Below, one piece after another: positions 1-64,000 of a DNA stretch of 64,000 nucleotides; position 1 is the first letter of the stretch; the number at the start of each line of letters is the position of its first letter. The DNA is from Pseudomonas fluorescens (GTDB lineage Bacteria; Pseudomonadota; Gammaproteobacteria; Pseudomonadales; Pseudomonadaceae), in the NCBI RefSeq assembly GCF_902497895.1, contig NZ_CABVHQ010000001.1, positions 62,001-126,000 of the forward strand, written 5' to 3'. A program made the translations under genes and the position numbers. A model generated the notes under the pieces. That model made no database searches. It was not told where the DNA came from and was given only the letters and a program-made list of their open reading frames with translations.

Positions 1-344
1 GCGGTCAGTGGCGTGGTGGTCGCGAACACTAGGTCATAGCGTTCAGTTAAGGCGATACGAACGCTTGCCAATGCAAATTTCATAAACGTGAGGGCTCGTT
101 TGACAAAGCCGTCTCTGTTTGAATATGAAAGGTCAAGTTCAATAATGTCGATTCCATCAACAACACCGCGACGACGCGAGTTCACAAAACTCGTGGTTAG
201 CCCCGTATCGCCCCCGCCATAACTACCACACACCATGGTCACCGTATGACCACGTTCCAACAACCGTCGGGCCATTTCGTAGGACCGGGTACCAACACTT
301 CCTTTGGGTGTAGAAAAATGTTGATGAAAATAAAGAATATTCAT
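1..344 (-). CDS. GT4-type glycosyltransferase, N-terminal part only (runs off the window)
   Basis: The reading frame begins with ATG at 344 and leaves the window on the left, so about 114 residues are visible. The N-terminus starts MNILYFHQHFSTPKGSVGTR and continues into SYEMARRLLERGHTV. This is the first beta strand and glycine/arginine loop typical of the N-terminal Rossmann domain of GT-B family 4 enzymes such as WbuB-type sugar transferases of O-antigen clusters. Its ATG overlaps the stop of the heparinase-fold gene (ATGA), so the two are translationally coupled. It probably transfers one sugar of the O-unit to the lipid carrier or growing chain on the cytoplasmic membrane face. Donor and acceptor cannot be read from the sequence, and the nucleotide-sugar binding half is missing. 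Confidence 0.8.
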   Translation of the reverse strand, partial: MNILYFHQHFSTPKGSVGTRSYEMARRLLERGHTVTMVCGSYGGGDTGLTTSFVNSRRRGVVDGIDIIELDLSYSNRDGFVKRALTFMKFALASVRIALTERYDLVFATTTPLT

Positions 345-2173
345 AAGCTCCAACGATACTCTGTCGTCAATGAACCTGACTGATTGACTTCCAATTCAAG
401 AACTGGAACTTCAGTCTTGTCGAGATAATAAAGGGATTCCCAGCCTTCGACCATTTCCAGCCGGACAATCGGCATGGTGCCATGCACTTCAATGACATGA
501 TCACCGCACGTCAGCCGATTACCCTCCAGATGCCAGGAGCCCGGCATCAGGCGCCAGTGAAGAACAGCCTTTTGTTTAAAGCCAGAAATTTGGTCCACGA
601 CGGTCAGGGAATTGTCCGTCAGCATGACCTTGCGCTTATGCGCTGCTCCGGACGCATCCTTGTAGCCAGCTGCAAAACTGGCAACAGATTCCTCTGTGTG
701 CAGCGGTTCTACATAAGAAGTCTTCAACCAGTTACCGAACAGAAAGCGACTGATCCTTGGCATTTGATCGCGGCTGTCGAACTGGACCGTGTTATGAGCT
801 GCTGTGCCTGGAAAATAATTTAGCCACTTGGCCTCAGTGTTATAAGAATAAGTCCCTGCGTCACGCAGCAGGTTACTTGCTCCCACCCAAAGGTCGACGT
901 GCAACGCATCCGCCTGACTGGGTCTAAATCGAAACCGAGGATATCTCAACATCACCATTGCATAAGTGTTACGAAGTACAGCAAAACCACCTTTATCGAA
1001 GACCTGACTAACCTGTGGATCTGCCCTATCTACCGATTCTTTCAAGCCTAGCCAGCCAGCAGGCTCGTTCCAGCTTCCTTCACCATAAGCGTTTTTTCCC
1101 AAAAAAAGATTCATGGCAAGTTGAACACTTGGACGAAAGTCACGGTAGTCCGAGCGACTCAACTGAAGCAAGCGTGCTCCGTCATTAGCCCCCAGATTCG
1201 GAGCGTCACCATTTTCTTCCCTTACCATCGCTCGAAGCCAGATCGTAGCCGCTGCGGCGCGCGAGTACCAGGTATCTGAAAGCTTCGACAAGTTCAGATG
1301 CCTGCGCCACACTTCAACCATGCTGAACGTATCGAGCATCACGCGGTGATAGTTGAGGGAGTATTGGCTGAAGCTGCCATCCACTTCGATCAAACGCTCC
1401 GCTCGGTTTTCCAGCCACTTATAACCCTGTCGGACCCACTCAGCGCCCTCTGCTTGTCCGTTATGAGTAAGCAGGCTGCCGCCAATAAAGAGCGCAGCGG
1501 CTTCGGAAGTTCCGTGGTTGTTATCCTGGGCCATTGCGTAACTCAGGGTCGGTGCGATTCTCTTCAGGTGCTGTTTTATAAGTTCAAGCAGCGCAATGGT
1601 CGCTTCGCCCGTCTGCTCCAGTATCAGCGATGCCATCGCCAGGTGCATGACTCGAATAGACGCTTCCTGACCGCACTTCCAGTTCACGCCTTTATAGGGA
1701 GGATTGTTTGCGCACCAGTCTGCAAGCCAGCTATCGAGTTGCGATAAATAGTAGCTTTCTCCCGCTTTCGCGCGCTGAGCAAATGCCAACAGCCAGTCAA
1801 GTCGGGAGGTTTCCCAAACCATCTTGATGTCGCCCAGGCGAGAATCAAAATCAGGAATCTCCCACCAGTTCCGATTTGGCTGGTCCACCCGAACTCCCGT
1901 CAGAGGGTTACAGTGCCAATCAGGCGCAGTAGCCGTTATCGGATATGGCCAATAGCTGAATAGCAACGCCGTTGTCGCCCAGTGAGTGGGTAGCGCAATA
2001 TCTGATGGAGGATAATCGCGCTCAACAAAAAAAGGCCCCAGCTGTACAGCGTCGTGAAGACGCAGTACAGGGCTGATCCCGAGTTTGATTCCCATTCTGT
2101 ACCGAAAAACCCGGATCAGATTGGGAATCCCCAGAGAGAGGATGGATGAAATTTTTATGAATAGCCGCATCAT
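341..2173 (-). CDS. heparinase II/III-family (alginate-lyase-like) protein of O-antigen locus
   Basis: A 610-residue protein with an alpha-helical N-terminal half and a beta-rich C-terminal half (from about residue 385), the layout of heparinase II/III-type polysaccharide lyases. Candidate active-site positions are the Asn-Asn-His at 218-220, the YSLNYHR segment at 271-277, His425 and the His-Asn-Thr at 460-462. No secretion signal is evident: residues 5-20 are hydrophobic but not followed by a cleavage site. It starts in an ATGA overlap with the oxidoreductase upstream and ends in an ATGA overlap with the GT4 gene, so the three are coupled. Lyases of this fold cut uronic-acid polymers by beta-elimination. 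In an O-antigen operon the role is not established; editing or turnover of a uronate-containing glycan, or a sugar-modifying role, are both possible. Confidence 0.75.
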   Translation of the reverse strand: MMRLFIKISSILSLGIPNLIRVFRYRMGIKLGISPVLRLHDAVQLGPFFVERDYPPSDIALPTHWATTALLFSYWPYPITATAPDWHCNPLTGVRVDQPNRNWWEIPDFDSRLGDIKMVWETSRLDWLLAFAQRAKAGESYYLSQLDSWLADWCANNPPYKGVNWKCGQEASIRVMHLAMASLILEQTGEATIALLELIKQHLKRIAPTLSYAMAQDNNHGTSEAAALFIGGSLLTHNGQAEGAEWVRQGYKWLENRAERLIEVDGSFSQYSLNYHRVMLDTFSMVEVWRRHLNLSKLSDTWYSRAAAATIWLRAMVREENGDAPNLGANDGARLLQLSRSDYRDFRPSVQLAMNLFLGKNAYGEGSWNEPAGWLGLKESVDRADPQVSQVFDKGGFAVLRNTYAMVMLRYPRFRFRPSQADALHVDLWVGASNLLRDAGTYSYNTEAKWLNYFPGTAAHNTVQFDSRDQMPRISRFLFGNWLKTSYVEPLHTEESVASFAAGYKDASGAAHKRKVMLTDNSLTVVDQISGFKQKAVLHWRLMPGSWHLEGNRLTCGDHVIEVHGTMPIVRLEMVEGWESLYYLDKTEVPVLELEVNQSGSLTTEYRWSL

Positions 2174-4305
2174 TGATTACGCAATAACTCTGCTACTTCA
2201 ATAGAAATCCGTGCTACCTCAAAAACTTCATCAGCAGGAATGGCAGCTTCCCCCGCTTCGATCGCATTCATGAAGCTAGCCGCACAGCCATTCTGGCCTT
2301 TATCCTGTTTCCAGAGATTTAGTTTCTTGAACCCTGGCCAGCCAAACCCTTTAAGTTTACGGAAGTTATCCAACTGAAGAACGCGCCCGGCAGCAAAAAC
2401 TTCGACGCGCTCTTTGGCAAAGCTGGAGGCACCATTGGCCACGTAAAGAATGGTGCCGAATGAACCATCTTCGAATCCCAACGTTATCGAGGCTTTGTCC
2501 TCAGTAATATCAACACCAGGTGTATCGCCCATTCGACGAGCTTGCACCGAAATGATTTTGCTACCGGCAAGGAATCGCATCAGATCGATAAAGTGGCATG
2601 CTTCGCCAATAATTCGACCACCTCCAACAGCATTGTCCTGAGTCCAATGATTCGCTGGAATGGCACCCGCATTCATTGTCATGAGGAACGTTTTCGGCTC
2701 TTTGACCGAGGCTAACAATTCCTTCATCTTCACAACATGAGGGGAAAAGCGTCGGTTGAAACCGACCATCAGTTGCGGCCCTTTGCCGCCCGAATGGGCC
2801 TCTGTATAGGCGGCTTGCACCTCGTCCAGTTCTGAATGGGTGATTGCCAGCGGCTTCTCGACGAAGACGTTTTTCCCCGCAGTCAATGCCTTGTTCACAA
2901 AATGTGCATGACTATCGTGACGAGTAACGATCGCTACCGTGTTTATTGTCGAATCAGCCAGCATTCCATCCACATCAGTGGAAGCAACTGCGAAACCGGC
3001 TTTTGCTCCGTGAATGACTCCGTTCACGCCACCAGCGGTAACGATTGTATGAAACTGCGCCCCGGCATTTTTGAATGCTGGAATCAACATGCGTGAAGCA
3101 TAGTTCCCTGCACCAATGAAACCCATAACCGGACGCTGCGCATTAAAGGCGCTGGATGAGTCAAGTACAACAGTCCTGATTCCACGCTCAGCAACATCGG
3201 ATGCATATTCCAGGCAAATGCCTAAACCGGATTTGTCTTCGGTGAGCATTTTGTAAGCTTCGGCCGCGTCCTCAAACGCAAATCGCTGGCTGATGAGCGG
3301 TTTGACGTCCAGCTGCCCTGCGGCAAGCATGTCGAGGATAGCTTCGAAGTTACGTTGTTCAGTCCAACGAACAAAACCTATCGGGTAATCCTGGCCTTTA
3401 TCTTCATATAACGGGTCATAGCGGCCTGGGCCGTATGAGCACGAAACCTGGAAACTCAGTTCTTTTTCATAGAAATCAGCGCGATTAAGCTCCAGGCCCG
3501 TTACGCCGACCAATATGATGCGCCCACGCTTGCGAGACATTCGAGCCGCATGAGTTACCGGATCGCTCGCTTTTGTCGACGCAGTGATGATGACTCCATC
3601 GACCCCGTTGCCGCGACTGAACGCCATCCCTGCGCCAACCGGATCTTCACCTTTGGCCGGGTTACAGGTGCTCGCTCCGAACTGGCGTGCAAGAGCAAGT
3701 TTTGATTCGTCAAAATCAATCGCCAGGACTCTGCAACCTTGTGCACGTAACAGTTGCACAGTAAGAAGCCCGATCAAACCGGCCCCTATGACGACGAAAG
3801 CCTCTCCCAACGTGGGCTCGGCGAGCCGAATGCCTTGCAGACCAATGCTCGCGACAACGGTAAACGAAGCTTCGATGTCGCCTACTTCATCAGGAATAAG
3901 GGCGCACAGGTTCTTCGATATCTTTACTACGTCAGAGTGAGGTCCGTTGGAGACCACCCTGTCACCGACTTTGAAACCGTCGACACCCGCCCCTACCTCG
4001 TGGACGACACCTACGTTGCAATAGCCTAAAGGCAAGGGCTGTGAAAGCTTGGACTGGACAGCCTCGAGCGTAGTGACAAGGCCATCGGTCTGAATTTTCT
4101 CCAATACCATTTTTACTTTGTCGGGCTGCTGGCGCGCTTTCTCCAGATATGAGGCCTTGCCAAATCCAACCAACATGCGCTCGGTACCCGCCGAGATCAA
4201 CGACACACGCGTATTGATTACAACGCTACCGCGTGAAACCTGGGGCGAGGGAGCCTCCGTAATAGTGGTTTCACCCTTCGCCATATCCTGCAAAATCTGC
4301 TTCAT
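2170..4305 (-). CDS. two-domain oxidoreductase: zinc-type alcohol dehydrogenase fold fused to Gfo/Idh/MocA
   Basis: A 711-residue fusion. Residues 1 to about 375 are a medium-chain dehydrogenase with the nucleotide loop VIGAGLIGLL at 172-181. Residues about 393-711 are a Gfo/Idh/MocA enzyme with its own Rossmann loop GFIGAGNYA near 395-403, the family VEKP motif at 482-485 and a conserved His571 in GEACHF. It should therefore bind two dinucleotides and may oxidise and re-reduce a sugar ring, as Gfo/Idh/MocA enzymes do. ATG at 4305 is preferred to the upstream TTG (4338): it follows a GGTGG site and leaves 10 bases after the GT2 stop. The gene overlaps the heparinase-fold gene by ATGA. This pairing recurs in bacterial polysaccharide loci; substrate unknown. 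Confidence 0.8.
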   Translation of the reverse strand: MKQILQDMAKGETTITEAPSPQVSRGSVVINTRVSLISAGTERMLVGFGKASYLEKARQQPDKVKMVLEKIQTDGLVTTLEAVQSKLSQPLPLGYCNVGVVHEVGAGVDGFKVGDRVVSNGPHSDVVKISKNLCALIPDEVGDIEASFTVVASIGLQGIRLAEPTLGEAFVVIGAGLIGLLTVQLLRAQGCRVLAIDFDESKLALARQFGASTCNPAKGEDPVGAGMAFSRGNGVDGVIITASTKASDPVTHAARMSRKRGRIILVGVTGLELNRADFYEKELSFQVSCSYGPGRYDPLYEDKGQDYPIGFVRWTEQRNFEAILDMLAAGQLDVKPLISQRFAFEDAAEAYKMLTEDKSGLGICLEYASDVAERGIRTVVLDSSSAFNAQRPVMGFIGAGNYASRMLIPAFKNAGAQFHTIVTAGGVNGVIHGAKAGFAVASTDVDGMLADSTINTVAIVTRHDSHAHFVNKALTAGKNVFVEKPLAITHSELDEVQAAYTEAHSGGKGPQLMVGFNRRFSPHVVKMKELLASVKEPKTFLMTMNAGAIPANHWTQDNAVGGGRIIGEACHFIDLMRFLAGSKIISVQARRMGDTPGVDITEDKASITLGFEDGSFGTILYVANGASSFAKERVEVFAAGRVLQLDNFRKLKGFGWPGFKKLNLWKQDKGQNGCAASFMNAIEAGEAAIPADEVFEVARISIEVAELLRNQ

Positions 4306-4315
4306 AAAACCACCG

Positions 4316-5134
4316 TCAAGAATGATAAGTGTCGACAATATATTTAAGGGACTTTACATGTTCGCTCGCGATAAATTCGAGCTTCTCGCGGGAAGTAGAG
4401 CCATGGTCATCGTCAATGATCGTTATACTCGGTTGGTATTGAACCTTTAGACCGACTCTCAGGCATTGCTCAGCGACGAAATCCTCCTCACCAAACAAAA
4501 ATTGCGGATAGTCGACCGAGCCGCCCTGTGAAAAATACTGTTTAGTAAATAAAATAAATGAGCCGTGGGGGGAATAGAAGCTTTCGCCCGCAGCCAGAGA
4601 GCCGATGGAGCTTTTAACTTTCAAATCCGAAAGTTTTCGATAGATCTTCAACAACCAGAGGCGCTTGAAAATGAAAATATTTTTCAACAGGGAAAAACGC
4701 GTTGGTCTGTATAAAGTCTTCGGATTCAAATCACCTCCGCGGCCTTTGGAAAGGATGGCAGGCGCTATAATCCCAGTCTCATCAGAGACCGCATTAATTT
4801 GAGTTTTCAGCGATTCAAAAAAGTCCGCGCGCACGGTCAAATCGACGTTTGAAATGGCGACGCAGTCGAAATCAAGCAAAGAACCCAGCAACTCGGTTCC
4901 TTTCTTGAATCCTGGAAAGTACCCAACATTGTCCGACTTCAGGTAGTGCGTTGTGAAGTTCATGGCTGAAACGCTCACCAATACCTGCTCATCTATTTCC
5001 TTCGTTGAATTATCAACGATCACAAAGGTAAAACTTATGTCTTTCGCACGAGAAAGCGATTCGCTTAGAGAGGTTGCGAGATTCAACAGATGATCGTACG
5101 CATTATAACAAACACAAACTATCGCTACTCTCAT
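4316..5134 (-). CDS. GT2-family glycosyltransferase
   Basis: A 272-residue GT-A enzyme. It begins MRVAIVCVCYNAYDHL, the first nucleotide-binding strand of family 2. Asp41 in VIVDNS is the uridine/thymidine-contacting acid, and the Asn-Val-Asp at 96-98 sits where the DXD metal motif is expected. The FLFGEEDF segment near residue 217 resembles the catalytic acidic motif of rhamnosyl- and related GT2 transferases. No transmembrane helix is obvious, so it acts at the inner face of the cytoplasmic membrane, adding a sugar to the undecaprenyl-linked O-unit. The gene and its flanks are AT-rich relative to the rest of the window. A rhamnosyltransferase is an attractive guess given rmlBDA nearby, but the sequence does not fix the donor. 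Confidence 0.8.
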   Translation of the reverse strand: MRVAIVCVCYNAYDHLLNLATSLSESLSRAKDISFTFVIVDNSTKEIDEQVLVSVSAMNFTTHYLKSDNVGYFPGFKKGTELLGSLLDFDCVAISNVDLTVRADFFESLKTQINAVSDETGIIAPAILSKGRGGDLNPKTLYRPTRFSLLKNIFIFKRLWLLKIYRKLSDLKVKSSIGSLAAGESFYSPHGSFILFTKQYFSQGGSVDYPQFLFGEEDFVAEQCLRVGLKVQYQPSITIIDDDHGSTSREKLEFIASEHVKSLKYIVDTYHS

Positions 5135-5199
5135 GTCAGCCTGCTTAAATTAAAATTTCCGGTCAATTTGATCTGTACATACCGATGAAAAAACCAAAA

Positions 5200-5979
5200 T
5201 TATTTTGGGAAATAACGATCCAGCAACGAATCCCGCTCAGCAAATGTTGGGTAATTTATCAACACAGCTTTATACACGCCCTTGAATACAAAAAGGCTGC
5301 CCGCCGCAGCACCCACTACTCCAAATTTGTTGATCAACGCACCTATATCGTCGATTGAGCCAGCCCCGCCCAATATTGTCAGCGGTACATGAACCTTGTC
5401 GTGGACTTTTCCAGCAACGTCCAGATTGTAGCCTTTCATAACGCCATCGTAATCGATGGAGTTGATCACGATTTCTCCAACACCCTGCTCCTGCAACTCG
5501 CTACACATTTCCAATAGGCACTTGCCAGTATTCTTCTTTCCATTGTTAATCCAGACATCGTATCGCCCGCCCAAGAGTTTCTTCTTGACATCCAGAACGA
5601 CAACAACACTTTGGCTACCAATTTCCTGAGCAATTTCCTTTACCAGAGCAGGATTTTCGATCGCTGCCGAACTGATGGCAATTTTCTCGACACCCAATCC
5701 GATAATCTTGCGTGCCTGATTGGCAGTGGAAATGCCTCCGCCATAGCAGAATGGCATACGGCATTCCATCGCCATTTTCTTTATCAACGCGTAGTCGGGT
5801 TCACGACCTTCTGCTGATGCATCGATATCTAAAACGATCAGCTCATCGACTTCTTTCTCATTAAAAATCTTGACCGCATTGAGAGGATCGCCAATATATT
5901 TGGAGTCTTTGAACTTGACAGTCTTGACAAGACCTTTATTGCGAATAAGCAAGCACGGAATTATTCTGGGCCGTAGCAT
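5200..5979 (-). CDS. hisF2: HisF-like cyclase-fold partner of sugar amidotransferase (HisF2/WbuZ type)
   Basis: A 259-residue TIM barrel of the HisF family, directly abutting the HisH-like gene (its ATG follows the HisH TAA with no gap). The second phosphate-site glycines are present near 223-225 (ILGGAG). In true HisF the catalytic acids are Asp11 and Asp130. Here Asp130 is kept (VVVVLD) but residue 11 is Leu in IIPCLLIRNKG. This loss argues against imidazole-glycerol-phosphate synthesis and for a partner that relays ammonia from the HisH glutaminase to the WbpG-like enzyme, as known for the HisH2/HisF2 pair of P. aeruginosa O5. No other histidine genes are adjacent (hisC at 23.5 kb belongs to the aromatic operon). 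Confidence 0.85.
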   Translation of the reverse strand: MLRPRIIPCLLIRNKGLVKTVKFKDSKYIGDPLNAVKIFNEKEVDELIVLDIDASAEGREPDYALIKKMAMECRMPFCYGGGISTANQARKIIGLGVEKIAISSAAIENPALVKEIAQEIGSQSVVVVLDVKKKLLGGRYDVWINNGKKNTGKCLLEMCSELQEQGVGEIVINSIDYDGVMKGYNLDVAGKVHDKVHVPLTILGGAGSIDDIGALINKFGVVGAAAGSLFVFKGVYKAVLINYPTFAERDSLLDRYFPK

Positions 5980-6588
5980 TTATGACAACTCCGAGAAGTT
6001 CTTCAGTAAGTTAACGCCGAAGTGATGACTCTTTTCCGGGTGAAACTGCACGCCGTATACTGAACCGGCATTGACCGCGCACGTGAATTCCTCTCCATAC
6101 GTGGAGGACGCAAGCGCATGATCGCGTTCAGCACATTCAAAATAAAAAGAATGCAGAAAATAATATTTTGGAGTTTCCAGAAAGTTCTTGAATAGCCCAC
6201 TTGCGTGCAAAGGCACGACATCGTTCCACCCCATATGAGGCAGTTGCTTTACTTTCTCGATATCAAACTTTCTAACGGTGCCGGGTACCCAACCCAATCC
6301 AGGTAGTTCGCCTTCATCACTAGAGTTGGCGAGCATCTGCATGCCTACGCAGATGCCCAATACCGGAATTTTTTTGTCCAGTACCAAATCATCCAGCGCT
6401 TCACGCATACCGGAACGATTGAGACTGATCATCGCGTGATCAAACGAACCGACACCAGGCAATATTATTTTACTCGCCCCGGAAAGGTCCTGATAAGACG
6501 TTGCAACACAACATTCGATATTCAGCCGTTTATAAAGATTTATAAACGACAGTATATTACCGAGACCATAATCAACAACAGTAATCAT
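5980..6588 (-). CDS. hisH2: HisH-like glutamine amidotransferase subunit (HisH2 type)
   Basis: A 202-residue class I glutaminase. The nucleophile is Cys80 in [10 protein letters not shown], and the catalytic His183 and Glu185 lie in VQFHPEKSH, so the triad is complete. It begins in an ATGA overlap with the WbpG-like gene and abuts the HisF-like gene. It hydrolyses glutamine and passes ammonia through the HisF-like partner. In P. aeruginosa O5 the equivalent pair serves WbpG in making the acetamidino group of a mannuronic acid derivative; the same role is inferred here. It is not expected to be the housekeeping histidine-pathway HisH, because the partner HisF lacks a catalytic acid and the context is an O-antigen operon. 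Confidence 0.88.
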
Positions 6589-7724
6589 CTCTTGACTGCC
6601 CTTTCCATGCCCAACATATGCATGACTTTCGCCCCAAGCTCAAACAGATAGCGCTGAGATTTGTAATCGCGATAGGACTTGTTTGGCAATTCCATCAATG
6701 CTGTTAACTCGGGAACAGTCATATCCAGTTTGTTCGCGATGTATTCAAAATCCTGATCCACTGTCTCCGGATCGTACGCCGGCTGGGCCAGGTTATTCAA
6801 CGCATCTTCACGAGTCATCTGCCCGGTGAGGATAAGGCTCGAATACTGGATCTTCCTTGTGTCGTAACCAAACTTGGTCGGCAACCAGTAACCTTCGTAG
6901 AACTTCGTGAATCTTGACTCATCATGCTTACGAGGATACGACTTCCAGCCATATTCTCTAGACAGCGTCTCGATCGCTTCGGAACGAATATACGGCACGT
7001 AGTTCAAGGGCTTAATCACCTTGACACCCTTGAAGAAACGCAAATAAATCTTGTGAAACCAGATACTGCTCAGTGGGTAGTCCACCAACGGGCGCTCGCC
7101 AAACTTTTTATGAATGTCTTTCAACTGCCACATATCAGTACCGTAGTACATCCACTCCAATGGATTCCTGACGCACTCAGTTGAATAGTTTCCGCCATTC
7201 AGAATGTATTTGATCCCGTGCTTATTGGCGAAGTGGTACAGGGTCGCGATGAAAGCGTGGTCCTGAGGGATATCGAGATGTGGAACAGAGGCCTTGAAAA
7301 AAGCTCTCTGAAAATCCTTCATTTCTTCCCAATTGATAACCTCGGTGTACAGATCAAGGCCCAGTTTCTCAACGATAACCTCAATATTATGCACTGCCAA
7401 CTGAGAGTTCCAGCCGCCATCTACGTGAAAAACCAGCGGGCGCAAACCAAATTCTTTAACGGCAATATGCAGCAAATACGAACTGTCCAGCCCGCCACTC
7501 ATGCCCATAATGCAATCGAATGGTTTGCCTTTACTATCCGCTTTGATTTTCTCGAAAATCTCGGTGATTTGCTGCCTTCCCTTGGGACCTGTATCCCAAT
7601 GAGGAAGTAAATCACGATGGTAGCCGTTGCAGTGATCACAAACGCCTTTGTCATCAAATACAATATTTTCGTCTGTTGTATCCATCACACAGTTTGTGCA
7701 AATTTGATAGGGTCTTTTACTCAT
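6585..7724 (-). CDS. wbpG: N-acetyl sugar amidotransferase (WbpG/PseA family)
   Basis: A 379-residue PP-loop ATP pyrophosphatase-type enzyme. The loop SGGLDSS lies at 76-82 and a zinc-ribbon-like set of cysteines at 9, 12, 29 and 32 (CTNC and CDHC). The family activates a sugar carbonyl or amide with ATP and replaces oxygen by nitrogen delivered by HisH/HisF. ATG at 7724 is chosen because it follows a CGGAG site; an in-frame TTG at 7748 would add eight residues. The next two genes are coupled to it. In P. aeruginosa WbpG is needed for the acetamidino group of ManNAc(3NAc)A sugars. Here wecB/wecC supply ManNAcA, but no 3-amino genes (wbpB, wbpE, wbpD) are visible, so an amide or amidine on another carbon is also possible. 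Confidence 0.87.
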
Positions 7725-7818
7725 GCTAACTCCGAGTACACTTGACAAGTCGGCACGCTACATGCCTGAATTATACTTCGAGACATTAAAACAAGACTTT
7801 GCAAGTCAATTTTCAGCC

Positions 7819-9072
7819 TCAAGCTTTTAGGTATTTTGTTGTAATCAGGGTGAACAGAATCAATTCACCTAGAACAAAGCTGATTGCTGCGCCATAAACG
7901 CCCCATATGCTCGTCAATGTCACACAAGCGGACACTGTTACGACGCCCGTCAATATCAAAACCTTGGCATAATATTTCTTCGAATTCAAATTGTTCAAGC
8001 CCGCTGTTCCCAACATGAAATTGGCAACTCCAAAGAAGACGCCAATCGTCATAAATAGGAACAGCCCGGCCATAAGCTGTTTGTTTGGATAGGATCTCAA
8101 AAATTCCAGGTAATCATTAAACATAAGCCATATGATAATAAACCCCGAAAGAATAGTCGCAAGGGCAGCCAACTGCATCCAGGTCAATTTCATCACCTTG
8201 ACAAAAGCGCCCGGACCGGGCGCATTTTCGTCACGCAACGAGTGAATCGCCCTGGTGAAGAAAAACTGGTTGAGCGGCCTAATGAGCGCCTGGAAGGCCT
8301 TGATGAGTTTCTCGACCACGGAATAGCTTGCTATGGCTGCGGGGCTCACCGAGAAAAAACTCAACACCAGCAAATTGGAGTCCCTGAACAAAACAACGGC
8401 GATGTTCCCGAAGAAAATATCCTTACCCTCATGCAAACATTCCCAGAGGCGAGAGAACGACACACTGATATATTTCAAACCCAGCGCCGCTTTTAAATAG
8501 ATCGATGAGGCAAGTCCACCCGCCAGATAACATCCACCTACTATCAACGGCAGGAAATAGACAGGATCCTCTGCTTTCAAAAAGAGAAACACAACCAAAC
8601 AGCAGGACAAACGACTTATCAATGTAAAAACTGCGACCGGAAGATTGTTCTCGATCGACTGATAGAAATAGGTTGACTGAAAGATAAAACTCAACGGCAC
8701 CAGCATCCAGCATAACAATGAAAAGAAAAACTGCTCTTGCAAAAAAAAGCCGGAAATCAGCACCGCGATCGCGCAGACAAGCCAAATTATGATTCTTGAA
8801 AAAAAGATTTCACAATATACATTGGAAGCCGCGGCAATTCCGCCACGCGCGTATGAACTCACGACTCGCGAAACGCCATTGACTTCATAACTGTACAACA
8901 CGACAGCAAGAATAATGAGCGATACGGCTTCGGACACAACAAGATCTGAAAACTTGGCTGAACCGAACAAATGCAGTACATACGGAAAAATGAAGATAGG
9001 CAGAATTGCGTTTGCGCCTTGAATGCAAGCTAGCGAGGCTATATTTGTTAGGTCTTTTCGCAACAATGTCAT
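7819..9072 (-). CDS. wzx: Wzx-type O-unit flippase
   Basis: A 417-residue, very hydrophobic protein with about 12 predicted membrane segments and few charged loops, typical of the PST/MOP flippases that move undecaprenyl-linked O-units to the periplasmic side. Early segments include AILPIFIFPYVLHLF and LIILAVVLYSY. Wzx proteins are poorly conserved, so the call rests on length, topology and place in the cluster. ATG at 9072 is preferred to the in-frame TTG at 9084, although neither has a strong ribosome site. The region is AT-rich, as is usual for wzx. A Wzy polymerase is not in this window and should lie to the left if the cluster is Wzy-dependent, as the adjacent wzz suggests. Confidence 0.85.
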   Translation of the reverse strand: MTLLRKDLTNIASLACIQGANAILPIFIFPYVLHLFGSAKFSDLVVSEAVSLIILAVVLYSYEVNGVSRVVSSYARGGIAAASNVYCEIFFSRIIIWLVCAIAVLISGFFLQEQFFFSLLCWMLVPLSFIFQSTYFYQSIENNLPVAVFTLISRLSCCLVVFLFLKAEDPVYFLPLIVGGCYLAGGLASSIYLKAALGLKYISVSFSRLWECLHEGKDIFFGNIAVVLFRDSNLLVLSFFSVSPAAIASYSVVEKLIKAFQALIRPLNQFFFTRAIHSLRDENAPGPGAFVKVMKLTWMQLAALATILSGFIIIWLMFNDYLEFLRSYPNKQLMAGLFLFMTIGVFFGVANFMLGTAGLNNLNSKKYYAKVLILTGVVTVSACVTLTSIWGVYGAAISFVLGELILFTLITTKYLKA

Positions 9073-9268
9073 ATCTCGAATCAAAGTAAGTTATTTAATT
9101 ATATTTTCCTGCTTATTAACTGGTCCTTTCACCTCCCTCGTCTTTACTAAATGCGAACTGTATCGTTAATTTTGCACTTCGCAAACACACAGAAAGCAGT
9201 ACCCGCCAAGGTACTGCTCATTTAGATTGTTGCAGCTGACTGCAACTAAACCATGACGACGTACTACT
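9073..9268. other. wecC-wzx intergenic region with two perfect inverted repeats
   Basis: No gene is seen. Two compact perfect hairpins occur: AGCAGTAC/GTACTGCT at 9195-9218 with an 8-base loop, and GTTGCAG/CTGCAAC at 9229-9246 with a 4-base loop. Neither is followed by a thymine run on the minus strand, so neither looks like a classical terminator. They could be RNA-stabilising, pausing or processing elements inside the O-antigen transcript, or protein sites. The rest of the gap is AT-rich and may hold an internal promoter. Confidence 0.5.
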
Positions 9269-10534
9269 TCACTTACTCCAGACACCGCGCGTATCAATCA
9301 GCTTGATTGCACCCAAACGAGCAGGAGGCAGTTCTTTGAACACCTTATGGTCAACCAACATCAACACAATAGTGGCTTCGCTCAAAGCGTCTTCTACCGA
9401 TTTGAACTCCACAACTTCGTCGAGTGTAGCCGGCAGTTCCGAAATGTTGGGTTCTACTGCGAATACACGCCCTGGGTGTTCGTGAGCGATGCGCTTGGTG
9501 ATCGCGACCGCAGGGCTTTCGCGCAGATCGTCGATATCGGGTTTAAAAGCGAGTCCGAAACACGCCACCGTGACTTCTTTTGCTGTTTTTTCTGGATTGG
9601 ACTGCAGATATTCCGCAACGGCCAGCTTGACCTTATCAATAACCCATTCAGGTTTTGCGTCGTTCACTTCGCGTGCACAACGAATAATTTTAGCTTCTTC
9701 AGGGGTTTTACTGACGATGAACCAAGGGTCTACAGCGATGCAGTGCCCACCGACGCCTGGGCCGGGTTGAAGAATATTCACCCTCGGATGGCGATTCGCC
9801 AATCGAATCAATTCCCAGACGTTGATATTTAGCTTATCGCAAATCATCGAAAGTTCGTTGGCAAACGCAATGTTCACATCCCGAAAACTGTTTTCGGTAA
9901 GTTTACACATTTCGGCTGTTCGAGCGTTGGTGATTACACATTCGCCTTCTACAAACAACTGATAAAGTTTGGCCGCACGCTCGGAGCATTTAGCGGTCAT
10001 CCCACCAATCACACGATCATTCTGTACCAGTTCTCGCAGCACATGTCCTGGCAAGACGCGCTCGGGACAGTGAGCAACACGGATATCGGACGACTCTCCA
10101 TGGGTCTGAGGAAAAGTAAGATCGGCGCGCATTTCAGCTAACCAGTTTGCCACTTGCTCCGTCGCGCCAACAGGTGAGGTGGACTCCAGGATCACCAGAT
10201 CGCCGGCCTTCAGTACCGGTGCAATGGCCCTGCACGCTGACTCGATATACGAAAGATCAGGTTCATGGTCGCCCTTGAATGGGGTTGGCACCGCGATCAG
10301 AAACGCATCAGCTGGCTCAGGGGTCTGGGTTGCACGCAGGTAGCCCTCTGTTACTGCGGCATGAACCACAATATCAAGATCCGGTTCAACGATATGAATC
10401 ATCCCTTTGTTGATGGTATCAACTGCGAGTTTGTTCACATCCACCCCAACTACCTTGATTTTTCGCGATGCGAAAACGGCAGCAGTGGGTAAACCGATGT
10501 AACCTAAACCAATAACTGAGATAGTCTTAAACAC
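9269..10534 (-). CDS. wecC: UDP-N-acetyl-D-mannosamine dehydrogenase
   Basis: A 421-residue nucleotide-sugar dehydrogenase closely resembling E. coli WecC over its whole length (for example IHIVEPDL, AVPTPFKGDHEPD and LANRHPRVNILQPGPG). The NAD-binding loop GLGYIGLPTA is at 9-18 and the catalytic Cys265 lies in GVGGHCIAVDP. It oxidises UDP-ManNAc to UDP-ManNAcA with two NAD per sugar in the cytoplasm. It follows wecB, which makes its substrate, with 50 bases between them. WecC is chosen over WbpA or WbpO (UDP-GlcNAc and UDP-GalNAc dehydrogenases) because of the detailed WecC match and the wecB partner. The product probably feeds the O-antigen, and may be the substrate of the amidotransferase triad downstream. 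Confidence 0.95.
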   Translation of the reverse strand: MFKTISVIGLGYIGLPTAAVFASRKIKVVGVDVNKLAVDTINKGMIHIVEPDLDIVVHAAVTEGYLRATQTPEPADAFLIAVPTPFKGDHEPDLSYIESACRAIAPVLKAGDLVILESTSPVGATEQVANWLAEMRADLTFPQTHGESSDIRVAHCPERVLPGHVLRELVQNDRVIGGMTAKCSERAAKLYQLFVEGECVITNARTAEMCKLTENSFRDVNIAFANELSMICDKLNINVWELIRLANRHPRVNILQPGPGVGGHCIAVDPWFIVSKTPEEAKIIRCAREVNDAKPEWVIDKVKLAVAEYLQSNPEKTAKEVTVACFGLAFKPDIDDLRESPAVAITKRIAHEHPGRVFAVEPNISELPATLDEVVEFKSVEDALSEATIVLMLVDHKVFKELPPARLGAIKLIDTRGVWSK

Positions 10535-10584
10535 GATGCCCGCCCTTCAATTCCTGGGAGTTAAAATCTCCCGATTCCGATATA

Positions 10585-11727
10585 TTAAATTTTTACAGTG
10601 ACGGGAAAGTTAGCCAGCACTTCGATTATACGTTGGCAAGCTTTGCCATCCCCGTACGGATTATGAGCAAAGCTCATGCTTTCGTAGGCTGCTGTATCTG
10701 AAAGCAATAGCTCCAGATGCTGAGCTATTGTGCGTGTTTCAGTGCCAACCAGTTTTACGGTGCCTGCCTCAACGGCTTCCGGACGCTCGGTTGTCTCTCG
10801 CATGACAAGCACTGGCTTTCCAAGCGATGGCGCCTCTTCCTGGATTCCACCGGAGTCCGTCAGAATGATAAAAGACTGATTCATCAAATAAACGAACGGC
10901 AAATAGTCTAGCGGTTCAATCAGGTGAATGTTGTCTATGCCTGACAATAGCCGGTTGATCGGCTCTCTGACATTGGGATTCAGATGCACGGGATAAACAA
11001 TTTCCACGTCGGGAAATGCTTTGGCCGTATCCACCAGCGCGTGACAGATACGTTCAAATCCGCCGCCAAAGCTTTCGCGGCGATGCCCAGTCACCAGGAT
11101 CACCTTTTTTCCGCTTCGAATGAACGAAAACTGCTCTTCCAGACCAGCTTTCAAAAAACTCGACTCTTCAAGTTTCTTGACTACATCGAGCAAGGCGTCA
11201 ATAACCGTATTACCGGTTATATACACGGTTTCTGGATTGACGCCTTCTTTGAGAAGGTTACGCTCGGAATTTTCTGTTGGGGCAAAATGCAGTGCAGCCA
11301 GCGCCCCGGTCAGCTTGCGATTGCCTTCCTCCGGCCAGGGGGAATAAAGATTTCCTGTTCTCAAACCGGCTTCAACGTGAGCGACTGGAATTTGCTGGTA
11401 ATAGGCGGCCAAAGCAGTCGCAAAGGTTGTGGCAGTGTCGCCGTGAACCAAAACAATATCGGGTTTAAAATCATCGAAGACGTTTTTCATACCCTGCAGA
11501 ATCGCGGTTGTCACCGCGTTCAGATCCTGCCCGGGCTGCATTATGTTCAGATCATATTCGGGTGTTAAGGCAAACAGGTCCAGCACTTGATCCAGCATCT
11601 GCCGGTGTTGAGCGGTGACGCAAACTTTCGACTCAAAACGTCTGTCCTCTGCGAGCGCCAGCGCAAGGGGAGCCATCTTTATTGCTTCAGGCCTGGTTCC
11701 AAATACAGAAAGTACTTTTAAGGGCAT
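10585..11727 (-). CDS. wecB: UDP-N-acetylglucosamine 2-epimerase (non-hydrolysing)
   Basis: A 380-residue enzyme with near-complete similarity to E. coli WecB (376 residues). It starts [17 protein letters not shown] and holds [26 protein letters not shown] and [17 protein letters not shown]. These carry the conserved acidic and His residues of the epimerase active site and the UDP site. It interconverts UDP-GlcNAc and UDP-ManNAc; wecC then oxidises the latter. It is the first biosynthetic gene after rfaH and the ops element, so it is the first gene whose transcription the antiterminator should favour. No other enterobacterial common antigen genes are near, so it is assigned to the O-antigen rather than to ECA. 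Confidence 0.95.
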
Positions 11728-11819
11728 TTTTTTACCAACACTATGGGAAATTGAAATTTGTTCATGCTGACGAGTTCAAATTTTTGATGAATCGCACGGC
11801 ACTGGAACGGTGTTTCAAA

Positions 11820-11831
11820 CACGCTACCGCC
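11820..11831 (-). promoter_or_regulatory. canonical ops (RfaH recruitment) element, JUMPStart-like
   Basis: The minus strand reads GGCGGTAGCGTG, a perfect match to the 12-nt ops element that pauses RNA polymerase and recruits RfaH in E. coli. The bases just upstream (CCTGGG joining the element, preceded by CAGGGAACTG) also resemble the JUMPStart sequence. It lies in the 165-base leader between rfaH and wecB, about 95 bases before the wecB start, the usual place for an ops site. Upstream on the same strand is a TTGACA that could be part of an internal promoter, but no good -10 box follows it. Confidence 0.9.
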
Positions 11832-11892
11832 CCAGGATTTGACGTCAGTTCCCTGAAAACGATGTGTACCGCTATGTCAAGCGTTCTCACCA

Positions 11893-12438
11893 TTATTTGA
11901 AATGTGAGCATCTACGCTTTATGGAACCTGCCACCCGTCCGTTTTTACGCCAGGTCTGCTGGCGAGAAACGAAATCTATGAAGAGTAGTGCACGCTTCTT
12001 CACATCCGATGTCATAAAAATGACGTCCAGCTCTGAAAAAGCACTACCATCAACATTCAGTTTATCATCGACGTTTAGCGTTGATGTAGAAGCTTGTGCC
12101 GACCGGTGCTGTAGTTCGACGATGAGCGGATCACTGACTGGCAAAGGTTTACCGCCGAAACCTACCACTTTACTCACACCTCGAGTCGACCGCAAAGGGA
12201 CCCAATTTGCATCGTTAGGTAGATTTATGAACAGGTAACCTGGAAAGAGCGATTCGGTCACCCACTGGTGCTGCCCTCGCACCGATTTTTCACGGCAACA
12301 GGTGGGCCGGAAGCATTGATAGCCTTGGCGAATCAAGTGCTCCTCCGCACGTCCGTCCTGACGAGGCTTGCATTGAATCAGATACCAGGTCTGTTCTCGA
12401 GGAGCGTTTAGGTCGCTCGCCGCACTATGAATGTTCAT
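11893..12438 (-). CDS. rfaH: RfaH-type transcription antiterminator (NusG paralogue)
   Basis: A 181-residue protein resembling E. coli RfaH (162 residues) in its NusG N-terminal domain: QTWYLIQCKPRQ, AEEHLIRQGYQCFRP, ESLFPGYLFINL and STRGVSKVVGFGG. The C-terminal domain (about 125-181) aligns with the RfaH fold-switch domain through AF, VIF and RALLFIDFVSR, but has lost the usual KOW glycine and ends in a basic tail. It should bind the beta-prime clamp of polymerase paused at an ops site and suppress termination through long operons. ATG at 12438 follows a TACGGA site; an in-frame ATG at 12528 would add 30 residues unlike RfaH. It sits just before a perfect ops element and wecB, so it probably acts on its own operon. 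Confidence 0.88.
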   Translation of the reverse strand: MNIHSAASDLNAPREQTWYLIQCKPRQDGRAEEHLIRQGYQCFRPTCCREKSVRGQHQWVTESLFPGYLFINLPNDANWVPLRSTRGVSKVVGFGGKPLPVSDPLIVELQHRSAQASTSTLNVDDKLNVDGSAFSELDVIFMTSDVKKRALLFIDFVSRQQTWRKNGRVAGSIKRRCSHFK

Positions 12439-12831
12439 ATCCGTACACATATCACAAATGGTCGCTTCCATGGGATCAGTCGCGCACATGCAATGTCGAT
12501 GAAAGCCGTTCACTGAAACCGACCCCACTCTCGTTCGCCATCACATGGGCTTGTATCCCCACCCGTTTGCAGGTAAAAAACGTGACGCTGACACCATTCT
12601 CCGATCGTAACCCTGCAGATTTCTTCGACATTCTACTCGCAACGGTGCTAACTACAAAAATCGATGATCTGTTATCCCCCTACCGCCATGATGAGAGCTG
12701 CTTGCCGTCGTCGCCGCTACAAGACAGCTAGCGACAACCCTATAGATGCAAAGGGCACACTTCATGTCGGCCAGTGCGCCCAATATCATTGCTCGTTACA
12801 TCCAGACAAACCTGAAGCCGACCAGCAATAC
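12439..12831. other. wzz-rfaH intergenic region with an ops-like octamer
   Basis: About 390 bases without a convincing gene. On the minus strand positions 12680-12687 read GGCGGTAG, the first eight bases of ops, but the last four are GGGG instead of CGTG. An AGCAGCT segment lies about 15 bases upstream, as in JUMPStart sequences. If functional, this would place an RfaH site before rfaH itself. No terminator with a thymine run was seen after wzz, so wzz and rfaH may be co-transcribed. Confidence 0.45.
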
Positions 12832-13881
12832 CTAGCGGATTCCCTCTCTTCTGACGAAGATTTGGTAAGACACCGCCACTACACCGCCGAGAACCAGACC
12901 TGAGATCAATCCAAGCAAAATTATTAAAGATTTTTTTGGTTTGACCGGCCTATCAGGGTGCTCGACCACACCATCGAAGCGGTAAACCGCTACATCTTGA
13001 GGCCTTGTCTCAAGCTCCTTGTAAAAGCTGTATTTGGCTTGAAGGTCTCTGAGGCGACCTATAAAAGGATCATCAGAAACCCGAGCCTCGAGATTTTTAA
13101 TCTCAGCGTTGAGCGCCTTGGTCCCGCGCATATAAATCAGCTGCCCTTCCATGCTTCCCGCAATTTCTACGGAAGGGTTACCCGTGATGATTGGGGGCTT
13201 TTCCAGATTGATCGCTTCTGCAACATGCAACGCCTCGCGCAACTTGGTGATTGAGTCTTCGCGATTCTTTTTACCGGTTTCGCGCAACGTATGAAGTTGC
13301 TGATTGAGGCTGCGAGCTCGTACTTCAGCTTCACGCGCTACGTTTTTAATCATCTCGTTTTCTGCACGCTCGCCTGCACGTCTGACATAGGTGTCAACCC
13401 ACTCTCTAGCACGCTCCGGATCACTGCTCTGAGCGACAACCAGATAGCGGTCCGGCGCATCTTTACTTGGCGGCACCACAGAAATTTTCTTTGTGAACTC
13501 TGAATACAGCAAACCCTGTGATCCTTCACGTTCGCTGCTGCTCAGTATCGGGAGATACATATCTTCATAAAACTTGCGCCGCAATGACTCAGACTGTAAG
13601 TTCAGGACAAAAATACCATAGATATCCTTGACACTGTACGGCGTGAGTTCTGAATCGTTGGTTCGACCGTAGTTAAAGTTTGCGATGTCATTTTGTGTCG
13701 GAGGTATCACATAAGCTCGCGCCTCATAGACTGGCGCGCTCGTGAGCGCATAGATAACCGCAAATACTGTTGTAATGGCTGCAACACCGAGCATCAACCA
13801 TATTTGTTTCCACAATATCCTGAGAACGCCTCTGAAATCGATCTCCTGCAGGCTACCGGGCTCCACGGGACTATTTTGCAT
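12832..13881 (-). CDS. wzz: O-antigen chain-length determinant (Wzz)
   Basis: A 349-residue polysaccharide co-polymerase of the Wzz family. A first membrane helix lies at about 24-46 (IWLMLGVAAITTVFAVIYAL), followed by a large periplasmic domain with coiled-coil helices and a second membrane helix near the C-terminus (SLIILLGLISGLVLGG), preceded by the proline-rich PVKPKK segment usual for the family. It sets the modal length of Wzy-polymerised O-antigen in the inner membrane. ATG at 13881 follows an AAAAGGT ribosome site; a GTG at 13908 would add nine residues. It lies between rmlA and rfaH, with a 339-base gap on the rmlA side that may contain its promoter. Confidence 0.93.
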   Translation of the reverse strand: MQNSPVEPGSLQEIDFRGVLRILWKQIWLMLGVAAITTVFAVIYALTSAPVYEARAYVIPPTQNDIANFNYGRTNDSELTPYSVKDIYGIFVLNLQSESLRRKFYEDMYLPILSSSEREGSQGLLYSEFTKKISVVPPSKDAPDRYLVVAQSSDPERAREWVDTYVRRAGERAENEMIKNVAREAEVRARSLNQQLHTLRETGKKNREDSITKLREALHVAEAINLEKPPIITGNPSVEIAGSMEGQLIYMRGTKALNAEIKNLEARVSDDPFIGRLRDLQAKYSFYKELETRPQDVAVYRFDGVVEHPDRPVKPKKSLIILLGLISGLVLGGVVAVSYQIFVRREGIR

Positions 13882-14220
13882 AAAAACTGACCTTTTATTA
13901 GATTTCACAACCTATCAATGCTATTGATGAGGTCCTTATTTCAGCATAAATACTTCCGCAGACAGGCCTCAGAATCCATTTCCTTGTCCACATACGCACG
14001 TTTTTTACAACTCACGGTGCAATCCATTCCTTTTTGCGTCAAAACAGACTGTGATATCCCCCTCACCCATTTAACAAGCACCGCTCGAGCAAAGTTTATA
14101 TAATTGTGGAACGTAGTTTGAATATTGAAGTGTGCTCCAAAGCTGATTGACGTAGGGCAGGACATAACAATTCACTCGCTCCGCACTTTCTCAAATATTG
14201 CAACATATAAATCACAGGCT
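13882..14220. other. rmlA-wzz intergenic region
   Basis: A 339-base AT-rich gap. No gene is supported: a possible minus-strand frame of 74 codons (13941-14165) has no ribosome site or recognisable sequence. The TATATAA stretch near 14098 on the minus strand could be part of a promoter for wzz and the genes after it, but no good -35 box is spaced correctly. No intrinsic terminator after rmlA was seen. Confidence 0.4.
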
Positions 14221-15123
14221 TCATTGCTTCAAGCCGAGAACAGCCCGTGCAAGGTTGTGCAAATACTGGCCATAACCGGTTTTTTTCAATCGATCAGCCT
14301 GAAGACTCAATTGCTCCACTGTGATCCATCCGTTACTAAAGGCGATTTCTTCGAGACAGGCTACTTTGAGGCCCTGACGCTGCTCGATGGTATGCACAAA
14401 GTGGCTGGCTTCGAGCAGAGAGTCATGGGTACCTGTGTCCAACCACGCAAAGCCGCGCCCCAGCATTTCGACGTTGAGAGTATTCTGTTCCAGATAAGCA
14501 CGATTTACGTCGGTTATTTCCAGTTCGCCCCGATTGGACGGTGTGATGTTCTTCGCTATTTCAACGACCCGGTTATCGTAAAAGTACAAACCGGTTACAG
14601 CGTAATTGGATTTCGGCTTGAGGGGTTTCTCTTCGATGCTCAAGGCTCGACCCGAAGTATCAAACTCAACCACACCAAAACGCTCCGGATCGGAAACGTG
14701 ATAGCCGAAAACCGTCGCGCCGTGTTCCTGGCTGCTGGCCGAATGCAGTTTGTCCGAGAAGTGCTGACCATAGAAGATGTTGTCGCCCAGAATCAGGCAG
14801 CATGGGTCCTTGCCGATGAACTCTTCGCCGATGATGAAGGCTTGCGCCAGGCCGTCCGGGCTCGGCTGTTCAGCGTAGGTCAGCTGGATGCCATAGAGGC
14901 TGCCATCACCCAGCAGCTTGCGGAAGCACGGCAAGTCTTCAGGGGTGGAAATGATCAGGATTTCGCGCATGCCCGCGAGCATCAATACCGACAGCGGATA
15001 AAAGATCATCGGCTTGTCGTAGATCGGCAGCATCTGCTTCGAAACGCCGAGGGTCAGCGGGTGCAAACGCGTGCCCGAGCCGCCTGCGAGGATGATGCCT
15101 TTGCGGTTTGTCGTGTTGATCAT
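14221..15123 (-). CDS. rmlA: glucose-1-phosphate thymidylyltransferase
   Basis: A 300-residue RmlA. The nucleotide-binding signature [16 protein letters not shown] lies near 9-24, with [27 protein letters not shown] and [10 protein letters not shown] further on. It joins dTTP and glucose-1-phosphate to give dTDP-glucose, the first step to dTDP-L-rhamnose, and is usually feedback inhibited by that product. It is last of rmlB-rmlD-rmlA and its ATG overlaps the rmlD stop (ATGA). The rmlC epimerase expected for the pathway is not in the window; it may be elsewhere on the chromosome or left of the window. Length is slightly above the 290-293 usual for the family. Confidence 0.96.
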
Positions 15124-16013
15124 TTATCGAGAACTTCCATTAGCATTCGGGTTACGCCACGTTGCCAATTCGGCAAGTGCAGAGAAAAATTGTCACGCAG
15201 CTTCTGAGTGTTCAAGCGTGAGTTCAGCGGGCGACGTGCAGGTGTTGGATAGGCCGTGGTGTCGATCGGATTGATGGCCGTCACCGCCAGTTGTTCACTA
15301 TGGCTGCGGGCGAATTCGATCACATGACTAGCATAGCCGTACCATGACACTTCACCGCTCGCCGCTAAGTGATACATGCCTCCGAGTTCTGGATGCTGTA
15401 TGACTTTTTGAATGGCTAGCGCGGTTACGTCTGCGATCAGATCCGCACCGGTGGGTGCGCCGATCTGGTCTGCGATGACACTAAGGGTTTCCCGCTCCCT
15501 GGCCAGACGCAGCATGGTCTTGGCAAAGTTGTTGCCACGAGCGCCGTAGACCCAACTGGTGCGAAAGATCAGGTGTTTGCAGCCCGAAGCGATAATGGCC
15601 TGCTCGCCAGCGAGCTTGCTTGCGCCGTAGTGATTCACGGGTGCAACGGCGTCATCTTCTCGCCATGGTTTTTGCCCATCACCGCTGAACACGTAGTCCG
15701 TCGAGTAATGAATCAGCCAGGCATCAAGGGCCAAGGCCTCCTCGGCCATGACCTGGCTCGCCAGGGCATTTACCCGGGTTGCCAGTTCAGGTTCTGATTC
15801 GGCTTTATCCACCGCGGTGTAAGCCGCGGCGTTGACGATAAGATCAGGTTTGACCTGGCGAATCGTTGCTCGAAGTGAGTCAAGGTCGGACAAGTCGCCG
15901 CATAGTCCATTGACCCTGTGGCGATCCAGAGCGATCACCTCGCCCAGTGGCGAAAGTGAGCGCTGCAGTTTCCAGCCGACCTGGCCGTTCTTGCCCAGTA
16001 AAAGAATTTTCAT
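15120..16013 (-). CDS. rmlD: dTDP-4-dehydrorhamnose reductase
   Basis: A 297-residue extended short-chain reductase. The NADPH loop is GKNGQVGW at about 7-14, [10 protein letters not shown] carries the family Thr-Asp-Tyr, and YGASKLAGE has the Tyr/Lys pair of the active site. It reduces dTDP-4-keto-L-rhamnose to dTDP-L-rhamnose. The longer open frame reaching 16109 is rejected: [10 protein letters not shown] is the family N-terminus, and its ATG (16013) overlaps the rmlB stop as ATGA. The gene overlaps rmlA in the same way, so the three are translationally coupled. Confidence 0.96.
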
Positions 16014-17086
16014 GCTTGGCTCGAACGGTCGCTGTAGTTTTTGTCGATCCACTGCTGGTAGCTGCCACTTTTCACGTGTGCTACCCACTCGGTGTTGTTG
16101 AGGTACCACTCGACGGTTTTGCGGATTCCGGTCTCGAAGGTCTCTTCCGGTACCCAGCCCAATTCGCGCTGGATCTTGCTGGCATCGATTGCGTAGCGCT
16201 GGTCATGGCCAGGGCGATCTTGAACATAGGTGATCAAGCTGGCATGAGGGCGATGCGCGGAATCCGGGCGCAGCTCATCGAGCAGCGCGCAGAGGGTGTG
16301 CACGACTTCGATGTTTTGCTTTTCGTTATGGCCACCGATGTTGTACGTCTCGCCGATGACGCCTTCGGTCGCGACTTTGTACAGGGCACGGGCGTGGTCT
16401 TCGACGTAGAGCCAGTCGCGAACCTGATTGCCTTTGCCGTAGACCGGCAGTGGTTTGCCTTCCAGCGCATTAAGAATGATCAGCGGGATCAACTTCTCGG
16501 GGAAGTGGCACGGGCCGTAGTTGTTCGAGCAGTTGGTGACCAGGGTCGGCAGGCCGTAGGTGCGGTTCCAGGCACGAACCAGGTGATCGGAGCTGGCCTT
16601 GCTGGCCGAATACGGCGAGCTTGGCTGGTAGGGGGTGGTTTCGGTGAAGAGGTCTTCCGGACCTTCGAGGTCTCCGTAGACTTCGTCGGTGGAAATATGG
16701 TGGAAGCGGAAACTGGCCTTACGCACGTCATCCAGAGCGCTCCAGTACTGACGAGCGGCTTCCAGCAAGGTGTAGGTGCCGATGATGTTGGTCTGTATGA
16801 ACTCGGAAGGGCCAGAGATCGAGCGATCAACGTGGGATTCTGCTGCCAGGTGCATGATCGTATCGGGCTGGTGTTCACGCAGGACGCGATCAACCTGGTC
16901 GCGATCGCAGATATCCACGCGTTCGAACACATAGCGCTCACTCTGAGCCGCTTCTGCCACAGACTCAAGATTGCCGGCGTAGGTAAGCTTATCCAGATTT
17001 ACTACAGAGTCTGCGGTATTCGAGATGATGTGGCGAATGACTGCAGAGCCAATAAACCCGGCGCCGCCGGTAACTAGAATTTTCAC
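16010..17086 (-). CDS. rmlB: dTDP-glucose 4,6-dehydratase
   Basis: A 358-residue extended short-chain dehydrogenase. The NAD loop [11 protein letters not shown] lies at 6-16, the [10 protein letters not shown] segment holds the Thr-Asp-Glu active-site trio, and [15 protein letters not shown] has the catalytic Tyr and Lys. It converts dTDP-glucose to dTDP-4-keto-6-deoxyglucose. The start is GTG at 17086, because [10 protein letters not shown] is the conserved family N-terminus and no ATG fits. It is the first gene of rmlBDA and lies downstream of a candidate promoter at 17241-17269. Confidence 0.97.
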
Positions 17087-17240
17087 GCGAGGACCATACC
17101 CTTGAGTTGCTGAAAGTGCTCTGTATCGAGCGCCATCTAATCCATGAATGCAAAGGCTACTGCATCAACCATAGCCTGTCTCCCGTCCGTGCCGAGTCGA
17201 AACACACAGTGGTATCTCCGAGCTCTCGGACAGGCGCAAC

Positions 17241-17269
17241 ATTTTACAGTTTAAAGACATATTTACTAA
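17241..17269 (-). promoter_or_regulatory. candidate sigma-70 promoter of rmlBDA
   Basis: On the minus strand TTAGTA (17264-17269) and TAAAAT (17241-17246) are separated by exactly 17 bases, about 155 bases before the rmlB GTG. The -10 box matches five of six consensus bases; the -35 matches three. The surrounding 17.09-17.32 kb gap is AT-rich next to the GC-rich flanking genes. It is the best promoter-like sequence in the gap, but not proven. Confidence 0.4.
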
Positions 17270-17324
17270 CGGATATAGACAGGCAACGCATGAAAATCTG
17301 ATGTGCCCCCTGCGCTTTCGGGAA

Positions 17325-17564
17325 TCAGACGAGACGTTTGCGTCGCGCTCTTGCGGTACGACTGACCAACCAGCCGAGCAAGGGCCCGATCAGCATGCCT
17401 GTCAGCAATGCAACGACGACCACAACTGATACCGGCAACTGAGGCCCGGCCAGGCCCAGGAACAGCAAGGATACCGATTGCTGGTTCTCCAGCACAAAAG
17501 CCAGTATCGCCAGTACCAGCAAGAGAACAGCTACCACGAGGAGTACGCGCTTTAGATTACGCAT
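17325..17564 (-). CDS. LapA-domain (DUF1049/YciS-like) inner-membrane protein
   Basis: A 79-residue protein with two membrane helices (about 6-27, VLLVVAVLLLVLAILAFVL, and 43-66, VSVVVVVALLTGMLIGPLLG) and a basic C-terminal tail (RTARARRKRLV). This is the layout of the LapA domain, named for the E. coli protein that helps regulate LpxC turnover with LapB. It follows ihfB by 24 bases, a common order in gammaproteobacteria, and precedes the O-antigen locus. No LapB tetratricopeptide gene is adjacent here. Function in Pseudomonas is inferred from the family only. Confidence 0.85.
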   Translation of the reverse strand: MRNLKRVLLVVAVLLLVLAILAFVLENQQSVSLLFLGLAGPQLPVSVVVVVALLTGMLIGPLLGWLVSRTARARRKRLV

Positions 17565-17588
17565 GGATTGCTCCTTGGTCTGGCGCTA

Positions 17589-17885
17589 TCAAATCTCCTC
17601 CTCCTCGTCTTCATTCACCCGATCCCGAAGCTCTTTACCCGGCTTGAAATGAGGAACGAATTTCCCATCCAGACTGACGGACTGACCAGTCTTAGGGTTG
17701 CGGCCCACGCGCGGTGCGCGGTAGTGCAAAGAGAAGCTGCCAAAGCCACGGATCTCGATGCGATCGCCGGTAGCCAGGCACTGGGACATTTGCTCGAGCA
17801 TGGTCTTGATGGCCAGCTCCACATCCTTGGATGAGAGCAGCCCTTGATGGGTGACAATTCGTTCGATCAACTCCGACTTCGTCAT
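17589..17885 (-). CDS. ihfB: integration host factor beta subunit
   Basis: A 98-residue DNA-bending protein of the HU/IHF family, starting [10 protein letters not shown] and containing [17 protein letters not shown] and [10 protein letters not shown], the beta-arm segment whose Pro intercalates into DNA. The acidic C-terminus is longer than in E. coli (94 residues). It pairs with IhfA to bend DNA at promoters, recombination sites and replication origins. In Pseudomonas ihfB (himD) marks one edge of the O-antigen locus, as here. The 190 bases before it probably hold its promoter. Confidence 0.97.
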
Positions 17886-18076
17886 ATTTTTCCCTTCTTT
17901 TTCAAGCAGCTAGATCAGCGCTCCAAAGGTTTTAGCATGCTCGGAGGATTTTGAACAGCCCGTGTATTGACTTATCTGCATGGTGCTTGAGATAGCGCGC
18001 GCAGGCCGAGAGGCGCGACATTTGTTGAAGCATAAAGTTTGAGGGCTGTATTCAGGCAGTACGAATTTTTTGCCGT

Positions 18077-18358
18077 TCATCGGCAGATAACCAGCATGTT
18101 GCGTGAGAGGTAGCCGGCCGGATTCCAGCCAAACAGGGAATCCCCCTCTTCTTCTTTGGCATCGCTGGACTTGGTGACAACTTAGTAACCTTGCGCTTTG
18201 CATTCGCGATCCGCGCGTTTGTAGCACTTTTCCCAGCCCGAGCCGAGGCCTGAACAGTCGATCTCTGTGCCGCTGACTCCACGTACCACGTGAGTTTTGG
18301 TGTTTGTTGCACAGCCTGTCAGAACCAGTACTGCCATTATGAAAATGAACTTGTTCAT
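18077..18358 (-). pseudogene. small lipoprotein gene with an in-frame stop codon at codon 59
   Basis: From ATG at 18358 (ribosome site AAGGAA) the frame encodes MNKFIFIMAVLVLTGCATNT, a lipoprotein signal with lipobox LTGC and Cys16. It continues with a Cys-containing region (TEIDCSGLGSGWEKCYKRA, DRECKAQGY) to a TAA at 18182-18184. The same frame then stays open for 34 more codons (beginning VVTKSSDAKEEEGDSLFGW and ending MLVICR) to a TGA at 18077. The composition and Cys pattern across the stop look like one 93-residue protein. A single change from a Lys codon (AAA) to TAA would explain it. It lies between rpsA and ihfB. Function unknown; it may be a true mutation, a sequencing error, or a short 58-residue functional form. 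Confidence 0.7.
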
Positions 18359-18542
18359 CCAATTCCTTATGCAGGAAGGCCTACCCTGCGGTCGTTCATT
18401 TCACGTCAAAGCCTAGCCTAACCTTGAATATACGATTGATCCGTCAAAAGAACGATACAGGGGCTTCAAAAAGATCGTTCGAATGCGACCCGATCCTGCG
18501 ACAGCTACGGGGTTGCGTGCCTCTCTAATTTTTGGGTATCCG

Positions 18543-18632
18543 GTCGACGAGTTGGCGCAGCCTGTGATTTTTTCTGCAGGCACCACCCTCGCAAAGATCA
18601 AAAGATCGCAGCCTGCGGCAGCTCCTACGGGG
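18543..18632. repeat. REPIN-like pair of REP sequences
   Basis: Two facing REP arms: the left reads GTTGGCGCAGCCTGTGATTT and the right reads AAAGATCGCAGCCTGCGGCA followed by GCTCCTAC. The inner part is about 30 bases. It lies in the 362-base gap (18359-18720) between the rpsA terminator and the small lipoprotein gene. The same family recurs throughout this window. Confidence 0.8.
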
Positions 18633-18674
18633 GTTTGTGTACATCTGATAGTGGGGGGGTCAAATCGCGGGCAC

Positions 18675-18705
18675 AAAAAAGGGCGACCGAAGTCGCCCTT
18701 TTTTT
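18675..18705 (-). terminator. rho-independent terminator of rpsA
   Basis: A perfect 7-base stem GGGCGAC/GTCGCCC with a CGAA loop is flanked by an A run on one side and a T run on the other, so it can work in both directions. It starts 16 bases after the rpsA stop on the minus strand. Confidence 0.93.
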
Positions 18706-18720
18706 ATGGTCGGACAGAAC

Positions 18721-20415
18721 TTAGTTCTGTTTTTCCATTTGTGCACGCAACAGGTCGCCCAGAGTGGTAGGACCAGCAGCGATGTTATCCGAGGCTGGCT
18801 TGTCGCGCAGGCTCTGGATAGCTTCTTTCTCGTCTTCAACGTCTTTCGACTTGATCGAGAGCTGGATTACGCGGCTCTTGCGGTCAACGCTGATGATCTT
18901 GGCTTCAACTTCTTCGCCTTCTTTCAGAACGTTACGTGCATCTTCGATGCGGTCACGGCTGATTTCGGAGGCTTTCAGAGTAGCTTCGATATCGGTAGCG
19001 AGGGTGATGATGGCGCCTTTGGCGTCAACTTCTTTCACGATACCCTTAACGATTGCGCCTTTATCGTTCTCTTGAACGTACTCGGAGAACGGATCGCTTT
19101 CCAGTTGCTTGATGCCCAGGGAGATGCGCTCGCGCTCTGGGTCAACCGACAGGATAACGGTGTCCAGTTCGTCGCCTTTCTTGAAGCGGCGAACGGCTTC
19201 TTCGCCCACTTCGTTCCAGGAGATGTCGGACAGGTGAACCAGGCCGTCGATGCCGCCGTCCAGACCAATGAAGATACCGAAATCGGTGATCGACTTGATG
19301 GTGCCGGAGATTTTATCGCCCTTGTTGAACTGGCCAGAGAAATCTTCCCATGGGTTGGATTTGCACTGTTTGATGCCGAGGGAGATACGACGACGCTCTT
19401 CGTCGATGTCCAGAACCATGACTTCCACTTCGTCGCCGACTTGTACGACTTTCGAAGGGTGGATGTTCTTGTTGGTCCAGTCCATTTCGGAAACGTGTAC
19501 CAGGCCTTCCACGCCTTCTTCCAGCTCAGCGAAGCAGCCGTAGTCGGTCAGGTTGGTTACACGCGCGGTGACGCGAGTGCTTTCCGGGTAACGAGCCTTG
19601 ATAGCGACCCATGGATCTTCGCCCAGCTGTTTCAAGCCCAGGGAAACACGATTGCGTTCGCGATCGTACTTCAGAACCTTGACATCGATCTCGTCGCCAA
19701 CGTTGACGATTTCGGAAGGATGCTTGATACGCTTCCAAGCCATGTCGGTAATGTGCAGCAGGCCATCGACGCCACCCAGATCGACGAATGCGCCGTAATC
19801 GGTGAGGTTTTTGACGATACCTTTGACTTGCTGACCTTCCTGCAAGGATTCCAGCAGAGCTTCACGCTCGGCGGAGTTCTCGGCTTCGAGGACGCTGCGA
19901 CGGGAAACGACAACGTTGTTGCGTTTCTGGTCGAGCTTGATGACCTTGAACTCGAGCTCTTTGCCTTCCAGGTGCGTGGTGTCGCGCACTGGACGGACGT
20001 CAACCAGAGAACCTGGCAGGAACGCACGGATGCCGTTAACGTCGACAGTGAAGCCGCCTTTAACCTTACCGTTGATAACGCCCTTGACCACTTCTTCGGC
20101 TGCGAAGGCTGCTTCCAGAACAATCCAGCATTCAGCGCGCTTGGCTTTTTCACGGGACAGCTTGGTTTCGCCAAAGCCGTCTTCGACCGCGTCCAGCGCA
20201 ACGTGAACTTCATCACCGATGTTGATGTTCAGTTCACCAGCGTCGTTGTGGAACTGTTCCAGCGGAATGAGGCCTTCAGACTTCAAACCAGCGTGAACGG
20301 TTACCCAACCAGCCTGGTAATCGATGTCAACGATGACTGCGGTGATGATGGAGCCTGCCTGAAGGTTCAGGGTTTTTAGGCTTTCTTCAAAGAGTTCTGC
20401 AAAGCTTTCGCTCAT
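18721..20415 (-). CDS. rpsA: 30S ribosomal protein S1
   Basis: A 564-residue protein with six S1 (OB-fold) repeats at about 21-87, 105-171, 192-260, 277-347, 364-434 and 451-520. Each has the GxVxxxxxxGxxV pattern, for example [20 protein letters not shown] and [20 protein letters not shown]. Repeats 1-2 bind the ribosome and 3-6 bind mRNA, aiding initiation on leaders with weak or structured ribosome sites. The ATG at 20415 has an AGGAATTAAA site. It is the last gene of the aromatic supraoperon but is separated from cmk by a hairpin with a T-rich tail, so it probably has its own promoter as well. A strong terminator follows. Confidence 0.98.
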
Positions 20416-20489
20416 TTTAATTCCTGTTGATAAGGGCGAAGAATACGCCCATCTGCCACATCCCAGACGATGTGGGTTACGTTCATATA

Positions 20490-20528
20490 AAAGAAAAGCC
20501 GCAGGACTATGCCTGGAGTCCCCTGCGG
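20490..20528 (-). terminator. hairpin with T-rich tail between cmk and rpsA
   Basis: On the minus strand a stem of CCGCAGG...AGT paired with ACT...CCTGCGG (with a two-base bulge) is followed by TTTTCTT. It begins 10 bases after the cmk stop and lies 75 bases before the rpsA ATG. It may terminate cmk transcripts, or act as a leaky attenuator that separates the amino-acid genes from rpsA. Confidence 0.65.
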
Positions 20529-20538
20529 AATTTCTTGG

Positions 20539-21225
20539 TCACCCGGCGATATCGCGAAGGGCGATCTCGCTCATGATGCGTTGCAACACCTGCTCGATGG
20601 ACAATTCCGTGGAATCCAGCTGTATGGCGTCAGCCGCCGGCTTGAGCGGGGCTACCGCTCGCTGGGTGTCACGCTCATCGCGTGCACGTATCTCATCTAG
20701 CAGACTCGACAGACTAACATCATCGCCCATGGCCTTCAACTGCAAGTAACGACGACGAGCACGCTCCTCGGCACTGGCGGTCAAAAAGATCTTCAGTGGC
20801 GCATCGGGGAACACCACCGTGCCCATGTCCCGGCCATCAGCCACCAGCCCCGGATGTTCCTGAAACGCCCGCTGACGCTGCAGCAAAGCATCGCGCACCG
20901 CCGGCAGCGCGGCGACCTGGGAAGCCCAGGCGCCGACTTGTTCGTTGCGCAGGTCGTCGGTGACGTCGTCGCCTTCGAGGATGATCCGCTGCGGATGACC
21001 GTCGGTCGCCGCGACGAACTGCACGTCGAGATGAGCCGCGAGCAATTTCAGCGATTCTTCATTGGTCAGGTCGACCCCATGATTACGCGCAGCAAAGGCC
21101 AGCAAGCGGTACAACGCACCGGAATCCAGCAAGCACCAGCCCAGGCGCTTGGCCAGGATACCGGCGATGGTGCCTTTGCCTGAACCGCTCGGCCCATCGA
21201 TGGTAATGACAGGTGCCTTGATCAT
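20539..21225 (-). CDS. cmk: cytidylate kinase
   Basis: A 228-residue nucleoside monophosphate kinase. The P-loop GPSGSGKGT is at about 10-18, and [13 protein letters not shown] and [14 protein letters not shown] hold the substrate-binding Asp/Arg residues. It phosphorylates CMP and dCMP with ATP. The ATG at 21225 overlaps the aroA stop (ATGA), so an upstream extension of 15 residues in the open frame is rejected. Its place between aroA and rpsA is the widespread gammaproteobacterial order. Confidence 0.97.
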
Positions 21226-23468
21226 CACGACTGGGCCTCTTGCGCAACGCGGATACCCACCTGCGCGCACAGCGCGAGGAAGTTGGGAAAGGAAGTCGCG
21301 ACGTTGGCGCAGTCATGGATGCGGATTGGCGCATTGGCGCGCAGCGAAGCGACGCTGAAGGCCATGGCAATCCGGTGATCGCCGTGACCATGCACTTCAC
21401 CGCCGCCGATCTGGCCGCCGTCGATGATGATGCCATCCGGGGTCGGTTCGCATTTGACGCCCAGCGCCAGCAAGCCATCAGCCATCACCTGGATTCGATC
21501 CGACTCCTTGACTCGCAGCTCTTCGGCGCCACGCAGCACCGTGCGCCCTTCGGCACAGGCGGCAGCCACGAACAGCACCGGGAATTCGTCGATGGCCAAT
21601 GGAACCAGCTCTTCCGGGATCTCGATACCCTTGAGTTTAGCCGCCCGCACACGCAGGTCGGCCACTGGCTCGCCGCCGACTTCACGCTGGTTTTCCAGGG
21701 TGATATCAGCCCCCATCAACCGCAGGATATCGATGACACCGGTACGGGTCGGGTTGATGCCGACATGCTCGAGCACCAGCTCGGAGCCTTCGGCGATCGA
21801 CGCCGCGACAAGGAAGAACGCCGAGGAGGAAATATCCCCCGGGACTTCGATGTGGGTCGCCGTCAGCTTGTGTCCGGACTCGACCGAAGCGGTCGCGCCT
21901 TCCACGCTGACCGGATAGCCGAAACCACGCAACATACGCTCGGTATGGTCGCGGGTCGGTGCCGGCTCGGTCACGGTGGTTTTGCCTTCGGCGTACAGGC
22001 CGGCCAACAGCAGGCAGGATTTAACCTGGGCGCTGGCCATCGGCATGCTGTAGGTCAGGCCTTTGAGCGTGTTGCCACCGCGGATGGTCATCGGCGGACG
22101 ACCCTCTGCGGCCGTTTCGATGACCGCGCCCATTTCCCGCAGCGGATTGGCCACGCGGTTCATTGGGCGCTTGGACAGCGAAGCGTCGCCGGTCAGGGTG
22201 CTGTCGAAGTTCTGCGCAGCCAAAAGGCCAGACAGCAGACGCATCGAGGTCCCGGAGTTGCCCAGATAGATCGGGCCCGGAGCCGGTTTCAGGCCGTGCA
22301 GGCCGACGCCGTGAATGGTCACGCGACCGTGGTGCGGACCTTCGATCACTACGCCCATGTCGCGGAAGGCTTGCAGGGTCGCCAGGGCGTCTTCGCCCTC
22401 GAGGAACCCTTCCACTTCGGTGACGCCTTCAGCGAGGGAGCCAAGCATGATCGAACGGTGGGAAATCGATTTATCGCCCGGTACACGAATCCGCCCAGTC
22501 AGGCGGCCACCAGGTTGTGCCAGGAAAATCAGGTCGTTGGAATTCATAGCGTCCACATAGGCCCGGCGGGCCAGGATTTTACTGAAATGCTCGCGGGCAA
22601 CCCGGGCGCGAGTGAACACGCCCAATAATTGGTGCCCATCCCCTGCATCGACCGCGTCGCGCAAGGCGTCGAGGTCGCTGCGAAATGTATCGAGTGTGCG
22701 CAGGACAGCTTCGCGATTGGCGAGGAAGATGTCGTGCCACATGACCGGGTCGCTACCGGCGATTCTTGTGAAATCGCGGAAACCGCCCGCAGCGTAACGG
22801 AAGATCTCAAGATTTTCATTGCGCTTGGCCAATGAATCGACCAAACCGAACGCCAGCAAGTGCGGCAAATGGCTGGTCGCCGCCAGCACTTCGTCGTGAC
22901 GTTCGACCTGCATGTGCTCGACATCGGCGCCCAATTCGCGCCACAACCGGTCGACCACTGCCAGAGCGGCCGGATCGGTCTGATCCAGCGGAGTCAGAAT
23001 CACTTTATGCCGACGGAACAGCTCGGCATTCGAGGCTTCCACCCCGCTCTGCTCGGAACCGGCAATCGGATGCCCCGGCACGAAGCGCGCCGGCATCCCG
23101 CCAAACGCCTCGGTTGCCGCACGCACTACATTGCCTTTGGCGCTGCCGACATCGGTCAGAATCGCCTGCCCCAGATCCATGCCAGCCAAGCGCGCGAGGA
23201 TTTTCTCCAAGGCCAGGATCGGCACGGCCAGCTGGATCACGTCAGCCCCCTGGCAAGCAAGAGCCAGGTCTTCTTCGCAACGATCGACCACGCCCAGTTC
23301 AACCGCCAGCTTGCGCGATTGCGGGTCAAGATCGACGCCCACCACTTCGCGGCACAGGCCGCTTTCGCGCAAGCCTTTGGCGAAGGAGCCGCCGATCAAC
23401 CCCAGACCGACCACCACCAGGCGACCGATCATAGGCACAGCAGGTTGCGTTGCAATGACATCAACCAC
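21225..23468 (-). CDS. tyrA-aroA: fused prephenate dehydrogenase / 3-phosphoshikimate 1-carboxyvinyltransferase (TyrA-AroA)
   Basis: A 747-residue fusion. The N-terminal ~300 residues are a TyrA-type (cyclohexadienyl/prephenate) dehydrogenase with the Rossmann loop [15 protein letters not shown] and the [16 protein letters not shown] segment carrying the catalytic His region. The remaining ~430 residues are EPSP synthase with [35 protein letters not shown] and [14 protein letters not shown]. The two enzymes act on either side of chorismate: AroA makes EPSP, TyrA makes 4-hydroxyphenylpyruvate. GTG at 23468 (after an AAGG site, overlapping the hisC stop) is chosen; ATG at 23432 would give 735 residues. 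The fusion is known in Pseudomonas. It overlaps cmk by ATGA. Confidence 0.95.
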
Positions 23469-24573
23469 GAGCCAGAACCTTGGCCAATGCCTCGAGGAAG
23501 CGGCTGTTTTCCGCCGGTAGGCCAATGGTCACGCGCAGGTGATTCGGCATGCCGTAGTTGGCCACCGGACGCACGATCACGCCCTCACGCAGCAATCCCT
23601 GATACACCGGTGCGGCAACACGGCCCAGATCGACTGCAATGAAGTTGCCTTTGGAGGGGATCCAGCTCAGACCCAACTCGCGAAAGCCCGCTTCCAGCTG
23701 CTGCATGCCGGACTCGTTCAAGCGCCGGCTTTCGGCCAGATACTCGGCGTCCTGCAGCGCGGCACAGGCCGCGGCCAGGGCCAGGCTGTTGACGTTGAAC
23801 GGCTGCCGCACACGGTTCAGGACATCGGCGACGACGGCTGTGGATAAGCCATAGCCAACTCGCAATGCGGCCAGGCCGTAGGCCTTGGAGAAGGTCCGCG
23901 AAACCAGCAGGTTCGGGTAAGCCGCGAGGAAGTCCAGGCCATCCGGCAGATCGCTGCCCTCGGCATACTCGATATAGGCCTCATCGAGTACCACCAGCAC
24001 ATGCTCAGGCACATCCTGGAGGAATTCATCCAACGCCTCGGCACCGAACCAGGTCCCGGTCGGGTTGTTCGGATTGGCGATGAATACCACCCGGGTATTG
24101 CTGTCGATGGCCTCGAGCATCGCCGGCAGATCGTGCCCCCAGTCTTTGGCTGGAATGACTCGTGCCTCGGCACCCACGGCCTGGGTGACGATCGGATAGA
24201 CCGCGAACGCATGTTCGCTGAACACCGCATTCAGCTCCGGCGCCAGATAAGCACGGGCGACCAGTTCGAGAATGTCGTTGGAGCCGTTACCCAGGGTCAC
24301 CTGGTCGAGCTGCACGCGGCATTGCTCGGCCAGCAGGCTCTTGAGGGTAAAACCATTGCCATCCGGATAACGGGTCAGTTCGCCCAGCGCTTCACGAATC
24401 GCCACCAGCACTTTAGGACTGGCACCCAGCGGGTTTTCGTTGCTCGCCAGTTTGACGATTTTGGCCGGATCCAGGTCCAGCTCGCGTGCCAGTTCGTCCA
24501 CGGGTTTTCCCGGAACGTAAGGCGAGAGTTTTTGTACGCCTGGCTGTGCCAGAGCGAGGAAATCGCCACTCAT
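23461..24573 (-). CDS. hisC: histidinol-phosphate / aromatic aminotransferase
   Basis: A 370-residue fold-type I PLP aminotransferase. The PLP lysine is in VSRTFSKAYGLAALRVGYG, the aspartate that contacts the pyridine nitrogen is in VVLDEAYIEYAEG, and NPNNPTGTW is the substrate/PLP loop. The HisC2-like paralogue of the Pseudomonas aromatic supraoperon is thought to serve both histidinol phosphate and aromatic keto acids, which fits its place between pheA (makes phenylpyruvate) and tyrA. It starts 10 bases after the pheA stop and overlaps the tyrA start by a few bases. Confidence 0.93.
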   Translation of the reverse strand: MSGDFLALAQPGVQKLSPYVPGKPVDELARELDLDPAKIVKLASNENPLGASPKVLVAIREALGELTRYPDGNGFTLKSLLAEQCRVQLDQVTLGNGSNDILELVARAYLAPELNAVFSEHAFAVYPIVTQAVGAEARVIPAKDWGHDLPAMLEAIDSNTRVVFIANPNNPTGTWFGAEALDEFLQDVPEHVLVVLDEAYIEYAEGSDLPDGLDFLAAYPNLLVSRTFSKAYGLAALRVGYGLSTAVVADVLNRVRQPFNVNSLALAAACAALQDAEYLAESRRLNESGMQQLEAGFRELGLSWIPSKGNFIAVDLGRVAAPVYQGLLREGVIVRPVANYGMPNHLRVTIGLPAENSRFLEALAKVLARG

Positions 24574-24583
24574 TGTCTAAGCC

Positions 24584-25678
24584 TCAGAGAACCGCTTTCG
24601 GGTAGGAACCCAGCACCTTGAGTGCCACTGCTTCCTGACTGATCTTCTCCAGCACACCCTTGACCAGCGGGTCGCGGTGATGGCCGACGAAGTCGATGAA
24701 GAACACATAGGTCCATTTGCCGCTGCGCGAAGGCCGGGTTTCGATCCGCGTCAGGTCGATGCCATTGTCGTGGAACGGCACCAACAGCTCGTGAAGCGCG
24801 CCTGGCTTGTTGCTCATGGAGACGATGATCGAGGTCTTGTCGTCGCCGGTCGGCGGCACTTCCTGGCTGCCTATCATCAAGAACCGCGTGGAGTTGTCCG
24901 GACGGTCCTCGATTTTCTCGGCCAGACGGGTCAAGCCGTAAAGCTCGGCCGCCATGTCGCCGGCAATCGCCGCCGAGCTCCACTCACCCTTGACCCGCTT
25001 GGCCGCTTCGGCGTTGCTGGACACCGCCACGCGCTCGACATTCGGGTAATGGGCGTCCAGCCACTTGCGGCACTGGGCCAGCGACTGGGCGTGGGAATAG
25101 ATGCGGCTGATGCTGTCGGTCTTGGTGTTTTCACCGACCAGCAGGTGATGGTGGATCCGCAGCTCGACTTCGCCGCAGATCACCATGTCGTGCTCGAGAA
25201 AGCTGTCCAGGGTGTGGTTGACCGCGCCCTCGGTGGAGTTTTCCACCGGGACCACGCCAAAGTTCACCGCACCGGCCGCCACTTCGCGGAACACTTCATC
25301 GATCGCTGCCATTGGCTTGCTGATCACCGCATGCCCGAAGTGTTTCAGGGCCGCGGCCTGGGTGAAGGTGCCTTCCGGGCCGAGGTAAGCCACTTTCAGC
25401 GGCTGCTCCAAGGCCAGGCAGGAAGACATGATTTCACGGAACAACCGCGCCATCTCTTCGTTGCCCAACGGCCCCTGGTTGCGTTCCATGACGCGCTTGA
25501 GCACCTGGGCTTCACGCTCAGGACGATAGAACACCGGCACTTCGCCTTCGGCCAATGAAGCCATCTTGACTCGTGCGACTTCCTGGGCGCAGCGCGCGCG
25601 CTCACTGATCAGTTCGAGGACCTTTTCGTCCAGGCTATCAATACGCAGGCGCAGTGCCTTGAGTTCTTGCTCGGACAT
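24584..25678 (-). CDS. pheA: chorismate mutase / prephenate dehydratase (P-protein)
   Basis: A 364-residue bifunctional enzyme. Residues ~1-90 form the AroQ chorismate mutase helices (LKALRLRIDSLDEKVLELIS), ~95-275 the prephenate dehydratase with VAYLGPEGTFTQAAA and the Thr-Arg-Phe catalytic motif in NSTRFLMIG, and ~285-360 an ACT regulatory domain (GALHELLVPF, IETRPSR). It makes phenylpyruvate from chorismate and is expected to be inhibited by phenylalanine through the ACT domain. Its ATG shares one base with the serC TAA (TAATG), so the two are coupled. Confidence 0.97.
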   Translation of the reverse strand: MSEQELKALRLRIDSLDEKVLELISERARCAQEVARVKMASLAEGEVPVFYRPEREAQVLKRVMERNQGPLGNEEMARLFREIMSSCLALEQPLKVAYLGPEGTFTQAAALKHFGHAVISKPMAAIDEVFREVAAGAVNFGVVPVENSTEGAVNHTLDSFLEHDMVICGEVELRIHHHLLVGENTKTDSISRIYSHAQSLAQCRKWLDAHYPNVERVAVSSNAEAAKRVKGEWSSAAIAGDMAAELYGLTRLAEKIEDRPDNSTRFLMIGSQEVPPTGDDKTSIIVSMSNKPGALHELLVPFHDNGIDLTRIETRPSRSGKWTYVFFIDFVGHHRDPLVKGVLEKISQEAVALKVLGSYPKAVL

Positions 25679-26763
25679 TAACCGTGTTCCTTCTCGAACT
25701 CTGCCATGTAGGCCACCAGCGCGTTGACCGCGACGATGTCTACGGCGTTGTAGATAGAGGCACGCATGCCACCTACCGAACGGTGACCCTTGAGGTTCAA
25801 CAGGCCGCGCGCCTCGGCGCCCGCCAGGAACGGCTTGTCCAGGCGATCGTCAGCCAGACGGAACGGCACGTTCATCCACGAGCGGTCGGACGTGTTGATC
25901 GGGTTGCTGTACAGGCCGCTGGCGTCGATGAAGCCATACAGCGTGCGCTGTTTGACGTCATTGAGCTTGCCGATGGCTTCTACACCACCTTGCTCTTTCA
26001 GCCACTCGAACACCAGCCCGGACAGGTACCAGGCCAGTGTTGGCGGAGTGTTGTACATGGAGCCGTTGTCGGCCGCGACCTTGTAGTCGAGCATGGTCGG
26101 GCAGATTGAACGGGCGCGACCCAGCAGGTCTTCACGAATGATAGTGACGACGAGACCGCTCGGACCGATGTTTTTCTGGGCGCCGGCGTAAATCATGCCG
26201 AAGCGCGAGATATCCACAGGGCGCGACAGGATGTCCGAAGACATGTCGGCGACCAGCGGCACATCGCCGGTTTCCGGGATCCACTGGAATTCCAGGCCGC
26301 CGATGGTTTCGTTCGGCGCGTAGTGCACGTAGGCCGCGTCTTGCGACAGCTTCCATTCGTTCTGGCCGGGAATCGCGTAATAGTCGTAAGGCTTGGCCGT
26401 GGCCGCGACATTGACGGTGCCGAAGCGCGAAGCTTCTTCAATGGCTTTCTGCGACCAGATACCGGTGTCGATATAGTCGGCCTTGCCGGTTTCCGGCAAC
26501 AGGTTCAGCGGAATCTGGGCAAATTGCTGGCTGGCGCCGCCTTGCAGAAACAGCACTTTGTAGTTCGAGGGGATATCCAGCAGATCACGCAGATCCTGCT
26601 CGGCCTTGGTCGCAATGGACACGAACTCATCACTGCGATGGCTCATTTCCATGACCGACAGACCCTTGCCATGCCAATCGAGAAGTTCACCCTGCGCGCG
26701 CTGCAGGACAGATTCAGGAAGCGCCGCGGGACCGGCACAGAAGTTATAGGCTCTCTTGCTCAC
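25678..26763 (-). CDS. serC: phosphoserine aminotransferase
   Basis: A 361-residue PLP enzyme matching the usual SerC length: SKRAYNFCAGPAALPESVL at the N-terminus, LFLQGGASQQFAQIPLNLL, the PLP lysine in YAGAQKNIGPSGL, and the C-terminal GHRSVGGMRASIYN. It makes 3-phosphoserine and the analogous pyridoxal pathway intermediate from glutamate. The chosen start is GTG at 26763, which gives the family N-terminus; a TTG two codons upstream is the alternative. It is the first gene of the serC-pheA-hisC-tyrA/aroA-cmk run, with gyrA 240 bases upstream and a REPIN between them. Confidence 0.96.
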   Translation of the reverse strand: MSKRAYNFCAGPAALPESVLQRAQGELLDWHGKGLSVMEMSHRSDEFVSIATKAEQDLRDLLDIPSNYKVLFLQGGASQQFAQIPLNLLPETGKADYIDTGIWSQKAIEEASRFGTVNVAATAKPYDYYAIPGQNEWKLSQDAAYVHYAPNETIGGLEFQWIPETGDVPLVADMSSDILSRPVDISRFGMIYAGAQKNIGPSGLVVTIIREDLLGRARSICPTMLDYKVAADNGSMYNTPPTLAWYLSGLVFEWLKEQGGVEAIGKLNDVKQRTLYGFIDASGLYSNPINTSDRSWMNVPFRLADDRLDKPFLAGAEARGLLNLKGHRSVGGMRASIYNAVDIVAVNALVAYMAEFEKEHG

Positions 26764-26813
26764 ATCCAATCTCGCTCTGATTTGGTGGGATCACGCAATA
26801 AATCTATTTGACC

Positions 26814-26921
26814 TGTAGGAGCTGTCGAGCGAAGCGAGGCTGCGATCTTTTCGTGCGGACCCCACATAGCGAAAGCAAGATCAAGAGATCGCAGCCTCGC
26901 TTCGCTCGACAGCTCCTACGG
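26814..26921. repeat. REPIN between gyrA and serC
   Basis: Facing REP arms CTGTAGGAGCTGTCGAGCGA and its complement (TCGCTCGACAGCTCCTACGG) enclose about 30 bases. The arms carry an extra GAGCGAAGCGAGG segment compared with the REPs elsewhere in the window, so this is a variant subtype. It sits in a 241-base gap and may form a stable mRNA hairpin after gyrA. Confidence 0.85.
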
Positions 26922-27004
26922 CCCTACATTAAAAACAATTCCACAGTTCGTGGAGGACAAACAACAAGGGGGAGAATTTTCATCCGCCCCCCTTGCGTGT
27001 CCGT

Positions 27005-29671
27005 TTACTCCTGCGGTTCGGCGTCGTCAGCAGCGGCATCGAGTTGCTGATCTTCAACAACATCATCGATGACTACACCAGCTTCGAACTCGGCGCCTTC
27101 TTCGCCTTCCTCGCCTTCCAGCTCTTCGCCTTCAACTTCGGATGGCTCCTGAACCCGCTCCAGGCCGACCAGTGTTTCGTCGCTGGCCAGTTTGATCAGG
27201 GTCACGCCCTGAGTGTTGCGGCCGAGGCTGGACACTTCGTCGACGCGGGTACGAACCAGTGTGCCCTGGTCGGAAATCAGCATGATTTCCTCGCCGTCGA
27301 GCACCTGGACCGCGCCGACCAGACGGCCGTTGCGATCGTTGCTGACCATGGCGATAACGCCCTGACCGCCACGTTTGTACTCTGGGAACTCGGTGATTGC
27401 CGTGCGTTTGCCATAACCACGCGCCGAAGCGGTGAGGATCTGGCTGCCTTCTTCCGGGATCAGCATGGAAATCAGCTTCTGCCCTTCCGGCAGGCGCATG
27501 CCACGCACACCGCGAGCGGTACGGCCCATGGCGCGAACGTCGGACTCTTTGAAGCGGGTGACCTTGCCGCCGTCGGAGAACAGCATGACTTCGCGCTCGC
27601 CATCGGTAATGGCCGCGGAAATCAGCACGTCGCCTTCGTCCAGCTCCAGCGCGATCAGACCGACGCTGCGTTGACGGCTGAATTGCTCCAGCGGGGTCTT
27701 CTTCACGGTACCGTCAGCGGTGGCCATGAAGATGAAGTGACCTTCGGTGTACTCGTCGACCGGCAGCATGGTGGTGATGTATTCACCCTCACCCAGCGGC
27801 AGCAGGTTGACCAATGGCCGACCACGGGCAGCGCGGGACGCTTCCGGAATTTCGTAGGTTTTCAGCCAGTAGACCTTGCCCTTGCTGGAGAACAGCAACA
27901 GCGTGGTGTGGCTGTTGGCGACCAGCAGGTGAGCGATATAGTCCTCATCCTTGACGCCGGTAGCCGATTTGCCTTTACCGCCACGACGCTGGGCCTGGTA
28001 CGCAGCCAATGGCTGGGTCTTGGCATAGCCACTGTGGGAGATGGTCACGACGCGCTCTTCTTCCGGGATCATGTCACCCAGGGTCAGGTCGAGACGGGCA
28101 TCGAGAATCTCGGTACGACGCACATCGCCGTATTCGGCACGAATGACTTCCAGTTCCTCGCGGATCACTTCCATCAAGCGCACTGCGCTGTTGAGGATGC
28201 GGATCAGCTCACCGATCTGGTTGAGGATTTCCTGGTATTCGGCCAGCAGCTTTTCGTGTTCCAGGCCGGTCAGACGGTGCAGACGCAGCTCCAGAATGGC
28301 TTGCGCCTGTTCTGGCGAGAGGAAGTACTTGCCTTCGCGCAGACCGTATTGCGGGTCGAGGTTGTCCGGACGGCAGGAATCGGCGCCGGCACGTTCGACC
28401 ATCGACACTACCGCGCTGGACTCCCAAGGCGTGCTGATCAGCGCTTCCTTGGCTTCCGACGGCGTTGGCGAGGCCTTGATCAGGGCGATGACCGGGTCGA
28501 TGTTCGACAGGGCAACGGCCTGACCTTCGAGGATATGCCCACGTTCGCGGGCTTTACGCAGTTCGAACACGGTACGCCGGGTCACGACTTCGCGACGGTG
28601 ACGCACGAAGGCTTCCAGCAGGTCCTTGAGGTTAAGGATCCGCGGACGGCCGTCAATCAGCGCCACGATGTTGATGCCGAACACCGCTTGCAGCTGGGTC
28701 TGGGCGTAGAGGTTGTTGAGGATCACCTCAGGCACTTCGCCACGACGCAGCTCGATCACCACGCGCATACCGTCTTTGTCAGACTCGTCGCGCAGTTCGG
28801 TGATGCCTTCGAGCTTCTTCTCTTTGACCAGCTCGGCGATTTTCTCGATCAGCCGCGCCTTGTTCAGCTGGTAAGGCAGTTCGGTAATGACGATCTGCTG
28901 ACGACCACCGACCTTGTCGATGTCTTCAATCATCGAGCGGGCACGCATGTAAATGCGCCCGCGACCGGTGCGATAGGCTTCGATGATGCCGGCGCGACCG
29001 TTGATGATCGCGGCCGTCGGGAAGTCCGGACCGGGGATGAATTGCATCAGCTCATCGATGGTCAGCTCGGGGTTTTCGATGAGTGCCAGGCAACCGTCGA
29101 TGACTTCACCGAGGTTGTGCGGCGGAATGTTGGTCGCCATGCCCACGGCAATACCGCTGGAGCCGTTGACCAGCAGGTTGGGGATCCTGGTCGGCATGAC
29201 CGCCGGGATCATTTCGGTGCCGTCGTAGTTCGGCACCCAGTCCACGGTTTCTTTGTGCAGGTCGGCCAGCAGCTCGTGCGCCAGCTTGCTCATGCGCACT
29301 TCGGTGTATCGCATGGCCGCGGCGTTGTCGCCGTCGACCGAACCGAAGTTGCCCTGGCCGTCTACCAGCAGGTAGCGCAGGGAAAAAGGCTGGGCCATAC
29401 GAACGATGGTGTCGTAGACCGCCGTATCACCGTGGGGGTGATACTTACCGATCACGTCACCGACAACACGGGCGGATTTCTTGTACGGCTTGTTCCAGTC
29501 GTTACTCAGCTCGCTCATCGCGAACAGTACGCGCCGGTGCACGGGCTTCAAGCCATCGCGCGCATCAGGCAGTGCCCGCCCGACAATTACGCTCATTGCG
29601 TAATCGAGGTAGGACTGCCTCATCTCGTCTTCGATATTGACCGGGATGATTTCTTTGGCCAGTTCGCCCAT
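27005..29671 (-). CDS. gyrA: DNA gyrase subunit A
   Basis: An 888-residue type IIA topoisomerase subunit. The catalytic Tyr122 lies in AAAMRYTE. The quinolone-resistance region ([13 protein letters not shown]) has Thr83 and Asp87, the unaltered residues of susceptible Pseudomonas. The C-terminal beta-pinwheel contains the GyrA-box QRRGGKGK, and the protein ends in a long acidic tail ([20 protein letters not shown] onwards). With GyrB it introduces negative supercoils. The ATG at 29671 has an AGG site close upstream. It lies between mtnA and serC on the same strand, as in other pseudomonads. Confidence 0.98.
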
Positions 29672-30139
29672 GAGAAGCCTGATTCCTTTTTCTGGTGAAA
29701 CCTCGTCACATCCATATGGGACGAACGAAGCTCGTCGCTGCAGGCTCGGTGCCGTGCATCGACTTACGACAAATCAACGAGTTATGCCTGGATCTGCGCA
29801 GTAAAGGCAGCCACATCGGGCAACCCTGGAAACCGCCGGATGTTATCACAATCGCCGCCACGCACCTATCCCCCAGACGCGCATGGAGCATAGTTAGTTG
29901 ACCGGTGACAGGCTGATAGGGGACGAGAGAGGCTTAGAGCCGAGTTGAATGAAGATTCTGGATCGTTTACCGATGATCCGGTGCTGCAAACACCGACCGT
30001 AGGAGCTGCCGAAGGCTGCGATCTTTTCAGGATCACCGCCGATTCGCCAAGAAGATCAAAAGATCGCAGCCTGCGGCAGCTCCTACGCCGCCCCGTTACA
30101 CCCGCGATATTGCCGGAACATGTGGCCCCGCAGCACGCC
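29672..30139. other. mtnA-gyrA intergenic region
   Basis: A 468-base gap. It holds one REPIN (29998-30088) and, nearer gyrA, about 320 bases where the gyrA promoter should be. An extended -10-like TGTGATAAC on the minus strand near 29845 is the best candidate, without a clear -35 box. No gene is supported. Confidence 0.5.
29998..30088. repeat. REPIN upstream of gyrA
   Basis: Facing arms CCGTAGGAGCTGCCGAAGGC + TGCGATCTTTT and AAAAGATCGCAGCCTGCGGC + AGCTCCTAC enclose about 25 bases. Same family as the repeats at 18.5, 34.1, 36.2, 43.4, 52.7 and 56.3 kb. Confidence 0.88.
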
Positions 30140-31216
30140 TCAATGTAACCGCTTGCGACACATCAACTGCGCCATTTTCGCGGTATCCGGTCGCTCGACT
30201 ATGCCTTTCTCGGTAATGATTGCGTCGATCAGGTCCGCCGGGGTGACGTCGAACACCGGGTTGAACGCATCGACATCGGCCCCGACCCGCTTGCCGCCGA
30301 CTTCCAGCAGTTCACTGCCGGCACGCTCTTCGATAGGGATGTCATCGCCGCTGGCCAGGCTCATGTCGATGGTCGAACTCGGCGCCACCACCATGAAGCG
30401 CACGCCGTGGTGCATGGCGCATACCGCCAGCTGGTAGGTGCCGATCTTGTTCGCCACATCGCCATTGGCGGTGATCCGGTCAGCGCCAACGATCACCCAG
30501 GTGACACCCTTGGTTTTCATGATATGCGCAGCCGCCGAGTCGGCGTTCAGGGTGACGGGGATGCCTTCGTTGGCAAGCTCCCAGGCGGTCAGCCGTGAAC
30601 CTTGCAGCCAGGGCCGGGTTTCGTCGGCGTAGACGCGCTCGACCATACCTTCCAGCCAAGCGCCACGAATCACCCCCAGCGCTGTACCGAAGCCGCCGGT
30701 AGCCAGGGCACCGGTATTGCAATGGGTCAGGATCGCCTGGGCATTGCCCTGATGCTTGCGGATCAGATCCACACCCAACTGCGCCATGGTCAGATTGGCT
30801 TCGCGATCGCTTTCATGAATCGCCATGGCCTCGGCCTCAAGCACCGCCAACGGATGAGCGTGCCCTTTCAGGCGCTCAAGACGCTCGCGCATGCGATTCA
30901 GCGCCCAGAATAGATTGACCGCCGTCGGGCGCGAATCCGCGAGCAAGGCAAAGTCCTCTTCCAGGGCGGCCTGCCAGTCACCACCGGCGGCATAACGGAT
31001 GCGCGCCGCCAGTACCACCGCATAAGCCGCGCTGATGCCAATGGCCGGGGCGCCGCGCACCACCATCGAGCGAATGGCCTCGGCCACACCGGCGGCGGTG
31101 GTGTAAGCGATCCAGCTTTCCTCAAACGGCAGAATGCGCTGATCAAGCAGGTAAAGGGCGCCGTCCCGCCAATCGATGGCCTTCACCTTCTCCGCAGCCA
31201 ACAGTCGATCGCGCAT
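30140..31216 (-). CDS. mtnA: S-methyl-5-thioribose-1-phosphate isomerase
   Basis: A 358-residue member of the MtnA/eIF2B-alpha family. [14 protein letters not shown] holds the N-terminal Arg-Gly-Ala substrate loop, [18 protein letters not shown] the catalytic Cys region, and [19 protein letters not shown] the catalytic Asp and substrate-binding Asn-Lys. It converts 5-methylthioribose-1-phosphate to the ribulose form in methionine salvage. It is divergent from mtaD, and in Pseudomonas MTA is deaminated before phosphorolysis, so the pair fits one pathway. A perfect TATAAT on the minus strand at 31250-31255 lies just before the gene. Confidence 0.96.
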
Positions 31217-31249
31217 GCCTCACCCCATACTCACTAACAAAAGCCGCCG

Positions 31250-31255
31250 ATTATA
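31250..31255 (-). promoter_or_regulatory. -10 box of mtnA promoter; TATACT on the opposite strand serves mtaD
   Basis: The 108-base divergent gap has TATAAT reading towards mtnA (31250-31255) and TATACT reading towards mtaD (31282-31287). No consensus -35 box is spaced 17 bases from either, so both promoters may be weak or need an activator. Confidence 0.5.
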
Positions 31256-31324
31256 GCGATCCCCCCGCGAAGACGCTCGGGTATACTTCGCCATCCTTTA
31301 TAACAGCACCGGAAACTGCCCGAG

Positions 31325-32656
31325 ATGCCGAACACCGCCGCCCCGCTCGACTTATTATTGCTGCCGACCTGGTTGGTGCCAGTCGAACCCGCCGGCGTGG
31401 TTCTCAAAGAGCATGGCCTGGGCATCCGTGACGGGCGTATTGCATTTATCGGCCCACGTGCCGCAGCCTTGAAACTCGAGGCCGGCGAGGTCCGCGAACT
31501 GCCGGGCATGCTGCTCAGCCCTGGCCTGATCAATGCGCACGGGCATGCGGCGATGACCCTGTTCCGCGGTCTGGCCGATGACTTGCCACTGATGACCTGG
31601 CTGGAACAGCACATCTGGCCGGCCGAAGCCAAGTGGGTCGATGAGGATTTTGTCCGCGACGGCACCGATCTGGCCATCGCCGAGCAGCTGAAAGGCGGTA
31701 TCACCTGTTTCTCCGACATGTATTTCTTCCCGAAAGTTGCCAGCGAACGGGTGCATAACAGCGGTATTCGCGCGCAAATTGCCATTCCGGTCCTCGATTT
31801 CCCGATTCCCGGTGCCAGCGATGCCGATGAGGCCATCCGCCAGGGCGTCGCGTTGTTCAGCGATCTCAAGCACCATCCGCGCATCAAGATCGCCTTCGGC
31901 CCCCATGCCCCTTACACCGTTGGCGACGAGAACCTCGAGAAAATCCGGGTGATCGCCGAGGAACTGGACGTCTCGATTCATATGCACGTTCATGAAACCG
32001 CCTTTGAAGTGCAGCAATCCGTCGAGCAGCGCGGCGAGCGGCCACTGGCCCGCCTGGGGCGCCTGGGCTTGCTCGGGCCGCGTTTCCAGGCCGTGCACAT
32101 GACGCAAATCAGCGATGAAGACCTGACTTTACTGGTAGAAAGTAACAGCAGCGTGATTCATTGCCCGGAATCGAACCTGAAACTGGCCAGCGGCTTCTGC
32201 CCGGTCGAGCGTTTGTGGCAGGCCGGGGTCAATGTGGCGGTCGGCACCGACGGCGCGGCCAGCAACAATGACCTCGACCTGCTTGGCGAAACCCGCACTG
32301 CCGCCCTGCTGGCCAAGGCCGTTGCCGGCTCGGCAACGGCCCTGGATGCCCATCGCGCCTTGCGCATGGCCACGCTCAATGGCGCCCGGGCGCTGGGGCT
32401 GGACGCCGAAATTGGCTCACTGGAAGTCGGCAAGGCCGCCGACCTGGTGGCCTTCGATCTCTCCGGTCTGGCGCAACAGCCGGTTTACGACCCGGTCTCG
32501 CAGCTTATCTATGCCACCGGCCGGGATTGCGTGAAGCACCTATGGGTCGCCGGCAAGCAATTGCTCGACGACCGGCGCCTGACCCGCCTGGACGAACAAC
32601 AGCTCTGCGCCACGGCGACAGTCTGGGGCGAACGCATCAGCGGCCACTGCCAATAG
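31325..32656 (+). CDS. mtaD: 5-methylthioadenosine deaminase (TRZ/ATZ-type amidohydrolase)
   Basis: A 443-residue amidohydrolase. The first metal His pair lies in [14 protein letters not shown] (as HGH), more ligands in [11 protein letters not shown], and the metal Asp in [13 protein letters not shown]. Homologues in pseudomonads deaminate 5-methylthioadenosine to 5-methylthioinosine, which is then split to MTR-1-phosphate, the substrate of MtnA encoded divergently. Other members of this family deaminate S-adenosylhomocysteine, so activity on that substrate is possible. It precedes ubiG by 65 bases. Confidence 0.9.
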
Positions 32657-32721
32657 ACAGAAAACCTTGAGCCGCGGCTCAAGGCTGACCACAGCATTTA
32701 TCAGCTTTAGAGGATGACCCC

Positions 32722-33420
32722 ATGAGCAACGTCGACCACGCTGAAATCGCCAAATTCGAAGCCCTCGCCCATCGCTGGTGGGATCGTGAAAGCGAATTCA
32801 AACCGCTGCACGACATCAACCCGCTGCGGGTCAACTGGATTGACGAGCGAGTAAAACTGGCCGGCAAGAAGGTCCTCGACGTCGGTTGCGGCGGCGGCAT
32901 CCTCAGCGAAGCCATGGCTCAACGCGGCGCGACCGTCATGGGCATCGACATGGGTGAAGCGCCGTTGGCGGTGGCCCAGTTGCATCAACTGGAGTCCGGC
33001 GTCAGCGTCGACTATCGGCAGATCACCGCCGAAGGCCTGGCCGAGGAAATGCCCGAGCAATTCGACGTGATCACCTGCCTGGAAATGCTCGAGCACGTAC
33101 CGGACCCGTCTTCGGTGATCCGCGCCTGCTTCCGCATGGTCAAGCCCGGCGGCCAGGTGTTCTTCTCCACCATCAACCGCAATCCGAAGGCGTTTTTGTT
33201 CGCCATCGTCGGCGCCGAATACATCATGAAACTGCTGCCACGCGGCACCCATGACTTCAAGAAATTCATCCGTCCTTCCGAGCTCGGCGCCTGGAGCCGC
33301 TCGGCCGGGCTGTCGGTCAAGGACATCATCGGCTTGACCTACAACCCGCTGACCAAGCACTACAAGCTGGCGTCGGACGTTGACGTCAACTACATGATCC
33401 AGACCCTGCGAGAGGAATAA
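32722..33420 (+). CDS. ubiG: bifunctional O-methyltransferase of ubiquinone synthesis
   Basis: A 232-residue class I methyltransferase. The SAM loop [16 protein letters not shown] is at about 52-67, [13 protein letters not shown] is motif II, and [12 protein letters not shown] is the UbiG-specific segment. It methylates two hydroxyl groups during ubiquinone synthesis. The N-terminal [10 protein letters not shown] is diagnostic for UbiG. ATG at 32722 follows an AGAGGAT site, and mupP begins four bases after its stop, so the two form an operon. Confidence 0.97.
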
Positions 33421-33424
33421 GCCC

Positions 33425-34093
33425 ATGCGCATCAGAGCGGTTCTTTTTGACATGGATGGCACTCTGCTCGACACCGCACCGGACTTTATCGCCATCTGCC
33501 AGAGCATGCGGGCCGATCGCGGCCTGGCGCCGATTTCCGACAAGCACATCCGCGACGAGATCTCCGGTGGCGCCCGGGCCATGGTGGCAGTGACCTTCTC
33601 GATGGACCCGGAATCACCGGGCTTCGAGGACCTGCGCCTGGAGTTTCTGGAGCGCTACCTGAAAGACTGCGCCGTCCATAGCAAACTGTTCGACGGCATG
33701 GCCGAACTGCTGGCCGACATCGAAAAGGCCAAGCTGATCTGGGGCGTCGTGACCAACAAGCCGTTGCGTTTCGCCGAACCGATCATGCAACAACTGGGGT
33801 TGGCCGAGCGCTCGGCCTTGCTGATTTGCCCGGATCATGTGAAGAACAGCAAGCCTGATCCCGAGCCGCTGATCCTCGCCTGCAAGATGCTCGACCTGGA
33901 TCCGGCCAGTGTGTTGTTCGTCGGCGACGACCTGCGCGATATCGAATCGGGCCGCGATGCCGGGACCCGAACCGCTGCCGTGACCTATGGCTATATTCAT
34001 CCGGACGACAACCCGAGGCATTGGGGTGCGGATGTGGTGGTCGATCATCCGCTGGAGTTGCGCAAGGTGCTGGATGGTGCGTGTGGTTGTTGA
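33425..34093 (+). CDS. mupP: N-acetylmuramic acid 6-phosphate phosphatase
   Basis: A 222-residue HAD-family phosphatase. Motif I is [10 protein letters not shown] with both aspartates near residues 9 and 11, motif II is the Thr of GVVTNKPL, motif III the Lys of [10 protein letters not shown], and motif IV the Asp pair in [12 protein letters not shown]. Homologues were long annotated as phosphoglycolate phosphatase (Gph). The ubiG-mupP-yciK order is that of the pseudomonad MupP, which dephosphorylates MurNAc-6-phosphate in the recycling pathway that gives intrinsic fosfomycin tolerance. A true Gph role cannot be excluded from sequence alone. Confidence 0.88.
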
Positions 34094-34126
34094 TTATTTC
34101 GAACGCTCAGGCTCCGCGCTGACAGC

Positions 34127-34204
34127 AAAAGATCGCAGGCTACGCCAGCTCCTACACCGATCGCGCGTACCCCTGTAGGAGCTGCCGAAGGCTGCGATCT
34201 TTTC
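34127..34204. repeat. two REP sequences between mupP and yciK
   Basis: AAAAGATCGCAGGCTACGCC + AGCTCCTAC and, after about 18 bases, TGTAGGAGCTGCCGAAGGCT + GCGATCTTTT. The arms point in the inverse order to most REPINs here (tail-to-tail), so they may be two single REPs rather than one REPIN. Confidence 0.82.
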
Positions 34205-34253
34205 GTGATCGCCTTGGCACTGTGCCTGTTTCTGATTTTTGTTGAGGTTTTTT

Positions 34254-34994
34254 ATGTTTGATTACTCCGCTCGCCCTGAATTGCTCAAAGACCGGGTCAT
34301 CCTGGTGACCGGCGCCGGCCGCGGCATTGGTGCCGCTGCCGCCAAGACCTTTGCCGCCCATGGCGCCACCGTGCTGCTGCTGGGCAAGACCGAAGCCAAT
34401 CTGACCCAGGTCTACGATGAAATCGAAGCGGCCGGCCACCCACAGCCGGTGGTCATTCCGTTCAACCTGGAAACCGCGCTGCCCCATCAGTACGACGAAT
34501 TGGCGGCGATGGTCGAAAACGAATTCGGGCACCTTGATGGTTTGCTGCACAACGCTTCGATCATTGGTCCGCGCACCCCCATCGAGCAGCTGTCCGGCGA
34601 GAACTTCATGCGAGTGATGCAAGTCAACGTCAACGCCATGTTCATGCTGACCAGCACCCTGCTACCGCTGCTCAAGCTGTCGCAGGATGCCTCGGTGGTG
34701 TTCACTTCAAGCAGTGTCGGACGCAAAGGCCGCGCCTACTGGGGCGCTTACGGGGTGTCGAAGTTTGCCACCGAAGGCCTGATGCAAACCCTGGCCGATG
34801 AACTGGACGCCGTCGCTCCGGTGCGTGCCAACAGCATCAACCCTGGCGCCACCCGCACCAGCATGCGCGCGCAGGCATACCCGGGAGAAAATCCGGACAA
34901 CAATCCAGCCCCTGAAGAAATCATGCCGGTTTATCTGTATCTGATGGGCCCGGACAGCACCGGCATCAACGGCCAGGCTTTCGACGCACAGTAA
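34254..34994 (+). CDS. yciK: YciK-type short-chain oxidoreductase
   Basis: A 246-residue classical SDR. The NAD(P) loop TGAGRGIGAAAAKTFA lies near 21-36, LHNASIIGP follows strand 4, VFTSSSVGRKGR holds the catalytic Ser, and YGVSKFATEG the Tyr/Lys pair. ATG at 34254 follows GAGG; an upstream in-frame start at 34239 lacks a ribosome site. It closes the ubiG-mupP-yciK run. The E. coli homologue has no firmly assigned substrate, and none can be read here. Confidence 0.93.
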   Translation: MFDYSARPELLKDRVILVTGAGRGIGAAAAKTFAAHGATVLLLGKTEANLTQVYDEIEAAGHPQPVVIPFNLETALPHQYDELAAMVENEFGHLDGLLHNASIIGPRTPIEQLSGENFMRVMQVNVNAMFMLTSTLLPLLKLSQDASVVFTSSSVGRKGRAYWGAYGVSKFATEGLMQTLADELDAVAPVRANSINPGATRTSMRAQAYPGENPDNNPAPEEIMPVYLYLMGPDSTGINGQAFDAQ

Positions 34995-35131
34995 CACCTC
35001 CCTCTCCAGCGCCGCGACGGAATACCGTCGCGAGCAGCCTTTCTGTCAAAAATGCCGAAGCACCCATAAATCTGGGCAGCTTTGTTTTTCAACACCTTGA
35101 ATTCAAAGGTTTTTGATTTAACTGAACCGAA

Positions 35132-35146
35132 TGGCACGACTTTCGC
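35132..35146 (+). promoter_or_regulatory. sigma-54 -24/-12-like sequence before the GGDEF gene
   Basis: TGGCACGACTTTCGC fits TGGCAC-N5-TTGC with one mismatch (C for the second T) and keeps the essential GG and GC dinucleotides at 10-base spacing. It lies 176 bases before the ATG at 35322. An activator site was not identified unless the 35224 palindrome serves another regulator. Confidence 0.4.
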
Positions 35147-35223
35147 TCTAACACTGCTCAGACACGCAAAGTGTTAGCGAAACGGGACTCGCCTGAACCG
35201 GGCTTATTCCGGTAGGTAAAGCA

Positions 35224-35238
35224 GACTAGATTCTAGTC
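35224..35238. promoter_or_regulatory. 15-base perfect palindrome (possible operator)
   Basis: GACTAGA-T-TCTAGTC is an exact inverted repeat with a one-base centre, 84 bases before the GGDEF start. It is too short and too AT-weak to be a terminator and lacks a T run, so a protein site is more likely. Confidence 0.4.
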
Positions 35239-35321
35239 ACCTGTCCTACGGGACTGCACAGCCCGAAGCCGCTCTCACCCAGCCTGTAAGACAGCATTAC
35301 GTGCTTAGGGGCTCACATCAT

Positions 35322-36248
35322 ATGAATTCACCTAGCCAGACCAACGCAATTGACTTCGATAGCACCAAATTGCAACGCCTGGGCTTTGGTCAGCCGTCTC
35401 CTCTCCTGCAGCGTCCCGTCAGCCTTGCGCAACTGCGCCAGCAACTCAGCCTGCAACTGCAAACCAGTCTTGAGCCACAGCGCATTCTCGGATTGTTTTT
35501 CCGCGAAATTAAGCGCCTTGTGCCACTGGATGCCTTGAACTACCAGCACCAGGCCAGCGACTTGCGCCTGGAGTTCGGCCAGGGTGGTCACCACTGCGTG
35601 AGCTACAACCTCAGCCACGAAGGCGAACACCTGGGCGAACTGCTGTTTCGGCGTAATCAACGCTTTAGCGAACAGGAGCGAGGCAACCTGGAAGGTCTGC
35701 TCTGCGCCCTGCTCTACCCGGTACGCAATGCCTTGCTGTACCGGGCAGCGACTCAAAGTGCGCTGCGCGACCCGTTGACGGACACCGGCAACCGCATCGC
35801 CATGGATCAGACGCTGCAGCGGGAAATAGACCTGTCTCGCCGACATCTGCAGCCGCTATCGCTGTTGATGCTGGATATCGACCACTTCAAGAAAATCAAC
35901 GACAGCCACGGCCACCCCGCCGGCGACCAGGTGCTCAAGGCTGTAGCCGCCTCGATCAAGGGCCAGTTGCGCAATGTCGACATGGTGTTTCGATTCGGCG
36001 GTGAGGAGTTTCTGATCCTGCTCTCCAACACCGGTCGAGAACCTGCAGCGCTGGTGGGCGAACGCCTGCGCCATGCGGCACAGGCTCAGGATTATTGGGT
36101 GGATGACGCGTTTATCGAACTGACGGTTAGCCTCGGCTGCTCCACGCTATTACCCGCAGAGTCAGCCGAAAGCCTGTTGCGCCGAGCTGACAGCGCGTTG
36201 TACGTGGCAAAACGCCAAGGTCGCAATCAACTGGCGATGGCGGGCTGA
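35322..36248 (+). CDS. diguanylate cyclase (GGDEF protein)
   Basis: A 308-residue soluble protein. Residues about 35-140 look like a small GAF-like sensor domain (RILGLFFREIKRLVPLDAL, CVSYNLSHEGEHLGELLF). The C-terminal GGDEF domain begins DPLTDTGNRIAMDQ and has the active-site motif GGEEF, so it should make cyclic di-GMP. The RNVD five residues before GGEEF matches the RxxD inhibitory site, which predicts product inhibition. ATG at 35322 is preferred to the GTG at 35301. It is alone on this strand, behind a sigma-54-like site and a palindrome, so its control may be separate from the ubiG run. Confidence 0.92.
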   Translation: MNSPSQTNAIDFDSTKLQRLGFGQPSPLLQRPVSLAQLRQQLSLQLQTSLEPQRILGLFFREIKRLVPLDALNYQHQASDLRLEFGQGGHHCVSYNLSHEGEHLGELLFRRNQRFSEQERGNLEGLLCALLYPVRNALLYRAATQSALRDPLTDTGNRIAMDQTLQREIDLSRRHLQPLSLLMLDIDHFKKINDSHGHPAGDQVLKAVAASIKGQLRNVDMVFRFGGEEFLILLSNTGREPAALVGERLRHAAQAQDYWVDDAFIELTVSLGCSTLLPAESAESLLRRADSALYVAKRQGRNQLAMAG

Positions 36249-36414
36249 AGATCAAAAGATCGCAGCCTGCGGCAGCTCCTACAGGAGAATGGCGGACACC
36301 CACGACATTGCAGGTGCATGCGGTCGGCGTAGGAGCTGGCGAAGCCTGCGATCTTTTCGGCGGACACCACCATCGCCAAGATCAAAAGATCGCAGCCTGC
36401 GGCAGCTCCTACGG
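36246..36414. repeat. three REP sequences after the GGDEF gene
   Basis: REP copies at about 36248-36281, 36330-36357 and 36377-36413, alternating in direction. The last two form a REPIN. The first begins at the stop codon of the GGDEF gene. A GGTCGGCGTAGGAGC segment before the second copy also appears in the 52.7 kb tandem repeat. Confidence 0.85.
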
Positions 36415-36422
36415 GGGGATTG

Positions 36423-37217
36423 TCAGCTCTCGGCCATTACCATGTGCCCACGGGTTACCGAGGCCTTTTCCGAGTGCTCCATCTGTATGCACCGGTCCAG
36501 GAACAGGAACATATAGTCGTAACTCTTGCAGACTGCCTGCCGCAACTCGGTCTGCAGCGCCTGGCTTGGGTTCGTACCCGCCAGCGTGCAGATGATTTCC
36601 AGCGCTTCCCAGGGATGGGCATCATCATACTGGGCATGCATTTTCAGCCATTTCATCGCCCGTTTGCGGTCTTCCTCCGCAAACGCAGCCGCGTAGATGC
36701 CACTGGAGCAGACCAGTGCCGACCACTCGCCGGTCGCGCCCTCGATGGCATAGTTGGTCGCGGCAATCGCCACGATCAGCGAATCCGCCGAACTGGTATG
36801 CCAGCACCAATGGCTCAGGGCATGGAGCTCCGCGGGAACTTTTTGCCCCTGTAATTCTTCCAGGCTGATGCCGTGCGCACGGCTCCAGTGCACCCAGTAA
36901 TCGGCGTGATTGAGTTCTACCCGAATGTTACGCATCAGCCAGCGGCGCGCCATGTCTTCGCCGGGGTGACGGGCAAAGCGGGTTTTGGTCAGGTTTTGCG
37001 CCATGTACAAGGCGAACTGTTCAACAACTGGCCAGCCACCGATCAGGTACTGACGTATGGTTTTTGCGCCAAGCTTGTTATCACGCATGCGTTGATACAG
37101 TTCGTGCTCCACCACCCGGCGTTTGCTTTCGCTGCAATCCTGGATCAGTTTCTGTGCCCAGGCGGGGTAACTTGCGGCTTCCATAAGCGGGCCGGTTCTG
37201 TTGAATGTGTCGATCAC
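36423..37217 (-). CDS. TenA/heme-oxygenase-fold protein
   Basis: A 264-residue all-helical protein: PAWAQKLIQDCSESKRRVVEHELYQRM, a run of His/Glu residues (EHELY, RVELNHADYWVHW, HALSHWCWH, ATNYAIEGATGEW). The Glu-His spacing resembles the heme-oxygenase-like diiron or TenA fold. GTG at 37217 follows a strong AGGAG site; the longer frame to 37256 starts with TTG and is rejected. Homologues are annotated as TenA-family regulators, PqqC-like or iron-containing redox enzymes, and no function is proved. It lies just after the GGDEF-EAL gene on the same strand, 45 bases apart, so they may share a transcript. Confidence 0.72.
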   Translation of the reverse strand: MIDTFNRTGPLMEAASYPAWAQKLIQDCSESKRRVVEHELYQRMRDNKLGAKTIRQYLIGGWPVVEQFALYMAQNLTKTRFARHPGEDMARRWLMRNIRVELNHADYWVHWSRAHGISLEELQGQKVPAELHALSHWCWHTSSADSLIVAIAATNYAIEGATGEWSALVCSSGIYAAAFAEEDRKRAMKWLKMHAQYDDAHPWEALEIICTLAGTNPSQALQTELRQAVCKSYDYMFLFLDRCIQMEHSEKASVTRGHMVMAES

Positions 37218-37262
37218 TGTCGAACTCCTTTTGATTGTGATTGTACTGATCGGCAAAAGATT

Positions 37263-39722
37263 TCAACGGAACGTGCCGGGCACCTTGAACAACAAGGGCT
37301 GTGATCGTGCAGGCCGACAATGCAGGCTGTCACAGGTAAACAATTGCGGGCGTTGGATAATGTACCCTTGAGCATAATCCACGCCGATTTCCAGCAAGGC
37401 CTGCTCAATCTGAGGGGTTTCAACAAACTCGGCAATGGTGCGCTTACCCATGACATGGCCGATGTGATTGATCACTTCGACCATAGCGCGGTTAATCGGG
37501 TCGTCCAGCATGTCCTTGACGAAACTTCCATCGATCTTCAGAAAGTCTACAGGCAAATGTTTCAGATAGGCGAATGAGGACATCCCGGCGCAGAAGTCAT
37601 CCAGCGAAAAATGACAACCTAAGCTCTTGAGTTCATTGATAAATCTTATTGCGCTCGGCAAATTTGAAATGGCACTGGTTTCTGTGATCTCAAAACAAAT
37701 CATCTCCGGCGGGATGGCGTAGGAAATGAACTGCTGACGCAGGAAGGCCAGAAAGTCATCATCTCCGATAGTAATACCTGACAGATTTATCGCACACATC
37801 GCCATTGGCCCTTCGCGCCCTTCGGCAATACCCTGGGCAATGATCTTGAATACGTTCTGTACCACCCACCGATCCAGCGACGTCATCAAGCCGTAACGCT
37901 CGGCGGCGGGAATAAAACTGTTGGGCAGAATCATCCGCCCGGATTCGTCATGCAGGCGCAGCAGTATTTCGATATGCCCGCCACCACGCTCGGTCTGACC
38001 CAGGGCAGCGATTTCCTGGGAATATAAACAGAAGCGGTTTTCCTCGAGCGCCATGTGCAGTCGCTGTATCCAGGCCATCTCACCAAAACGCAGGGACAGC
38101 TCCGAATCGTCGGCATGATAGACCTGCACCCGATTGCGCCCCTTCTCCTTGGCCATGTAGCAGGCCATGTCGGCGGCACGCAATGACGCTTCCAGGGAGG
38201 TGGGGGTTTGCGCGACGTGAGCCAGACCGATACTGATGGTGGTCACGAAAGGCCGGCCTTTCCACACGAAGTGGAGGTTCTGCACGGTTTGACGCAACAC
38301 TTCGGCGATTTTCTCCGCGGCTTGCGGCGGGCAGTTTTCCAGCAGAATGCCAAATTCGTCGCCGCCCAACCGAGCCAGGGTGTCGCCTTCGCGCAGGCCC
38401 GATTGCAACAAGGCGCAGATATGCCGAAGCAACTCATCACCGGCAGCATGGCCGCAGGTGTCATTGACCAGCTTGAACTGATCAAGGTCGAGAAACATCA
38501 AGGAATGACGGCCCGTCTGGCGGGTCAGATTGTGCAGCGCCTGTTCGAGGCGGTATTCGAACTCGCGACGATTAGCCAGACCGGTCAGCGCATCGTGAGT
38601 CGCCTGCCATGAAAGGTTGGCAATATACTGCCGCTCCTGAGTCATGTCGTGCAGCACCAGCACTGTGCCACTGACCTTGCCCCCATTGCGGATCGGCGCG
38701 CCCACCAGCGTGACCGAGACCGTACTGCCATCCAGGCGCTGAATCAGCTTCGAATGTTCGCTGCCGCCACTGAGTTGACCGCTCAGAATCCGCTCGATAA
38801 GGGTAAAACCGTCAGCCTGGGCGTTCTCATCCAGAAGATTGAACAGTGCAGCCAGCGGCAGACCTGTGGCCTGCTCGGCTTTCCAGTGGGTCAGCTCTTC
38901 CGCCGCCGGGTTCATATAGGCGATCGCACCCTCCACATTGGTGGTGATGACCCCATCACCGATGGACTGCAGAGTGATTTGCGCGCGCTCTTTTTCCAGC
39001 TGCAAGGCGTCGGCAAATGCATGGCGTTGGGTCAGCAACTTATGTGTGCGCAGCAATGCCAGGGCGATCAGCACCAGTGCGGTGGCCAGATTGGTAATCA
39101 GCAGCAGCCGCAAAATGACCCGCGAGCCTTCGCCCAATGCATCACTAAAGGCCTTGGCGGCAGGCGTAACCCCCTCGTTGATGGCCAATATAAAGGCTTT
39201 CCAGCGCTGAACATCGCCTGCAGTGACCTGATCATTGGCGATCCGCTGGTGCATCTCGTTGGCGACAGCACCGAGTTGCACCAGATAGCTATCACCGACA
39301 GTCCAGCGATCGATGGCTTTTTCCAGGTAACTGAAATGACGAAAGTTCAAGTACAACCAGATCAGGCTGGAGACGTCGTCCGCATGGTTGCCCCCCTTGA
39401 GGATTGCCGCGCGGGCAGCATCCAGATCCGGAAGCTCACGATCCAGGGCGACTCGCAGGTCATGCCCGCCCTGCGGTACGGCAATGGCCTTCTGGTACTT
39501 GAGGAAAATCGCTTCGTCGCGATTGTCGGCATAGAGGTTGAGGTAATAGATAGCGTCTTTCTGGCCCTTGGACCACAGACTTTCACCTGCAACATAACCG
39601 CGCACCGCCGACAGCACGTACAAGCTGACGCCGCCCAGCAACGCCTGAAATAGCACAACGGCGATAAAGGGCCAGACGATGCCCAACAGCCGTGGTGTTC
39701 CGAGAGTCCGTTTTTGCTTCAT
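37263..39722 (-). CDS. membrane sensor with PAS, GGDEF and EAL domains
   Basis: An 819-residue c-di-GMP protein. A first membrane helix (about 12-34), a periplasmic helical domain and a second helix near 205-222 precede a PAS domain (about 240-350, ITLQSIGDGVITTNVEGAIA). The GGDEF domain (DALTGLANRREFEYRL ... LGGDEF, with RxxD site REGD five residues before) looks catalytic. The EAL domain has the motif as EIL (IEILLRLHDESG), then INLSG, FEITETSAI, DDFCAG, FLKIDGSF and AEFVE, so phosphodiesterase metal ligands are kept. Either activity, or both under sensor control, is possible. ATG at 39722 follows AAGGGA; the GTG at 39743 is rejected. A 200-base gap separates it from the ABC gene. Confidence 0.93.
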   Translation of the reverse strand: MKQKRTLGTPRLLGIVWPFIAVVLFQALLGGVSLYVLSAVRGYVAGESLWSKGQKDAIYYLNLYADNRDEAIFLKYQKAIAVPQGGHDLRVALDRELPDLDAARAAILKGGNHADDVSSLIWLYLNFRHFSYLEKAIDRWTVGDSYLVQLGAVANEMHQRIANDQVTAGDVQRWKAFILAINEGVTPAAKAFSDALGEGSRVILRLLLITNLATALVLIALALLRTHKLLTQRHAFADALQLEKERAQITLQSIGDGVITTNVEGAIAYMNPAAEELTHWKAEQATGLPLAALFNLLDENAQADGFTLIERILSGQLSGGSEHSKLIQRLDGSTVSVTLVGAPIRNGGKVSGTVLVLHDMTQERQYIANLSWQATHDALTGLANRREFEYRLEQALHNLTRQTGRHSLMFLDLDQFKLVNDTCGHAAGDELLRHICALLQSGLREGDTLARLGGDEFGILLENCPPQAAEKIAEVLRQTVQNLHFVWKGRPFVTTISIGLAHVAQTPTSLEASLRAADMACYMAKEKGRNRVQVYHADDSELSLRFGEMAWIQRLHMALEENRFCLYSQEIAALGQTERGGGHIEILLRLHDESGRMILPNSFIPAAERYGLMTSLDRWVVQNVFKIIAQGIAEGREGPMAMCAINLSGITIGDDDFLAFLRQQFISYAIPPEMICFEITETSAISNLPSAIRFINELKSLGCHFSLDDFCAGMSSFAYLKHLPVDFLKIDGSFVKDMLDDPINRAMVEVINHIGHVMGKRTIAEFVETPQIEQALLEIGVDYAQGYIIQRPQLFTCDSLHCRPARSQPLLFKVPGTFR

Positions 39723-39922
39723 GTCGTCCCTTGCATTAAGCACTGGTCAGATGAACACCCGAATGAGTTTTGCTCCTGACAGAACAGACTAGGCTAATTT
39801 TCGCTAGTTCGAACTGTTGGATGTGCGGTTGACCAGATTTAGTCACGAGCTGAACCTCAGCGGCTCAAGTGCAACCTTTCCCCAGTAAGTTCAAGCACTA
39901 AGCATAGAAATGCAAACAAAAC

Positions 39923-41749
39923 TCAAGGTCGTTGCACCTGCTGCAAATGCCCATAAAGCTTGGCATACAGGCCGCCATCGGCAATCAGTTGCTGATGGTC
40001 GCCATCCTCGGCAATCTGCCCGCCATCGAACACCAGCACCCGATCAGCCTGTTTCACTGCTGACAAGCGGTGAGCAATGATCAAGGTTGTCCGGCCATTG
40101 AGGAAGCGCGCCAGCGCTTGATGCAGGTTGTACTCGGTTGCAGCGTCCAGCGCCGAGGTCGCTTCGTCGAGTATCACCACCTTGGGTTCGGCCAGGACCA
40201 TTCGCGCAATGGCCAGCCGTTGACGCTGGCCGCCCGACAAGCGCACACCGGAGCGCCCGACGATGCTGTCCAGGCCTTGGGGCAAGGCTTTGATGGTGGC
40301 GTCCAGTTGAGCGATTTCCAGCGCCTGCCAGCAGGCCTCGTCACTGCGTGCGCGGCCCATGGTCAGGTTGGCCCGCACCGTATCGTTGAACAGCGCCGGG
40401 TGCTGCAGGACCACGGCAACGTTTTCGCGCACGGTTTCCAGACCGATCTCCTGCTGGGTCGAACCACCGAAACGGATGCTGCCCGCCTGAGGCGTGTACA
40501 GCCCCAGCAGCAGTTGCACCAGCGTGCTCTTGCCGCCGCCGCTGGCACCGACTATCGCAACTTTTTCGCCGGGAGCGATGGACAGGTCCATCTGGTCCAG
40601 CACCAGCTCGTCGCCGTAACCGAAACTCAAACCGCGAACCTCGATACCGACCGTCTCGCGCCCCTGGAACGGGTCGATGCCTCCAGGGTATTGCGGCTCG
40701 TCGGCACGCGACAGCAACTCGTTGATCCGGGTCAGTGCCCCGCCCGCAGCGTAATAGGCGTATTGCAGATTGAGCAGCTGCTCGACCGGACCGATCATGA
40801 ACCAGAGGTAGCTGAACACCGCCAACATCTGGCCAATCGACAAGTCGGAAAACAGCACGGTGAGCATGGCCGCCGCGCGGAAGATGTCGATCCCGAACTG
40901 GAACAGCAAACCGCTGGCGCGGCTGGAAGCATCGCTCTTCCATTGCGAGTTCACCGCATAATTGCGAACTTCCTGCGCCCGCAACCCCAGCCGTCCGAGG
41001 AAATAGCCCTGGCGGTTGCCGGCGCGGACTTCCTGGATTGCATCGAGGGTTTCGGTGAGCGCCTGGGTAAACCGCGAAGTGCTGTCGTTCTCGAGTTTTT
41101 TCAGGTGTTTGACGCGCTTGCCCAGCTGCACCGTGGCGTAGATCACCAGCGGATTGAACAGCAGAATCAACAGCGCCAGCTGCCAGTGCATCCAGACCAG
41201 GATCCCGGCGGTGCCGACCAGCGTCAGCATGGCTACCAGAAAACGGCTGAGAGTTTCACCGACAAATTTATCGACGGTGTCCAGGTCAGTGACCAGATGA
41301 GTGGTTACGGTGCCGCTGCCCAGGCTTTCGTACTCCGCCAGAGAGATGCGTTTGAGTCGCTCGATCAGTCTGACGCGAACGCGGTAGACAATGTCTTTGG
41401 CCAGCCTGGCGAACAAGCGTGCCTGCAGCACGTTGAACAGCAGCGCGCCACAGCGTAGCGTCAGGGTGATCAACAGCATCAGGCCGATGTAGCCGGCTGC
41501 GCTTTGCCAGGCGTCGGGCAGTGCGTGGTTCATGATCTTCAGCGCAGCGTCGCCATGTCCCAGCAGCACTTCGTCCACCAGCAACGGCAAGAGCAAAGGA
41601 ATCGGCACACTGCACAAGGTCGCCAGGACCGCGACCCCATTGGCAATCCACAGGGCCTTTTTATGGTGTAACGCCAAACGACGGATTTCCGCCCAGCTCA
41701 GCCGATCAACCCGCTTGGATTGCTCCACGCCATCGGGCTGATCATGCAC
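39923..41749 (-). CDS. ABC transporter, fused membrane and ATPase domains (exporter type)
   Basis: A 608-residue half-transporter. Six membrane helices occupy about 30-310 and the ATPase about 345-600. Walker A is GASGGGKSTLVQ, the signature LSGGQRQRLAIAR, and Walker B VVILDEATSALD, followed by the switch His in IIAHRLS. It should work as a homodimer or with a partner and export a lipid or drug-like substrate; MsbA/LmrA-type layout, substrate unknown. GTG at 41749 follows GGAG and overlaps the end of the DsbA-family gene by a few bases; a start at 41812 would give an unlikely 21-residue extension. Confidence 0.9.
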   Translation of the reverse strand: MHDQPDGVEQSKRVDRLSWAEIRRLALHHKKALWIANGVAVLATLCSVPIPLLLPLLVDEVLLGHGDAALKIMNHALPDAWQSAAGYIGLMLLITLTLRCGALLFNVLQARLFARLAKDIVYRVRVRLIERLKRISLAEYESLGSGTVTTHLVTDLDTVDKFVGETLSRFLVAMLTLVGTAGILVWMHWQLALLILLFNPLVIYATVQLGKRVKHLKKLENDSTSRFTQALTETLDAIQEVRAGNRQGYFLGRLGLRAQEVRNYAVNSQWKSDASSRASGLLFQFGIDIFRAAAMLTVLFSDLSIGQMLAVFSYLWFMIGPVEQLLNLQYAYYAAGGALTRINELLSRADEPQYPGGIDPFQGRETVGIEVRGLSFGYGDELVLDQMDLSIAPGEKVAIVGASGGGKSTLVQLLLGLYTPQAGSIRFGGSTQQEIGLETVRENVAVVLQHPALFNDTVRANLTMGRARSDEACWQALEIAQLDATIKALPQGLDSIVGRSGVRLSGGQRQRLAIARMVLAEPKVVILDEATSALDAATEYNLHQALARFLNGRTTLIIAHRLSAVKQADRVLVFDGGQIAEDGDHQQLIADGGLYAKLYGHLQQVQRP

Positions 41750-42377
41750 AGGCGGCACGCTCCAGCCAGCGTCCAAGCAACGGCGACAGCTCGTTGAGTG
41801 GTTGATAGCCATTGGTCAGCAGCGCCAATTGGCCATTGCGCTCGGCGAGCAAAGTCGGGAAACCGGCGATTCCCAGGTCCTGCACCCAGGTGAAATCCGC
41901 GGCGGTCGCCGCATGCTGGTCGGCGCGATCGAAGGCTGCCGCGAACTCGATCCGCGGCAAGCCCGCCGCCTCGGCCAACTCCACCAGGACACTGGCGTGG
42001 GTGACGTCGCGGCCCTCGACATAAAAGGCCTGCTGAATCAGCTTGAGCAGTTTCCAGGCACAGTCCGGCGCCAGGCTGCGCGCCGTCACCAGTGCCCGGC
42101 AAGCCGGCTCGGTGTCATAGACAAAACCTTCGGGCAAAGCACCCTCGGTTTTGAATGGTTGGCCGGTGGCCTCGGTGACCGCCTGCCAATGTTCGAGGAT
42201 GTAGCGCCGCGTAGTCGGCTCCAGGGCGGCCCCGCTGCCGGTCCTCAAGCCACCCACCACCAGATGCAACTCGACACCTGCCGCTTGCGCCTGCTCGACC
42301 AGGGCCTCGGCTACCGGAGCAAAGCCCCAGCACCAGGAACACATCGGGTCCATTACATAGAGCAGGCGTGCGGACAT
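41742..42377 (-). CDS. DsbA-family (thioredoxin-fold) oxidoreductase, cytoplasmic
   Basis: A 211-residue DsbA/FrnE-like protein. The redox motif is CSWC at about residues 13-16 in MDPMCSWCWGF, and the cis-Pro loop IAGFPTLLAE is near 172. No signal peptide is present, so it acts in the cytoplasm, unlike periplasmic DsbA. It sits between trhO (3 bases apart) and the ABC gene (overlapping), suggesting one operon. Relatives of this type are described as dithiol isomerases or glutathione-linked reductases; the substrate is unknown. Confidence 0.85.
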   Translation of the reverse strand: MSARLLYVMDPMCSWCWGFAPVAEALVEQAQAAGVELHLVVGGLRTGSGAALEPTTRRYILEHWQAVTEATGQPFKTEGALPEGFVYDTEPACRALVTARSLAPDCAWKLLKLIQQAFYVEGRDVTHASVLVELAEAAGLPRIEFAAAFDRADQHAATAADFTWVQDLGIAGFPTLLAERNGQLALLTNGYQPLNELSPLLGRWLERAACA

Positions 42378-42380
42378 GGT

Positions 42381-43322
42381 TCAGGCCTCGGTGTTGGACT
42401 GGCGGTAGTTGAAGCCAATCGGATGTGGCTGGTTGCGGGCTTTCGCCAGCTCGATCTGCTTTTGCCGGTCGATCGCACTGCGCCGGGTTTTATCGCTCAG
42501 CTTATCCCAGCAATGCGGGCAACTGATGCCAGCCACATAGTGCTCGGAAGTGCGGTCTTCGACGCTGACAGGTGTACGACAGGCATGACACTGATCGTAG
42601 TCTCCTTCGCTGAGGTCGTGGCGCACAGTGACCCGGTTATCGAAGACAAAGCAGTCGCCGCGCCATTGGCTTTCTTCCTGCGGCACTTCTTCGAGGTATT
42701 TCAGAATGCCGCCCTTGAGGTGGTACACCTCGTCGAAACCCTGGCTGAGCATGTAGCTCGAGGCCTTTTCGCAACGGATGCCGCCGGTGCAGAACATCGC
42801 GACTTTCTTGTGTCGAGCCGGATCGAAGTTGGCTTTTATGTAGTCCGGAAATTCGCGAAAACTGGTGGTTTTCGGGTCGACGGCGCCTTCGAAGGTGCCG
42901 ATCGAGACTTCATAATCGTTGCGGGTATCGATCAACAATACTTCCGGATCGGTGATCAGCGCGTTCCAGTTCTGCGGATCGACATAGGTGCCGACCTGCT
43001 TGTTCGGGTCGACTCCGTCAACGCCGAGGGTGACGATTTCTTTCTTGAGCTTGACCTTGGTCCGATAGAACGGCTGATCTTCGCAATACGACTCCTTGTG
43101 ATCGATGTCGTCCATGCGCGGATCGTTCTTCAACCAGGCCATGAGCCCGTCAATGCCTTCACGGCTACCGGAAACGGTGCCGTTGATGCCCTCTTCAGCG
43201 ATCAACAACGTGCCTTTGATGCCGTTATCGACCATCGCCTGCAACAGTGGCTCGCGCAGGGCAACGTAATCTTCAAGGGTGACGAACTTATACAGTGCCG
43301 CCACGACGATGTTTTGTGTCAT
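42381..43322 (-). CDS. trhO: tRNA uridine(34) hydroxylase (rhodanese-type)
   Basis: A 313-residue protein of the YceA family. An N-terminal domain with [14 protein letters not shown] precedes a rhodanese domain that holds the catalytic Cys in [16 protein letters not shown], then CxxC pairs near the C-terminus (YDQCHACRT and CPHCWDK). TrhO enzymes use oxygen to make 5-hydroxyuridine at the wobble position of several tRNAs. The ATG at 43322 is followed closely by the DsbA-family gene. A terminator-like hairpin lies just before it (43368-43405). Confidence 0.95.
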
Positions 43323-43367
43323 GGGTAATCTCCAGGTGGCTACCCTCGCAAAGGGTGAACCGGATGC

Positions 43368-43405
43368 AAAAAAAACGCGCCGGCTAACTCACGTTAGTGG
43401 CGCGT
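43368..43405 (-). terminator. rho-independent terminator between bolA and trhO
   Basis: On the minus strand a stem ACGCGCC/GGCGCGT with an inner stem CTAAC/GTTAG is followed by eight thymines. It lies 46 bases before the trhO ATG, so it ends bolA transcripts or acts as an attenuator of trhO. Confidence 0.85.
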
Positions 43406-43437
43406 TGCGGATTCTAGCAAAAACAGCTGCGGTTGGC

Positions 43438-43570
43438 TGTAGATCGTCAAGATCGCAGCCTTCGGCAGCTCCTACAAAAGCTCGTCCTGCGCAACCCCGT
43501 AGGAGCTGCCGAAGGTTCGGGCCGCGTTCGGACGATCTTTTTTCGGTCTCGCAGGCTGCGATCTTTTAAG
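43438..43570. repeat. cluster of three REP-like sequences after bolA
   Basis: REP copies at about 43445-43477, 43498-43520 and 43545-43570. The last overlaps the bolA stop codon. The middle one is interrupted by GTTCGGGCCGCGTTCGGACG, so it appears degenerate. Confidence 0.75.
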
Positions 43571-43865
43571 GTTTGCTCCCGCCGGCGCAGGTCGGCGATG
43601 CCGGGGCCGCGCCGATCTTCGCCCATTCTTCAGGCGTGTAGGTATGCAGCGCCAACGCATGGAACTCAGCCATCAAGTCGCCCAGCGTGGCATATACCTT
43701 CTGGTGCCGCTTGACGCTATTGAGCCCGGCAAACTGTTCACTGACCAGCACTGCCTTGAAGTGGGTTTGCAGCCCACGACTGTGCATATGGCTTTCATCC
43801 AGTACTTGCAGATGCTCGGGCTGCAATGCGCTCAGCGCCGCTTCGATACGTTGTTGCATGGTCAT
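43566..43865 (-). CDS. BolA-family protein
   Basis: A 99-residue BolA-like protein: IEAALSALQPEHLQVLDES, then HFKAVLVSEQFAGLNSVKRHQKVYATLGD, the family helix-turn-helix-like core with conserved His near position 59, ending in a Cys-containing tail. BolA proteins bind monothiol glutaredoxins and iron-sulfur clusters and affect envelope genes. It starts 12 bases after the DUF2059 gene stop. Whether it is BolA itself or the paralogue IbaG cannot be decided. Confidence 0.9.
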   Translation of the reverse strand: MTMQQRIEAALSALQPEHLQVLDESHMHSRGLQTHFKAVLVSEQFAGLNSVKRHQKVYATLGDLMAEFHALALHTYTPEEWAKIGAAPASPTCAGGSKP

Positions 43866-43877
43866 TCCCGGCTCCGC

Positions 43878-44402
43878 TTAAGGCTTTTTCTTGGCCGGTG
43901 CTGCTGCGCCTTTTGGCTCAAGCTCGGCAGTCATGTCAGCCAACAGCTTGTTGACTACAGGTACCGCGCTTTCCAGCTTGGCCTGAGTCATCTGGGCCGA
44001 TTGCTGGGTCAGCTGCGGCATTTTTTCCAGAACTTTTTTGCCCAACGGCGATTTGTAGAACGCTACCAGGTCCTTGAGCTCGGTTTCGCTGAAGTTGCTG
44101 GTGTAGAGCTTGACCATGTCAGGTTTGAGCTTGTTCCAGCCAATAGCCTGGTCCAGAGCTGCGTTAGCCTTGGCCTGGTAGGTTTCCAGCAGGGCTTTTT
44201 TCGACTCAGGGGCTTTGGTTTGTTCAAAGCGCTGGGCGAACATTTGCTGCACTTGCATGTACACCGGGGTACCGAGCTTGTCGGCGTGTGCCAGAGTCAG
44301 AAAGGCTTCGGCACTGGCATTGTGGCTGGCGGTATCGGCAAGAGCCTGGCCGCTGGCGCAAACCAGAACAACCGCGGTACAGATGGCACGAAGACGAGTC
44401 AT
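43878..44402 (-). CDS. DUF2059 periplasmic protein
   Basis: A 174-residue protein. MTRLRAICTAVVLVCASG + QALADT is a signal peptide with a cleavage site after ALA, so the mature part is periplasmic. The DUF2059 helical domain spans about 45-160 (YMQVQQMFAQRFEQTKAPES, LVAFYKSPLGKKVLEKMPQL), and the tail is Pro/Ala/Lys-rich. ATG at 44402 follows AAGGAAAC. Function unknown. It is divergent from fumC with 192 bases between and probably co-transcribed with bolA. Confidence 0.86.
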   Translation of the reverse strand: MTRLRAICTAVVLVCASGQALADTASHNASAEAFLTLAHADKLGTPVYMQVQQMFAQRFEQTKAPESKKALLETYQAKANAALDQAIGWNKLKPDMVKLYTSNFSETELKDLVAFYKSPLGKKVLEKMPQLTQQSAQMTQAKLESAVPVVNKLLADMTAELEPKGAAAPAKKKP

Positions 44403-44594
44403 CAAGTTTCCTTTTCTAGCTGGCGAGGTAAAACCCCAAGGGCGACCATTCTGCACCTAAAAAACGCTGTCACTCAACCCCAAGCCTTACCAGGCCTGAT
44501 TTGCAGGGTCCGAACGGTAGAAAAATCGACCGATGGAACCCTGACGACGGATCGCGGCCTAAACTGGCGAATCAGACCAACCGGAGTGTGACCG

Positions 44595-45989
44595 ATGAGC
44601 CGTATCGAAACCGACAGCCTGGGCCAGGTTGAAGTCCCGGATGAAGCCTACTGGGGCGCTCAGACACAACGCTCGCTGATCAACTTCGCCATTGGCAACG
44701 AGCGCATGCCGATTGCGGTGCTGCACGCCCTGGCACTGATCAAGAAAGCCGCTGCGCGGGTCAACGACCGCAACGGTGACGTGCCCGCCGACATCGCCCG
44801 GCTGATCGAACAAGCCGCTGACGAAGTGCTCGACGGCGAGCACGATGAGCAGTTCCCGCTGGTGGTCTGGCAGACCGGGAGCGGCACCCAGAGCAACATG
44901 AACGTCAACGAAGTGATCGCCGGACGCGCCAACGAACTGGCCGGCAATCCGCGCGGCGGCAAGATTCCGGTGCACCCCAACGATCATGTGAACCGCTCGC
45001 AGAGTTCCAACGACTGCTTCCCGACCGCCATGCACATCGCCGCCGCCCAAGCGGTGCAGCACCATCTGTTGCCAGCGATCAACGAATTGTCCGGCGGGCT
45101 GGCGGAGCTGGCTGCGCGGCACATGAAGCTGGTCAAGACCGGCCGTACTCACATGATGGACGCGACGCCGATCACCTTTGGCCAGGAACTCTCGGCGTAT
45201 ATCGCGCAACTGGACTACGCCGAACGGGCAATTCGCAGCGCCCTGCCAGCGGTCTGCGAACTGGCCCAGGGCGGTACCGCCGTGGGCACCGGGCTCAACT
45301 CGCCCCATGGCTTTGGTGAAGCGATCGCCGCCGAACTGGCGGCCCTCTCCGGCCTGCCATTTGTCACCGCGCCGAACAAGTTCGCGGCGCTGGCCGGCCA
45401 TGAGCCGTTGACCACCCTCTCCGGCGCGCTGAAAACCCTCGCCGTGGCCTTGATGAAGATCGCCAATGACCTGCGTTTGCTCGGTTCTGGCCCCAGAGCC
45501 GGTTTTGCAGAGGTGAAACTGCCGGCCAACGAACCCGGCAGTTCGATCATGCCTGGCAAGGTCAATCCGACCCAGTGCGAAGCGCTGTCGATGCTCGCCT
45601 GCCAGGTGCTGGGCAACGATGTGGCCATCGGCTTTGCTGCCAGTCAGGGGCATCTGCAACTAAACGTGTTCAAACCGGTGATCATCCACAACCTGCTGCA
45701 ATCGATTCGATTGCTGGGCGATGGCTGCAGCAACTTCCAGCAGCATTGCATCGCCGGGCTGGAACCTGACCCGGTGCAAATGGCCGCACACCTGGAGCGT
45801 GGCTTGATGCTGGTGACGGCGCTGAACCCGCACATCGGCTACGACAAGTCGGCGGAAATCGCCAAGAAAGCCTATGCCGAAGGCCTGACCCTGCGCGAAG
45901 CCGCGCTGCAACTGGGGTACCTGACCGATGAAGAGTTCGATGCCTGGGTCAGGCCGGAAAATATGCTGGAGGGCGGGAAGCAGGGGTGA
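44595..45989 (+). CDS. fumC: fumarate hydratase, class II
   Basis: A 464-residue fumarase/aspartase-superfamily enzyme. The signature [11 protein letters not shown] is near 315-325, and [12 protein letters not shown] and [15 protein letters not shown] hold other active-site residues. Class II fumarases lack an iron-sulfur cluster, so this form works in oxygen or low iron. The upstream gap holds no clear Fur site that I could recognise. It is followed by a REPIN and convergent prmB. Confidence 0.96.
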
Positions 45990-46034
45990 GTGAATGATGC
46001 CAGTCAGCAACTCGACTCTTGAGTTTGGTGATAT

Positions 46035-46168
46035 TTGTGGCGAGGGGGCTTGCCCCCGCTCGGCTGCGAAGCAGTCGTAAAACCAGAGAATGCGGTGTGT
46101 CTGGCATAACGGGATTGCCAATTACAGGGCTGCTTCGCAGCCCAACGGGGGCAAGCCCCCTCGCCACA
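46035..46168. repeat. REPIN of a second family between fumC and prmB
   Basis: Outer arms TGTGGCGAGGGGGCTTGCCC and GGGCAAGCCCCCTCGCCACA are exact inverted repeats; inner arms CGGCTGCGAAGCAG and CTGCTTCGCAGCC also pair. A further TAAGCCCGCTCGCCATAGGG fragment follows. A close copy lies at 58323-58457. Confidence 0.9.
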
Positions 46169-46233
46169 GTAAGCCCGCTCGCCATAGGGTTCTGCGCCAA
46201 CCGTGGGGAAATGGGATTGCCCTTTCGGCTTTC

Positions 46234-47142
46234 TCAAACCCGCGAAGCAAACAACGCCTGATGCTGACGGCACTGTTCGGCGCTGAGCATGAACACGCCA
46301 TGCCCGCCGCGTTCGAATTCGAGCCAGGCGAAGTCCACTTCCGGGTACAGCGCTTCGACGTGCACCTGGCTGTTGCCGACTTCGACGATCAGCAAACCTT
46401 TTTCGGTCAGGTGATCCGCCGCTTCGCTGAGCATGCGGCGCACCAGGTTCAAGCCGTCCTCACCGCAGGCCAGGCCCAACTCGGGCTCATGCTGATACTC
46501 GTCCGGCATGTCGGCGAAATCTTCGGCATCGACGTACGGCGGGTTGGAAACGATCAGATCGAAGCGTTGGCCGGGCAGGCCATCGAAACCATCCCCCTGA
46601 ACGGTGTAGACCCGCTCGTCGACAGCGTGACGCTCGATGTTCTGGTTGGCGACTTCCAGGGCTTCGAACGAGAGGTCGGCCAGTACCACTTCGGCGTTCT
46701 GGAACTCATAAGCGCAAGCGATACCAATGCAACCGGAACCGGTACACAGGTCAAGAATGCGCGCCGGTTCGGTGCCTAACCAGGGTTCAAAATGTTTTTC
46801 GATCAGCTCGCCGATCGGTGAACGGGGGATCAGCACTCGTTCGTCAACGATGAACGACATGCCGCAAAACCACGCCTCACCCAACAGGTAAGCGGTAGGG
46901 ATGCGCTCCTCGATACGACGCTTGAGCAGGCGCTGCAGATTGACCAGTTCGTCCTCTTCCAGGCGGCAGTCCAGGTAGCTGTCGGCAATTTCCCAAGGCA
47001 GGTGCAACGCCCCGAGCACCAATTGACGGGCGTCGTCCCAGGCGTTGTCAGCCCCATGGCCGAAAAACAGATCCTCCCCATGAAAACGGCTGACGGCCCA
47101 ACGGATGTGGTCGCGCAAGGTGCGCAGGCGGGAAGTGATCAC
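46234..47142 (-). CDS. prmB: ribosomal protein L3 glutamine methyltransferase
   Basis: A 302-residue HemK-family methyltransferase. The SAM loop is [19 protein letters not shown] and the catalytic NPPY lies in [20 protein letters not shown]. The N-terminal helical domain (about 1-100, with [20 protein letters not shown]) matches PrmB rather than PrmC. It methylates a glutamine of L3 during ribosome assembly. It is alone on the minus strand, convergent with fumC. Confidence 0.93.
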
Positions 47143-47379
47143 GGGGCAAACTCCTGAAAAAACGACTAACGATTCTAACAGCCAAAACGCCCCCCGACGA
47201 CGTATGAAAAACGCTCAACAAATGTAGGAACTATCCATTTTTCAAGCTATTACTTGAACAGAACCGCCCTCTTGACAAGGCTGTAGGCCAGCAACCACAC
47301 AGCCTACGTTGGTAGCGATTCACAGAAACCCTCAGCCAGAGGACAATGGCGCAAAAGCCCTACCCAAAGGAGCCCCAGA

Positions 47380-47970
47380 ATGTCCGTTCCAAAGACGATG
47401 TTTCAACTCAGCGGCCGTGGTTATGCACCGGCCAATTTGAGCCATGCCAGCCTGGTCATTATCGATGCCCAGAAGGAGTACCTCAGTGGCCCTCTGGCCC
47501 TGACCGGCATGGATGCTGCCGTCGAAAACATCAAGCAACTGGTCGCCGCCGCCCGCAATGCCGGTCGGCCGATCGTGCATGTGCATCACCTCGGCACCGT
47601 GGGCGGCATGTTCGATCCTCAGGGTGCACGCGGTGAGTTCATTCCGGGCCTGGAACCGCAAGGTGACGAGACCATTGTCGGCAAGCTGCTGCCCAGTGCC
47701 TTCCATGGCACGGAGTTGGAAAAACGTCTGCAGGACCTCGGCTCGCTGGACTTGATCGTCTGCGGTTTCATGAGCCATTCAAGTGTCAGCACCACGGTAC
47801 GCGCGGCGAAGAACCTCGGCTTTCGCTGCACCCTGGTGGAAGATGCGTGTGCGACCCGCGACCTGCCATACAAAGGCGGCATCCTGAGCGCAGAGCATGT
47901 CCAGCAGACCGAAATGGCGATCATGGCGGACAACTTCGCCACCCTCGCGCTGACCAAAGACCTGATCTGA
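47380..47970 (+). CDS. isochorismatase-fold hydrolase
   Basis: A 196-residue protein. The N-terminal SLVIIDAQKEYL holds the conserved Asp and KLLPSAFHGTELEKRL the Lys region. The segment equivalent to the catalytic Cys of this family reads CGFMSHSSVSTTVRAAKNLG, with Ser in that place; the nearby Cys precedes the glycine. So it may not act as a cysteine hydrolase. The ATG at 47380 follows AAAGGAGCC. The gap before it contains a TTGACA near 47272 and an inverted repeat AGGCTGT/ACAGCCT (47278-47305). Substrate unknown. Confidence 0.82.
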   Translation: MSVPKTMFQLSGRGYAPANLSHASLVIIDAQKEYLSGPLALTGMDAAVENIKQLVAAARNAGRPIVHVHHLGTVGGMFDPQGARGEFIPGLEPQGDETIVGKLLPSAFHGTELEKRLQDLGSLDLIVCGFMSHSSVSTTVRAAKNLGFRCTLVEDACATRDLPYKGGILSAEHVQQTEMAIMADNFATLALTKDLI

Positions 47971-48102
47971 TCGACCCTCGGTGAGCGGCCGATCCCGCCG
48001 CTCATCCGCAAAGGCCGCTCATTCTCTACAATTGTCTTTAGCCTCAGGAACCACCCAGTCATCTCCCGGTCGAAGGGCCGATACCCATTGAGGAAGATCG
48101 GA

Positions 48103-48423
48103 ATGAAGATATCCGATGGATTTGACGCTCGCCGCTTGCGCCCCAAGGGTCCAAGTAACTGGCGTTATCGGCTGGGCGCAGCTTTTTCGGCATTACTGGC
48201 AACGTGCGGCGTGTTGTTGGCAATGGCCGGTGCCGCCAGCCTGTTGGGCCGCCCGCCGGCGCTCGGCGAACTGAATGCCAGCCCTGCCGGCTCGGCGGTG
48301 ATTCTGGCGATCGGCCTGTTGCTGCTGTATGTCGGCATCTGGTTCTGGCGTCGCTGCCGTCGCCGTCGGCGCCTGTCCCACGGGCTGAACATTGCGCCGC
48401 ACCTGATGAAAAAAAATGACTGA
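48103..48423 (+). CDS. small inner-membrane protein, unknown function
   Basis: A 106-residue protein with two membrane helices (about 24-47, LGAAFSALLATCGVLLAMAGA, and 65-85, AVILAIGLLLLYVGIWFW) and an Arg-rich stretch RRCRRRRRLSHG after the second helix. ATG at 48103 follows a GGAAGATCGGA site; a TTG at 48088 would add five residues. It is 77 bases before the Smr gene. No known domain was recognised. Confidence 0.7.
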   Translation: MKISDGFDARRLRPKGPSNWRYRLGAAFSALLATCGVLLAMAGAASLLGRPPALGELNASPAGSAVILAIGLLLLYVGIWFWRRCRRRRRLSHGLNIAPHLMKKND

Positions 48424-48499
48424 GTGTTGGGCTGCAGCGTTTTGGCATGCCCGATCCGTCTCGACTTGGGTAAACTAGCCGCCCTTCGCGGAGGCTGAC

Positions 48500-49057
48500 A
48501 TGCAAGACGACGATTTTTCCCTGTTCAAAAGCGAGATCCGCGGCGTCAAGCCGATCAAACATGATCGCGCCGAGACGGGCAAACCCAAGGCCGACCGCGC
48601 GCAGATCGCCAAATTGCGCCAGGCGGCGACCGTGCGCACCGATGCGACCACCGTTGATGGCCTGTCCGATCAATTTGTCATCGATGTCGGTCCGGAAGAC
48701 GAGTTGATGTGGGCGCGTGACGGCGTTCAGGAAAGCCAGATGCGCAAGCTGAAGGTCGGCCAGATTCCTTTTGAAGGCAGCCTCGACCTGCACGGCATGA
48801 ACGTGGAAAAGGCCCGCGAAACCCTCTGGGCCTTTCTGGCTGAAGCAACCAAATTCGAAATCCGCTGCGTGCGCGTCACCCACGGCAAGGCTGTGCGGCT
48901 GGACGGCAAACGGCCAATGATCAAGAGTCACGTCAATACCTGGTTGCGCCAGCACCCACAGGTGCTCGGCTTCACCTCGTGCCAGGCTAAACATGGCGGT
49001 GCCGGTGCGGTGTACGTGATACTCAAACGCACCATGATGGAAGGTCGCGACGAGTAA
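48500..49057 (+). CDS. Smr-domain protein (SmrA-like)
   Basis: A 185-residue protein. The C-terminal Smr domain (about 85-180) has the LDLHGM motif, RVTHGKAVRL, and the C-terminal GGAGAVYVILKR strand. The N-terminal ~80 residues are charged and probably disordered. Stand-alone Smr proteins of bacteria are proposed to nick DNA or act on ribosomes; the usual THGKG is THGKA here. It is 76 bases before folE. Confidence 0.87.
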   Translation: MQDDDFSLFKSEIRGVKPIKHDRAETGKPKADRAQIAKLRQAATVRTDATTVDGLSDQFVIDVGPEDELMWARDGVQESQMRKLKVGQIPFEGSLDLHGMNVEKARETLWAFLAEATKFEIRCVRVTHGKAVRLDGKRPMIKSHVNTWLRQHPQVLGFTSCQAKHGGAGAVYVILKRTMMEGRDE

Positions 49058-49133
49058 CCCGTCTCGCCAGACTTGCAGCGCCGTGTCCGCCACCGTACCC
49101 TTGCCCTTTGCGTAAAATCCCACAGGTAGTTTC

Positions 49134-49679
49134 ATGTCCCTGGAACAGAATTACACCGCGATCCTCGGCCAGCTTGGCGAAGACCCCCTGCGCGAAGGCC
49201 TGCTCGACACGCCGAAACGTGCCGCCAAAGCCATGCAGTACCTTTGCCGCGGTTATGAGCAAACCCTCGAAGAAGTCACCAACGGTGCCTTGTTCAGCTC
49301 CGATAACAGCGAAATGGTACTGGTCAAGGACATCGAGCTTTACTCGCTGTGCGAACACCACTTGCTGCCGTTCATCGGCAAGGCGCATGTCGCCTATATC
49401 CCTAGCGGCAAGGTACTGGGCCTGTCGAAGGTCGCGCGGATCGTCGATATGTACGCCCGCCGCCTGCAGATCCAGGAAAACCTCAGCCGGCAGATCGCCG
49501 AAGCGGTCCAGGAAGTGACCGGCGCCCTGGGCGTTGCGGTGGTGATCGAAGCCAAACACATGTGCATGATGATGCGCGGTGTGGAGAAACAGAATTCGTC
49601 GATGATCACTTCGGTGATGCTCGGTGAGTTCCGCGAAAACGCGGCGACCCGCAGCGAGTTTCTCAGCCTGATCAAGTAA
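49134..49679 (+). CDS. folE: GTP cyclohydrolase I
   Basis: A 181-residue type I cyclohydrolase. Zinc ligands are in [11 protein letters not shown] and the Cys of [16 protein letters not shown], and [20 protein letters not shown] is the conserved core. It opens GTP to 7,8-dihydroneopterin triphosphate, the first step of folate and related pterin synthesis. Pseudomonas genomes often carry more than one folE; which copy this is cannot be told. A strong terminator follows. Confidence 0.96.
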
Positions 49680-49693
49680 CACCGTAGCTGAAG

Positions 49694-49722
49694 AAAACCG
49701 GCGTTTATCGCCGGTTTTTTTT
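49694..49722 (+). terminator. rho-independent terminator of folE
   Basis: Stem AAAACCGGCG/CGCCGGTTTT with a 5-base loop runs into eight thymines, 15 bases after the folE stop. Confidence 0.95.
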
Positions 49723-49781
49723 CGCCCGCAGAAAATCAGGTAAGCTGCGCGCCCCTCTTCACCTTCCATGAGGCTTACACC

Positions 49782-50153
49782 GTGTTCGTCAAAGCGCTTC
49801 GAGTCGGCCTGGGCCAACTCATCATCTTCATCGACTTCCTCACCCGCCCGCGCAAACAGCAGCGTCCTGTCGCCGCCCAGGCTCAGGTCGAGCAGGCTGC
49901 CAGGGACCTGACCCTGTATCAATTCCACGCCTGCCCGTTCTGCGTGAAGACTCGCCGCACCCTGCGTCGCTTGAATGTGCCGGTGGCCCTGCGCGATGCG
50001 AAAAACAACCAGCAGGATCGCCAGACCCTGCTGGAGCAAGGGGGCAAGATCAAAGTGCCATGCCTGCGCATCGAAGAGAACGGCCAGACCACCTGGATGT
50101 ATGAGTCCAAAGTGATTATTGATTATCTGGATAAGCGGTTTGCGGCGGCCTGA
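49782..50153 (+). CDS. glutaredoxin-like protein with N-terminal hydrophobic helix
   Basis: A 123-residue protein beginning with GTG. Residues 1-22 form a hydrophobic segment (VKALRVGLGQLIIFIDFL) followed by RPRKQQ, which could anchor it to the inner membrane. The glutaredoxin domain (about 40-118) has the redox motif CPFC in LYQFHACPFCVKT and the cis-Pro in KIKVPCLRIEE. It should reduce disulfides on the cytoplasmic side using glutathione. Target unknown. It lies after the folE terminator, so it has its own promoter. Confidence 0.85.
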   Translation: MFVKALRVGLGQLIIFIDFLTRPRKQQRPVAAQAQVEQAARDLTLYQFHACPFCVKTRRTLRRLNVPVALRDAKNNQQDRQTLLEQGGKIKVPCLRIEENGQTTWMYESKVIIDYLDKRFAAA

Positions 50154-50198
50154 TAGGGCTGTGTTGTTCTTGCTGGCCTCATCGCCAGCAGGCTCGCT

Positions 50199-50394
50199 CC
50201 CTGTAGCAGCTGCCGAGCAGCGCGAGGCTGCGTTCGGCTGCGAAGCAGTCGTAAACCCTGCGTCCACGGGTTGTCTGAAATACCGCAGTGCTTGATTTTA
50301 CGACTGCTTCGCAGCCGAACGCAGCCTCGCAGGGCTCGGCAGCTGCTACACGAGCCAAACGCAGCCTCGCAGGCTCGGCAGCTGCTACGGGATC
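50199..50394. repeat. REP-type repeat cluster
   Basis: Arms TGTAGCAGCTGCCGAGCAGC + GCGAGGCTGCGTTCGGCTGC and their complements, plus a third truncated copy at 50349-50391. The inner arms TTCGGCTGCGAAGCAGTCGT and ACGACTGCTTCGCAGCCGAA pair exactly. Confidence 0.85.
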
Positions 50395-50466
50395 GACCTA
50401 CTTCCTCCCCCATATATCCTTCCTTTCATCCTTTTCGCACACAATATCAAAAACATTATTTGCTTT

Positions 50467-50480
50467 TTTTGTATACAAAA
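50467..50480. promoter_or_regulatory. TTTTGTATACAAAA palindrome, candidate purine-regulon operator
   Basis: A perfect 14-base palindrome 137 bases before the NCS2 permease gene. Its core TTGTATACAA recurs exactly at 53617-53626 and with one change at 53422-53431, both between hiuH and puuE. The GT-N2-AC core fits GntR-family operators in general. Confidence 0.6.
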
Positions 50481-50616
50481 GCATAATTCGTTTCGTGCGA
50501 GTTCCTGACCTAACGGTCAACAAAAGCCCGCAAGCCTTACATGCCTCAAAGAGCCGCTGCCACCCTCATGGGTCCGGTTCTGGAAAAAACAATAAAACTC
50601 TTGAGGAGTACTCGCT

Positions 50617-51966
50617 GTGGAAAGCCGCAAAACCGAAGCCCCTACGCTGGATCTCTCGCCGCCGTTGAACAGCGGCTGGCTTGAACGTCTGTTCAAACTC
50701 AGTTTGCACGGCACCACGGTGAAGACCGAGCTGATTGCCGGTCTGACAACCTTCATCACCATGGCCTACATCATCTTCGTCAACCCGAACATCATGGCGG
50801 ACGCCGGGATCGACCATGGCGCTGCCTTTGTCGCGACCTGTATCGCCGCGGCGCTGGGTTGCCTGTTGATGGGCCTGTATGCCAACTGGCCGGTCGGCCT
50901 GGCACCCGGCATGGGCTTGAACGCGTTCTTCACCTACACCGTAGTCGGCACCATGGGCTACAACTGGGAAACTGCCCTCGGTGCGGTGTTTATTTCCGGC
51001 GTGTTGTTCATGTTCCTGACCTTTTCACGGATTCGCGAGTGGCTGCTCAACAGCATTCCGGTGAGCTTGCGTTACGCCATGGGCGCAGGGGTCGGGTTGT
51101 TCCTCGGTCTCATCGGCCTGAAAACCGCCGGGATCGTCGTCGACAGTCCCGCCACCCTGATCAAGCTCGGTTCCCTGCGCGAACCTGGCCCGCTGCTCGC
51201 GGCCGTCTGCTTCCTGATGATTGCCGTGCTCAGTTATCACCGGGTGTTCGGCGCGATCCTGATCAGCATCATCGCCGTGACCCTGGCAGGCTGGGGTCTG
51301 GGCCTGGTGCACTACAGCGGCCTGATGTCGGCACCGCCAAGCCTGGCGCCGACCTGGATGGCCATGGACATCGCCGGCGTGTTCAACGTCAGCATGATCA
51401 GCGTGGTGCTGGCGTTCCTCTTTGTCCACATGTTTGATACCGCCGGTACCCTGATGGGAGTCGCGCAACGGGCCGGCCTGGTAAACGCTGACGGCAAGAT
51501 CGAAAACCTGTCCCGCGCACTGAAAGCCGACAGCGCTTCCAGCGTCTTCGGCGCCGTGGTTGGCGTACCTCCGGTCACCAGCTATGTAGAAAGTGCGGCC
51601 GGTGTCGCCGCCGGTGGCCGAACCGGCCTGACAGCGGTCACGGTCGGCGTACTGTTCATTGCCGCGATGTTTTTCGCCCCACTGGCTGGCATGATTCCCG
51701 CTTATGCAACGGCCGGCGCACTGATTTATGTGGCAATGCTGATGATGGGCGGCATGAAGCACATTGAATGGGATGATGCCACTGACAGCATTCCGGCAAT
51801 CGTTACAGCGATCATGATGCCGCTGACCTTCTCGGTCGCCGACGGGATCGCGCTGGGCTTCATCACCTACGTGGCACTGAAGGCCGGCACCGGCAAGCAC
51901 AAGGAAATTTCCATCAGCCTGTGGGTACTCTGTGCGATCTTTATCGCCAAGTTCATTTTCTTGTAA
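50617..51966 (+). CDS. NCS2-family purine permease
   Basis: A 449-residue transporter of the AzgA/GhxP-like branch of NCS2 with about 12-14 membrane segments. Motifs are GLTTFITMAYIIFVNP, GLAPGMGLNAFFTYTVVG, DTAGTLMGVAQRAGL and GAVVGVPPVTSYVESAAGVAAGGRTGLTA. Relatives carry adenine, guanine, hypoxanthine or xanthine with protons. GTG at 50617 follows TTGAGGAG. Its neighbour urate genes and the shared palindrome suggest uptake of purines for catabolism. It ends in a terminator before the LysE gene. Confidence 0.93.
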   Translation: MESRKTEAPTLDLSPPLNSGWLERLFKLSLHGTTVKTELIAGLTTFITMAYIIFVNPNIMADAGIDHGAAFVATCIAAALGCLLMGLYANWPVGLAPGMGLNAFFTYTVVGTMGYNWETALGAVFISGVLFMFLTFSRIREWLLNSIPVSLRYAMGAGVGLFLGLIGLKTAGIVVDSPATLIKLGSLREPGPLLAAVCFLMIAVLSYHRVFGAILISIIAVTLAGWGLGLVHYSGLMSAPPSLAPTWMAMDIAGVFNVSMISVVLAFLFVHMFDTAGTLMGVAQRAGLVNADGKIENLSRALKADSASSVFGAVVGVPPVTSYVESAAGVAAGGRTGLTAVTVGVLFIAAMFFAPLAGMIPAYATAGALIYVAMLMMGGMKHIEWDDATDSIPAIVTAIMMPLTFSVADGIALGFITYVALKAGTGKHKEISISLWVLCAIFIAKFIFL

Positions 51967-51983
51967 GCGACACCACTACACCC

Positions 51984-52010
51984 AGCCTCACCCCGTCGGG
52001 TGGGGCTTTT
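51984..52010 (+). terminator. rho-independent terminator of the NCS2 permease gene
   Basis: Stem AGCCTCACCC/GGGTGGGGCT (one G-U pair) with loop CGTC, then four thymines, 18 bases after the stop and just before the LysE ribosome site. Confidence 0.85.
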
Positions 52011-52029
52011 GCACAGATGGAGGAAAGAG

Positions 52030-52656
52030 ATGAGTCTGGAAACCTGGCTACTGTTCAGCGGCGCGGCGCTGGTAGTGATCCTGATCCCGGGGCCACTGTC
52101 GTTATTGATGATCAGCAACAGTTTGAACTACGGGGTGCGCCGTTCTTATCCGGCTTTTCTGGGCGGGGTGGTTGCCTCGATCTGCCTGCTGAGCGCCTCG
52201 GCATTGGGTCTGGGCGCCTTGTTGCTGGCCTCGGAACAGCTGTTCAGCGCGCTGAAGATCGTCGGTGCGCTGTACCTGTTCTACCTCGCCTGGCAGAGCT
52301 GGCAGCAATCGCGGCAACCGGCTCACGCCACTGAAGTTCCGCAGGTCGCACGGGTGCCGCGCTTTCGCGCACTGTTCGGGCGCGCCTTTGTGCTGGGTGC
52401 GAGCAATCCGAAGGACATTCTGTTTTTCGCCGCGTTTTTGCCGCAGTTTCTCAGCGCCGCGCAGCCGTTCCTGCCGCAATTGCTGATCATGATCGTCACC
52501 TGGACCGTGCTTGATCTGCTGTGCAAGCTGACCTACGGCCTCGGTGCCCATGGCGCGGCGCGGTATCTGTGCAGCGGCAAGGGCCAGAGCTGGTTCAACC
52601 GGATCAGTGCCGGGTTGTTCAGTGGCGCGGGGGCGGCCTCTCTGCTGAGCCGGTAA
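52030..52656 (+). CDS. LysE/RhtB-family exporter
   Basis: A 208-residue membrane protein with about six helices. The family motif is in LVVILIPGPLSLLMISNSLNYG near 10-30 and the second in GASNPKDILFFAAFLPQF near 118-135. These exporters move amino acids or related small molecules out with protons. ATG at 52030 follows GGAGGAAAGAG; the longer frame from 52000 is rejected. A permease terminator stands before it, so it has its own transcript. Substrate unknown. Confidence 0.9.
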   Translation: MSLETWLLFSGAALVVILIPGPLSLLMISNSLNYGVRRSYPAFLGGVVASICLLSASALGLGALLLASEQLFSALKIVGALYLFYLAWQSWQQSRQPAHATEVPQVARVPRFRALFGRAFVLGASNPKDILFFAAFLPQFLSAAQPFLPQLLIMIVTWTVLDLLCKLTYGLGAHGAARYLCSGKGQSWFNRISAGLFSGAGAASLLSR

Positions 52657-52665
52657 GGTAAAGCA

Positions 52666-52860
52666 AGATCAAAAGATCGCAGCCTGCGGCAGCTCCTACA
52701 AAGGTTGCATGCACCTGATCAATCGCGGGCGTGCGCGGTCGGCGTTGTGTACACCCAATCAATCGCGGGCGCGCGCGGTCGGCGTTTTGTACACCCGATC
52801 AATCGCGGGCGTGCGCGGTCGGCGTAGGAGCTGGCGCAGCCTGCGATCTTTTGATCTTTC
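52666..52860. repeat. REP pair enclosing a tandem repeat
   Basis: REP arms at 52666-52700 (AAGATCAAAAGATCGCAGCC + TGCGGCAGCTCCTAC) and 52824-52858 (TAGGAGCTGGCGCAGCCTGC + GATCTTTTGATC) enclose 120 bases, of which most is the 40-base tandem repeat. Confidence 0.85.
52711..52825. repeat. 40-base tandem repeat, three copies
   Basis: The units begin near 52711, 52751 and 52791. Each contains ATCAATCGCGGGCG then GCGCGGTCGGCGT and, in the first two, a junction of TTGTGTACACCCAA or TTTGTACACC type. The third runs into the REP arm. Copies differ by a few bases. Confidence 0.88.
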
Positions 52861-52869
52861 CCATAGACG

Positions 52870-52895
52870 AAAAAAAGCCCGCAGTGTGAGCGGGC
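52870..52895 (-). terminator. rho-independent terminator of hiuH
   Basis: On the minus strand the stem GCCCGC/GCGGGC with a 7-base loop is followed by seven thymines, 41 bases after the hiuH stop. Confidence 0.9.
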
Positions 52896-52935
52896 GAAAG
52901 ACCAAAGAAGCTTTTGCGCAGATTCGTGGGAGAGT

Positions 52936-53289
52936 TTAGCTTCCTCTGTAGGTCGAATAGCTGTAAGGCGAAATCAGCAGCGGCACGTGATAGTGATCCT
53001 GCTCGGCCGAGATACCGAAGCGCAGCACCACCACATCGAGAAAGGCCGGCTCCGGCAGCTGTACGCCACGGCCGCGGTAGTAGTCGCCGGCATGGAACTG
53101 CAGTTGATAGACCCCGGATCGGTAGTCATCACCTTGCAGCAGCGGGGCATCGCAGCGGCCATCGCTGTTGGTCAGCGCGCTGGCGACCCATTCCAGCTGC
53201 GAGCCTTCAACCCGGTACAGCTCAACCTTGATCGAGCTGCCAGGGCAACCGTGTGCGGCATCCAAAACGTGTGTAGTCAAACGTCCCAT
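52936..53289 (-). CDS. hiuH: 5-hydroxyisourate hydrolase
   Basis: A 117-residue transthyretin-like protein. MGRLTTHVLDAAHG holds the first active-site His, the middle has the Arg in YRVEG, and the C-terminus ends in the diagnostic YRGS tetrapeptide. It hydrolyses 5-hydroxyisourate from PuuD to OHCU, the substrate of UraD. No signal peptide: cytoplasmic. ATG at 53289 gives the usual length; the frame to 53316 would add nine residues. It is divergent from puuE, with TTGTATACAA-like sites between. Confidence 0.96.
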   Translation of the reverse strand: MGRLTTHVLDAAHGCPGSSIKVELYRVEGSQLEWVASALTNSDGRCDAPLLQGDDYRSGVYQLQFHAGDYYRGRGVQLPEPAFLDVVVLRFGISAEQDHYHVPLLISPYSYSTYRGS

Positions 53290-53420
53290 TGATTCTGCGC
53301 GCCTGGCTGCGATCAAGCAGTCAGGCCGCGCGCCTCCCGGAGTCAGTTAAAAAGGAGACCGCACCGTTTCGGAGCACGAAAAGGCACGGCGAGGGATTTA
53401 TTAAGACACTTTTCAAAAAA

Positions 53421-53432
53421 ATTGTACACAAT
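53421..53432. promoter_or_regulatory. ATTGTACACAAT, candidate purine-regulon operator
   Basis: Arms ATTGT and ACAAT with an AC centre, one base away from the perfect TTGTATACAA. It lies about 130 bases before the hiuH start on the hiuH side of the divergent region. Confidence 0.55.
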
Positions 53433-53616
53433 AAAAATCACATTCTCTCCTTACGCCTTACCGATCCCGGATTGCCGGTGAATTTGCAGCCGCGCCTTGA
53501 GAATAGCCAGTCTTCCATCTATAAGCTGACTAGATAGGCAGGTTTCTTGCAATACCAGCCCAAGAAGACAATCGATGAAAATTGTGAAAATTCAGGCTTA
53601 CAAAGTGACAATAAAG

Positions 53617-53626
53617 TTGTATACAA
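53617..53626. promoter_or_regulatory. TTGTATACAA palindrome, candidate purine-regulon operator
   Basis: Perfect 10-base palindrome about 100 bases before the puuE start, identical to the core of the site before the NCS2 permease gene. Confidence 0.6.
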
Positions 53627-53724
53627 TCACTCCATCACTGTGACGCCAGCCTGCATCACCACCATCAGGCCGCCACGCAACCCTTGTCATGAACAAGACA
53701 CCACGAACAAGAAGGAAGACTGCA

Positions 53725-54651
53725 GTGAGCGCTGACTACCCACGCGACCTGATCGGTTACGGCAGTAACCCTCCTCACCCACACTGGCCGGGCAATGCCC
53801 GCATCGCCCTGTCCTTCGTGCTCAATTACGAAGAAGGTGGCGAGCGCAACATCCTGCACGGCGATAAAGAGTCGGAAGCCTTCCTCTCGGAAATGGTCTC
53901 GGCGCAGCCGCTGCAGGGCGAACGCAACATGAGCATGGAGTCGCTGTACGAGTATGGCAGCCGAGCCGGCGTGTGGCGGGTCCTCAAGCTGTTCAAGGAA
54001 TTCGACATCCCGCTGACCATCTTCGCCGTGGCCATGGCCGCCCAGCGCCATCCGGACGTGATCCGGGCGATGGTCGAGGCCGGCCACGAGATCTGCAGCC
54101 ACGGCTATCGCTGGATCGACTACCAGTACATGGACGAGGCCGAGGAACGCGAGCACATGCTCGAAGCGATCCGCATCCTCACCGAAATCAGCGGCGAGCG
54201 TCCGCTGGGCTGGTACACCGGTCGCACCGGGCCGAACACCCGTCGGCTGGTGATGGAAGAAGGTGGTTTCCTCTATGACTGCGACACCTATGACGACGAC
54301 CTGCCCTACTGGGAACCGAACAACCCGACCGGCAAGCCGCATCTGGTGATCCCCTACACCCTGGACACCAACGACATGCGCTTCACCCAGGTCCAGGGTT
54401 TCAACACCGGCGACGATTTCTTCCAGTACCTCAAAGACGCCTTCGACGTGCTCTACGCCGAAGGTGCCGAGGCGCCGAAGATGCTTTCCATCGGCCTGCA
54501 CTGCCGGTTGATCGGCCGTCCGGCGCGTCTGGCCGCTCTGAAACGCTTTATCGAATACGCTAAAAGTCACGAACAGGTCTGGTTCAGCCGTCGGGTCGAC
54601 ATCGCCCGCCACTGGCATGAAACCCACCCGTACCAAGGGACTGCGAAATGA
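53725..54651 (+). CDS. puuE: allantoinase, polysaccharide-deacetylase fold
   Basis: A 308-residue protein matching the PuuE family length. It begins SADYPRDLIGYG, with ALSFVLNYEEGGERNILHGD, then HEICSHGYRWIDYQY (metal His/catalytic residues region) and GWYTGRTGPNTRRLV. It hydrolyses allantoin to allantoate without homology to metal-dependent amidohydrolase allantoinases. GTG at 53725 follows AGGAAG; an ATG at 53689 has no ribosome site. Its stop overlaps the uraD start (ATGA). Confidence 0.95.
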   Translation: MSADYPRDLIGYGSNPPHPHWPGNARIALSFVLNYEEGGERNILHGDKESEAFLSEMVSAQPLQGERNMSMESLYEYGSRAGVWRVLKLFKEFDIPLTIFAVAMAAQRHPDVIRAMVEAGHEICSHGYRWIDYQYMDEAEEREHMLEAIRILTEISGERPLGWYTGRTGPNTRRLVMEEGGFLYDCDTYDDDLPYWEPNNPTGKPHLVIPYTLDTNDMRFTQVQGFNTGDDFFQYLKDAFDVLYAEGAEAPKMLSIGLHCRLIGRPARLAALKRFIEYAKSHEQVWFSRRVDIARHWHETHPYQGTAK

Positions 54652-55163
54652 GCCAGTTCCAAACCCTGAAGCCATCGACCCTGGGTCGTGAGGCCTTCGT
54701 CGAAGCCTTCGCCGATATCTACGAACATTCGCCATGGGTGGCCGAAAAGGCTTATGACCTGGGCCAGGACGCGTCAATCGAGCAGATCGAAACCCTGCAC
54801 CAGCGCATGAGCGACATCCTGTTGAGTGCCGATTACGCCAGCCAGCTGGCACTGATCAACGCTCACCCGGACCTGGCAGGCAAAGCCGCCGTCCAGGGCC
54901 AGCTTACCGCAGCCAGCACTCAAGAACAGTCTGGCGCGGGTATTCACCAATGCACGGCCGAAGAGTTCCAGCGCTTCACCGAGCTGAACGAGGCCTACAA
55001 AGCCAAGTTCGCGTTTCCCTTCATCATGGCGGTAAAAGGCAGCGACCGGCATCAGATCCTCGCAGCGTTCGAAACGCGCATCCACAACTCGGCAGACGCC
55101 GAATTCAAATGCGCGCTGGCGCAGATTAACAAGATCGCGTTGTTCCGATTACTGACCCTATAG
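54648..55163 (+). CDS. uraD: OHCU decarboxylase
   Basis: A 171-residue all-helical protein. Key segments: FADIYEHSPWVAEKAY (with the catalytic His), INAHPDLAGKAA, EQSGAGIHQCTAEEFQRF, and FPFIMAVKGSDRHQILAAF. It converts OHCU to S-allantoin, between HiuH and PuuE in the pathway. It overlaps puuE by ATGA and is followed by a weak terminator. Confidence 0.96.
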   Translation: MSQFQTLKPSTLGREAFVEAFADIYEHSPWVAEKAYDLGQDASIEQIETLHQRMSDILLSADYASQLALINAHPDLAGKAAVQGQLTAASTQEQSGAGIHQCTAEEFQRFTELNEAYKAKFAFPFIMAVKGSDRHQILAAFETRIHNSADAEFKCALAQINKIALFRLLTL

Positions 55164-55178
55164 CGACCAGGCCTCGTG

Positions 55179-55204
55179 AAACCTCAAGAACGCTGAGGTT
55201 TTCC
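55179..55204 (+). terminator. hairpin after uraD
   Basis: Stem AAACCTCA/TGAGGTTT with a 7-base loop ends in TTTT then CCC. The T run is short, so it may reduce but not stop transcription into alc. Confidence 0.55.
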
Positions 55205-55253
55205 CGGACCTTGCAAGCATCCCAAGCCACTTTATTAAAGGCAGACAAGAAGA

Positions 55254-56249
55254 ATGAAAGCTTACGCCGTACCTTTCGAGAAGTTCGTCAACCTGGCCGA
55301 TGCCCGTCTGGGCACCAAGATCATTTCGGTAACCGATGACTGGTTCGCTGACGCCAATCGGCTGTTCCAGCCGACTCCGGCAGTGTGGAAGGAGGGCGTT
55401 TTCGATGACAACGGCAAGTGGATGGACGGCTGGGAGTCGCGCCGCAAGCGCTTCGAAGGCTATGACAGCGCAGTAATCCGCCTGGGCGTGCCGGGTTCGA
55501 TCAAAGGCGTGGACATCGACACTTCATTCTTCACCGGGAACTTCCCGCCATCTGCCTCGCTGGAAGCCTGCTTCCTGGCGCAAGGCGAACCGACTGAAGA
55601 CACCCAGTGGGTCGAAGTGCTGTCGGCTGTCGAGTTGCAAGGCAACAGCCATCACTTCCACGAGATCAACAACGATCAAGCCTTCAGCCACTTGCGCTTC
55701 AATATCTACCCGGATGGCGGCGTGGCGCGTCTGCGCGTGTACGGCATTCCATTCCGCGACTGGTCGGCGGTCGGCGACAACGAACAGGTGGATCTGGCAG
55801 CAGCTCTCAATGGCGGTCGCGCCCTGGCCTGCTCTGACGAACACTTCGGGCGCATGAGCAACATCCTCAACCCGGGTCGCGGCATCAACATGGGCGACGG
55901 TTGGGAAACCGCCCGTCGTCGCACGCCTGGCAATGACTGGGTGATCGTCGCGCTGGGTCACCCGGGCGTAATCGAGAAAGTCATAGTCGACACCCTGCAC
56001 TTCAAGGGCAACTACCCGGACACCTGCTCGATCCAGGGCGCGTTCGTCAAGGGCGGTACCGACAGCCAGATCGAAACCCAATCGCTGTTCTGGCGTGAAT
56101 TGTTGCCGGCACAGAAGCTGGAAATGCACGCCGAACATAGCTTTGCCGAGCAGATCAAGGCACTGGGGCCGATTACCCATATCCGCCTGAACGTGTTCCC
56201 GGATGGGGGTGTGAGTCGCCTGCGGGTTCTCGGCAAGGTCGCTAAATAG
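55254..56249 (+). CDS. alc: allantoicase
   Basis: A 331-residue protein with two repeated galactose-binding-like beta-sandwich domains. The repeat is visible as [19 protein letters not shown] / [20 protein letters not shown] and as [20 protein letters not shown] / [20 protein letters not shown], and as the paired endings [16 protein letters not shown] / [16 protein letters not shown]. It splits allantoate to ureidoglycolate and urea. ATG at 55254 is preceded by AAGAAGAA. Confidence 0.97.
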
Positions 56250-56269
56250 GGATTGAAATGCAAAACCCG

Positions 56270-56342
56270 TGTAGGAACTGCCGCAGGCTGCGATCTTTTG
56301 ATTTTAAAGATCAAAAGATCGCAGGCTTCGCCAGCTCCTACA
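56270..56342. repeat. REPIN between alc and allA
   Basis: Facing arms GTGTAGGAACTGCCGCAGGC + TGCGATCTTTTGAT and TCAAAAGATCGCAGGCTTCG + CCAGCTCCTAC, with only about 10 bases between. It would fold into one long hairpin in the urate operon mRNA. Confidence 0.88.
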
Positions 56343-56352
56343 GGGAACCATG

Positions 56353-56404
56353 CAAGACGCGGGAATGCAGTGAACCGCCAAGACGCGGGGATGCGCTGAA
56401 CCGA
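56353..56404. repeat. 26-base tandem repeat before allA
   Basis: Two copies of CAAGACGCGGGNATGCNNTG + AACCGN in direct order, differing at about three bases, end 28 bases before the allA ATG. Confidence 0.8.
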
Positions 56405-56431
56405 CAACGAACTCAAGATAAGAAGACCAGC

Positions 56432-56935
56432 ATGCGCACATTGATGATTGAACCTTTGACCAAAGAAGCCTTCGCCCCTTTCGGTGACGTGATCGAAACC
56501 GATGGCAGCGATCACTTCATGATCAACAACGGTTCGACCATGCGCTTCCATCGTCTGGCCGAGGTGGAAACCGCCACGCCGGACGACAAGGCGATCATCA
56601 GCATCTTCCGCGCCGATGCGCAGGACATGCCGCTGACCGTGAGCATGCTGGAGCGTCATCCGCTGGGCAGCCAGGCTTTCATACCGCTGCTCGGCAACCC
56701 CTTTCTGATCGTGGTCGCGCCACTTGGCGATGTACCTGTATCAGGTTTGGTCCGCGCCTTCGTCACCAACGGCAGGCAGGGCATTAATTACCATCGCGGC
56801 GTCTGGCACCACCCGGTGCTGACGATCGAAAAGCGGGATGACTTCCTGGTGGTTGATCGCAGTGGCACAGGCAATAACTGCGATGAGCATTTTTTCAAAG
56901 AGGATGAGCGGTTGATCCTTGCCCCCCACCAATAA
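56432..56935 (+). CDS. allA: ureidoglycolate lyase
   Basis: A 167-residue cupin-like protein. MRTLMIEPLTKEAFAPFGDV opens it, with VSMLERHPLGSQAFIPL, INYHRGVWHHPVLTI and a Glu/His set typical of AllA. It releases glyoxylate and urea from ureidoglycolate, the last step of the pathway. The frame extends upstream to 56258 across the REPIN, but ATG 56432 gives the family N-terminus and length. Confidence 0.95.
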   Translation: MRTLMIEPLTKEAFAPFGDVIETDGSDHFMINNGSTMRFHRLAEVETATPDDKAIISIFRADAQDMPLTVSMLERHPLGSQAFIPLLGNPFLIVVAPLGDVPVSGLVRAFVTNGRQGINYHRGVWHHPVLTIEKRDDFLVVDRSGTGNNCDEHFFKEDERLILAPHQ

Positions 56936-56985
56936 GAGAAGGTCTGATCACTCGACTACAGAGTGACAGGCGAGAGGTAAAGACT

Positions 56986-58290
56986 GTGGAAGCACATCTG
57001 TTGGAATGGCTGAACCTGAGCATTCGCTGGGTTCATATGATCACTGGCGTCGCCTGGATCGGCGCTTCGTTCTACTTTGTCTGGCTGGAAAACAACCTCA
57101 ACCGGGTCAACCCGAAAGCCGGTCTGGCCGGCGACTTGTGGGCGATCCACGGTGGCGGTATCTACCACCTGGAAAAATACAAACTGGCTCCGCCAACCAT
57201 GCCGGACAACCTGCACTGGTTCAAATGGGAAGCCTACTTCACCTGGATGTCGGGCATCGCGCTGATGTGCGTAGTGTTCTACGCCAACCCGACGCTGTAC
57301 CTGCTGGCTCCCGGCAGCAGTCTGAGCGGACCTGAAGGTGTGGCCCTGGGCATCGCTTCGTTGTTCGCCGGCTGGTTCGTCTACTCGTTCCTGTGCGACT
57401 CGGCCCTGGGTAAACGCCCTGCCCTGCTCGGCCTGATCCTGTTCGTGCTGATCATCGGTGCGGCTTATGGCTTCAGCCAAGTGTTCAGCGGTCGCGGTGC
57501 GTACCTGCACGTTGGCGCCATTATTGGCACCATCATGGTCGGTAACGTGTTCCGCATCATCATGCCGGCACAGCGCGCATTGGTAGCGGCCATCGCCGAG
57601 AACCGCACGCCCGATCCGGCGCTGCCGGCCAAAGGCCTGTTGCGTTCACGGCACAACAACTATTTCACCTTGCCGGTGCTGTTCATCATGATCAGCAACC
57701 ACTTCCCGAGCACCTACGGCAGCCAGTACAACTGGCTGATCCTGGCCGGGATCGCGGTACTGGCGGTGTTGGTGCGGCACTACTTCAACACCCGTCATAA
57801 CAGCCATCAGTTCGCCTGGACCCTGCCGGTGGCGGCACTGGGCATGATCTGCCTGGCTTACGTGACCGGTCCGGCGCAGATGTCCAGCGCCCCTGAAGTG
57901 GCCAAGGCCCCGAAGATCGAGTATCAGCCGATACCGGGAACCGCGATCAGCGGTGCCAAGCCTGAAGCGGCTCCAGTGCCCGCACCTGCTGCGGCGCCGG
58001 CGCAAGCCGCTGCCGTCAAACCCGCGGGAGCGGACTTCGACAAGGTTCACAGCGTGATTCAGGAACGCTGCGCAGTGTGCCACTCGGCCAAACCCACCAG
58101 CCCGTTGTTCAGCACGGCACCGGCCGGCGTGATGTTCGATACCCCGCAGCAGATCCAGCAACAAGCCGCGCGGATTCAGGCACAGGCCGTCACCACGCAG
58201 ATCATGCCACTGGGCAACATCACCCAGATGACCCAGCAGGAACGCGACCTGATCGGCGCCTGGATTGTTCAGGGAGCGCCGACTAACTAA
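56986..58290 (+). CDS. puuD: urate hydroxylase, membrane protein with cytochrome c domain
   Basis: A 434-residue protein. About eight membrane helices occupy residues 10-290 (starting LNLSIRWVHMITGVAWIGAS, with several His residues suited to heme or substrate binding). A Pro/Ala-rich linker (about 305-345) follows, then a cytochrome c domain with CAVCH near 361-365 and the distal Met in QIMPLGNIT. PuuD oxidises urate to 5-hydroxyisourate and passes electrons to the respiratory chain instead of making peroxide. GTG at 56986. It lies last in puuE-uraD-alc-allA-puuD and acts first in the pathway. Confidence 0.95.
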   Translation: MEAHLLEWLNLSIRWVHMITGVAWIGASFYFVWLENNLNRVNPKAGLAGDLWAIHGGGIYHLEKYKLAPPTMPDNLHWFKWEAYFTWMSGIALMCVVFYANPTLYLLAPGSSLSGPEGVALGIASLFAGWFVYSFLCDSALGKRPALLGLILFVLIIGAAYGFSQVFSGRGAYLHVGAIIGTIMVGNVFRIIMPAQRALVAAIAENRTPDPALPAKGLLRSRHNNYFTLPVLFIMISNHFPSTYGSQYNWLILAGIAVLAVLVRHYFNTRHNSHQFAWTLPVAALGMICLAYVTGPAQMSSAPEVAKAPKIEYQPIPGTAISGAKPEAAPVPAPAAAPAQAAAVKPAGADFDKVHSVIQERCAVCHSAKPTSPLFSTAPAGVMFDTPQQIQQQAARIQAQAVTTQIMPLGNITQMTQQERDLIGAWIVQGAPTN

Positions 58291-58322
58291 GCACATACCA
58301 AGTCCTGTGGTATCGGGGCTTT

Positions 58323-58457
58323 TGTGGCGAGGGGGCTTGCCCCCGTTGGGTCGCGCAGCGGCCCCAAAACCTGCAACCGCGTTACATCAGACAGATCGCG
58401 TTTGCTGGATTTGCGACTGCTGCGCAGTCGAACGGGGGCAAGCCCCCTCGCCACAGG
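58323..58457. repeat. REPIN of the second family after puuD
   Basis: Arms TTGTGGCGAGGGGGCTTGCC and GGCAAGCCCCCTCGCCACAG, a near-copy of 46035-46168, with inner arms TCGCGCAGCGGCC/ACTGCTGCGCAGTCG only partly paired. Confidence 0.88.
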
Positions 58458-58678
58458 GTGGGTGCCTGGCCTTGAATGCCTTCCCAGAGACTCAAAAAAA
58501 TGTCGGCAAATAGACGGCTGTTAAACCACAAGAATCACGCGCACCCGTACTGATCGCCAGCGGGCGGCCTTGGCCGCCCGATTCCAACCGCTCCAAACAC
58601 TCCACGCATGACAGGCAGACCCGGCAGTAGCCCGGTCGCAGTCAGCGGCTGCCTGCGCCTTGACAATCAAGCCTGTTC
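58458..58678. other. gap before the first Tsx-like gene
   Basis: With the REPIN this makes a 388-base gap after puuD. A strong hairpin CGGGCGGCC-TT-GGCCGCCCG is at 58561-58580 without a T run. A TTGACA occurs at 58660 close to the Tsx gene start; whether it is a -35 box or a start codon for that gene is unclear. Confidence 0.5.
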
Positions 58679-59437
58679 TTGAGCAGCGGACTGCTGGCGG
58701 CCTCCCAGGCCATGGCCGGCGACTTGCTGCTCTGGCAGACCAACAGCCTGAGTTATCTGTATGGCAAGAATTTCAAGATCAATCCGTCGATCCAGCAGAC
58801 AGTGACCTTCGAGCACGCCGACCGATGGAAGTACGGCGACACCTTCCTGTTCGTCGACAAGATTTTCTACAACGGTGACGAAGACCGCATCAAAGGTCCT
58901 CACGCCTTTTACGGCGAGTTCAGCCCGCGCTTCTCGTTCGGCAAGATCCTCGACCGGAAATTCGCCTACGGCCCGATCAAGGACGTGCTGCTGGCCATGA
59001 CCTACGAGTATGGCGAAGGTGAAAGCGAGGCTTATCTGATCGGCCCCGGTTTCGACCTCGCGGTGCCTGGTTTCAATTACTTCAACCTGAATTTCTACCG
59101 CCGCCAGACCGAAGGCCCGCGCCCCGGCGACGGCGTCTGGCAAATCACCCCGTCGTGGTCCTATAGCATTCCCCTCGGCCGCTCGAACCTGCTGATCGAC
59201 GGCTATCTGGACTGGGTGGTGGACAACGACCAGAACTCACGCGGCACCTACCACGCCAACCTGCACATCAATCCACAGATCAAATATGACCTGGGCAAAG
59301 CCCTGAACTGGCGCGAGAAGCAGGTCTACGTCGGTGCCGAATACAGCTACTGGAAAAACAAATACGGTATCCAGAGCAGCTCGAACCTGGACACCCATCA
59401 GAACACCGCGAGCCTGCTGCTCAAGGTGCATTTCTAA
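58679..59437 (+). CDS. Tsx/OmpK-type outer-membrane channel, first copy; 5' end unclear
   Basis: About 252 residues of a nucleoside-specific channel (Tsx/OmpK family): AGDLLLWQTNSLSYLYGKNF, VTFEHADRWKYGDTFLFVDK, GPIKDVLLAMTYEYGEGESE, and a C-terminal KVHF ending in Phe as outer-membrane beta barrels do. The N-terminus is odd: the frame opens at a TGA (58661) and offers only TTG (58679) or CTG (58673), with no Lys/Arg before the hydrophobic signal core LLAASQAMA. A start TTG at 58660 in another frame reads MTIKPVL, which would supply a charged N-terminus, so a frameshift is possible. It is a tandem paralogue of the next gene. Confidence 0.75.
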   Translation: MSSGLLAASQAMAGDLLLWQTNSLSYLYGKNFKINPSIQQTVTFEHADRWKYGDTFLFVDKIFYNGDEDRIKGPHAFYGEFSPRFSFGKILDRKFAYGPIKDVLLAMTYEYGEGESEAYLIGPGFDLAVPGFNYFNLNFYRRQTEGPRPGDGVWQITPSWSYSIPLGRSNLLIDGYLDWVVDNDQNSRGTYHANLHINPQIKYDLGKALNWREKQVYVGAEYSYWKNKYGIQSSSNLDTHQNTASLLLKVHF

Positions 59438-59801
59438 ATGGCCCGCAAGGCTCCCCCGATGCGGCTGCAAGCGCTCTGTTACGGGGCACTTGAGCCATGT
59501 GGCGGGAGCCATTATTCTCCGCGGCCGCCCGAATCTGGTCTAAAAAAAACTCCAGATTTAAAACCTGACCAGAAAGCCAACTTATCCCGGCACCGGTCAG
59601 TCCAAAGGCTCCCCGATCAACTCTCAATCGACTGTTTCCAGGCAGTCGAGCGGGAGTTTTTTGGTTTTTTTGCCGTGGCTCAGTCCTTGCCAACAGCAAT
59701 AAAACTGAGCGATCGGATGATTCTTATAGCAACGAAAAAAGGCGCCACACCAGAGCGCCGGTTCAAAAAACGTGGAACAACCTACTTTTGGGAGCAACCG
59801 A
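59438..59801. other. gap between the two Tsx-like genes
   Basis: A 364-base gap with a terminator at 59609-59671. A second hairpin GGCGC/GCGCC at 59741-59759 has an A run on its left, so it would stop transcription from the right (minus strand), where no gene is known. No gene is supported. Confidence 0.55.
59609..59671 (+). terminator. terminator after the first Tsx-like gene
   Basis: An inner stem TCGACTG/CAGTCGA (8-base loop) inside an outer CTCCC/GGGAG stem runs into TTTTTTGGTTTTTTT. Confidence 0.75.
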
Positions 59802-60587
59802 ATGAAACGTATATGCACCAGCCTGATGCTTGCCGGATCCTTGTTGGCGGGCTGCCAGGCCATGGCCGGCGATTTGCTGTTCTGGCAGAACAATAGCCTG
59901 ACCTACCTGTATGGCCAGAACTTCGAGGTCAATCCAGAGATCCAGCAAACCGTGACCTTCGAACATGCCGATGCCTGGAAATACGGCGATAACTTCATGT
60001 TCATCGACAAGATTTTCTATAACGGCAAGAAGGACAGCTTCGCCGGCCCGAACACCTATTACGGCGAGGTACAGCCGCGCCTGTCGTTCGGCAAGATCTT
60101 CGACCAGAAACTCGAATTCGGCCCGATCAAGGACGTGCTGCTGGCCATGACCTACGAGTTTGGCGAAGGCGACACCGAGTCCTACCTGATCGGCCCGGGC
60201 TTCGACCTGGCAATCCCCGGCTTCGACTACTTCCAGGTGAACTTTTACAACCGCCATACCGAAGGTTCGCGCGCTGGCGACAACGTCTGGCAGATTACGC
60301 CGGTCTGGGCCTACACCATTCCTGTCGGCAAATCGGACATCCTGATCGACGGTTTCATCGATTGGGTGGTCGACAACGACCAGAACGATAAAGGCACCTA
60401 TCACGCCAACCTGCACATCAACCCGCAGGTCAAGTATGACCTGGGCAAGGCGCTTAACGTTGGCGAGAAGCAGTTGTATGTCGGTATCGAGTACGACTAC
60501 TGGAAGAGCAAGTACGGGATCAAGGATAGCCAGTTCTTCGACACCGACCAGAACACCGTCAGCTTGTTGGTGAAGTTGCATTTCTGA
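59802..60587 (+). CDS. Tsx/OmpK-type outer-membrane channel, second copy
   Basis: A 261-residue paralogue of the preceding gene with long shared stretches (GPIKDVLLAMTYE, YLIGPGFDLA, DWVVDNDQN, GTYHANLHINPQ) and the same KLHF terminus. It has a normal start, ATG at 59802 after GGGAGC, and a signal peptide MKRICTSLMLAGSLLAGCQA + MAGD. The signal contains LAGC at 15-18, which matches a lipobox, as well as an AMA cleavage site, so lipoprotein processing at Cys18 is possible. Tsx-type channels pass nucleosides; the urate genes next door suggest a purine-related substrate, but this is inference. Confidence 0.9.
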   Translation: MKRICTSLMLAGSLLAGCQAMAGDLLFWQNNSLTYLYGQNFEVNPEIQQTVTFEHADAWKYGDNFMFIDKIFYNGKKDSFAGPNTYYGEVQPRLSFGKIFDQKLEFGPIKDVLLAMTYEFGEGDTESYLIGPGFDLAIPGFDYFQVNFYNRHTEGSRAGDNVWQITPVWAYTIPVGKSDILIDGFIDWVVDNDQNDKGTYHANLHINPQVKYDLGKALNVGEKQLYVGIEYDYWKSKYGIKDSQFFDTDQNTVSLLVKLHF

Positions 60588-60618
60588 TCAATGTAACTTT
60601 GCATCGCCTGTCAGGGCC

Positions 60619-60703
60619 TCATCGCGAGCAAGCCCGCTCCCACATTGAATCGCGATCTAATGTGGGAGCGGCGGTGCGGCGATCCGACTTGCTCGCGATG
60701 GCC
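60619..60703. repeat. REP-type inverted repeat after the second Tsx-like gene
   Basis: Outer arms CATCGCGAGCAAG/CTTGCTCGCGATG and inner arms CCGCTCCCACATT/AATGTGGGAGCGG pair around about 14 bases. This is a third subtype, distinct from the GATCGCAGCC and the GGCGAGGGGGC families. Confidence 0.85.
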
Positions 60704-60715
60704 GCGCTGCAAATC

Positions 60716-61888
60716 TCAAGACAAGGCAGTAAACACCGGCACCCCCAAAAACCGGCACAACTCTTCGCGCTTGGCCAGGGCATCGCTGCGGCCAAGCTCG
60801 ATCAGTTCACTGCAATACCCTGCTTCGAACAGCAAATAGCTGAGCACGCCGGCGCCGCTGGTCTTGGTCGCGCCCGGTCCGCGCAGGAACAGGCGCAAGG
60901 CGGCCGGCAGCTCATGGCGATGGCGGGCGGCGATTTCGTCGATTGGCTGGCTCGGGGCAATCACCAACACCTCCACCGGTGCTACGCCGAGACTGCGACT
61001 CGGGGTGCCTGTTGGCAGCAGATGGCTGAACTGATTCAAACGCTGCAACAACTCGATATCACTCTCCAGGCTGTCAATGAAGGTGCTGTTGAGCATGTGC
61101 CCGCCGATCTGCGCCAGCGTCGGTTGTAGCCCCGTATAGGCACGCTGCAACGGATTCTGCGGGTCGACCCCGCGAGGGTTGCCGCTGACCCCGACCACCA
61201 GCACCCGGCTCGCCCCCAGGTGCAGCGCCGGACTGATCGGTGCTGACTGACGCACTGCGCCGTCACCGAAATATTCCTGACCGAGTTTGACCGGAGCAAA
61301 CAACAACGGGATCGCCGAACTGGCCAGCAAGTGTTCGACCGTCAGCTGAGTCGGCACGCCGATACGCCGATGACGCAACCAGGCTTCAATAGTGCCGCTG
61401 CCTTGATAGAAGGTTACCGCCTGACCGGATTCATAGCCGAAAGCCGTGACCGCCACCGCCTGCAAGTGTTTTTGCCGGATGGCTTCCTCGATCCCGGACA
61501 AATGCAGCTTGTTGTTCAACAAATGCCGTAACGGTGAACTGTTGATCAGCGCCACCGGCACTGCAGCGCCCAGCCCCAGCAGACTGTGTCCGACGAACCG
61601 GGCAGCCTGGCCGACCACCCCTGGCCAATCGCTGCGCATCACCTGATGGCTGCGAAAACCCTGCCAGAACGCCGTCAGCCGTTCGACCGCGCCGCCGAAG
61701 TCCATCGCCCCACTGGCCAGGCTGACCGCGTTGATCGCTCCGGCGGACGTGCCGACGATCACCGGAAACGGGTTCGGTGCAGCCACCGGCAGCAACTCGG
61801 CAATCGCTGCCAATACCCCAACCTGATACGCCGCCCGAGCCCCGCCGCCGGAAAGAATCAAACCTGTGACCGGTTCAGCTGGGCTCAT
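60716..61888 (-). CDS. patatin-like phospholipase (RssA-type)
   Basis: A 390-residue patatin-fold hydrolase. The oxyanion loop is GLILSGGGARAAYQVGVL, the nucleophile Ser lies in IVGTSAGAINAVSL (GTSAG), and the catalytic Asp in FGDGAVRQSAPIS. It should hydrolyse acyl lipids; no signal peptide, so cytoplasmic or membrane-associated. It is larger than the typical ~300-residue RssA. It lies 47 bases downstream of the LpxL-like gene on the minus strand and may be co-transcribed. Confidence 0.9.
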   Translation of the reverse strand: MSPAEPVTGLILSGGGARAAYQVGVLAAIAELLPVAAPNPFPVIVGTSAGAINAVSLASGAMDFGGAVERLTAFWQGFRSHQVMRSDWPGVVGQAARFVGHSLLGLGAAVPVALINSSPLRHLLNNKLHLSGIEEAIRQKHLQAVAVTAFGYESGQAVTFYQGSGTIEAWLRHRRIGVPTQLTVEHLLASSAIPLLFAPVKLGQEYFGDGAVRQSAPISPALHLGASRVLVVGVSGNPRGVDPQNPLQRAYTGLQPTLAQIGGHMLNSTFIDSLESDIELLQRLNQFSHLLPTGTPSRSLGVAPVEVLVIAPSQPIDEIAARHRHELPAALRLFLRGPGATKTSGAGVLSYLLFEAGYCSELIELGRSDALAKREELCRFLGVPVFTALS

Positions 61889-61935
61889 CGCAACACTCCA
61901 TGGTGCTTGGGGGCAATCAATCTGACGCTGCTGCG

Positions 61936-62868
61936 TCAGCCACGCTTCTGATACAACTTCGGCTCACCGGGCGGGCGGGTCTTGAACCGCCGGTGGGCCC
62001 AGAGGTACTGCTCCGGGCACTCGCGCAACACCGCTTCGACCCATTGATTGATCCGCAGGCAATCGGCTTCTTCGCTTTCCCCCGGGAACTGCGTCAGGGG
62101 CGGGTGGATAACCAGACGGTAGCCGCTGCCATCGGCCAGGCGCCGCTGGGTAAAAGGCACCACCTGGGCTTTACCCAATCGAGCGAACTTGCTGGTAGCG
62201 GTGACCGTCGCCGCCGGGACGCCGAACAAGGGCACGAACAGGCTCTGCTTGGCGCCGTAATCCTGGTCCGGCGCATACCAGATCGCGCGGCCGGCACGCA
62301 GCAGTTTGAGCATGCCACGCACGTCTTCGCGCTCCACTGCCAAGGACTCGGGGTTATGTCGCTCGCGGCCACGACGCTGGATAAAGTCAAACAGCGGGTT
62401 CTTGTGCTCGCGGTACATGCCGTCGATGGTGTGCTGCTGGCCGAGCAATGCCGCGCCGATTTCCAGGGTGGTGAAATGCACGGCCATCAGGATCACGCCC
62501 TTGCCCTCGCGCTGGGCCTGGGTCAGGTGCTCCAGCCCTTCAATGTGGGCCAGACGCGCCAGACGCGGTTTGGACCACCACCAGCTCATGGCCATTTCGA
62601 AAAAGGCAATCCCGGTGGAAGCGAAATTATCTTTGAGCAGGCGTTTGCGCTCGGCGGCGGACTTTTCCGGGAAACACAGCTCCAGGTTACGTTTGGCGAT
62701 GCGCCGTCGGTCGCCGGCCACTTGATACATCAAGGCACCCAGTGCGCGGCCGATCTTCAGCAACAGCGGATAGGGCAACTGAACGATCAGCCACAGCAGG
62801 CCGAGGCCAAACCACAGTGGCCAGAAGCGCGGATGTAAAAATGCAGCTCTAAAACGCGGGCGATCCAT
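61936..62868 (-). CDS. lipid A acyltransferase (LpxL/HtrB family)
   Basis: A 310-residue inner-membrane acyltransferase. A membrane helix lies at about 16-37 (WPLWFGLGLLWLIVQLPYPL), the His-X4-Glu active site is HFTTLE at 131-136, and YAPDQDYGAKQSLFVPLFG is the family segment. It adds a secondary acyl chain to lipid A. ATG at 62868 gives the family N-terminus; the longer frame to 63288 is antisense to minC and is rejected. Whether it is the LpxL1, LpxL2 or LpxM type cannot be told. Confidence 0.9.
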   Translation of the reverse strand: MDRPRFRAAFLHPRFWPLWFGLGLLWLIVQLPYPLLLKIGRALGALMYQVAGDRRRIAKRNLELCFPEKSAAERKRLLKDNFASTGIAFFEMAMSWWWSKPRLARLAHIEGLEHLTQAQREGKGVILMAVHFTTLEIGAALLGQQHTIDGMYREHKNPLFDFIQRRGRERHNPESLAVEREDVRGMLKLLRAGRAIWYAPDQDYGAKQSLFVPLFGVPAATVTATSKFARLGKAQVVPFTQRRLADGSGYRLVIHPPLTQFPGESEEADCLRINQWVEAVLRECPEQYLWAHRRFKTRPPGEPKLYQKRG

Positions 62869-62989
62869 TACAGATTCCGGACAGACAACAAGGCCGCGCA
62901 TTCTACATCGGTTCGACTCGGGTTGCGGCTCGCGGGCGTTCTCGTTATAAGTCTCGGCACTTTCAGTGACAAGCCGTTTAATGCCGATC

Positions 62990-63724
62990 ATGAGCCGAAC
63001 CGAACCGCTAGACCAAGATCCTGTGTTCCAGTTGAAGGGCAGCATGCTCGCCATTACGGTGCTGGAACTGGCCCGCAACGACCTCGAAGGTCTCGACCGC
63101 CAGTTGGCCGCCAAGGTCGCCCAGGCGCCGAACTTCTTCAGCAACGCCCCGCTGGTGCTGGCCCTGGACAAGCTTCCAGCCGGCGAAGGCGCCGTCGACC
63201 TGCCCGCGCTGATGCGCATCTGTCGCCAGCATGGCCTGCGCACCCTGGCCATCCGCGCCAGCCGCATCGAAGACATTGCCGCGGCCATCGCGGTCGACCT
63301 TCCCGTGCTGCCACCTTCCGGTGCTCGGGAGCGGCCGCTCGATCAGGAGGGCGAAATCAGGAAAAAACCGGAAAAACCGCCGGAACCGAGCATAAAACCT
63401 ACCAAAATCATCACTTCGCCGGTGCGCGGCGGACAACAGATCTATGCTCAGGGTGGCGATCTGGTGGTGGTGTCTTCGGTCAGTCCCGGCGCGGAACTTC
63501 TCGCCGATGGCAACATCCATGTATACGGCCCCATGCGCGGTCGTGCCCTGGCTGGAGTCAAGGGTGATATCAGGGCCAGAATTTTTTGTCAGCAAATGAG
63601 TGCCGAACTGTTATCGATCGCCGGGCAATACAAGGTTTCCGAAGACCTGCGTCGCGATCCGCTGTGGGGCTCGGGAGTTCAGATCAGCCTGTCGGGTGAT
63701 ATGTTGAACATCACTCGTCTTTAA
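62990..63724 (+). CDS. minC: septum site-determining protein MinC
   Basis: A 244-residue FtsZ inhibitor. The N-terminal domain (about 1-105: [20 protein letters not shown]) binds FtsZ; a Lys/Pro-rich linker ([15 protein letters not shown]) follows; the C-terminal beta-helix (about 140-240: [34 protein letters not shown]) dimerises and binds MinD. The ATG at 62990 is chosen over 62966 from the family N-terminus. minD follows after 199 bases. Confidence 0.95.
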
Positions 63725-63803
63725 CGGATACTGCCGCATTTTCCAAGCATCTCTAAAACCTAGCGAAAACGGCTTAAACGAAGTAGGAAATCGGCGAAAA
63801 GCA

Positions 63804-63835
63804 GGTTTTACCCAAGGTAAATCCGCTTCGAAGCG
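63804..63835. other. inverted repeats in the minC-minD gap
   Basis: GGTTTTACC pairs with GGTAAATCC (one mismatch, 63804-63824) and CGCTTCGAAGCG (63824-63835) is a perfect palindrome. No T run follows, so neither is a typical terminator. Confidence 0.4.
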
Positions 63836-63923
63836 AGTTTCAGCGAAAGCTGTTCGACCGCAGTTGTTTTCAAGAGATGTTTTTCAGGGGCTAAAAGTCC
63901 TTTTTCCTTAGGGGTGAAACACC

Positions 63924-64000
63924 TTGGCCAAGATTCTCGTGGTTACATCCGGCAAGGGTGGTGTGGGTAAGACCACCACCAGCGCCGCTATCGGTACCGG
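63924..64000 (+). CDS. minD: septum site-determining ATPase MinD, N-terminal part
   Basis: Only 25 codons are visible. The start is TTG at 63924 after an AGGGGTG site. The sequence AKILVVTSGKGGVGKTTTSA has the deviant Walker A motif KGGVGKT of MinD. It binds MinC and the membrane and oscillates with MinE; minE should follow outside the window. Confidence 0.95.
   Translation, partial: MAKILVVTSGKGGVGKTTTSAAIGT

Follow-up and report, generated by a model that had tools for sequence, protein, structure and literature searches.

An rfaH gene directly upstream of an exact ops element heads a polysaccharide operon in Pseudomonas fluorescens: a recurrent, apparently self-targeting arrangement

In E. 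coli, rfaH is a stand-alone gene with several unlinked targets, on which its product, the antiterminator RfaH, acts in trans (PMC7593976). The locus described here raises the question of whether an RfaH may instead be dedicated to the operon that its own gene adjoins. In the window, that is, the whole stretch of 64,000 nucleotides of Pseudomonas fluorescens DNA that was analysed, the minus strand carries a wzz-like gene, rfaH, ops, wecB and wecC in that order, so that rfaH lies directly upstream of an apparent single target. The initial annotation of this stretch proposed a self-contained module in which RfaH is made just ahead of the operon it serves. The results presented below describe a real, recurrent and apparently self-targeting arrangement of known machinery.

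The perfect 12-nt ops element claimed for the wecB leader is indeed there: GGCGGTAGCGTG has 0 mismatches to the E. coli 12-mer, 61 bp separate it from the rfaH stop (11893), and the wecB ATG lies 92 bases past it. All the listed ops features (PMC11001881; PMC5995543), namely the hairpin-forming pair G2-C9, T6 and the TG at positions 11-12, are present. In the draft genome (6,340,107 bases, 173 contigs) the exact element occurs as a single copy, and its 58 one-mismatch copies represent background, the reversed control giving 73 at up to 1 mismatch. Within the window, 7 matches at up to 2 mismatches compare with 6.88 expected, which is chance level, and the remaining 6 each have 2 mismatches. 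The bare 12-mer is present in 171 of the 199 genus genomes, with 33 copies against 32 for the reversed control in the first 20 table rows; its count alone is uninformative in the genus. The signal beyond chance is the position of ops beside rfaH, repeated over genomes, and not the 12-mer itself. A near-ops sequence upstream of rfaH, GGCGGTAGGGGG (12676-12687), has 2 mismatches, one of which breaks G2:C9, and was taken as chance; it sits at the edge of a segment missing from P. chlororaphis PCL1601. The TTGACA at 11875-11880 is kept in PCL1601, but it lacks a good -10 by eye, and therefore no promoter is claimed there. On the minus strand, scanning gave neither a promoter-like nor a terminator-like site in the rfaH-wecB gap, so the simplest assumption is that transcription reads through it, although scans of this type carry little weight. 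The features of the locus are collected in Table 1.

Table 1. Features of the rfaH-ops locus, in positions of the window
Feature	Coordinates	Strand	Basis or remark
ops element GGCGGTAGCGTG	11820..11831	-	exact match; sole exact genome copy
JUMPStart-type RNA hairpin	11831..11857	-	full 7-bp stem; both-side changes among relatives
composite hairpin-ops element, 42 nt	11820..11861	-	kept among relatives, both flanks drift
rfaH, NusG-paralogue antiterminator	11893..12438	-	TIGR01955, PF02357
wecB, UDP-GlcNAc 2-epimerase, first after ops	10585..11727	-	TIGR00236, 530 bits
wecC, UDP-ManNAc dehydrogenase	9269..10534	-	NF008286, 764.5 bits
wzx-like flippase	7819..9084	-	PF01943, 33.6 bits (cut-off 28.2)
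N-acetyl sugar amidotransferase (WbuX family)	6585..7748	-	TIGR03573, 331.5 bits
hisH-like	5980-6588	-	named by reading the sequence
hisF-like	5200-5979	-	named by reading the sequence
distal genes block	341..5134	-	ORFs
glycosyltransferase-like	4316-5134	-	weak match
dehydrogenase/Gfo-Idh-like fusion	2170-4338	-	
heparinase-like	341-2173	-	
wzz-like chain-length gene, upstream of rfaH	12832..13908	-	PF02706, 57.3 bits
rmlA (14221-15123), rmlD, rmlB	14221..17086	-	named by reading
ihfB, upstream border of site	17589..17885	-	name from reading

Downstream of rfaH and ops, the expected long polysaccharide operon is present, and its gene content and site suggest that O-antigen is the product. Inspection by eye of the 25 nt leading up to the wecB ATG showed no Shine-Dalgarno sequence, and RfaH targets are often described without one (PMC13015549). 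Upstream, the name rmlA is supported by a nucleotidyltransferase domain (PF00483, 256 bits). The eight genes from wecB to the gene at 2170-4338 are 87-96% identical to those of PCL1601, and rmlA, rmlB and rmlD are 86-94% identical, so that rfaH, at 78%, is the fastest of the compared genes of the block. The wzz match in PCL1601 (48%) lies at another place and may not be an orthologue; the 1.5-kb segment with wzz between rmlA and rfaH (12676-14220) is missing in that strain. The gene at 2170-4338 is a single long frame joining an alcohol-dehydrogenase-like and a Gfo/Idh-like half. Elsewhere in the window, a gyrA RNA motif (RF01740, 29683-29769, 78.2 bits), ordinary for Pseudomonas, precedes a gene read as gyrA.

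The protein stands at the border of the RfaH family model TIGR01955 (cut-off 144.5), with 143.8 bits as a protein and 144.6 bits with its neighbours in a six-frame search. Its probable start is the ATG at 12438, from which it shares MNIHSA with the PCL1601 protein, the longest frame opening at a GTG at 12528. The NGN domain is recognized clearly (PF02357, 71.4 bits, cut-off 22.2), a PDB search by sequence returned E. coli RfaH first, and the UpxY and LoaP models gave 44.8 of the 100 bits and 25 of the 125 bits needed. All five ops-contact residues, K10, R16, H20, R23 and R73, are present by alignment, and the positions of K10, R16 and R73 are invariant among 46 sequences. The position of R11 is P in the window protein, and H20 is N in most relatives of the type A defined below, unlike the window protein. 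The autoinhibition residues E48, F130 and R138, the last being the partner of E48, are likewise present in the alignment with E. coli RfaH. By the same means, the Rho-binding loop of NusG (I-F-G) is seen to be lost, F-V-S standing at the positions of L145-I146-N147. The contact residues are those of PMC11001881 and PMC5995543, the roles of the residues follow PMC7593976, PMC5995543 and PMC13015549, and the Rho-binding loop is that described in PMC7593976.

The C-terminus of this protein is diverged, which the initial annotation missed. Its tail is not alignable to that of other relatives, SDVKKR stands where relatives have MDGEER, and the full-length ones among the best genus matches end near residue 161-164. 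The closer relative is the RfaH of PCL1601, which is 78% identical, shares part of the tail and ends early; the other best matches in 398 genus genomes are 57% (a truncated copy, over 117 residues) and 55% identical. A frameshift in the tail was considered and rejected, as the other frames gave nothing by eye. Against PCL1601, which has a stop in the tail, dN and dS over the two domains are 0.075 and 0.69 for the N-domain and 0.17 and 0.82 for the C-domain (dN/dS about 0.2); the C-domain is thus constrained but looser. The AF2 model of the window protein (mean pLDDT 73.6) has an alpha-helical C-domain with helices at 135-142 and 146-165 of moderate confidence (pLDDT about 56-80), and its best PDB match is autoinhibited E. 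coli RfaH (5ond). For the P. lundensis relative, which has the same architecture, the model (81.1) has a beta C-domain and best matches fully recruited RfaH (8phk). Built on alignments of 45-46 sequences, the alpha and beta models fit a fold-switching family without settling the native fold.

The initial annotation proposed looking in other Pseudomonas loci for an rfaH with ops after it, and the outcome of this check is clearly positive. RfaH scored over the cut-off in 66 of 199 genus genomes, and the genus set comprises 76 loci, 6 of them below the cut-off and 70 above it, which were typed by where ops lies with respect to the rfaH stop. In type A (22 of 76 loci, 17 exact and 5 with one mismatch), ops lies 61-556 bp downstream on the same strand; in type B (19 loci, 18 exact and 1 with one mismatch), it lies 6.9-8.6 kb upstream on the same strand; in type C (9 loci), an exact ops lies on the opposite strand, 3.5-5.4 kb upstream; type D contains the other 26. 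An exact ops 0-700 bp after rfaH was found at 17 of the 76 genus loci and 44 of 79 named loci, while the reversed and 200 permuted 12-mers gave 0 in this interval in both sets. The place of ops beside rfaH is therefore not due to chance, and the direct order rfaH-ops, with its gap of 61 bp in the window, recurs. It is nevertheless one among several arrangements, which follow the RfaH clade: on an RfaH tree of 72 of the 76 loci, the architecture requires 7 changes as against 38.2 in shuffles (72 rows). L101, with an internal stop, and L103, L104 and L106, with 140 residues or fewer, were omitted from this tree.

At six D loci (L064, L069, L072, L084, L092 and L103), a variant, GGCGGTAGCTTT, lies upstream, which suggests that these loci carry a changed ops; this CTTT form keeps bases 1-9 and loses the pause TG. 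Five of the six share a tree clade with L100, which has none, L103 being outside the tree set. At the remaining 20 of the 76 genus loci, neither the ops 12-mer nor GGCGGTAGCTTT was found in a recognised place; L105 and L106 among them are poor RfaHs, and some, such as L080 and L088, have one-mismatch copies elsewhere that were left as chance. No recognisable ops was found near rfaH in a 16-member RfaH clade (L062, L065-L068, L076, L080, L085, L086, L088-L091, L095, L096 and L099); in L096, the one member scanned, outer-membrane-barrel and wzc-like genes follow rfaH. At 16 of the 19 B-type loci (L032, L034, L036-L043, L045-L048, L053 and L058), two ops-like sites stand 89-119 bp apart, about 7-8.7 kb upstream of the rfaH stop, and 12 B-type loci have GGCGGTAGCTTT and then GGCGGTAGCGTG, each with its own predicted hairpin. 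Damaged rfaH copies (in-frame stop, truncation, degeneration or early end) occur at L101, L104, L106 and L157, and at three of these four an ops with 0-1 mismatch still follows.

The named set consists of the best 79 of 472 stretches confirmed in an alignment-based contig search, a single-protein query having matched nothing. These best 79 divide into 44 exact A loci, 4 A loci with one mismatch, 20 C loci, 3 with a same-strand upstream ops and 8 with none, and as the sets overlap, genus and named counts are not additive. Named A loci include Azotobacter, Stutzerimonas and Serpens, and A. vinelandii CA is among the 8 with none, two of which have an exact ops farther downstream (+891 and +7108). 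Two of the 3 upstream loci have GGCGGTAGCTTT about 8.3 kb upstream; the third, P. oryzagri, has its -303 measured from an over-extended frame, and its exact ops lies about 150 bp past the matched residues. A second search with the window protein gave loci for 30 of 54 places, 2 of the 30 being left out. Its best matches added 14 new genomes, of which 7 have an exact ops within 100 bp, 1 has one mismatch, 4 have none within 1.5 kb, and 2 were left out. Repeated hairpin-ops copies inside one cluster were noted at L204, L207 and L194, and in Pseudomonas sp. CC6-YY-74 two complete rfaH-ops modules (L195 and L217) stand about 37 kb apart.

The ops element is preceded by a predicted RNA hairpin. In the window, UUCAGGG (11851-11857) pairs with UCCUGGG (11831-11837) through 7 pairs, 3 of them G-U, and the final pair uses the ops base G1; the typical stem of relatives is CUCAGGA/UCCUGGG, immediately 5' of ops. 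All 7 pairs are formed in 54 of 64 distinct elements, with loops of variable length, as against 1.9% after shuffling of the upstream bases. For pair counts, 52 of the 64 elements were aligned with E. coli, 12 near-duplicates being omitted by eye. In this alignment 91.6% of the cells are pairing (shuffled 89.8%, slid versions at most 74.9%), and 9 cells with a double change, a count reached in none of 500 shuffles, compare with 3.0 in the shuffles. Counted by stem pair, the double changes (3 versus 1.8 shuffled, reached in 47 of 500 shuffles) are less striking as evidence for covariation. Folding energy alone was a poor discriminator between the 73 ops leaders and random positions (medians of -3.9 and -2.2 kcal/mol), and we relied instead on fixed position and covariation. 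The E. coli JUMPStart sequence was confirmed in E. coli genomes, and its stem as paired by hand, CUCUGG/CCAGGG, is that of most relatives (CUCAGG/CCUGGG) with one pair reversed, changed on both sides. The JUMPStart-like bases noted earlier upstream of ops are thus borne out as a 7-bp stem; the window site scores 21.6 bits against a gathering threshold of 35 for Rfam JUMPstart (RF01707), and we therefore call the element JUMPStart-like rather than a member of that family. Leaders of type B and of other families (the latter by eye) have different predicted hairpins in roughly the same place.

In the cryo-EM structure of the ops-paused complex, RNA polymerase stands at U11 with a 10-bp hybrid (PMC11001881). 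Its authors stress that the ops pause differs from hairpin-stabilised pauses. Since the stem ends on G1 and such a hybrid would, by arithmetic, cover G2-U11, the hairpin would abut the hybrid at the pause and, in the native leader, may restrain backtracking or assist recruitment. This could be the function of the JUMPStart hairpin, which has long been known.

Whether one RfaH serves one operon was followed with the 17-mer CYTGGGGCGGTAGCGTG, which unites the hairpin arm with ops as these occur at A and C loci and does not extend to B leaders. It occurs in 26 copies in 25 of the 199 genomes, as against 1 copy for the reversed control, and 25 of the 26 lie within 10 kb of an rfaH when compared with the RfaH places in these genomes. 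The unlinked copy (G139) has unrelated surroundings in a genome without RfaH over the cut-off and was judged a coincidence. As nearly all copies stand near rfaH, we favour the reading that A- and C-type RfaHs, unlike that of E. coli, seem dedicated to one linked operon. The single-target design put forward for the window agrees with this linkage, with its sole exact genomic ops and with the recurrence of the pair.

The further proposal that the module would move as a unit on transfer is doubtful. At 41 of 70 type-A loci (duplicate genomes included), the same strand carries ihfB 1.3-7.0 kb upstream; the stretches of the other 29 do not include it. The distances of rfaH and rpsA are moderately correlated (Mantel r 0.43, p 0.001, 34 loci, duplicates included), and no plasmid match to the P. 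lundensis RfaH reached 60% identity among 33 records with E up to 1e-20. The first gene after ops varies, being wecB, rmlA, wecC-like, epimerase-like or others by BLAST to the window proteins, and loci with wzc-like genes also carry the rfaH-ops pair. The ihfB neighbour and the rfaH/rpsA correlation suggest that the rfaH-ops pair is less a mobile package than the fixed head of an O-antigen site, behind which sugar genes are exchanged.

With its anatomy, the unique exact ops, the repeated linkage, the covarying hairpin and the kept contact residues, the locus is probably a cis-linked antitermination module of one RfaH, one ops and one operon, in which RfaH binding, pausing, antitermination and co-transcription would proceed as follows. 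A polymerase starting upstream would transcribe rfaH and then the leader hairpin, and would pause at ops, 61 bp past the rfaH stop, where the stem abutting the hybrid at U11 could hold back backtracking. The ops strand exposed in the bubble would recruit RfaH translated from this transcript or from previous ones. RfaH would displace NusG, so that Rho is resisted, and may bring a ribosome to the start of wecB, where no Shine-Dalgarno is visible; the polymerase, so modified, would then carry on through the sugar-nucleotide and flippase genes for 11 kb or more. Weighing against this module are the score at the TIGR01955 cut-off, the diverged C-terminus and the 20 of 76 loci without a recognised ops. 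In another reading the module is decaying: ops and hairpin would be relics, and RfaH, losing its C-terminal ribosome-recruiting domain, would retain antipausing by the N-domain or be inactive. The unalignable tail with SDVKKR for MDGEER fits such a decay, as do the early end of the PCL1601 copy, the in-frame stop in the P. taeanensis copy and the short G035 copy (113 residues from the domain start), the last two each followed by an ops with one mismatch. We nevertheless consider decay unlikely, given an N-domain under purifying selection, a C-domain dN/dS of about 0.2, kept contact and autoinhibition residues and a perfect ops.

It could also be supposed that the protein is a trans regulator of the E. 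coli kind that stands by chance beside one of several targets, and the predicted autoinhibited-like fold, together with the trans action of the E. coli factor, would suit this. Several targets would, however, be difficult to find in a genome with a single exact ops and one-mismatch copies at background, and across 199 genomes 25 of the 26 hairpin-ops 17-mers are linked to rfaH, which makes this supposition quite improbable. That ops is here a plain pause site, or a chance 12-mer, read by NusG alone would accord with a bare 12-mer about as frequent in the genus as its reversed control; in view of the position, the hairpin and the recurrence beside rfaH, it is hardly to be believed. The cis-linked module thus remains our preferred reading.

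An antiterminator of P. aeruginosa is reportedly the subject of a published study. In the parts available of the literature consulted (PMC7593976, PMC13015549, PMC2864571, PMC5995543, PMC11001881, PMC4483657, PMC5532660, PMC6804347, PMC7247339, PMC12691694 and PMC7819879), operon-adjacent homologues are described, as is an ops-dependent RfaH acting in trans; these parts, with subscription papers largely outside the search, contain no module of rfaH followed by its own ops and no Pseudomonas ops. The main texts of PMC13015549 and PMC7819879 do not contain the word Pseudomonas, and that of PMC7593976 contains it once at most. The window resembles the E. coli system in its identical 12-nt ops, kept contact and autoinhibition residues, hairpin just 5' of ops and polysaccharide targets; it differs in the linkage of rfaH, in an element under the Rfam JUMPstart gathering threshold and in the diverged RfaH C-terminus. 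UpxY, TaA and LoaP are NusG paralogues whose genes adjoin or lie inside their target operons (PMC7593976; PMC7819879; PMC12691694), as here the gene adjoins the operon it is thought to serve, and LoaP requires a leader RNA hairpin (PMC12691694). The window protein is much closer to RfaH than to UpxY or LoaP, and the locus has an exact ops with the hairpin fused to the pause site.

According to the available text of a preprint (PMC13015549), monomorphic cis-acting RfaH homologues adjoin long operons of LPS type (7 of 10 in its Table 1); they miss a few of the residues that bind ops and are ops-independent. The window resembles them in operon adjacency, and the P. lundensis relative in its modelled beta C-domain; unlike them, the window keeps ops and the contact residues checked, and its protein is modelled as alpha. 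In the same table, 17 of 212 metamorphic homologues are next to an operon, so that an ops-type RfaH beside an operon is not without precedent; the text available holds no description of the ops of these 17. In Pseudomonas stutzeri 273, an RfaH-domain protein is found in the EPS locus (EPS273-M; PMC5532660), again an rfaH inside a polysaccharide locus of the Pseudomonas group, and ops occurs 0 times in the text available of that paper. As far as these sources go, a 2020 survey counted E. coli RfaH as the sole one whose recruitment was understood in detail (PMC7593976), and the 2026 preprint ties a cis location mainly to homologues missing some ops-binding residues (PMC13015549). The papers contrast a trans, ops-dependent RfaH with operon-adjacent paralogues of unknown or ops-independent recruitment. 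With a natural set of RfaHs that combine adjacency with an ops, the cis-to-trans model can be tested directly, and the target of each of them can be predicted from sequence. The rfaH-ops leader may also be a ready tool for expressing long sugar operons in Pseudomonas.

We tentatively raise, as a rather doubtful extension, that rfaH-hairpin-ops is a widespread self-targeting gammaproteobacterial module whose RfaH already requires ops in serving its own operon, that ops recognition arose in cis with the unlinked multi-target enterobacterial RfaH derived from it, and that the clade-specific hairpin is the second part of an address. If so, a hairpin abutting the paused hybrid would keep several RfaHs per cell apart or control backtracking. 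In a class sample of 143 genomes, 35 have an RfaH at E up to 1e-25, 34 of them besides the genome of the window. An exact ops lies on the same strand within 1.5 kb downstream of rfaH (80-1451 bp) at 10 of these 34 loci, and a further one has a downstream ops with one mismatch; at 3 of the 34, fewer than 600 bases are available downstream. An exact ops precedes the rfaH stop by 0.6 and 1.0 kb at two loci, stands 3.2 kb downstream at one, and lies on the opposite strand, 6.4 kb upstream, at another. The 14-mer GGGGCGGTAGCGTG occurs in 3 of the 143 genomes, that of the window included, and the extended Pseudomonas form is therefore not general. In 7 of the 11 downstream cases, a MarR_EPS-like gene (TIGR04176, 59-68 bits, cut-off 88) stands between rfaH and ops, and the 2020 survey, in the part available, describes HTH neighbours for one RfaH cluster (PMC7593976). 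The order rfaH, MarR_EPS-like gene, ops and sugar genes was observed at L236, L237, L243, L244, L246, L262 and L270, each from a different family, and L238 is an eighth MarR_EPS-like case by eye.
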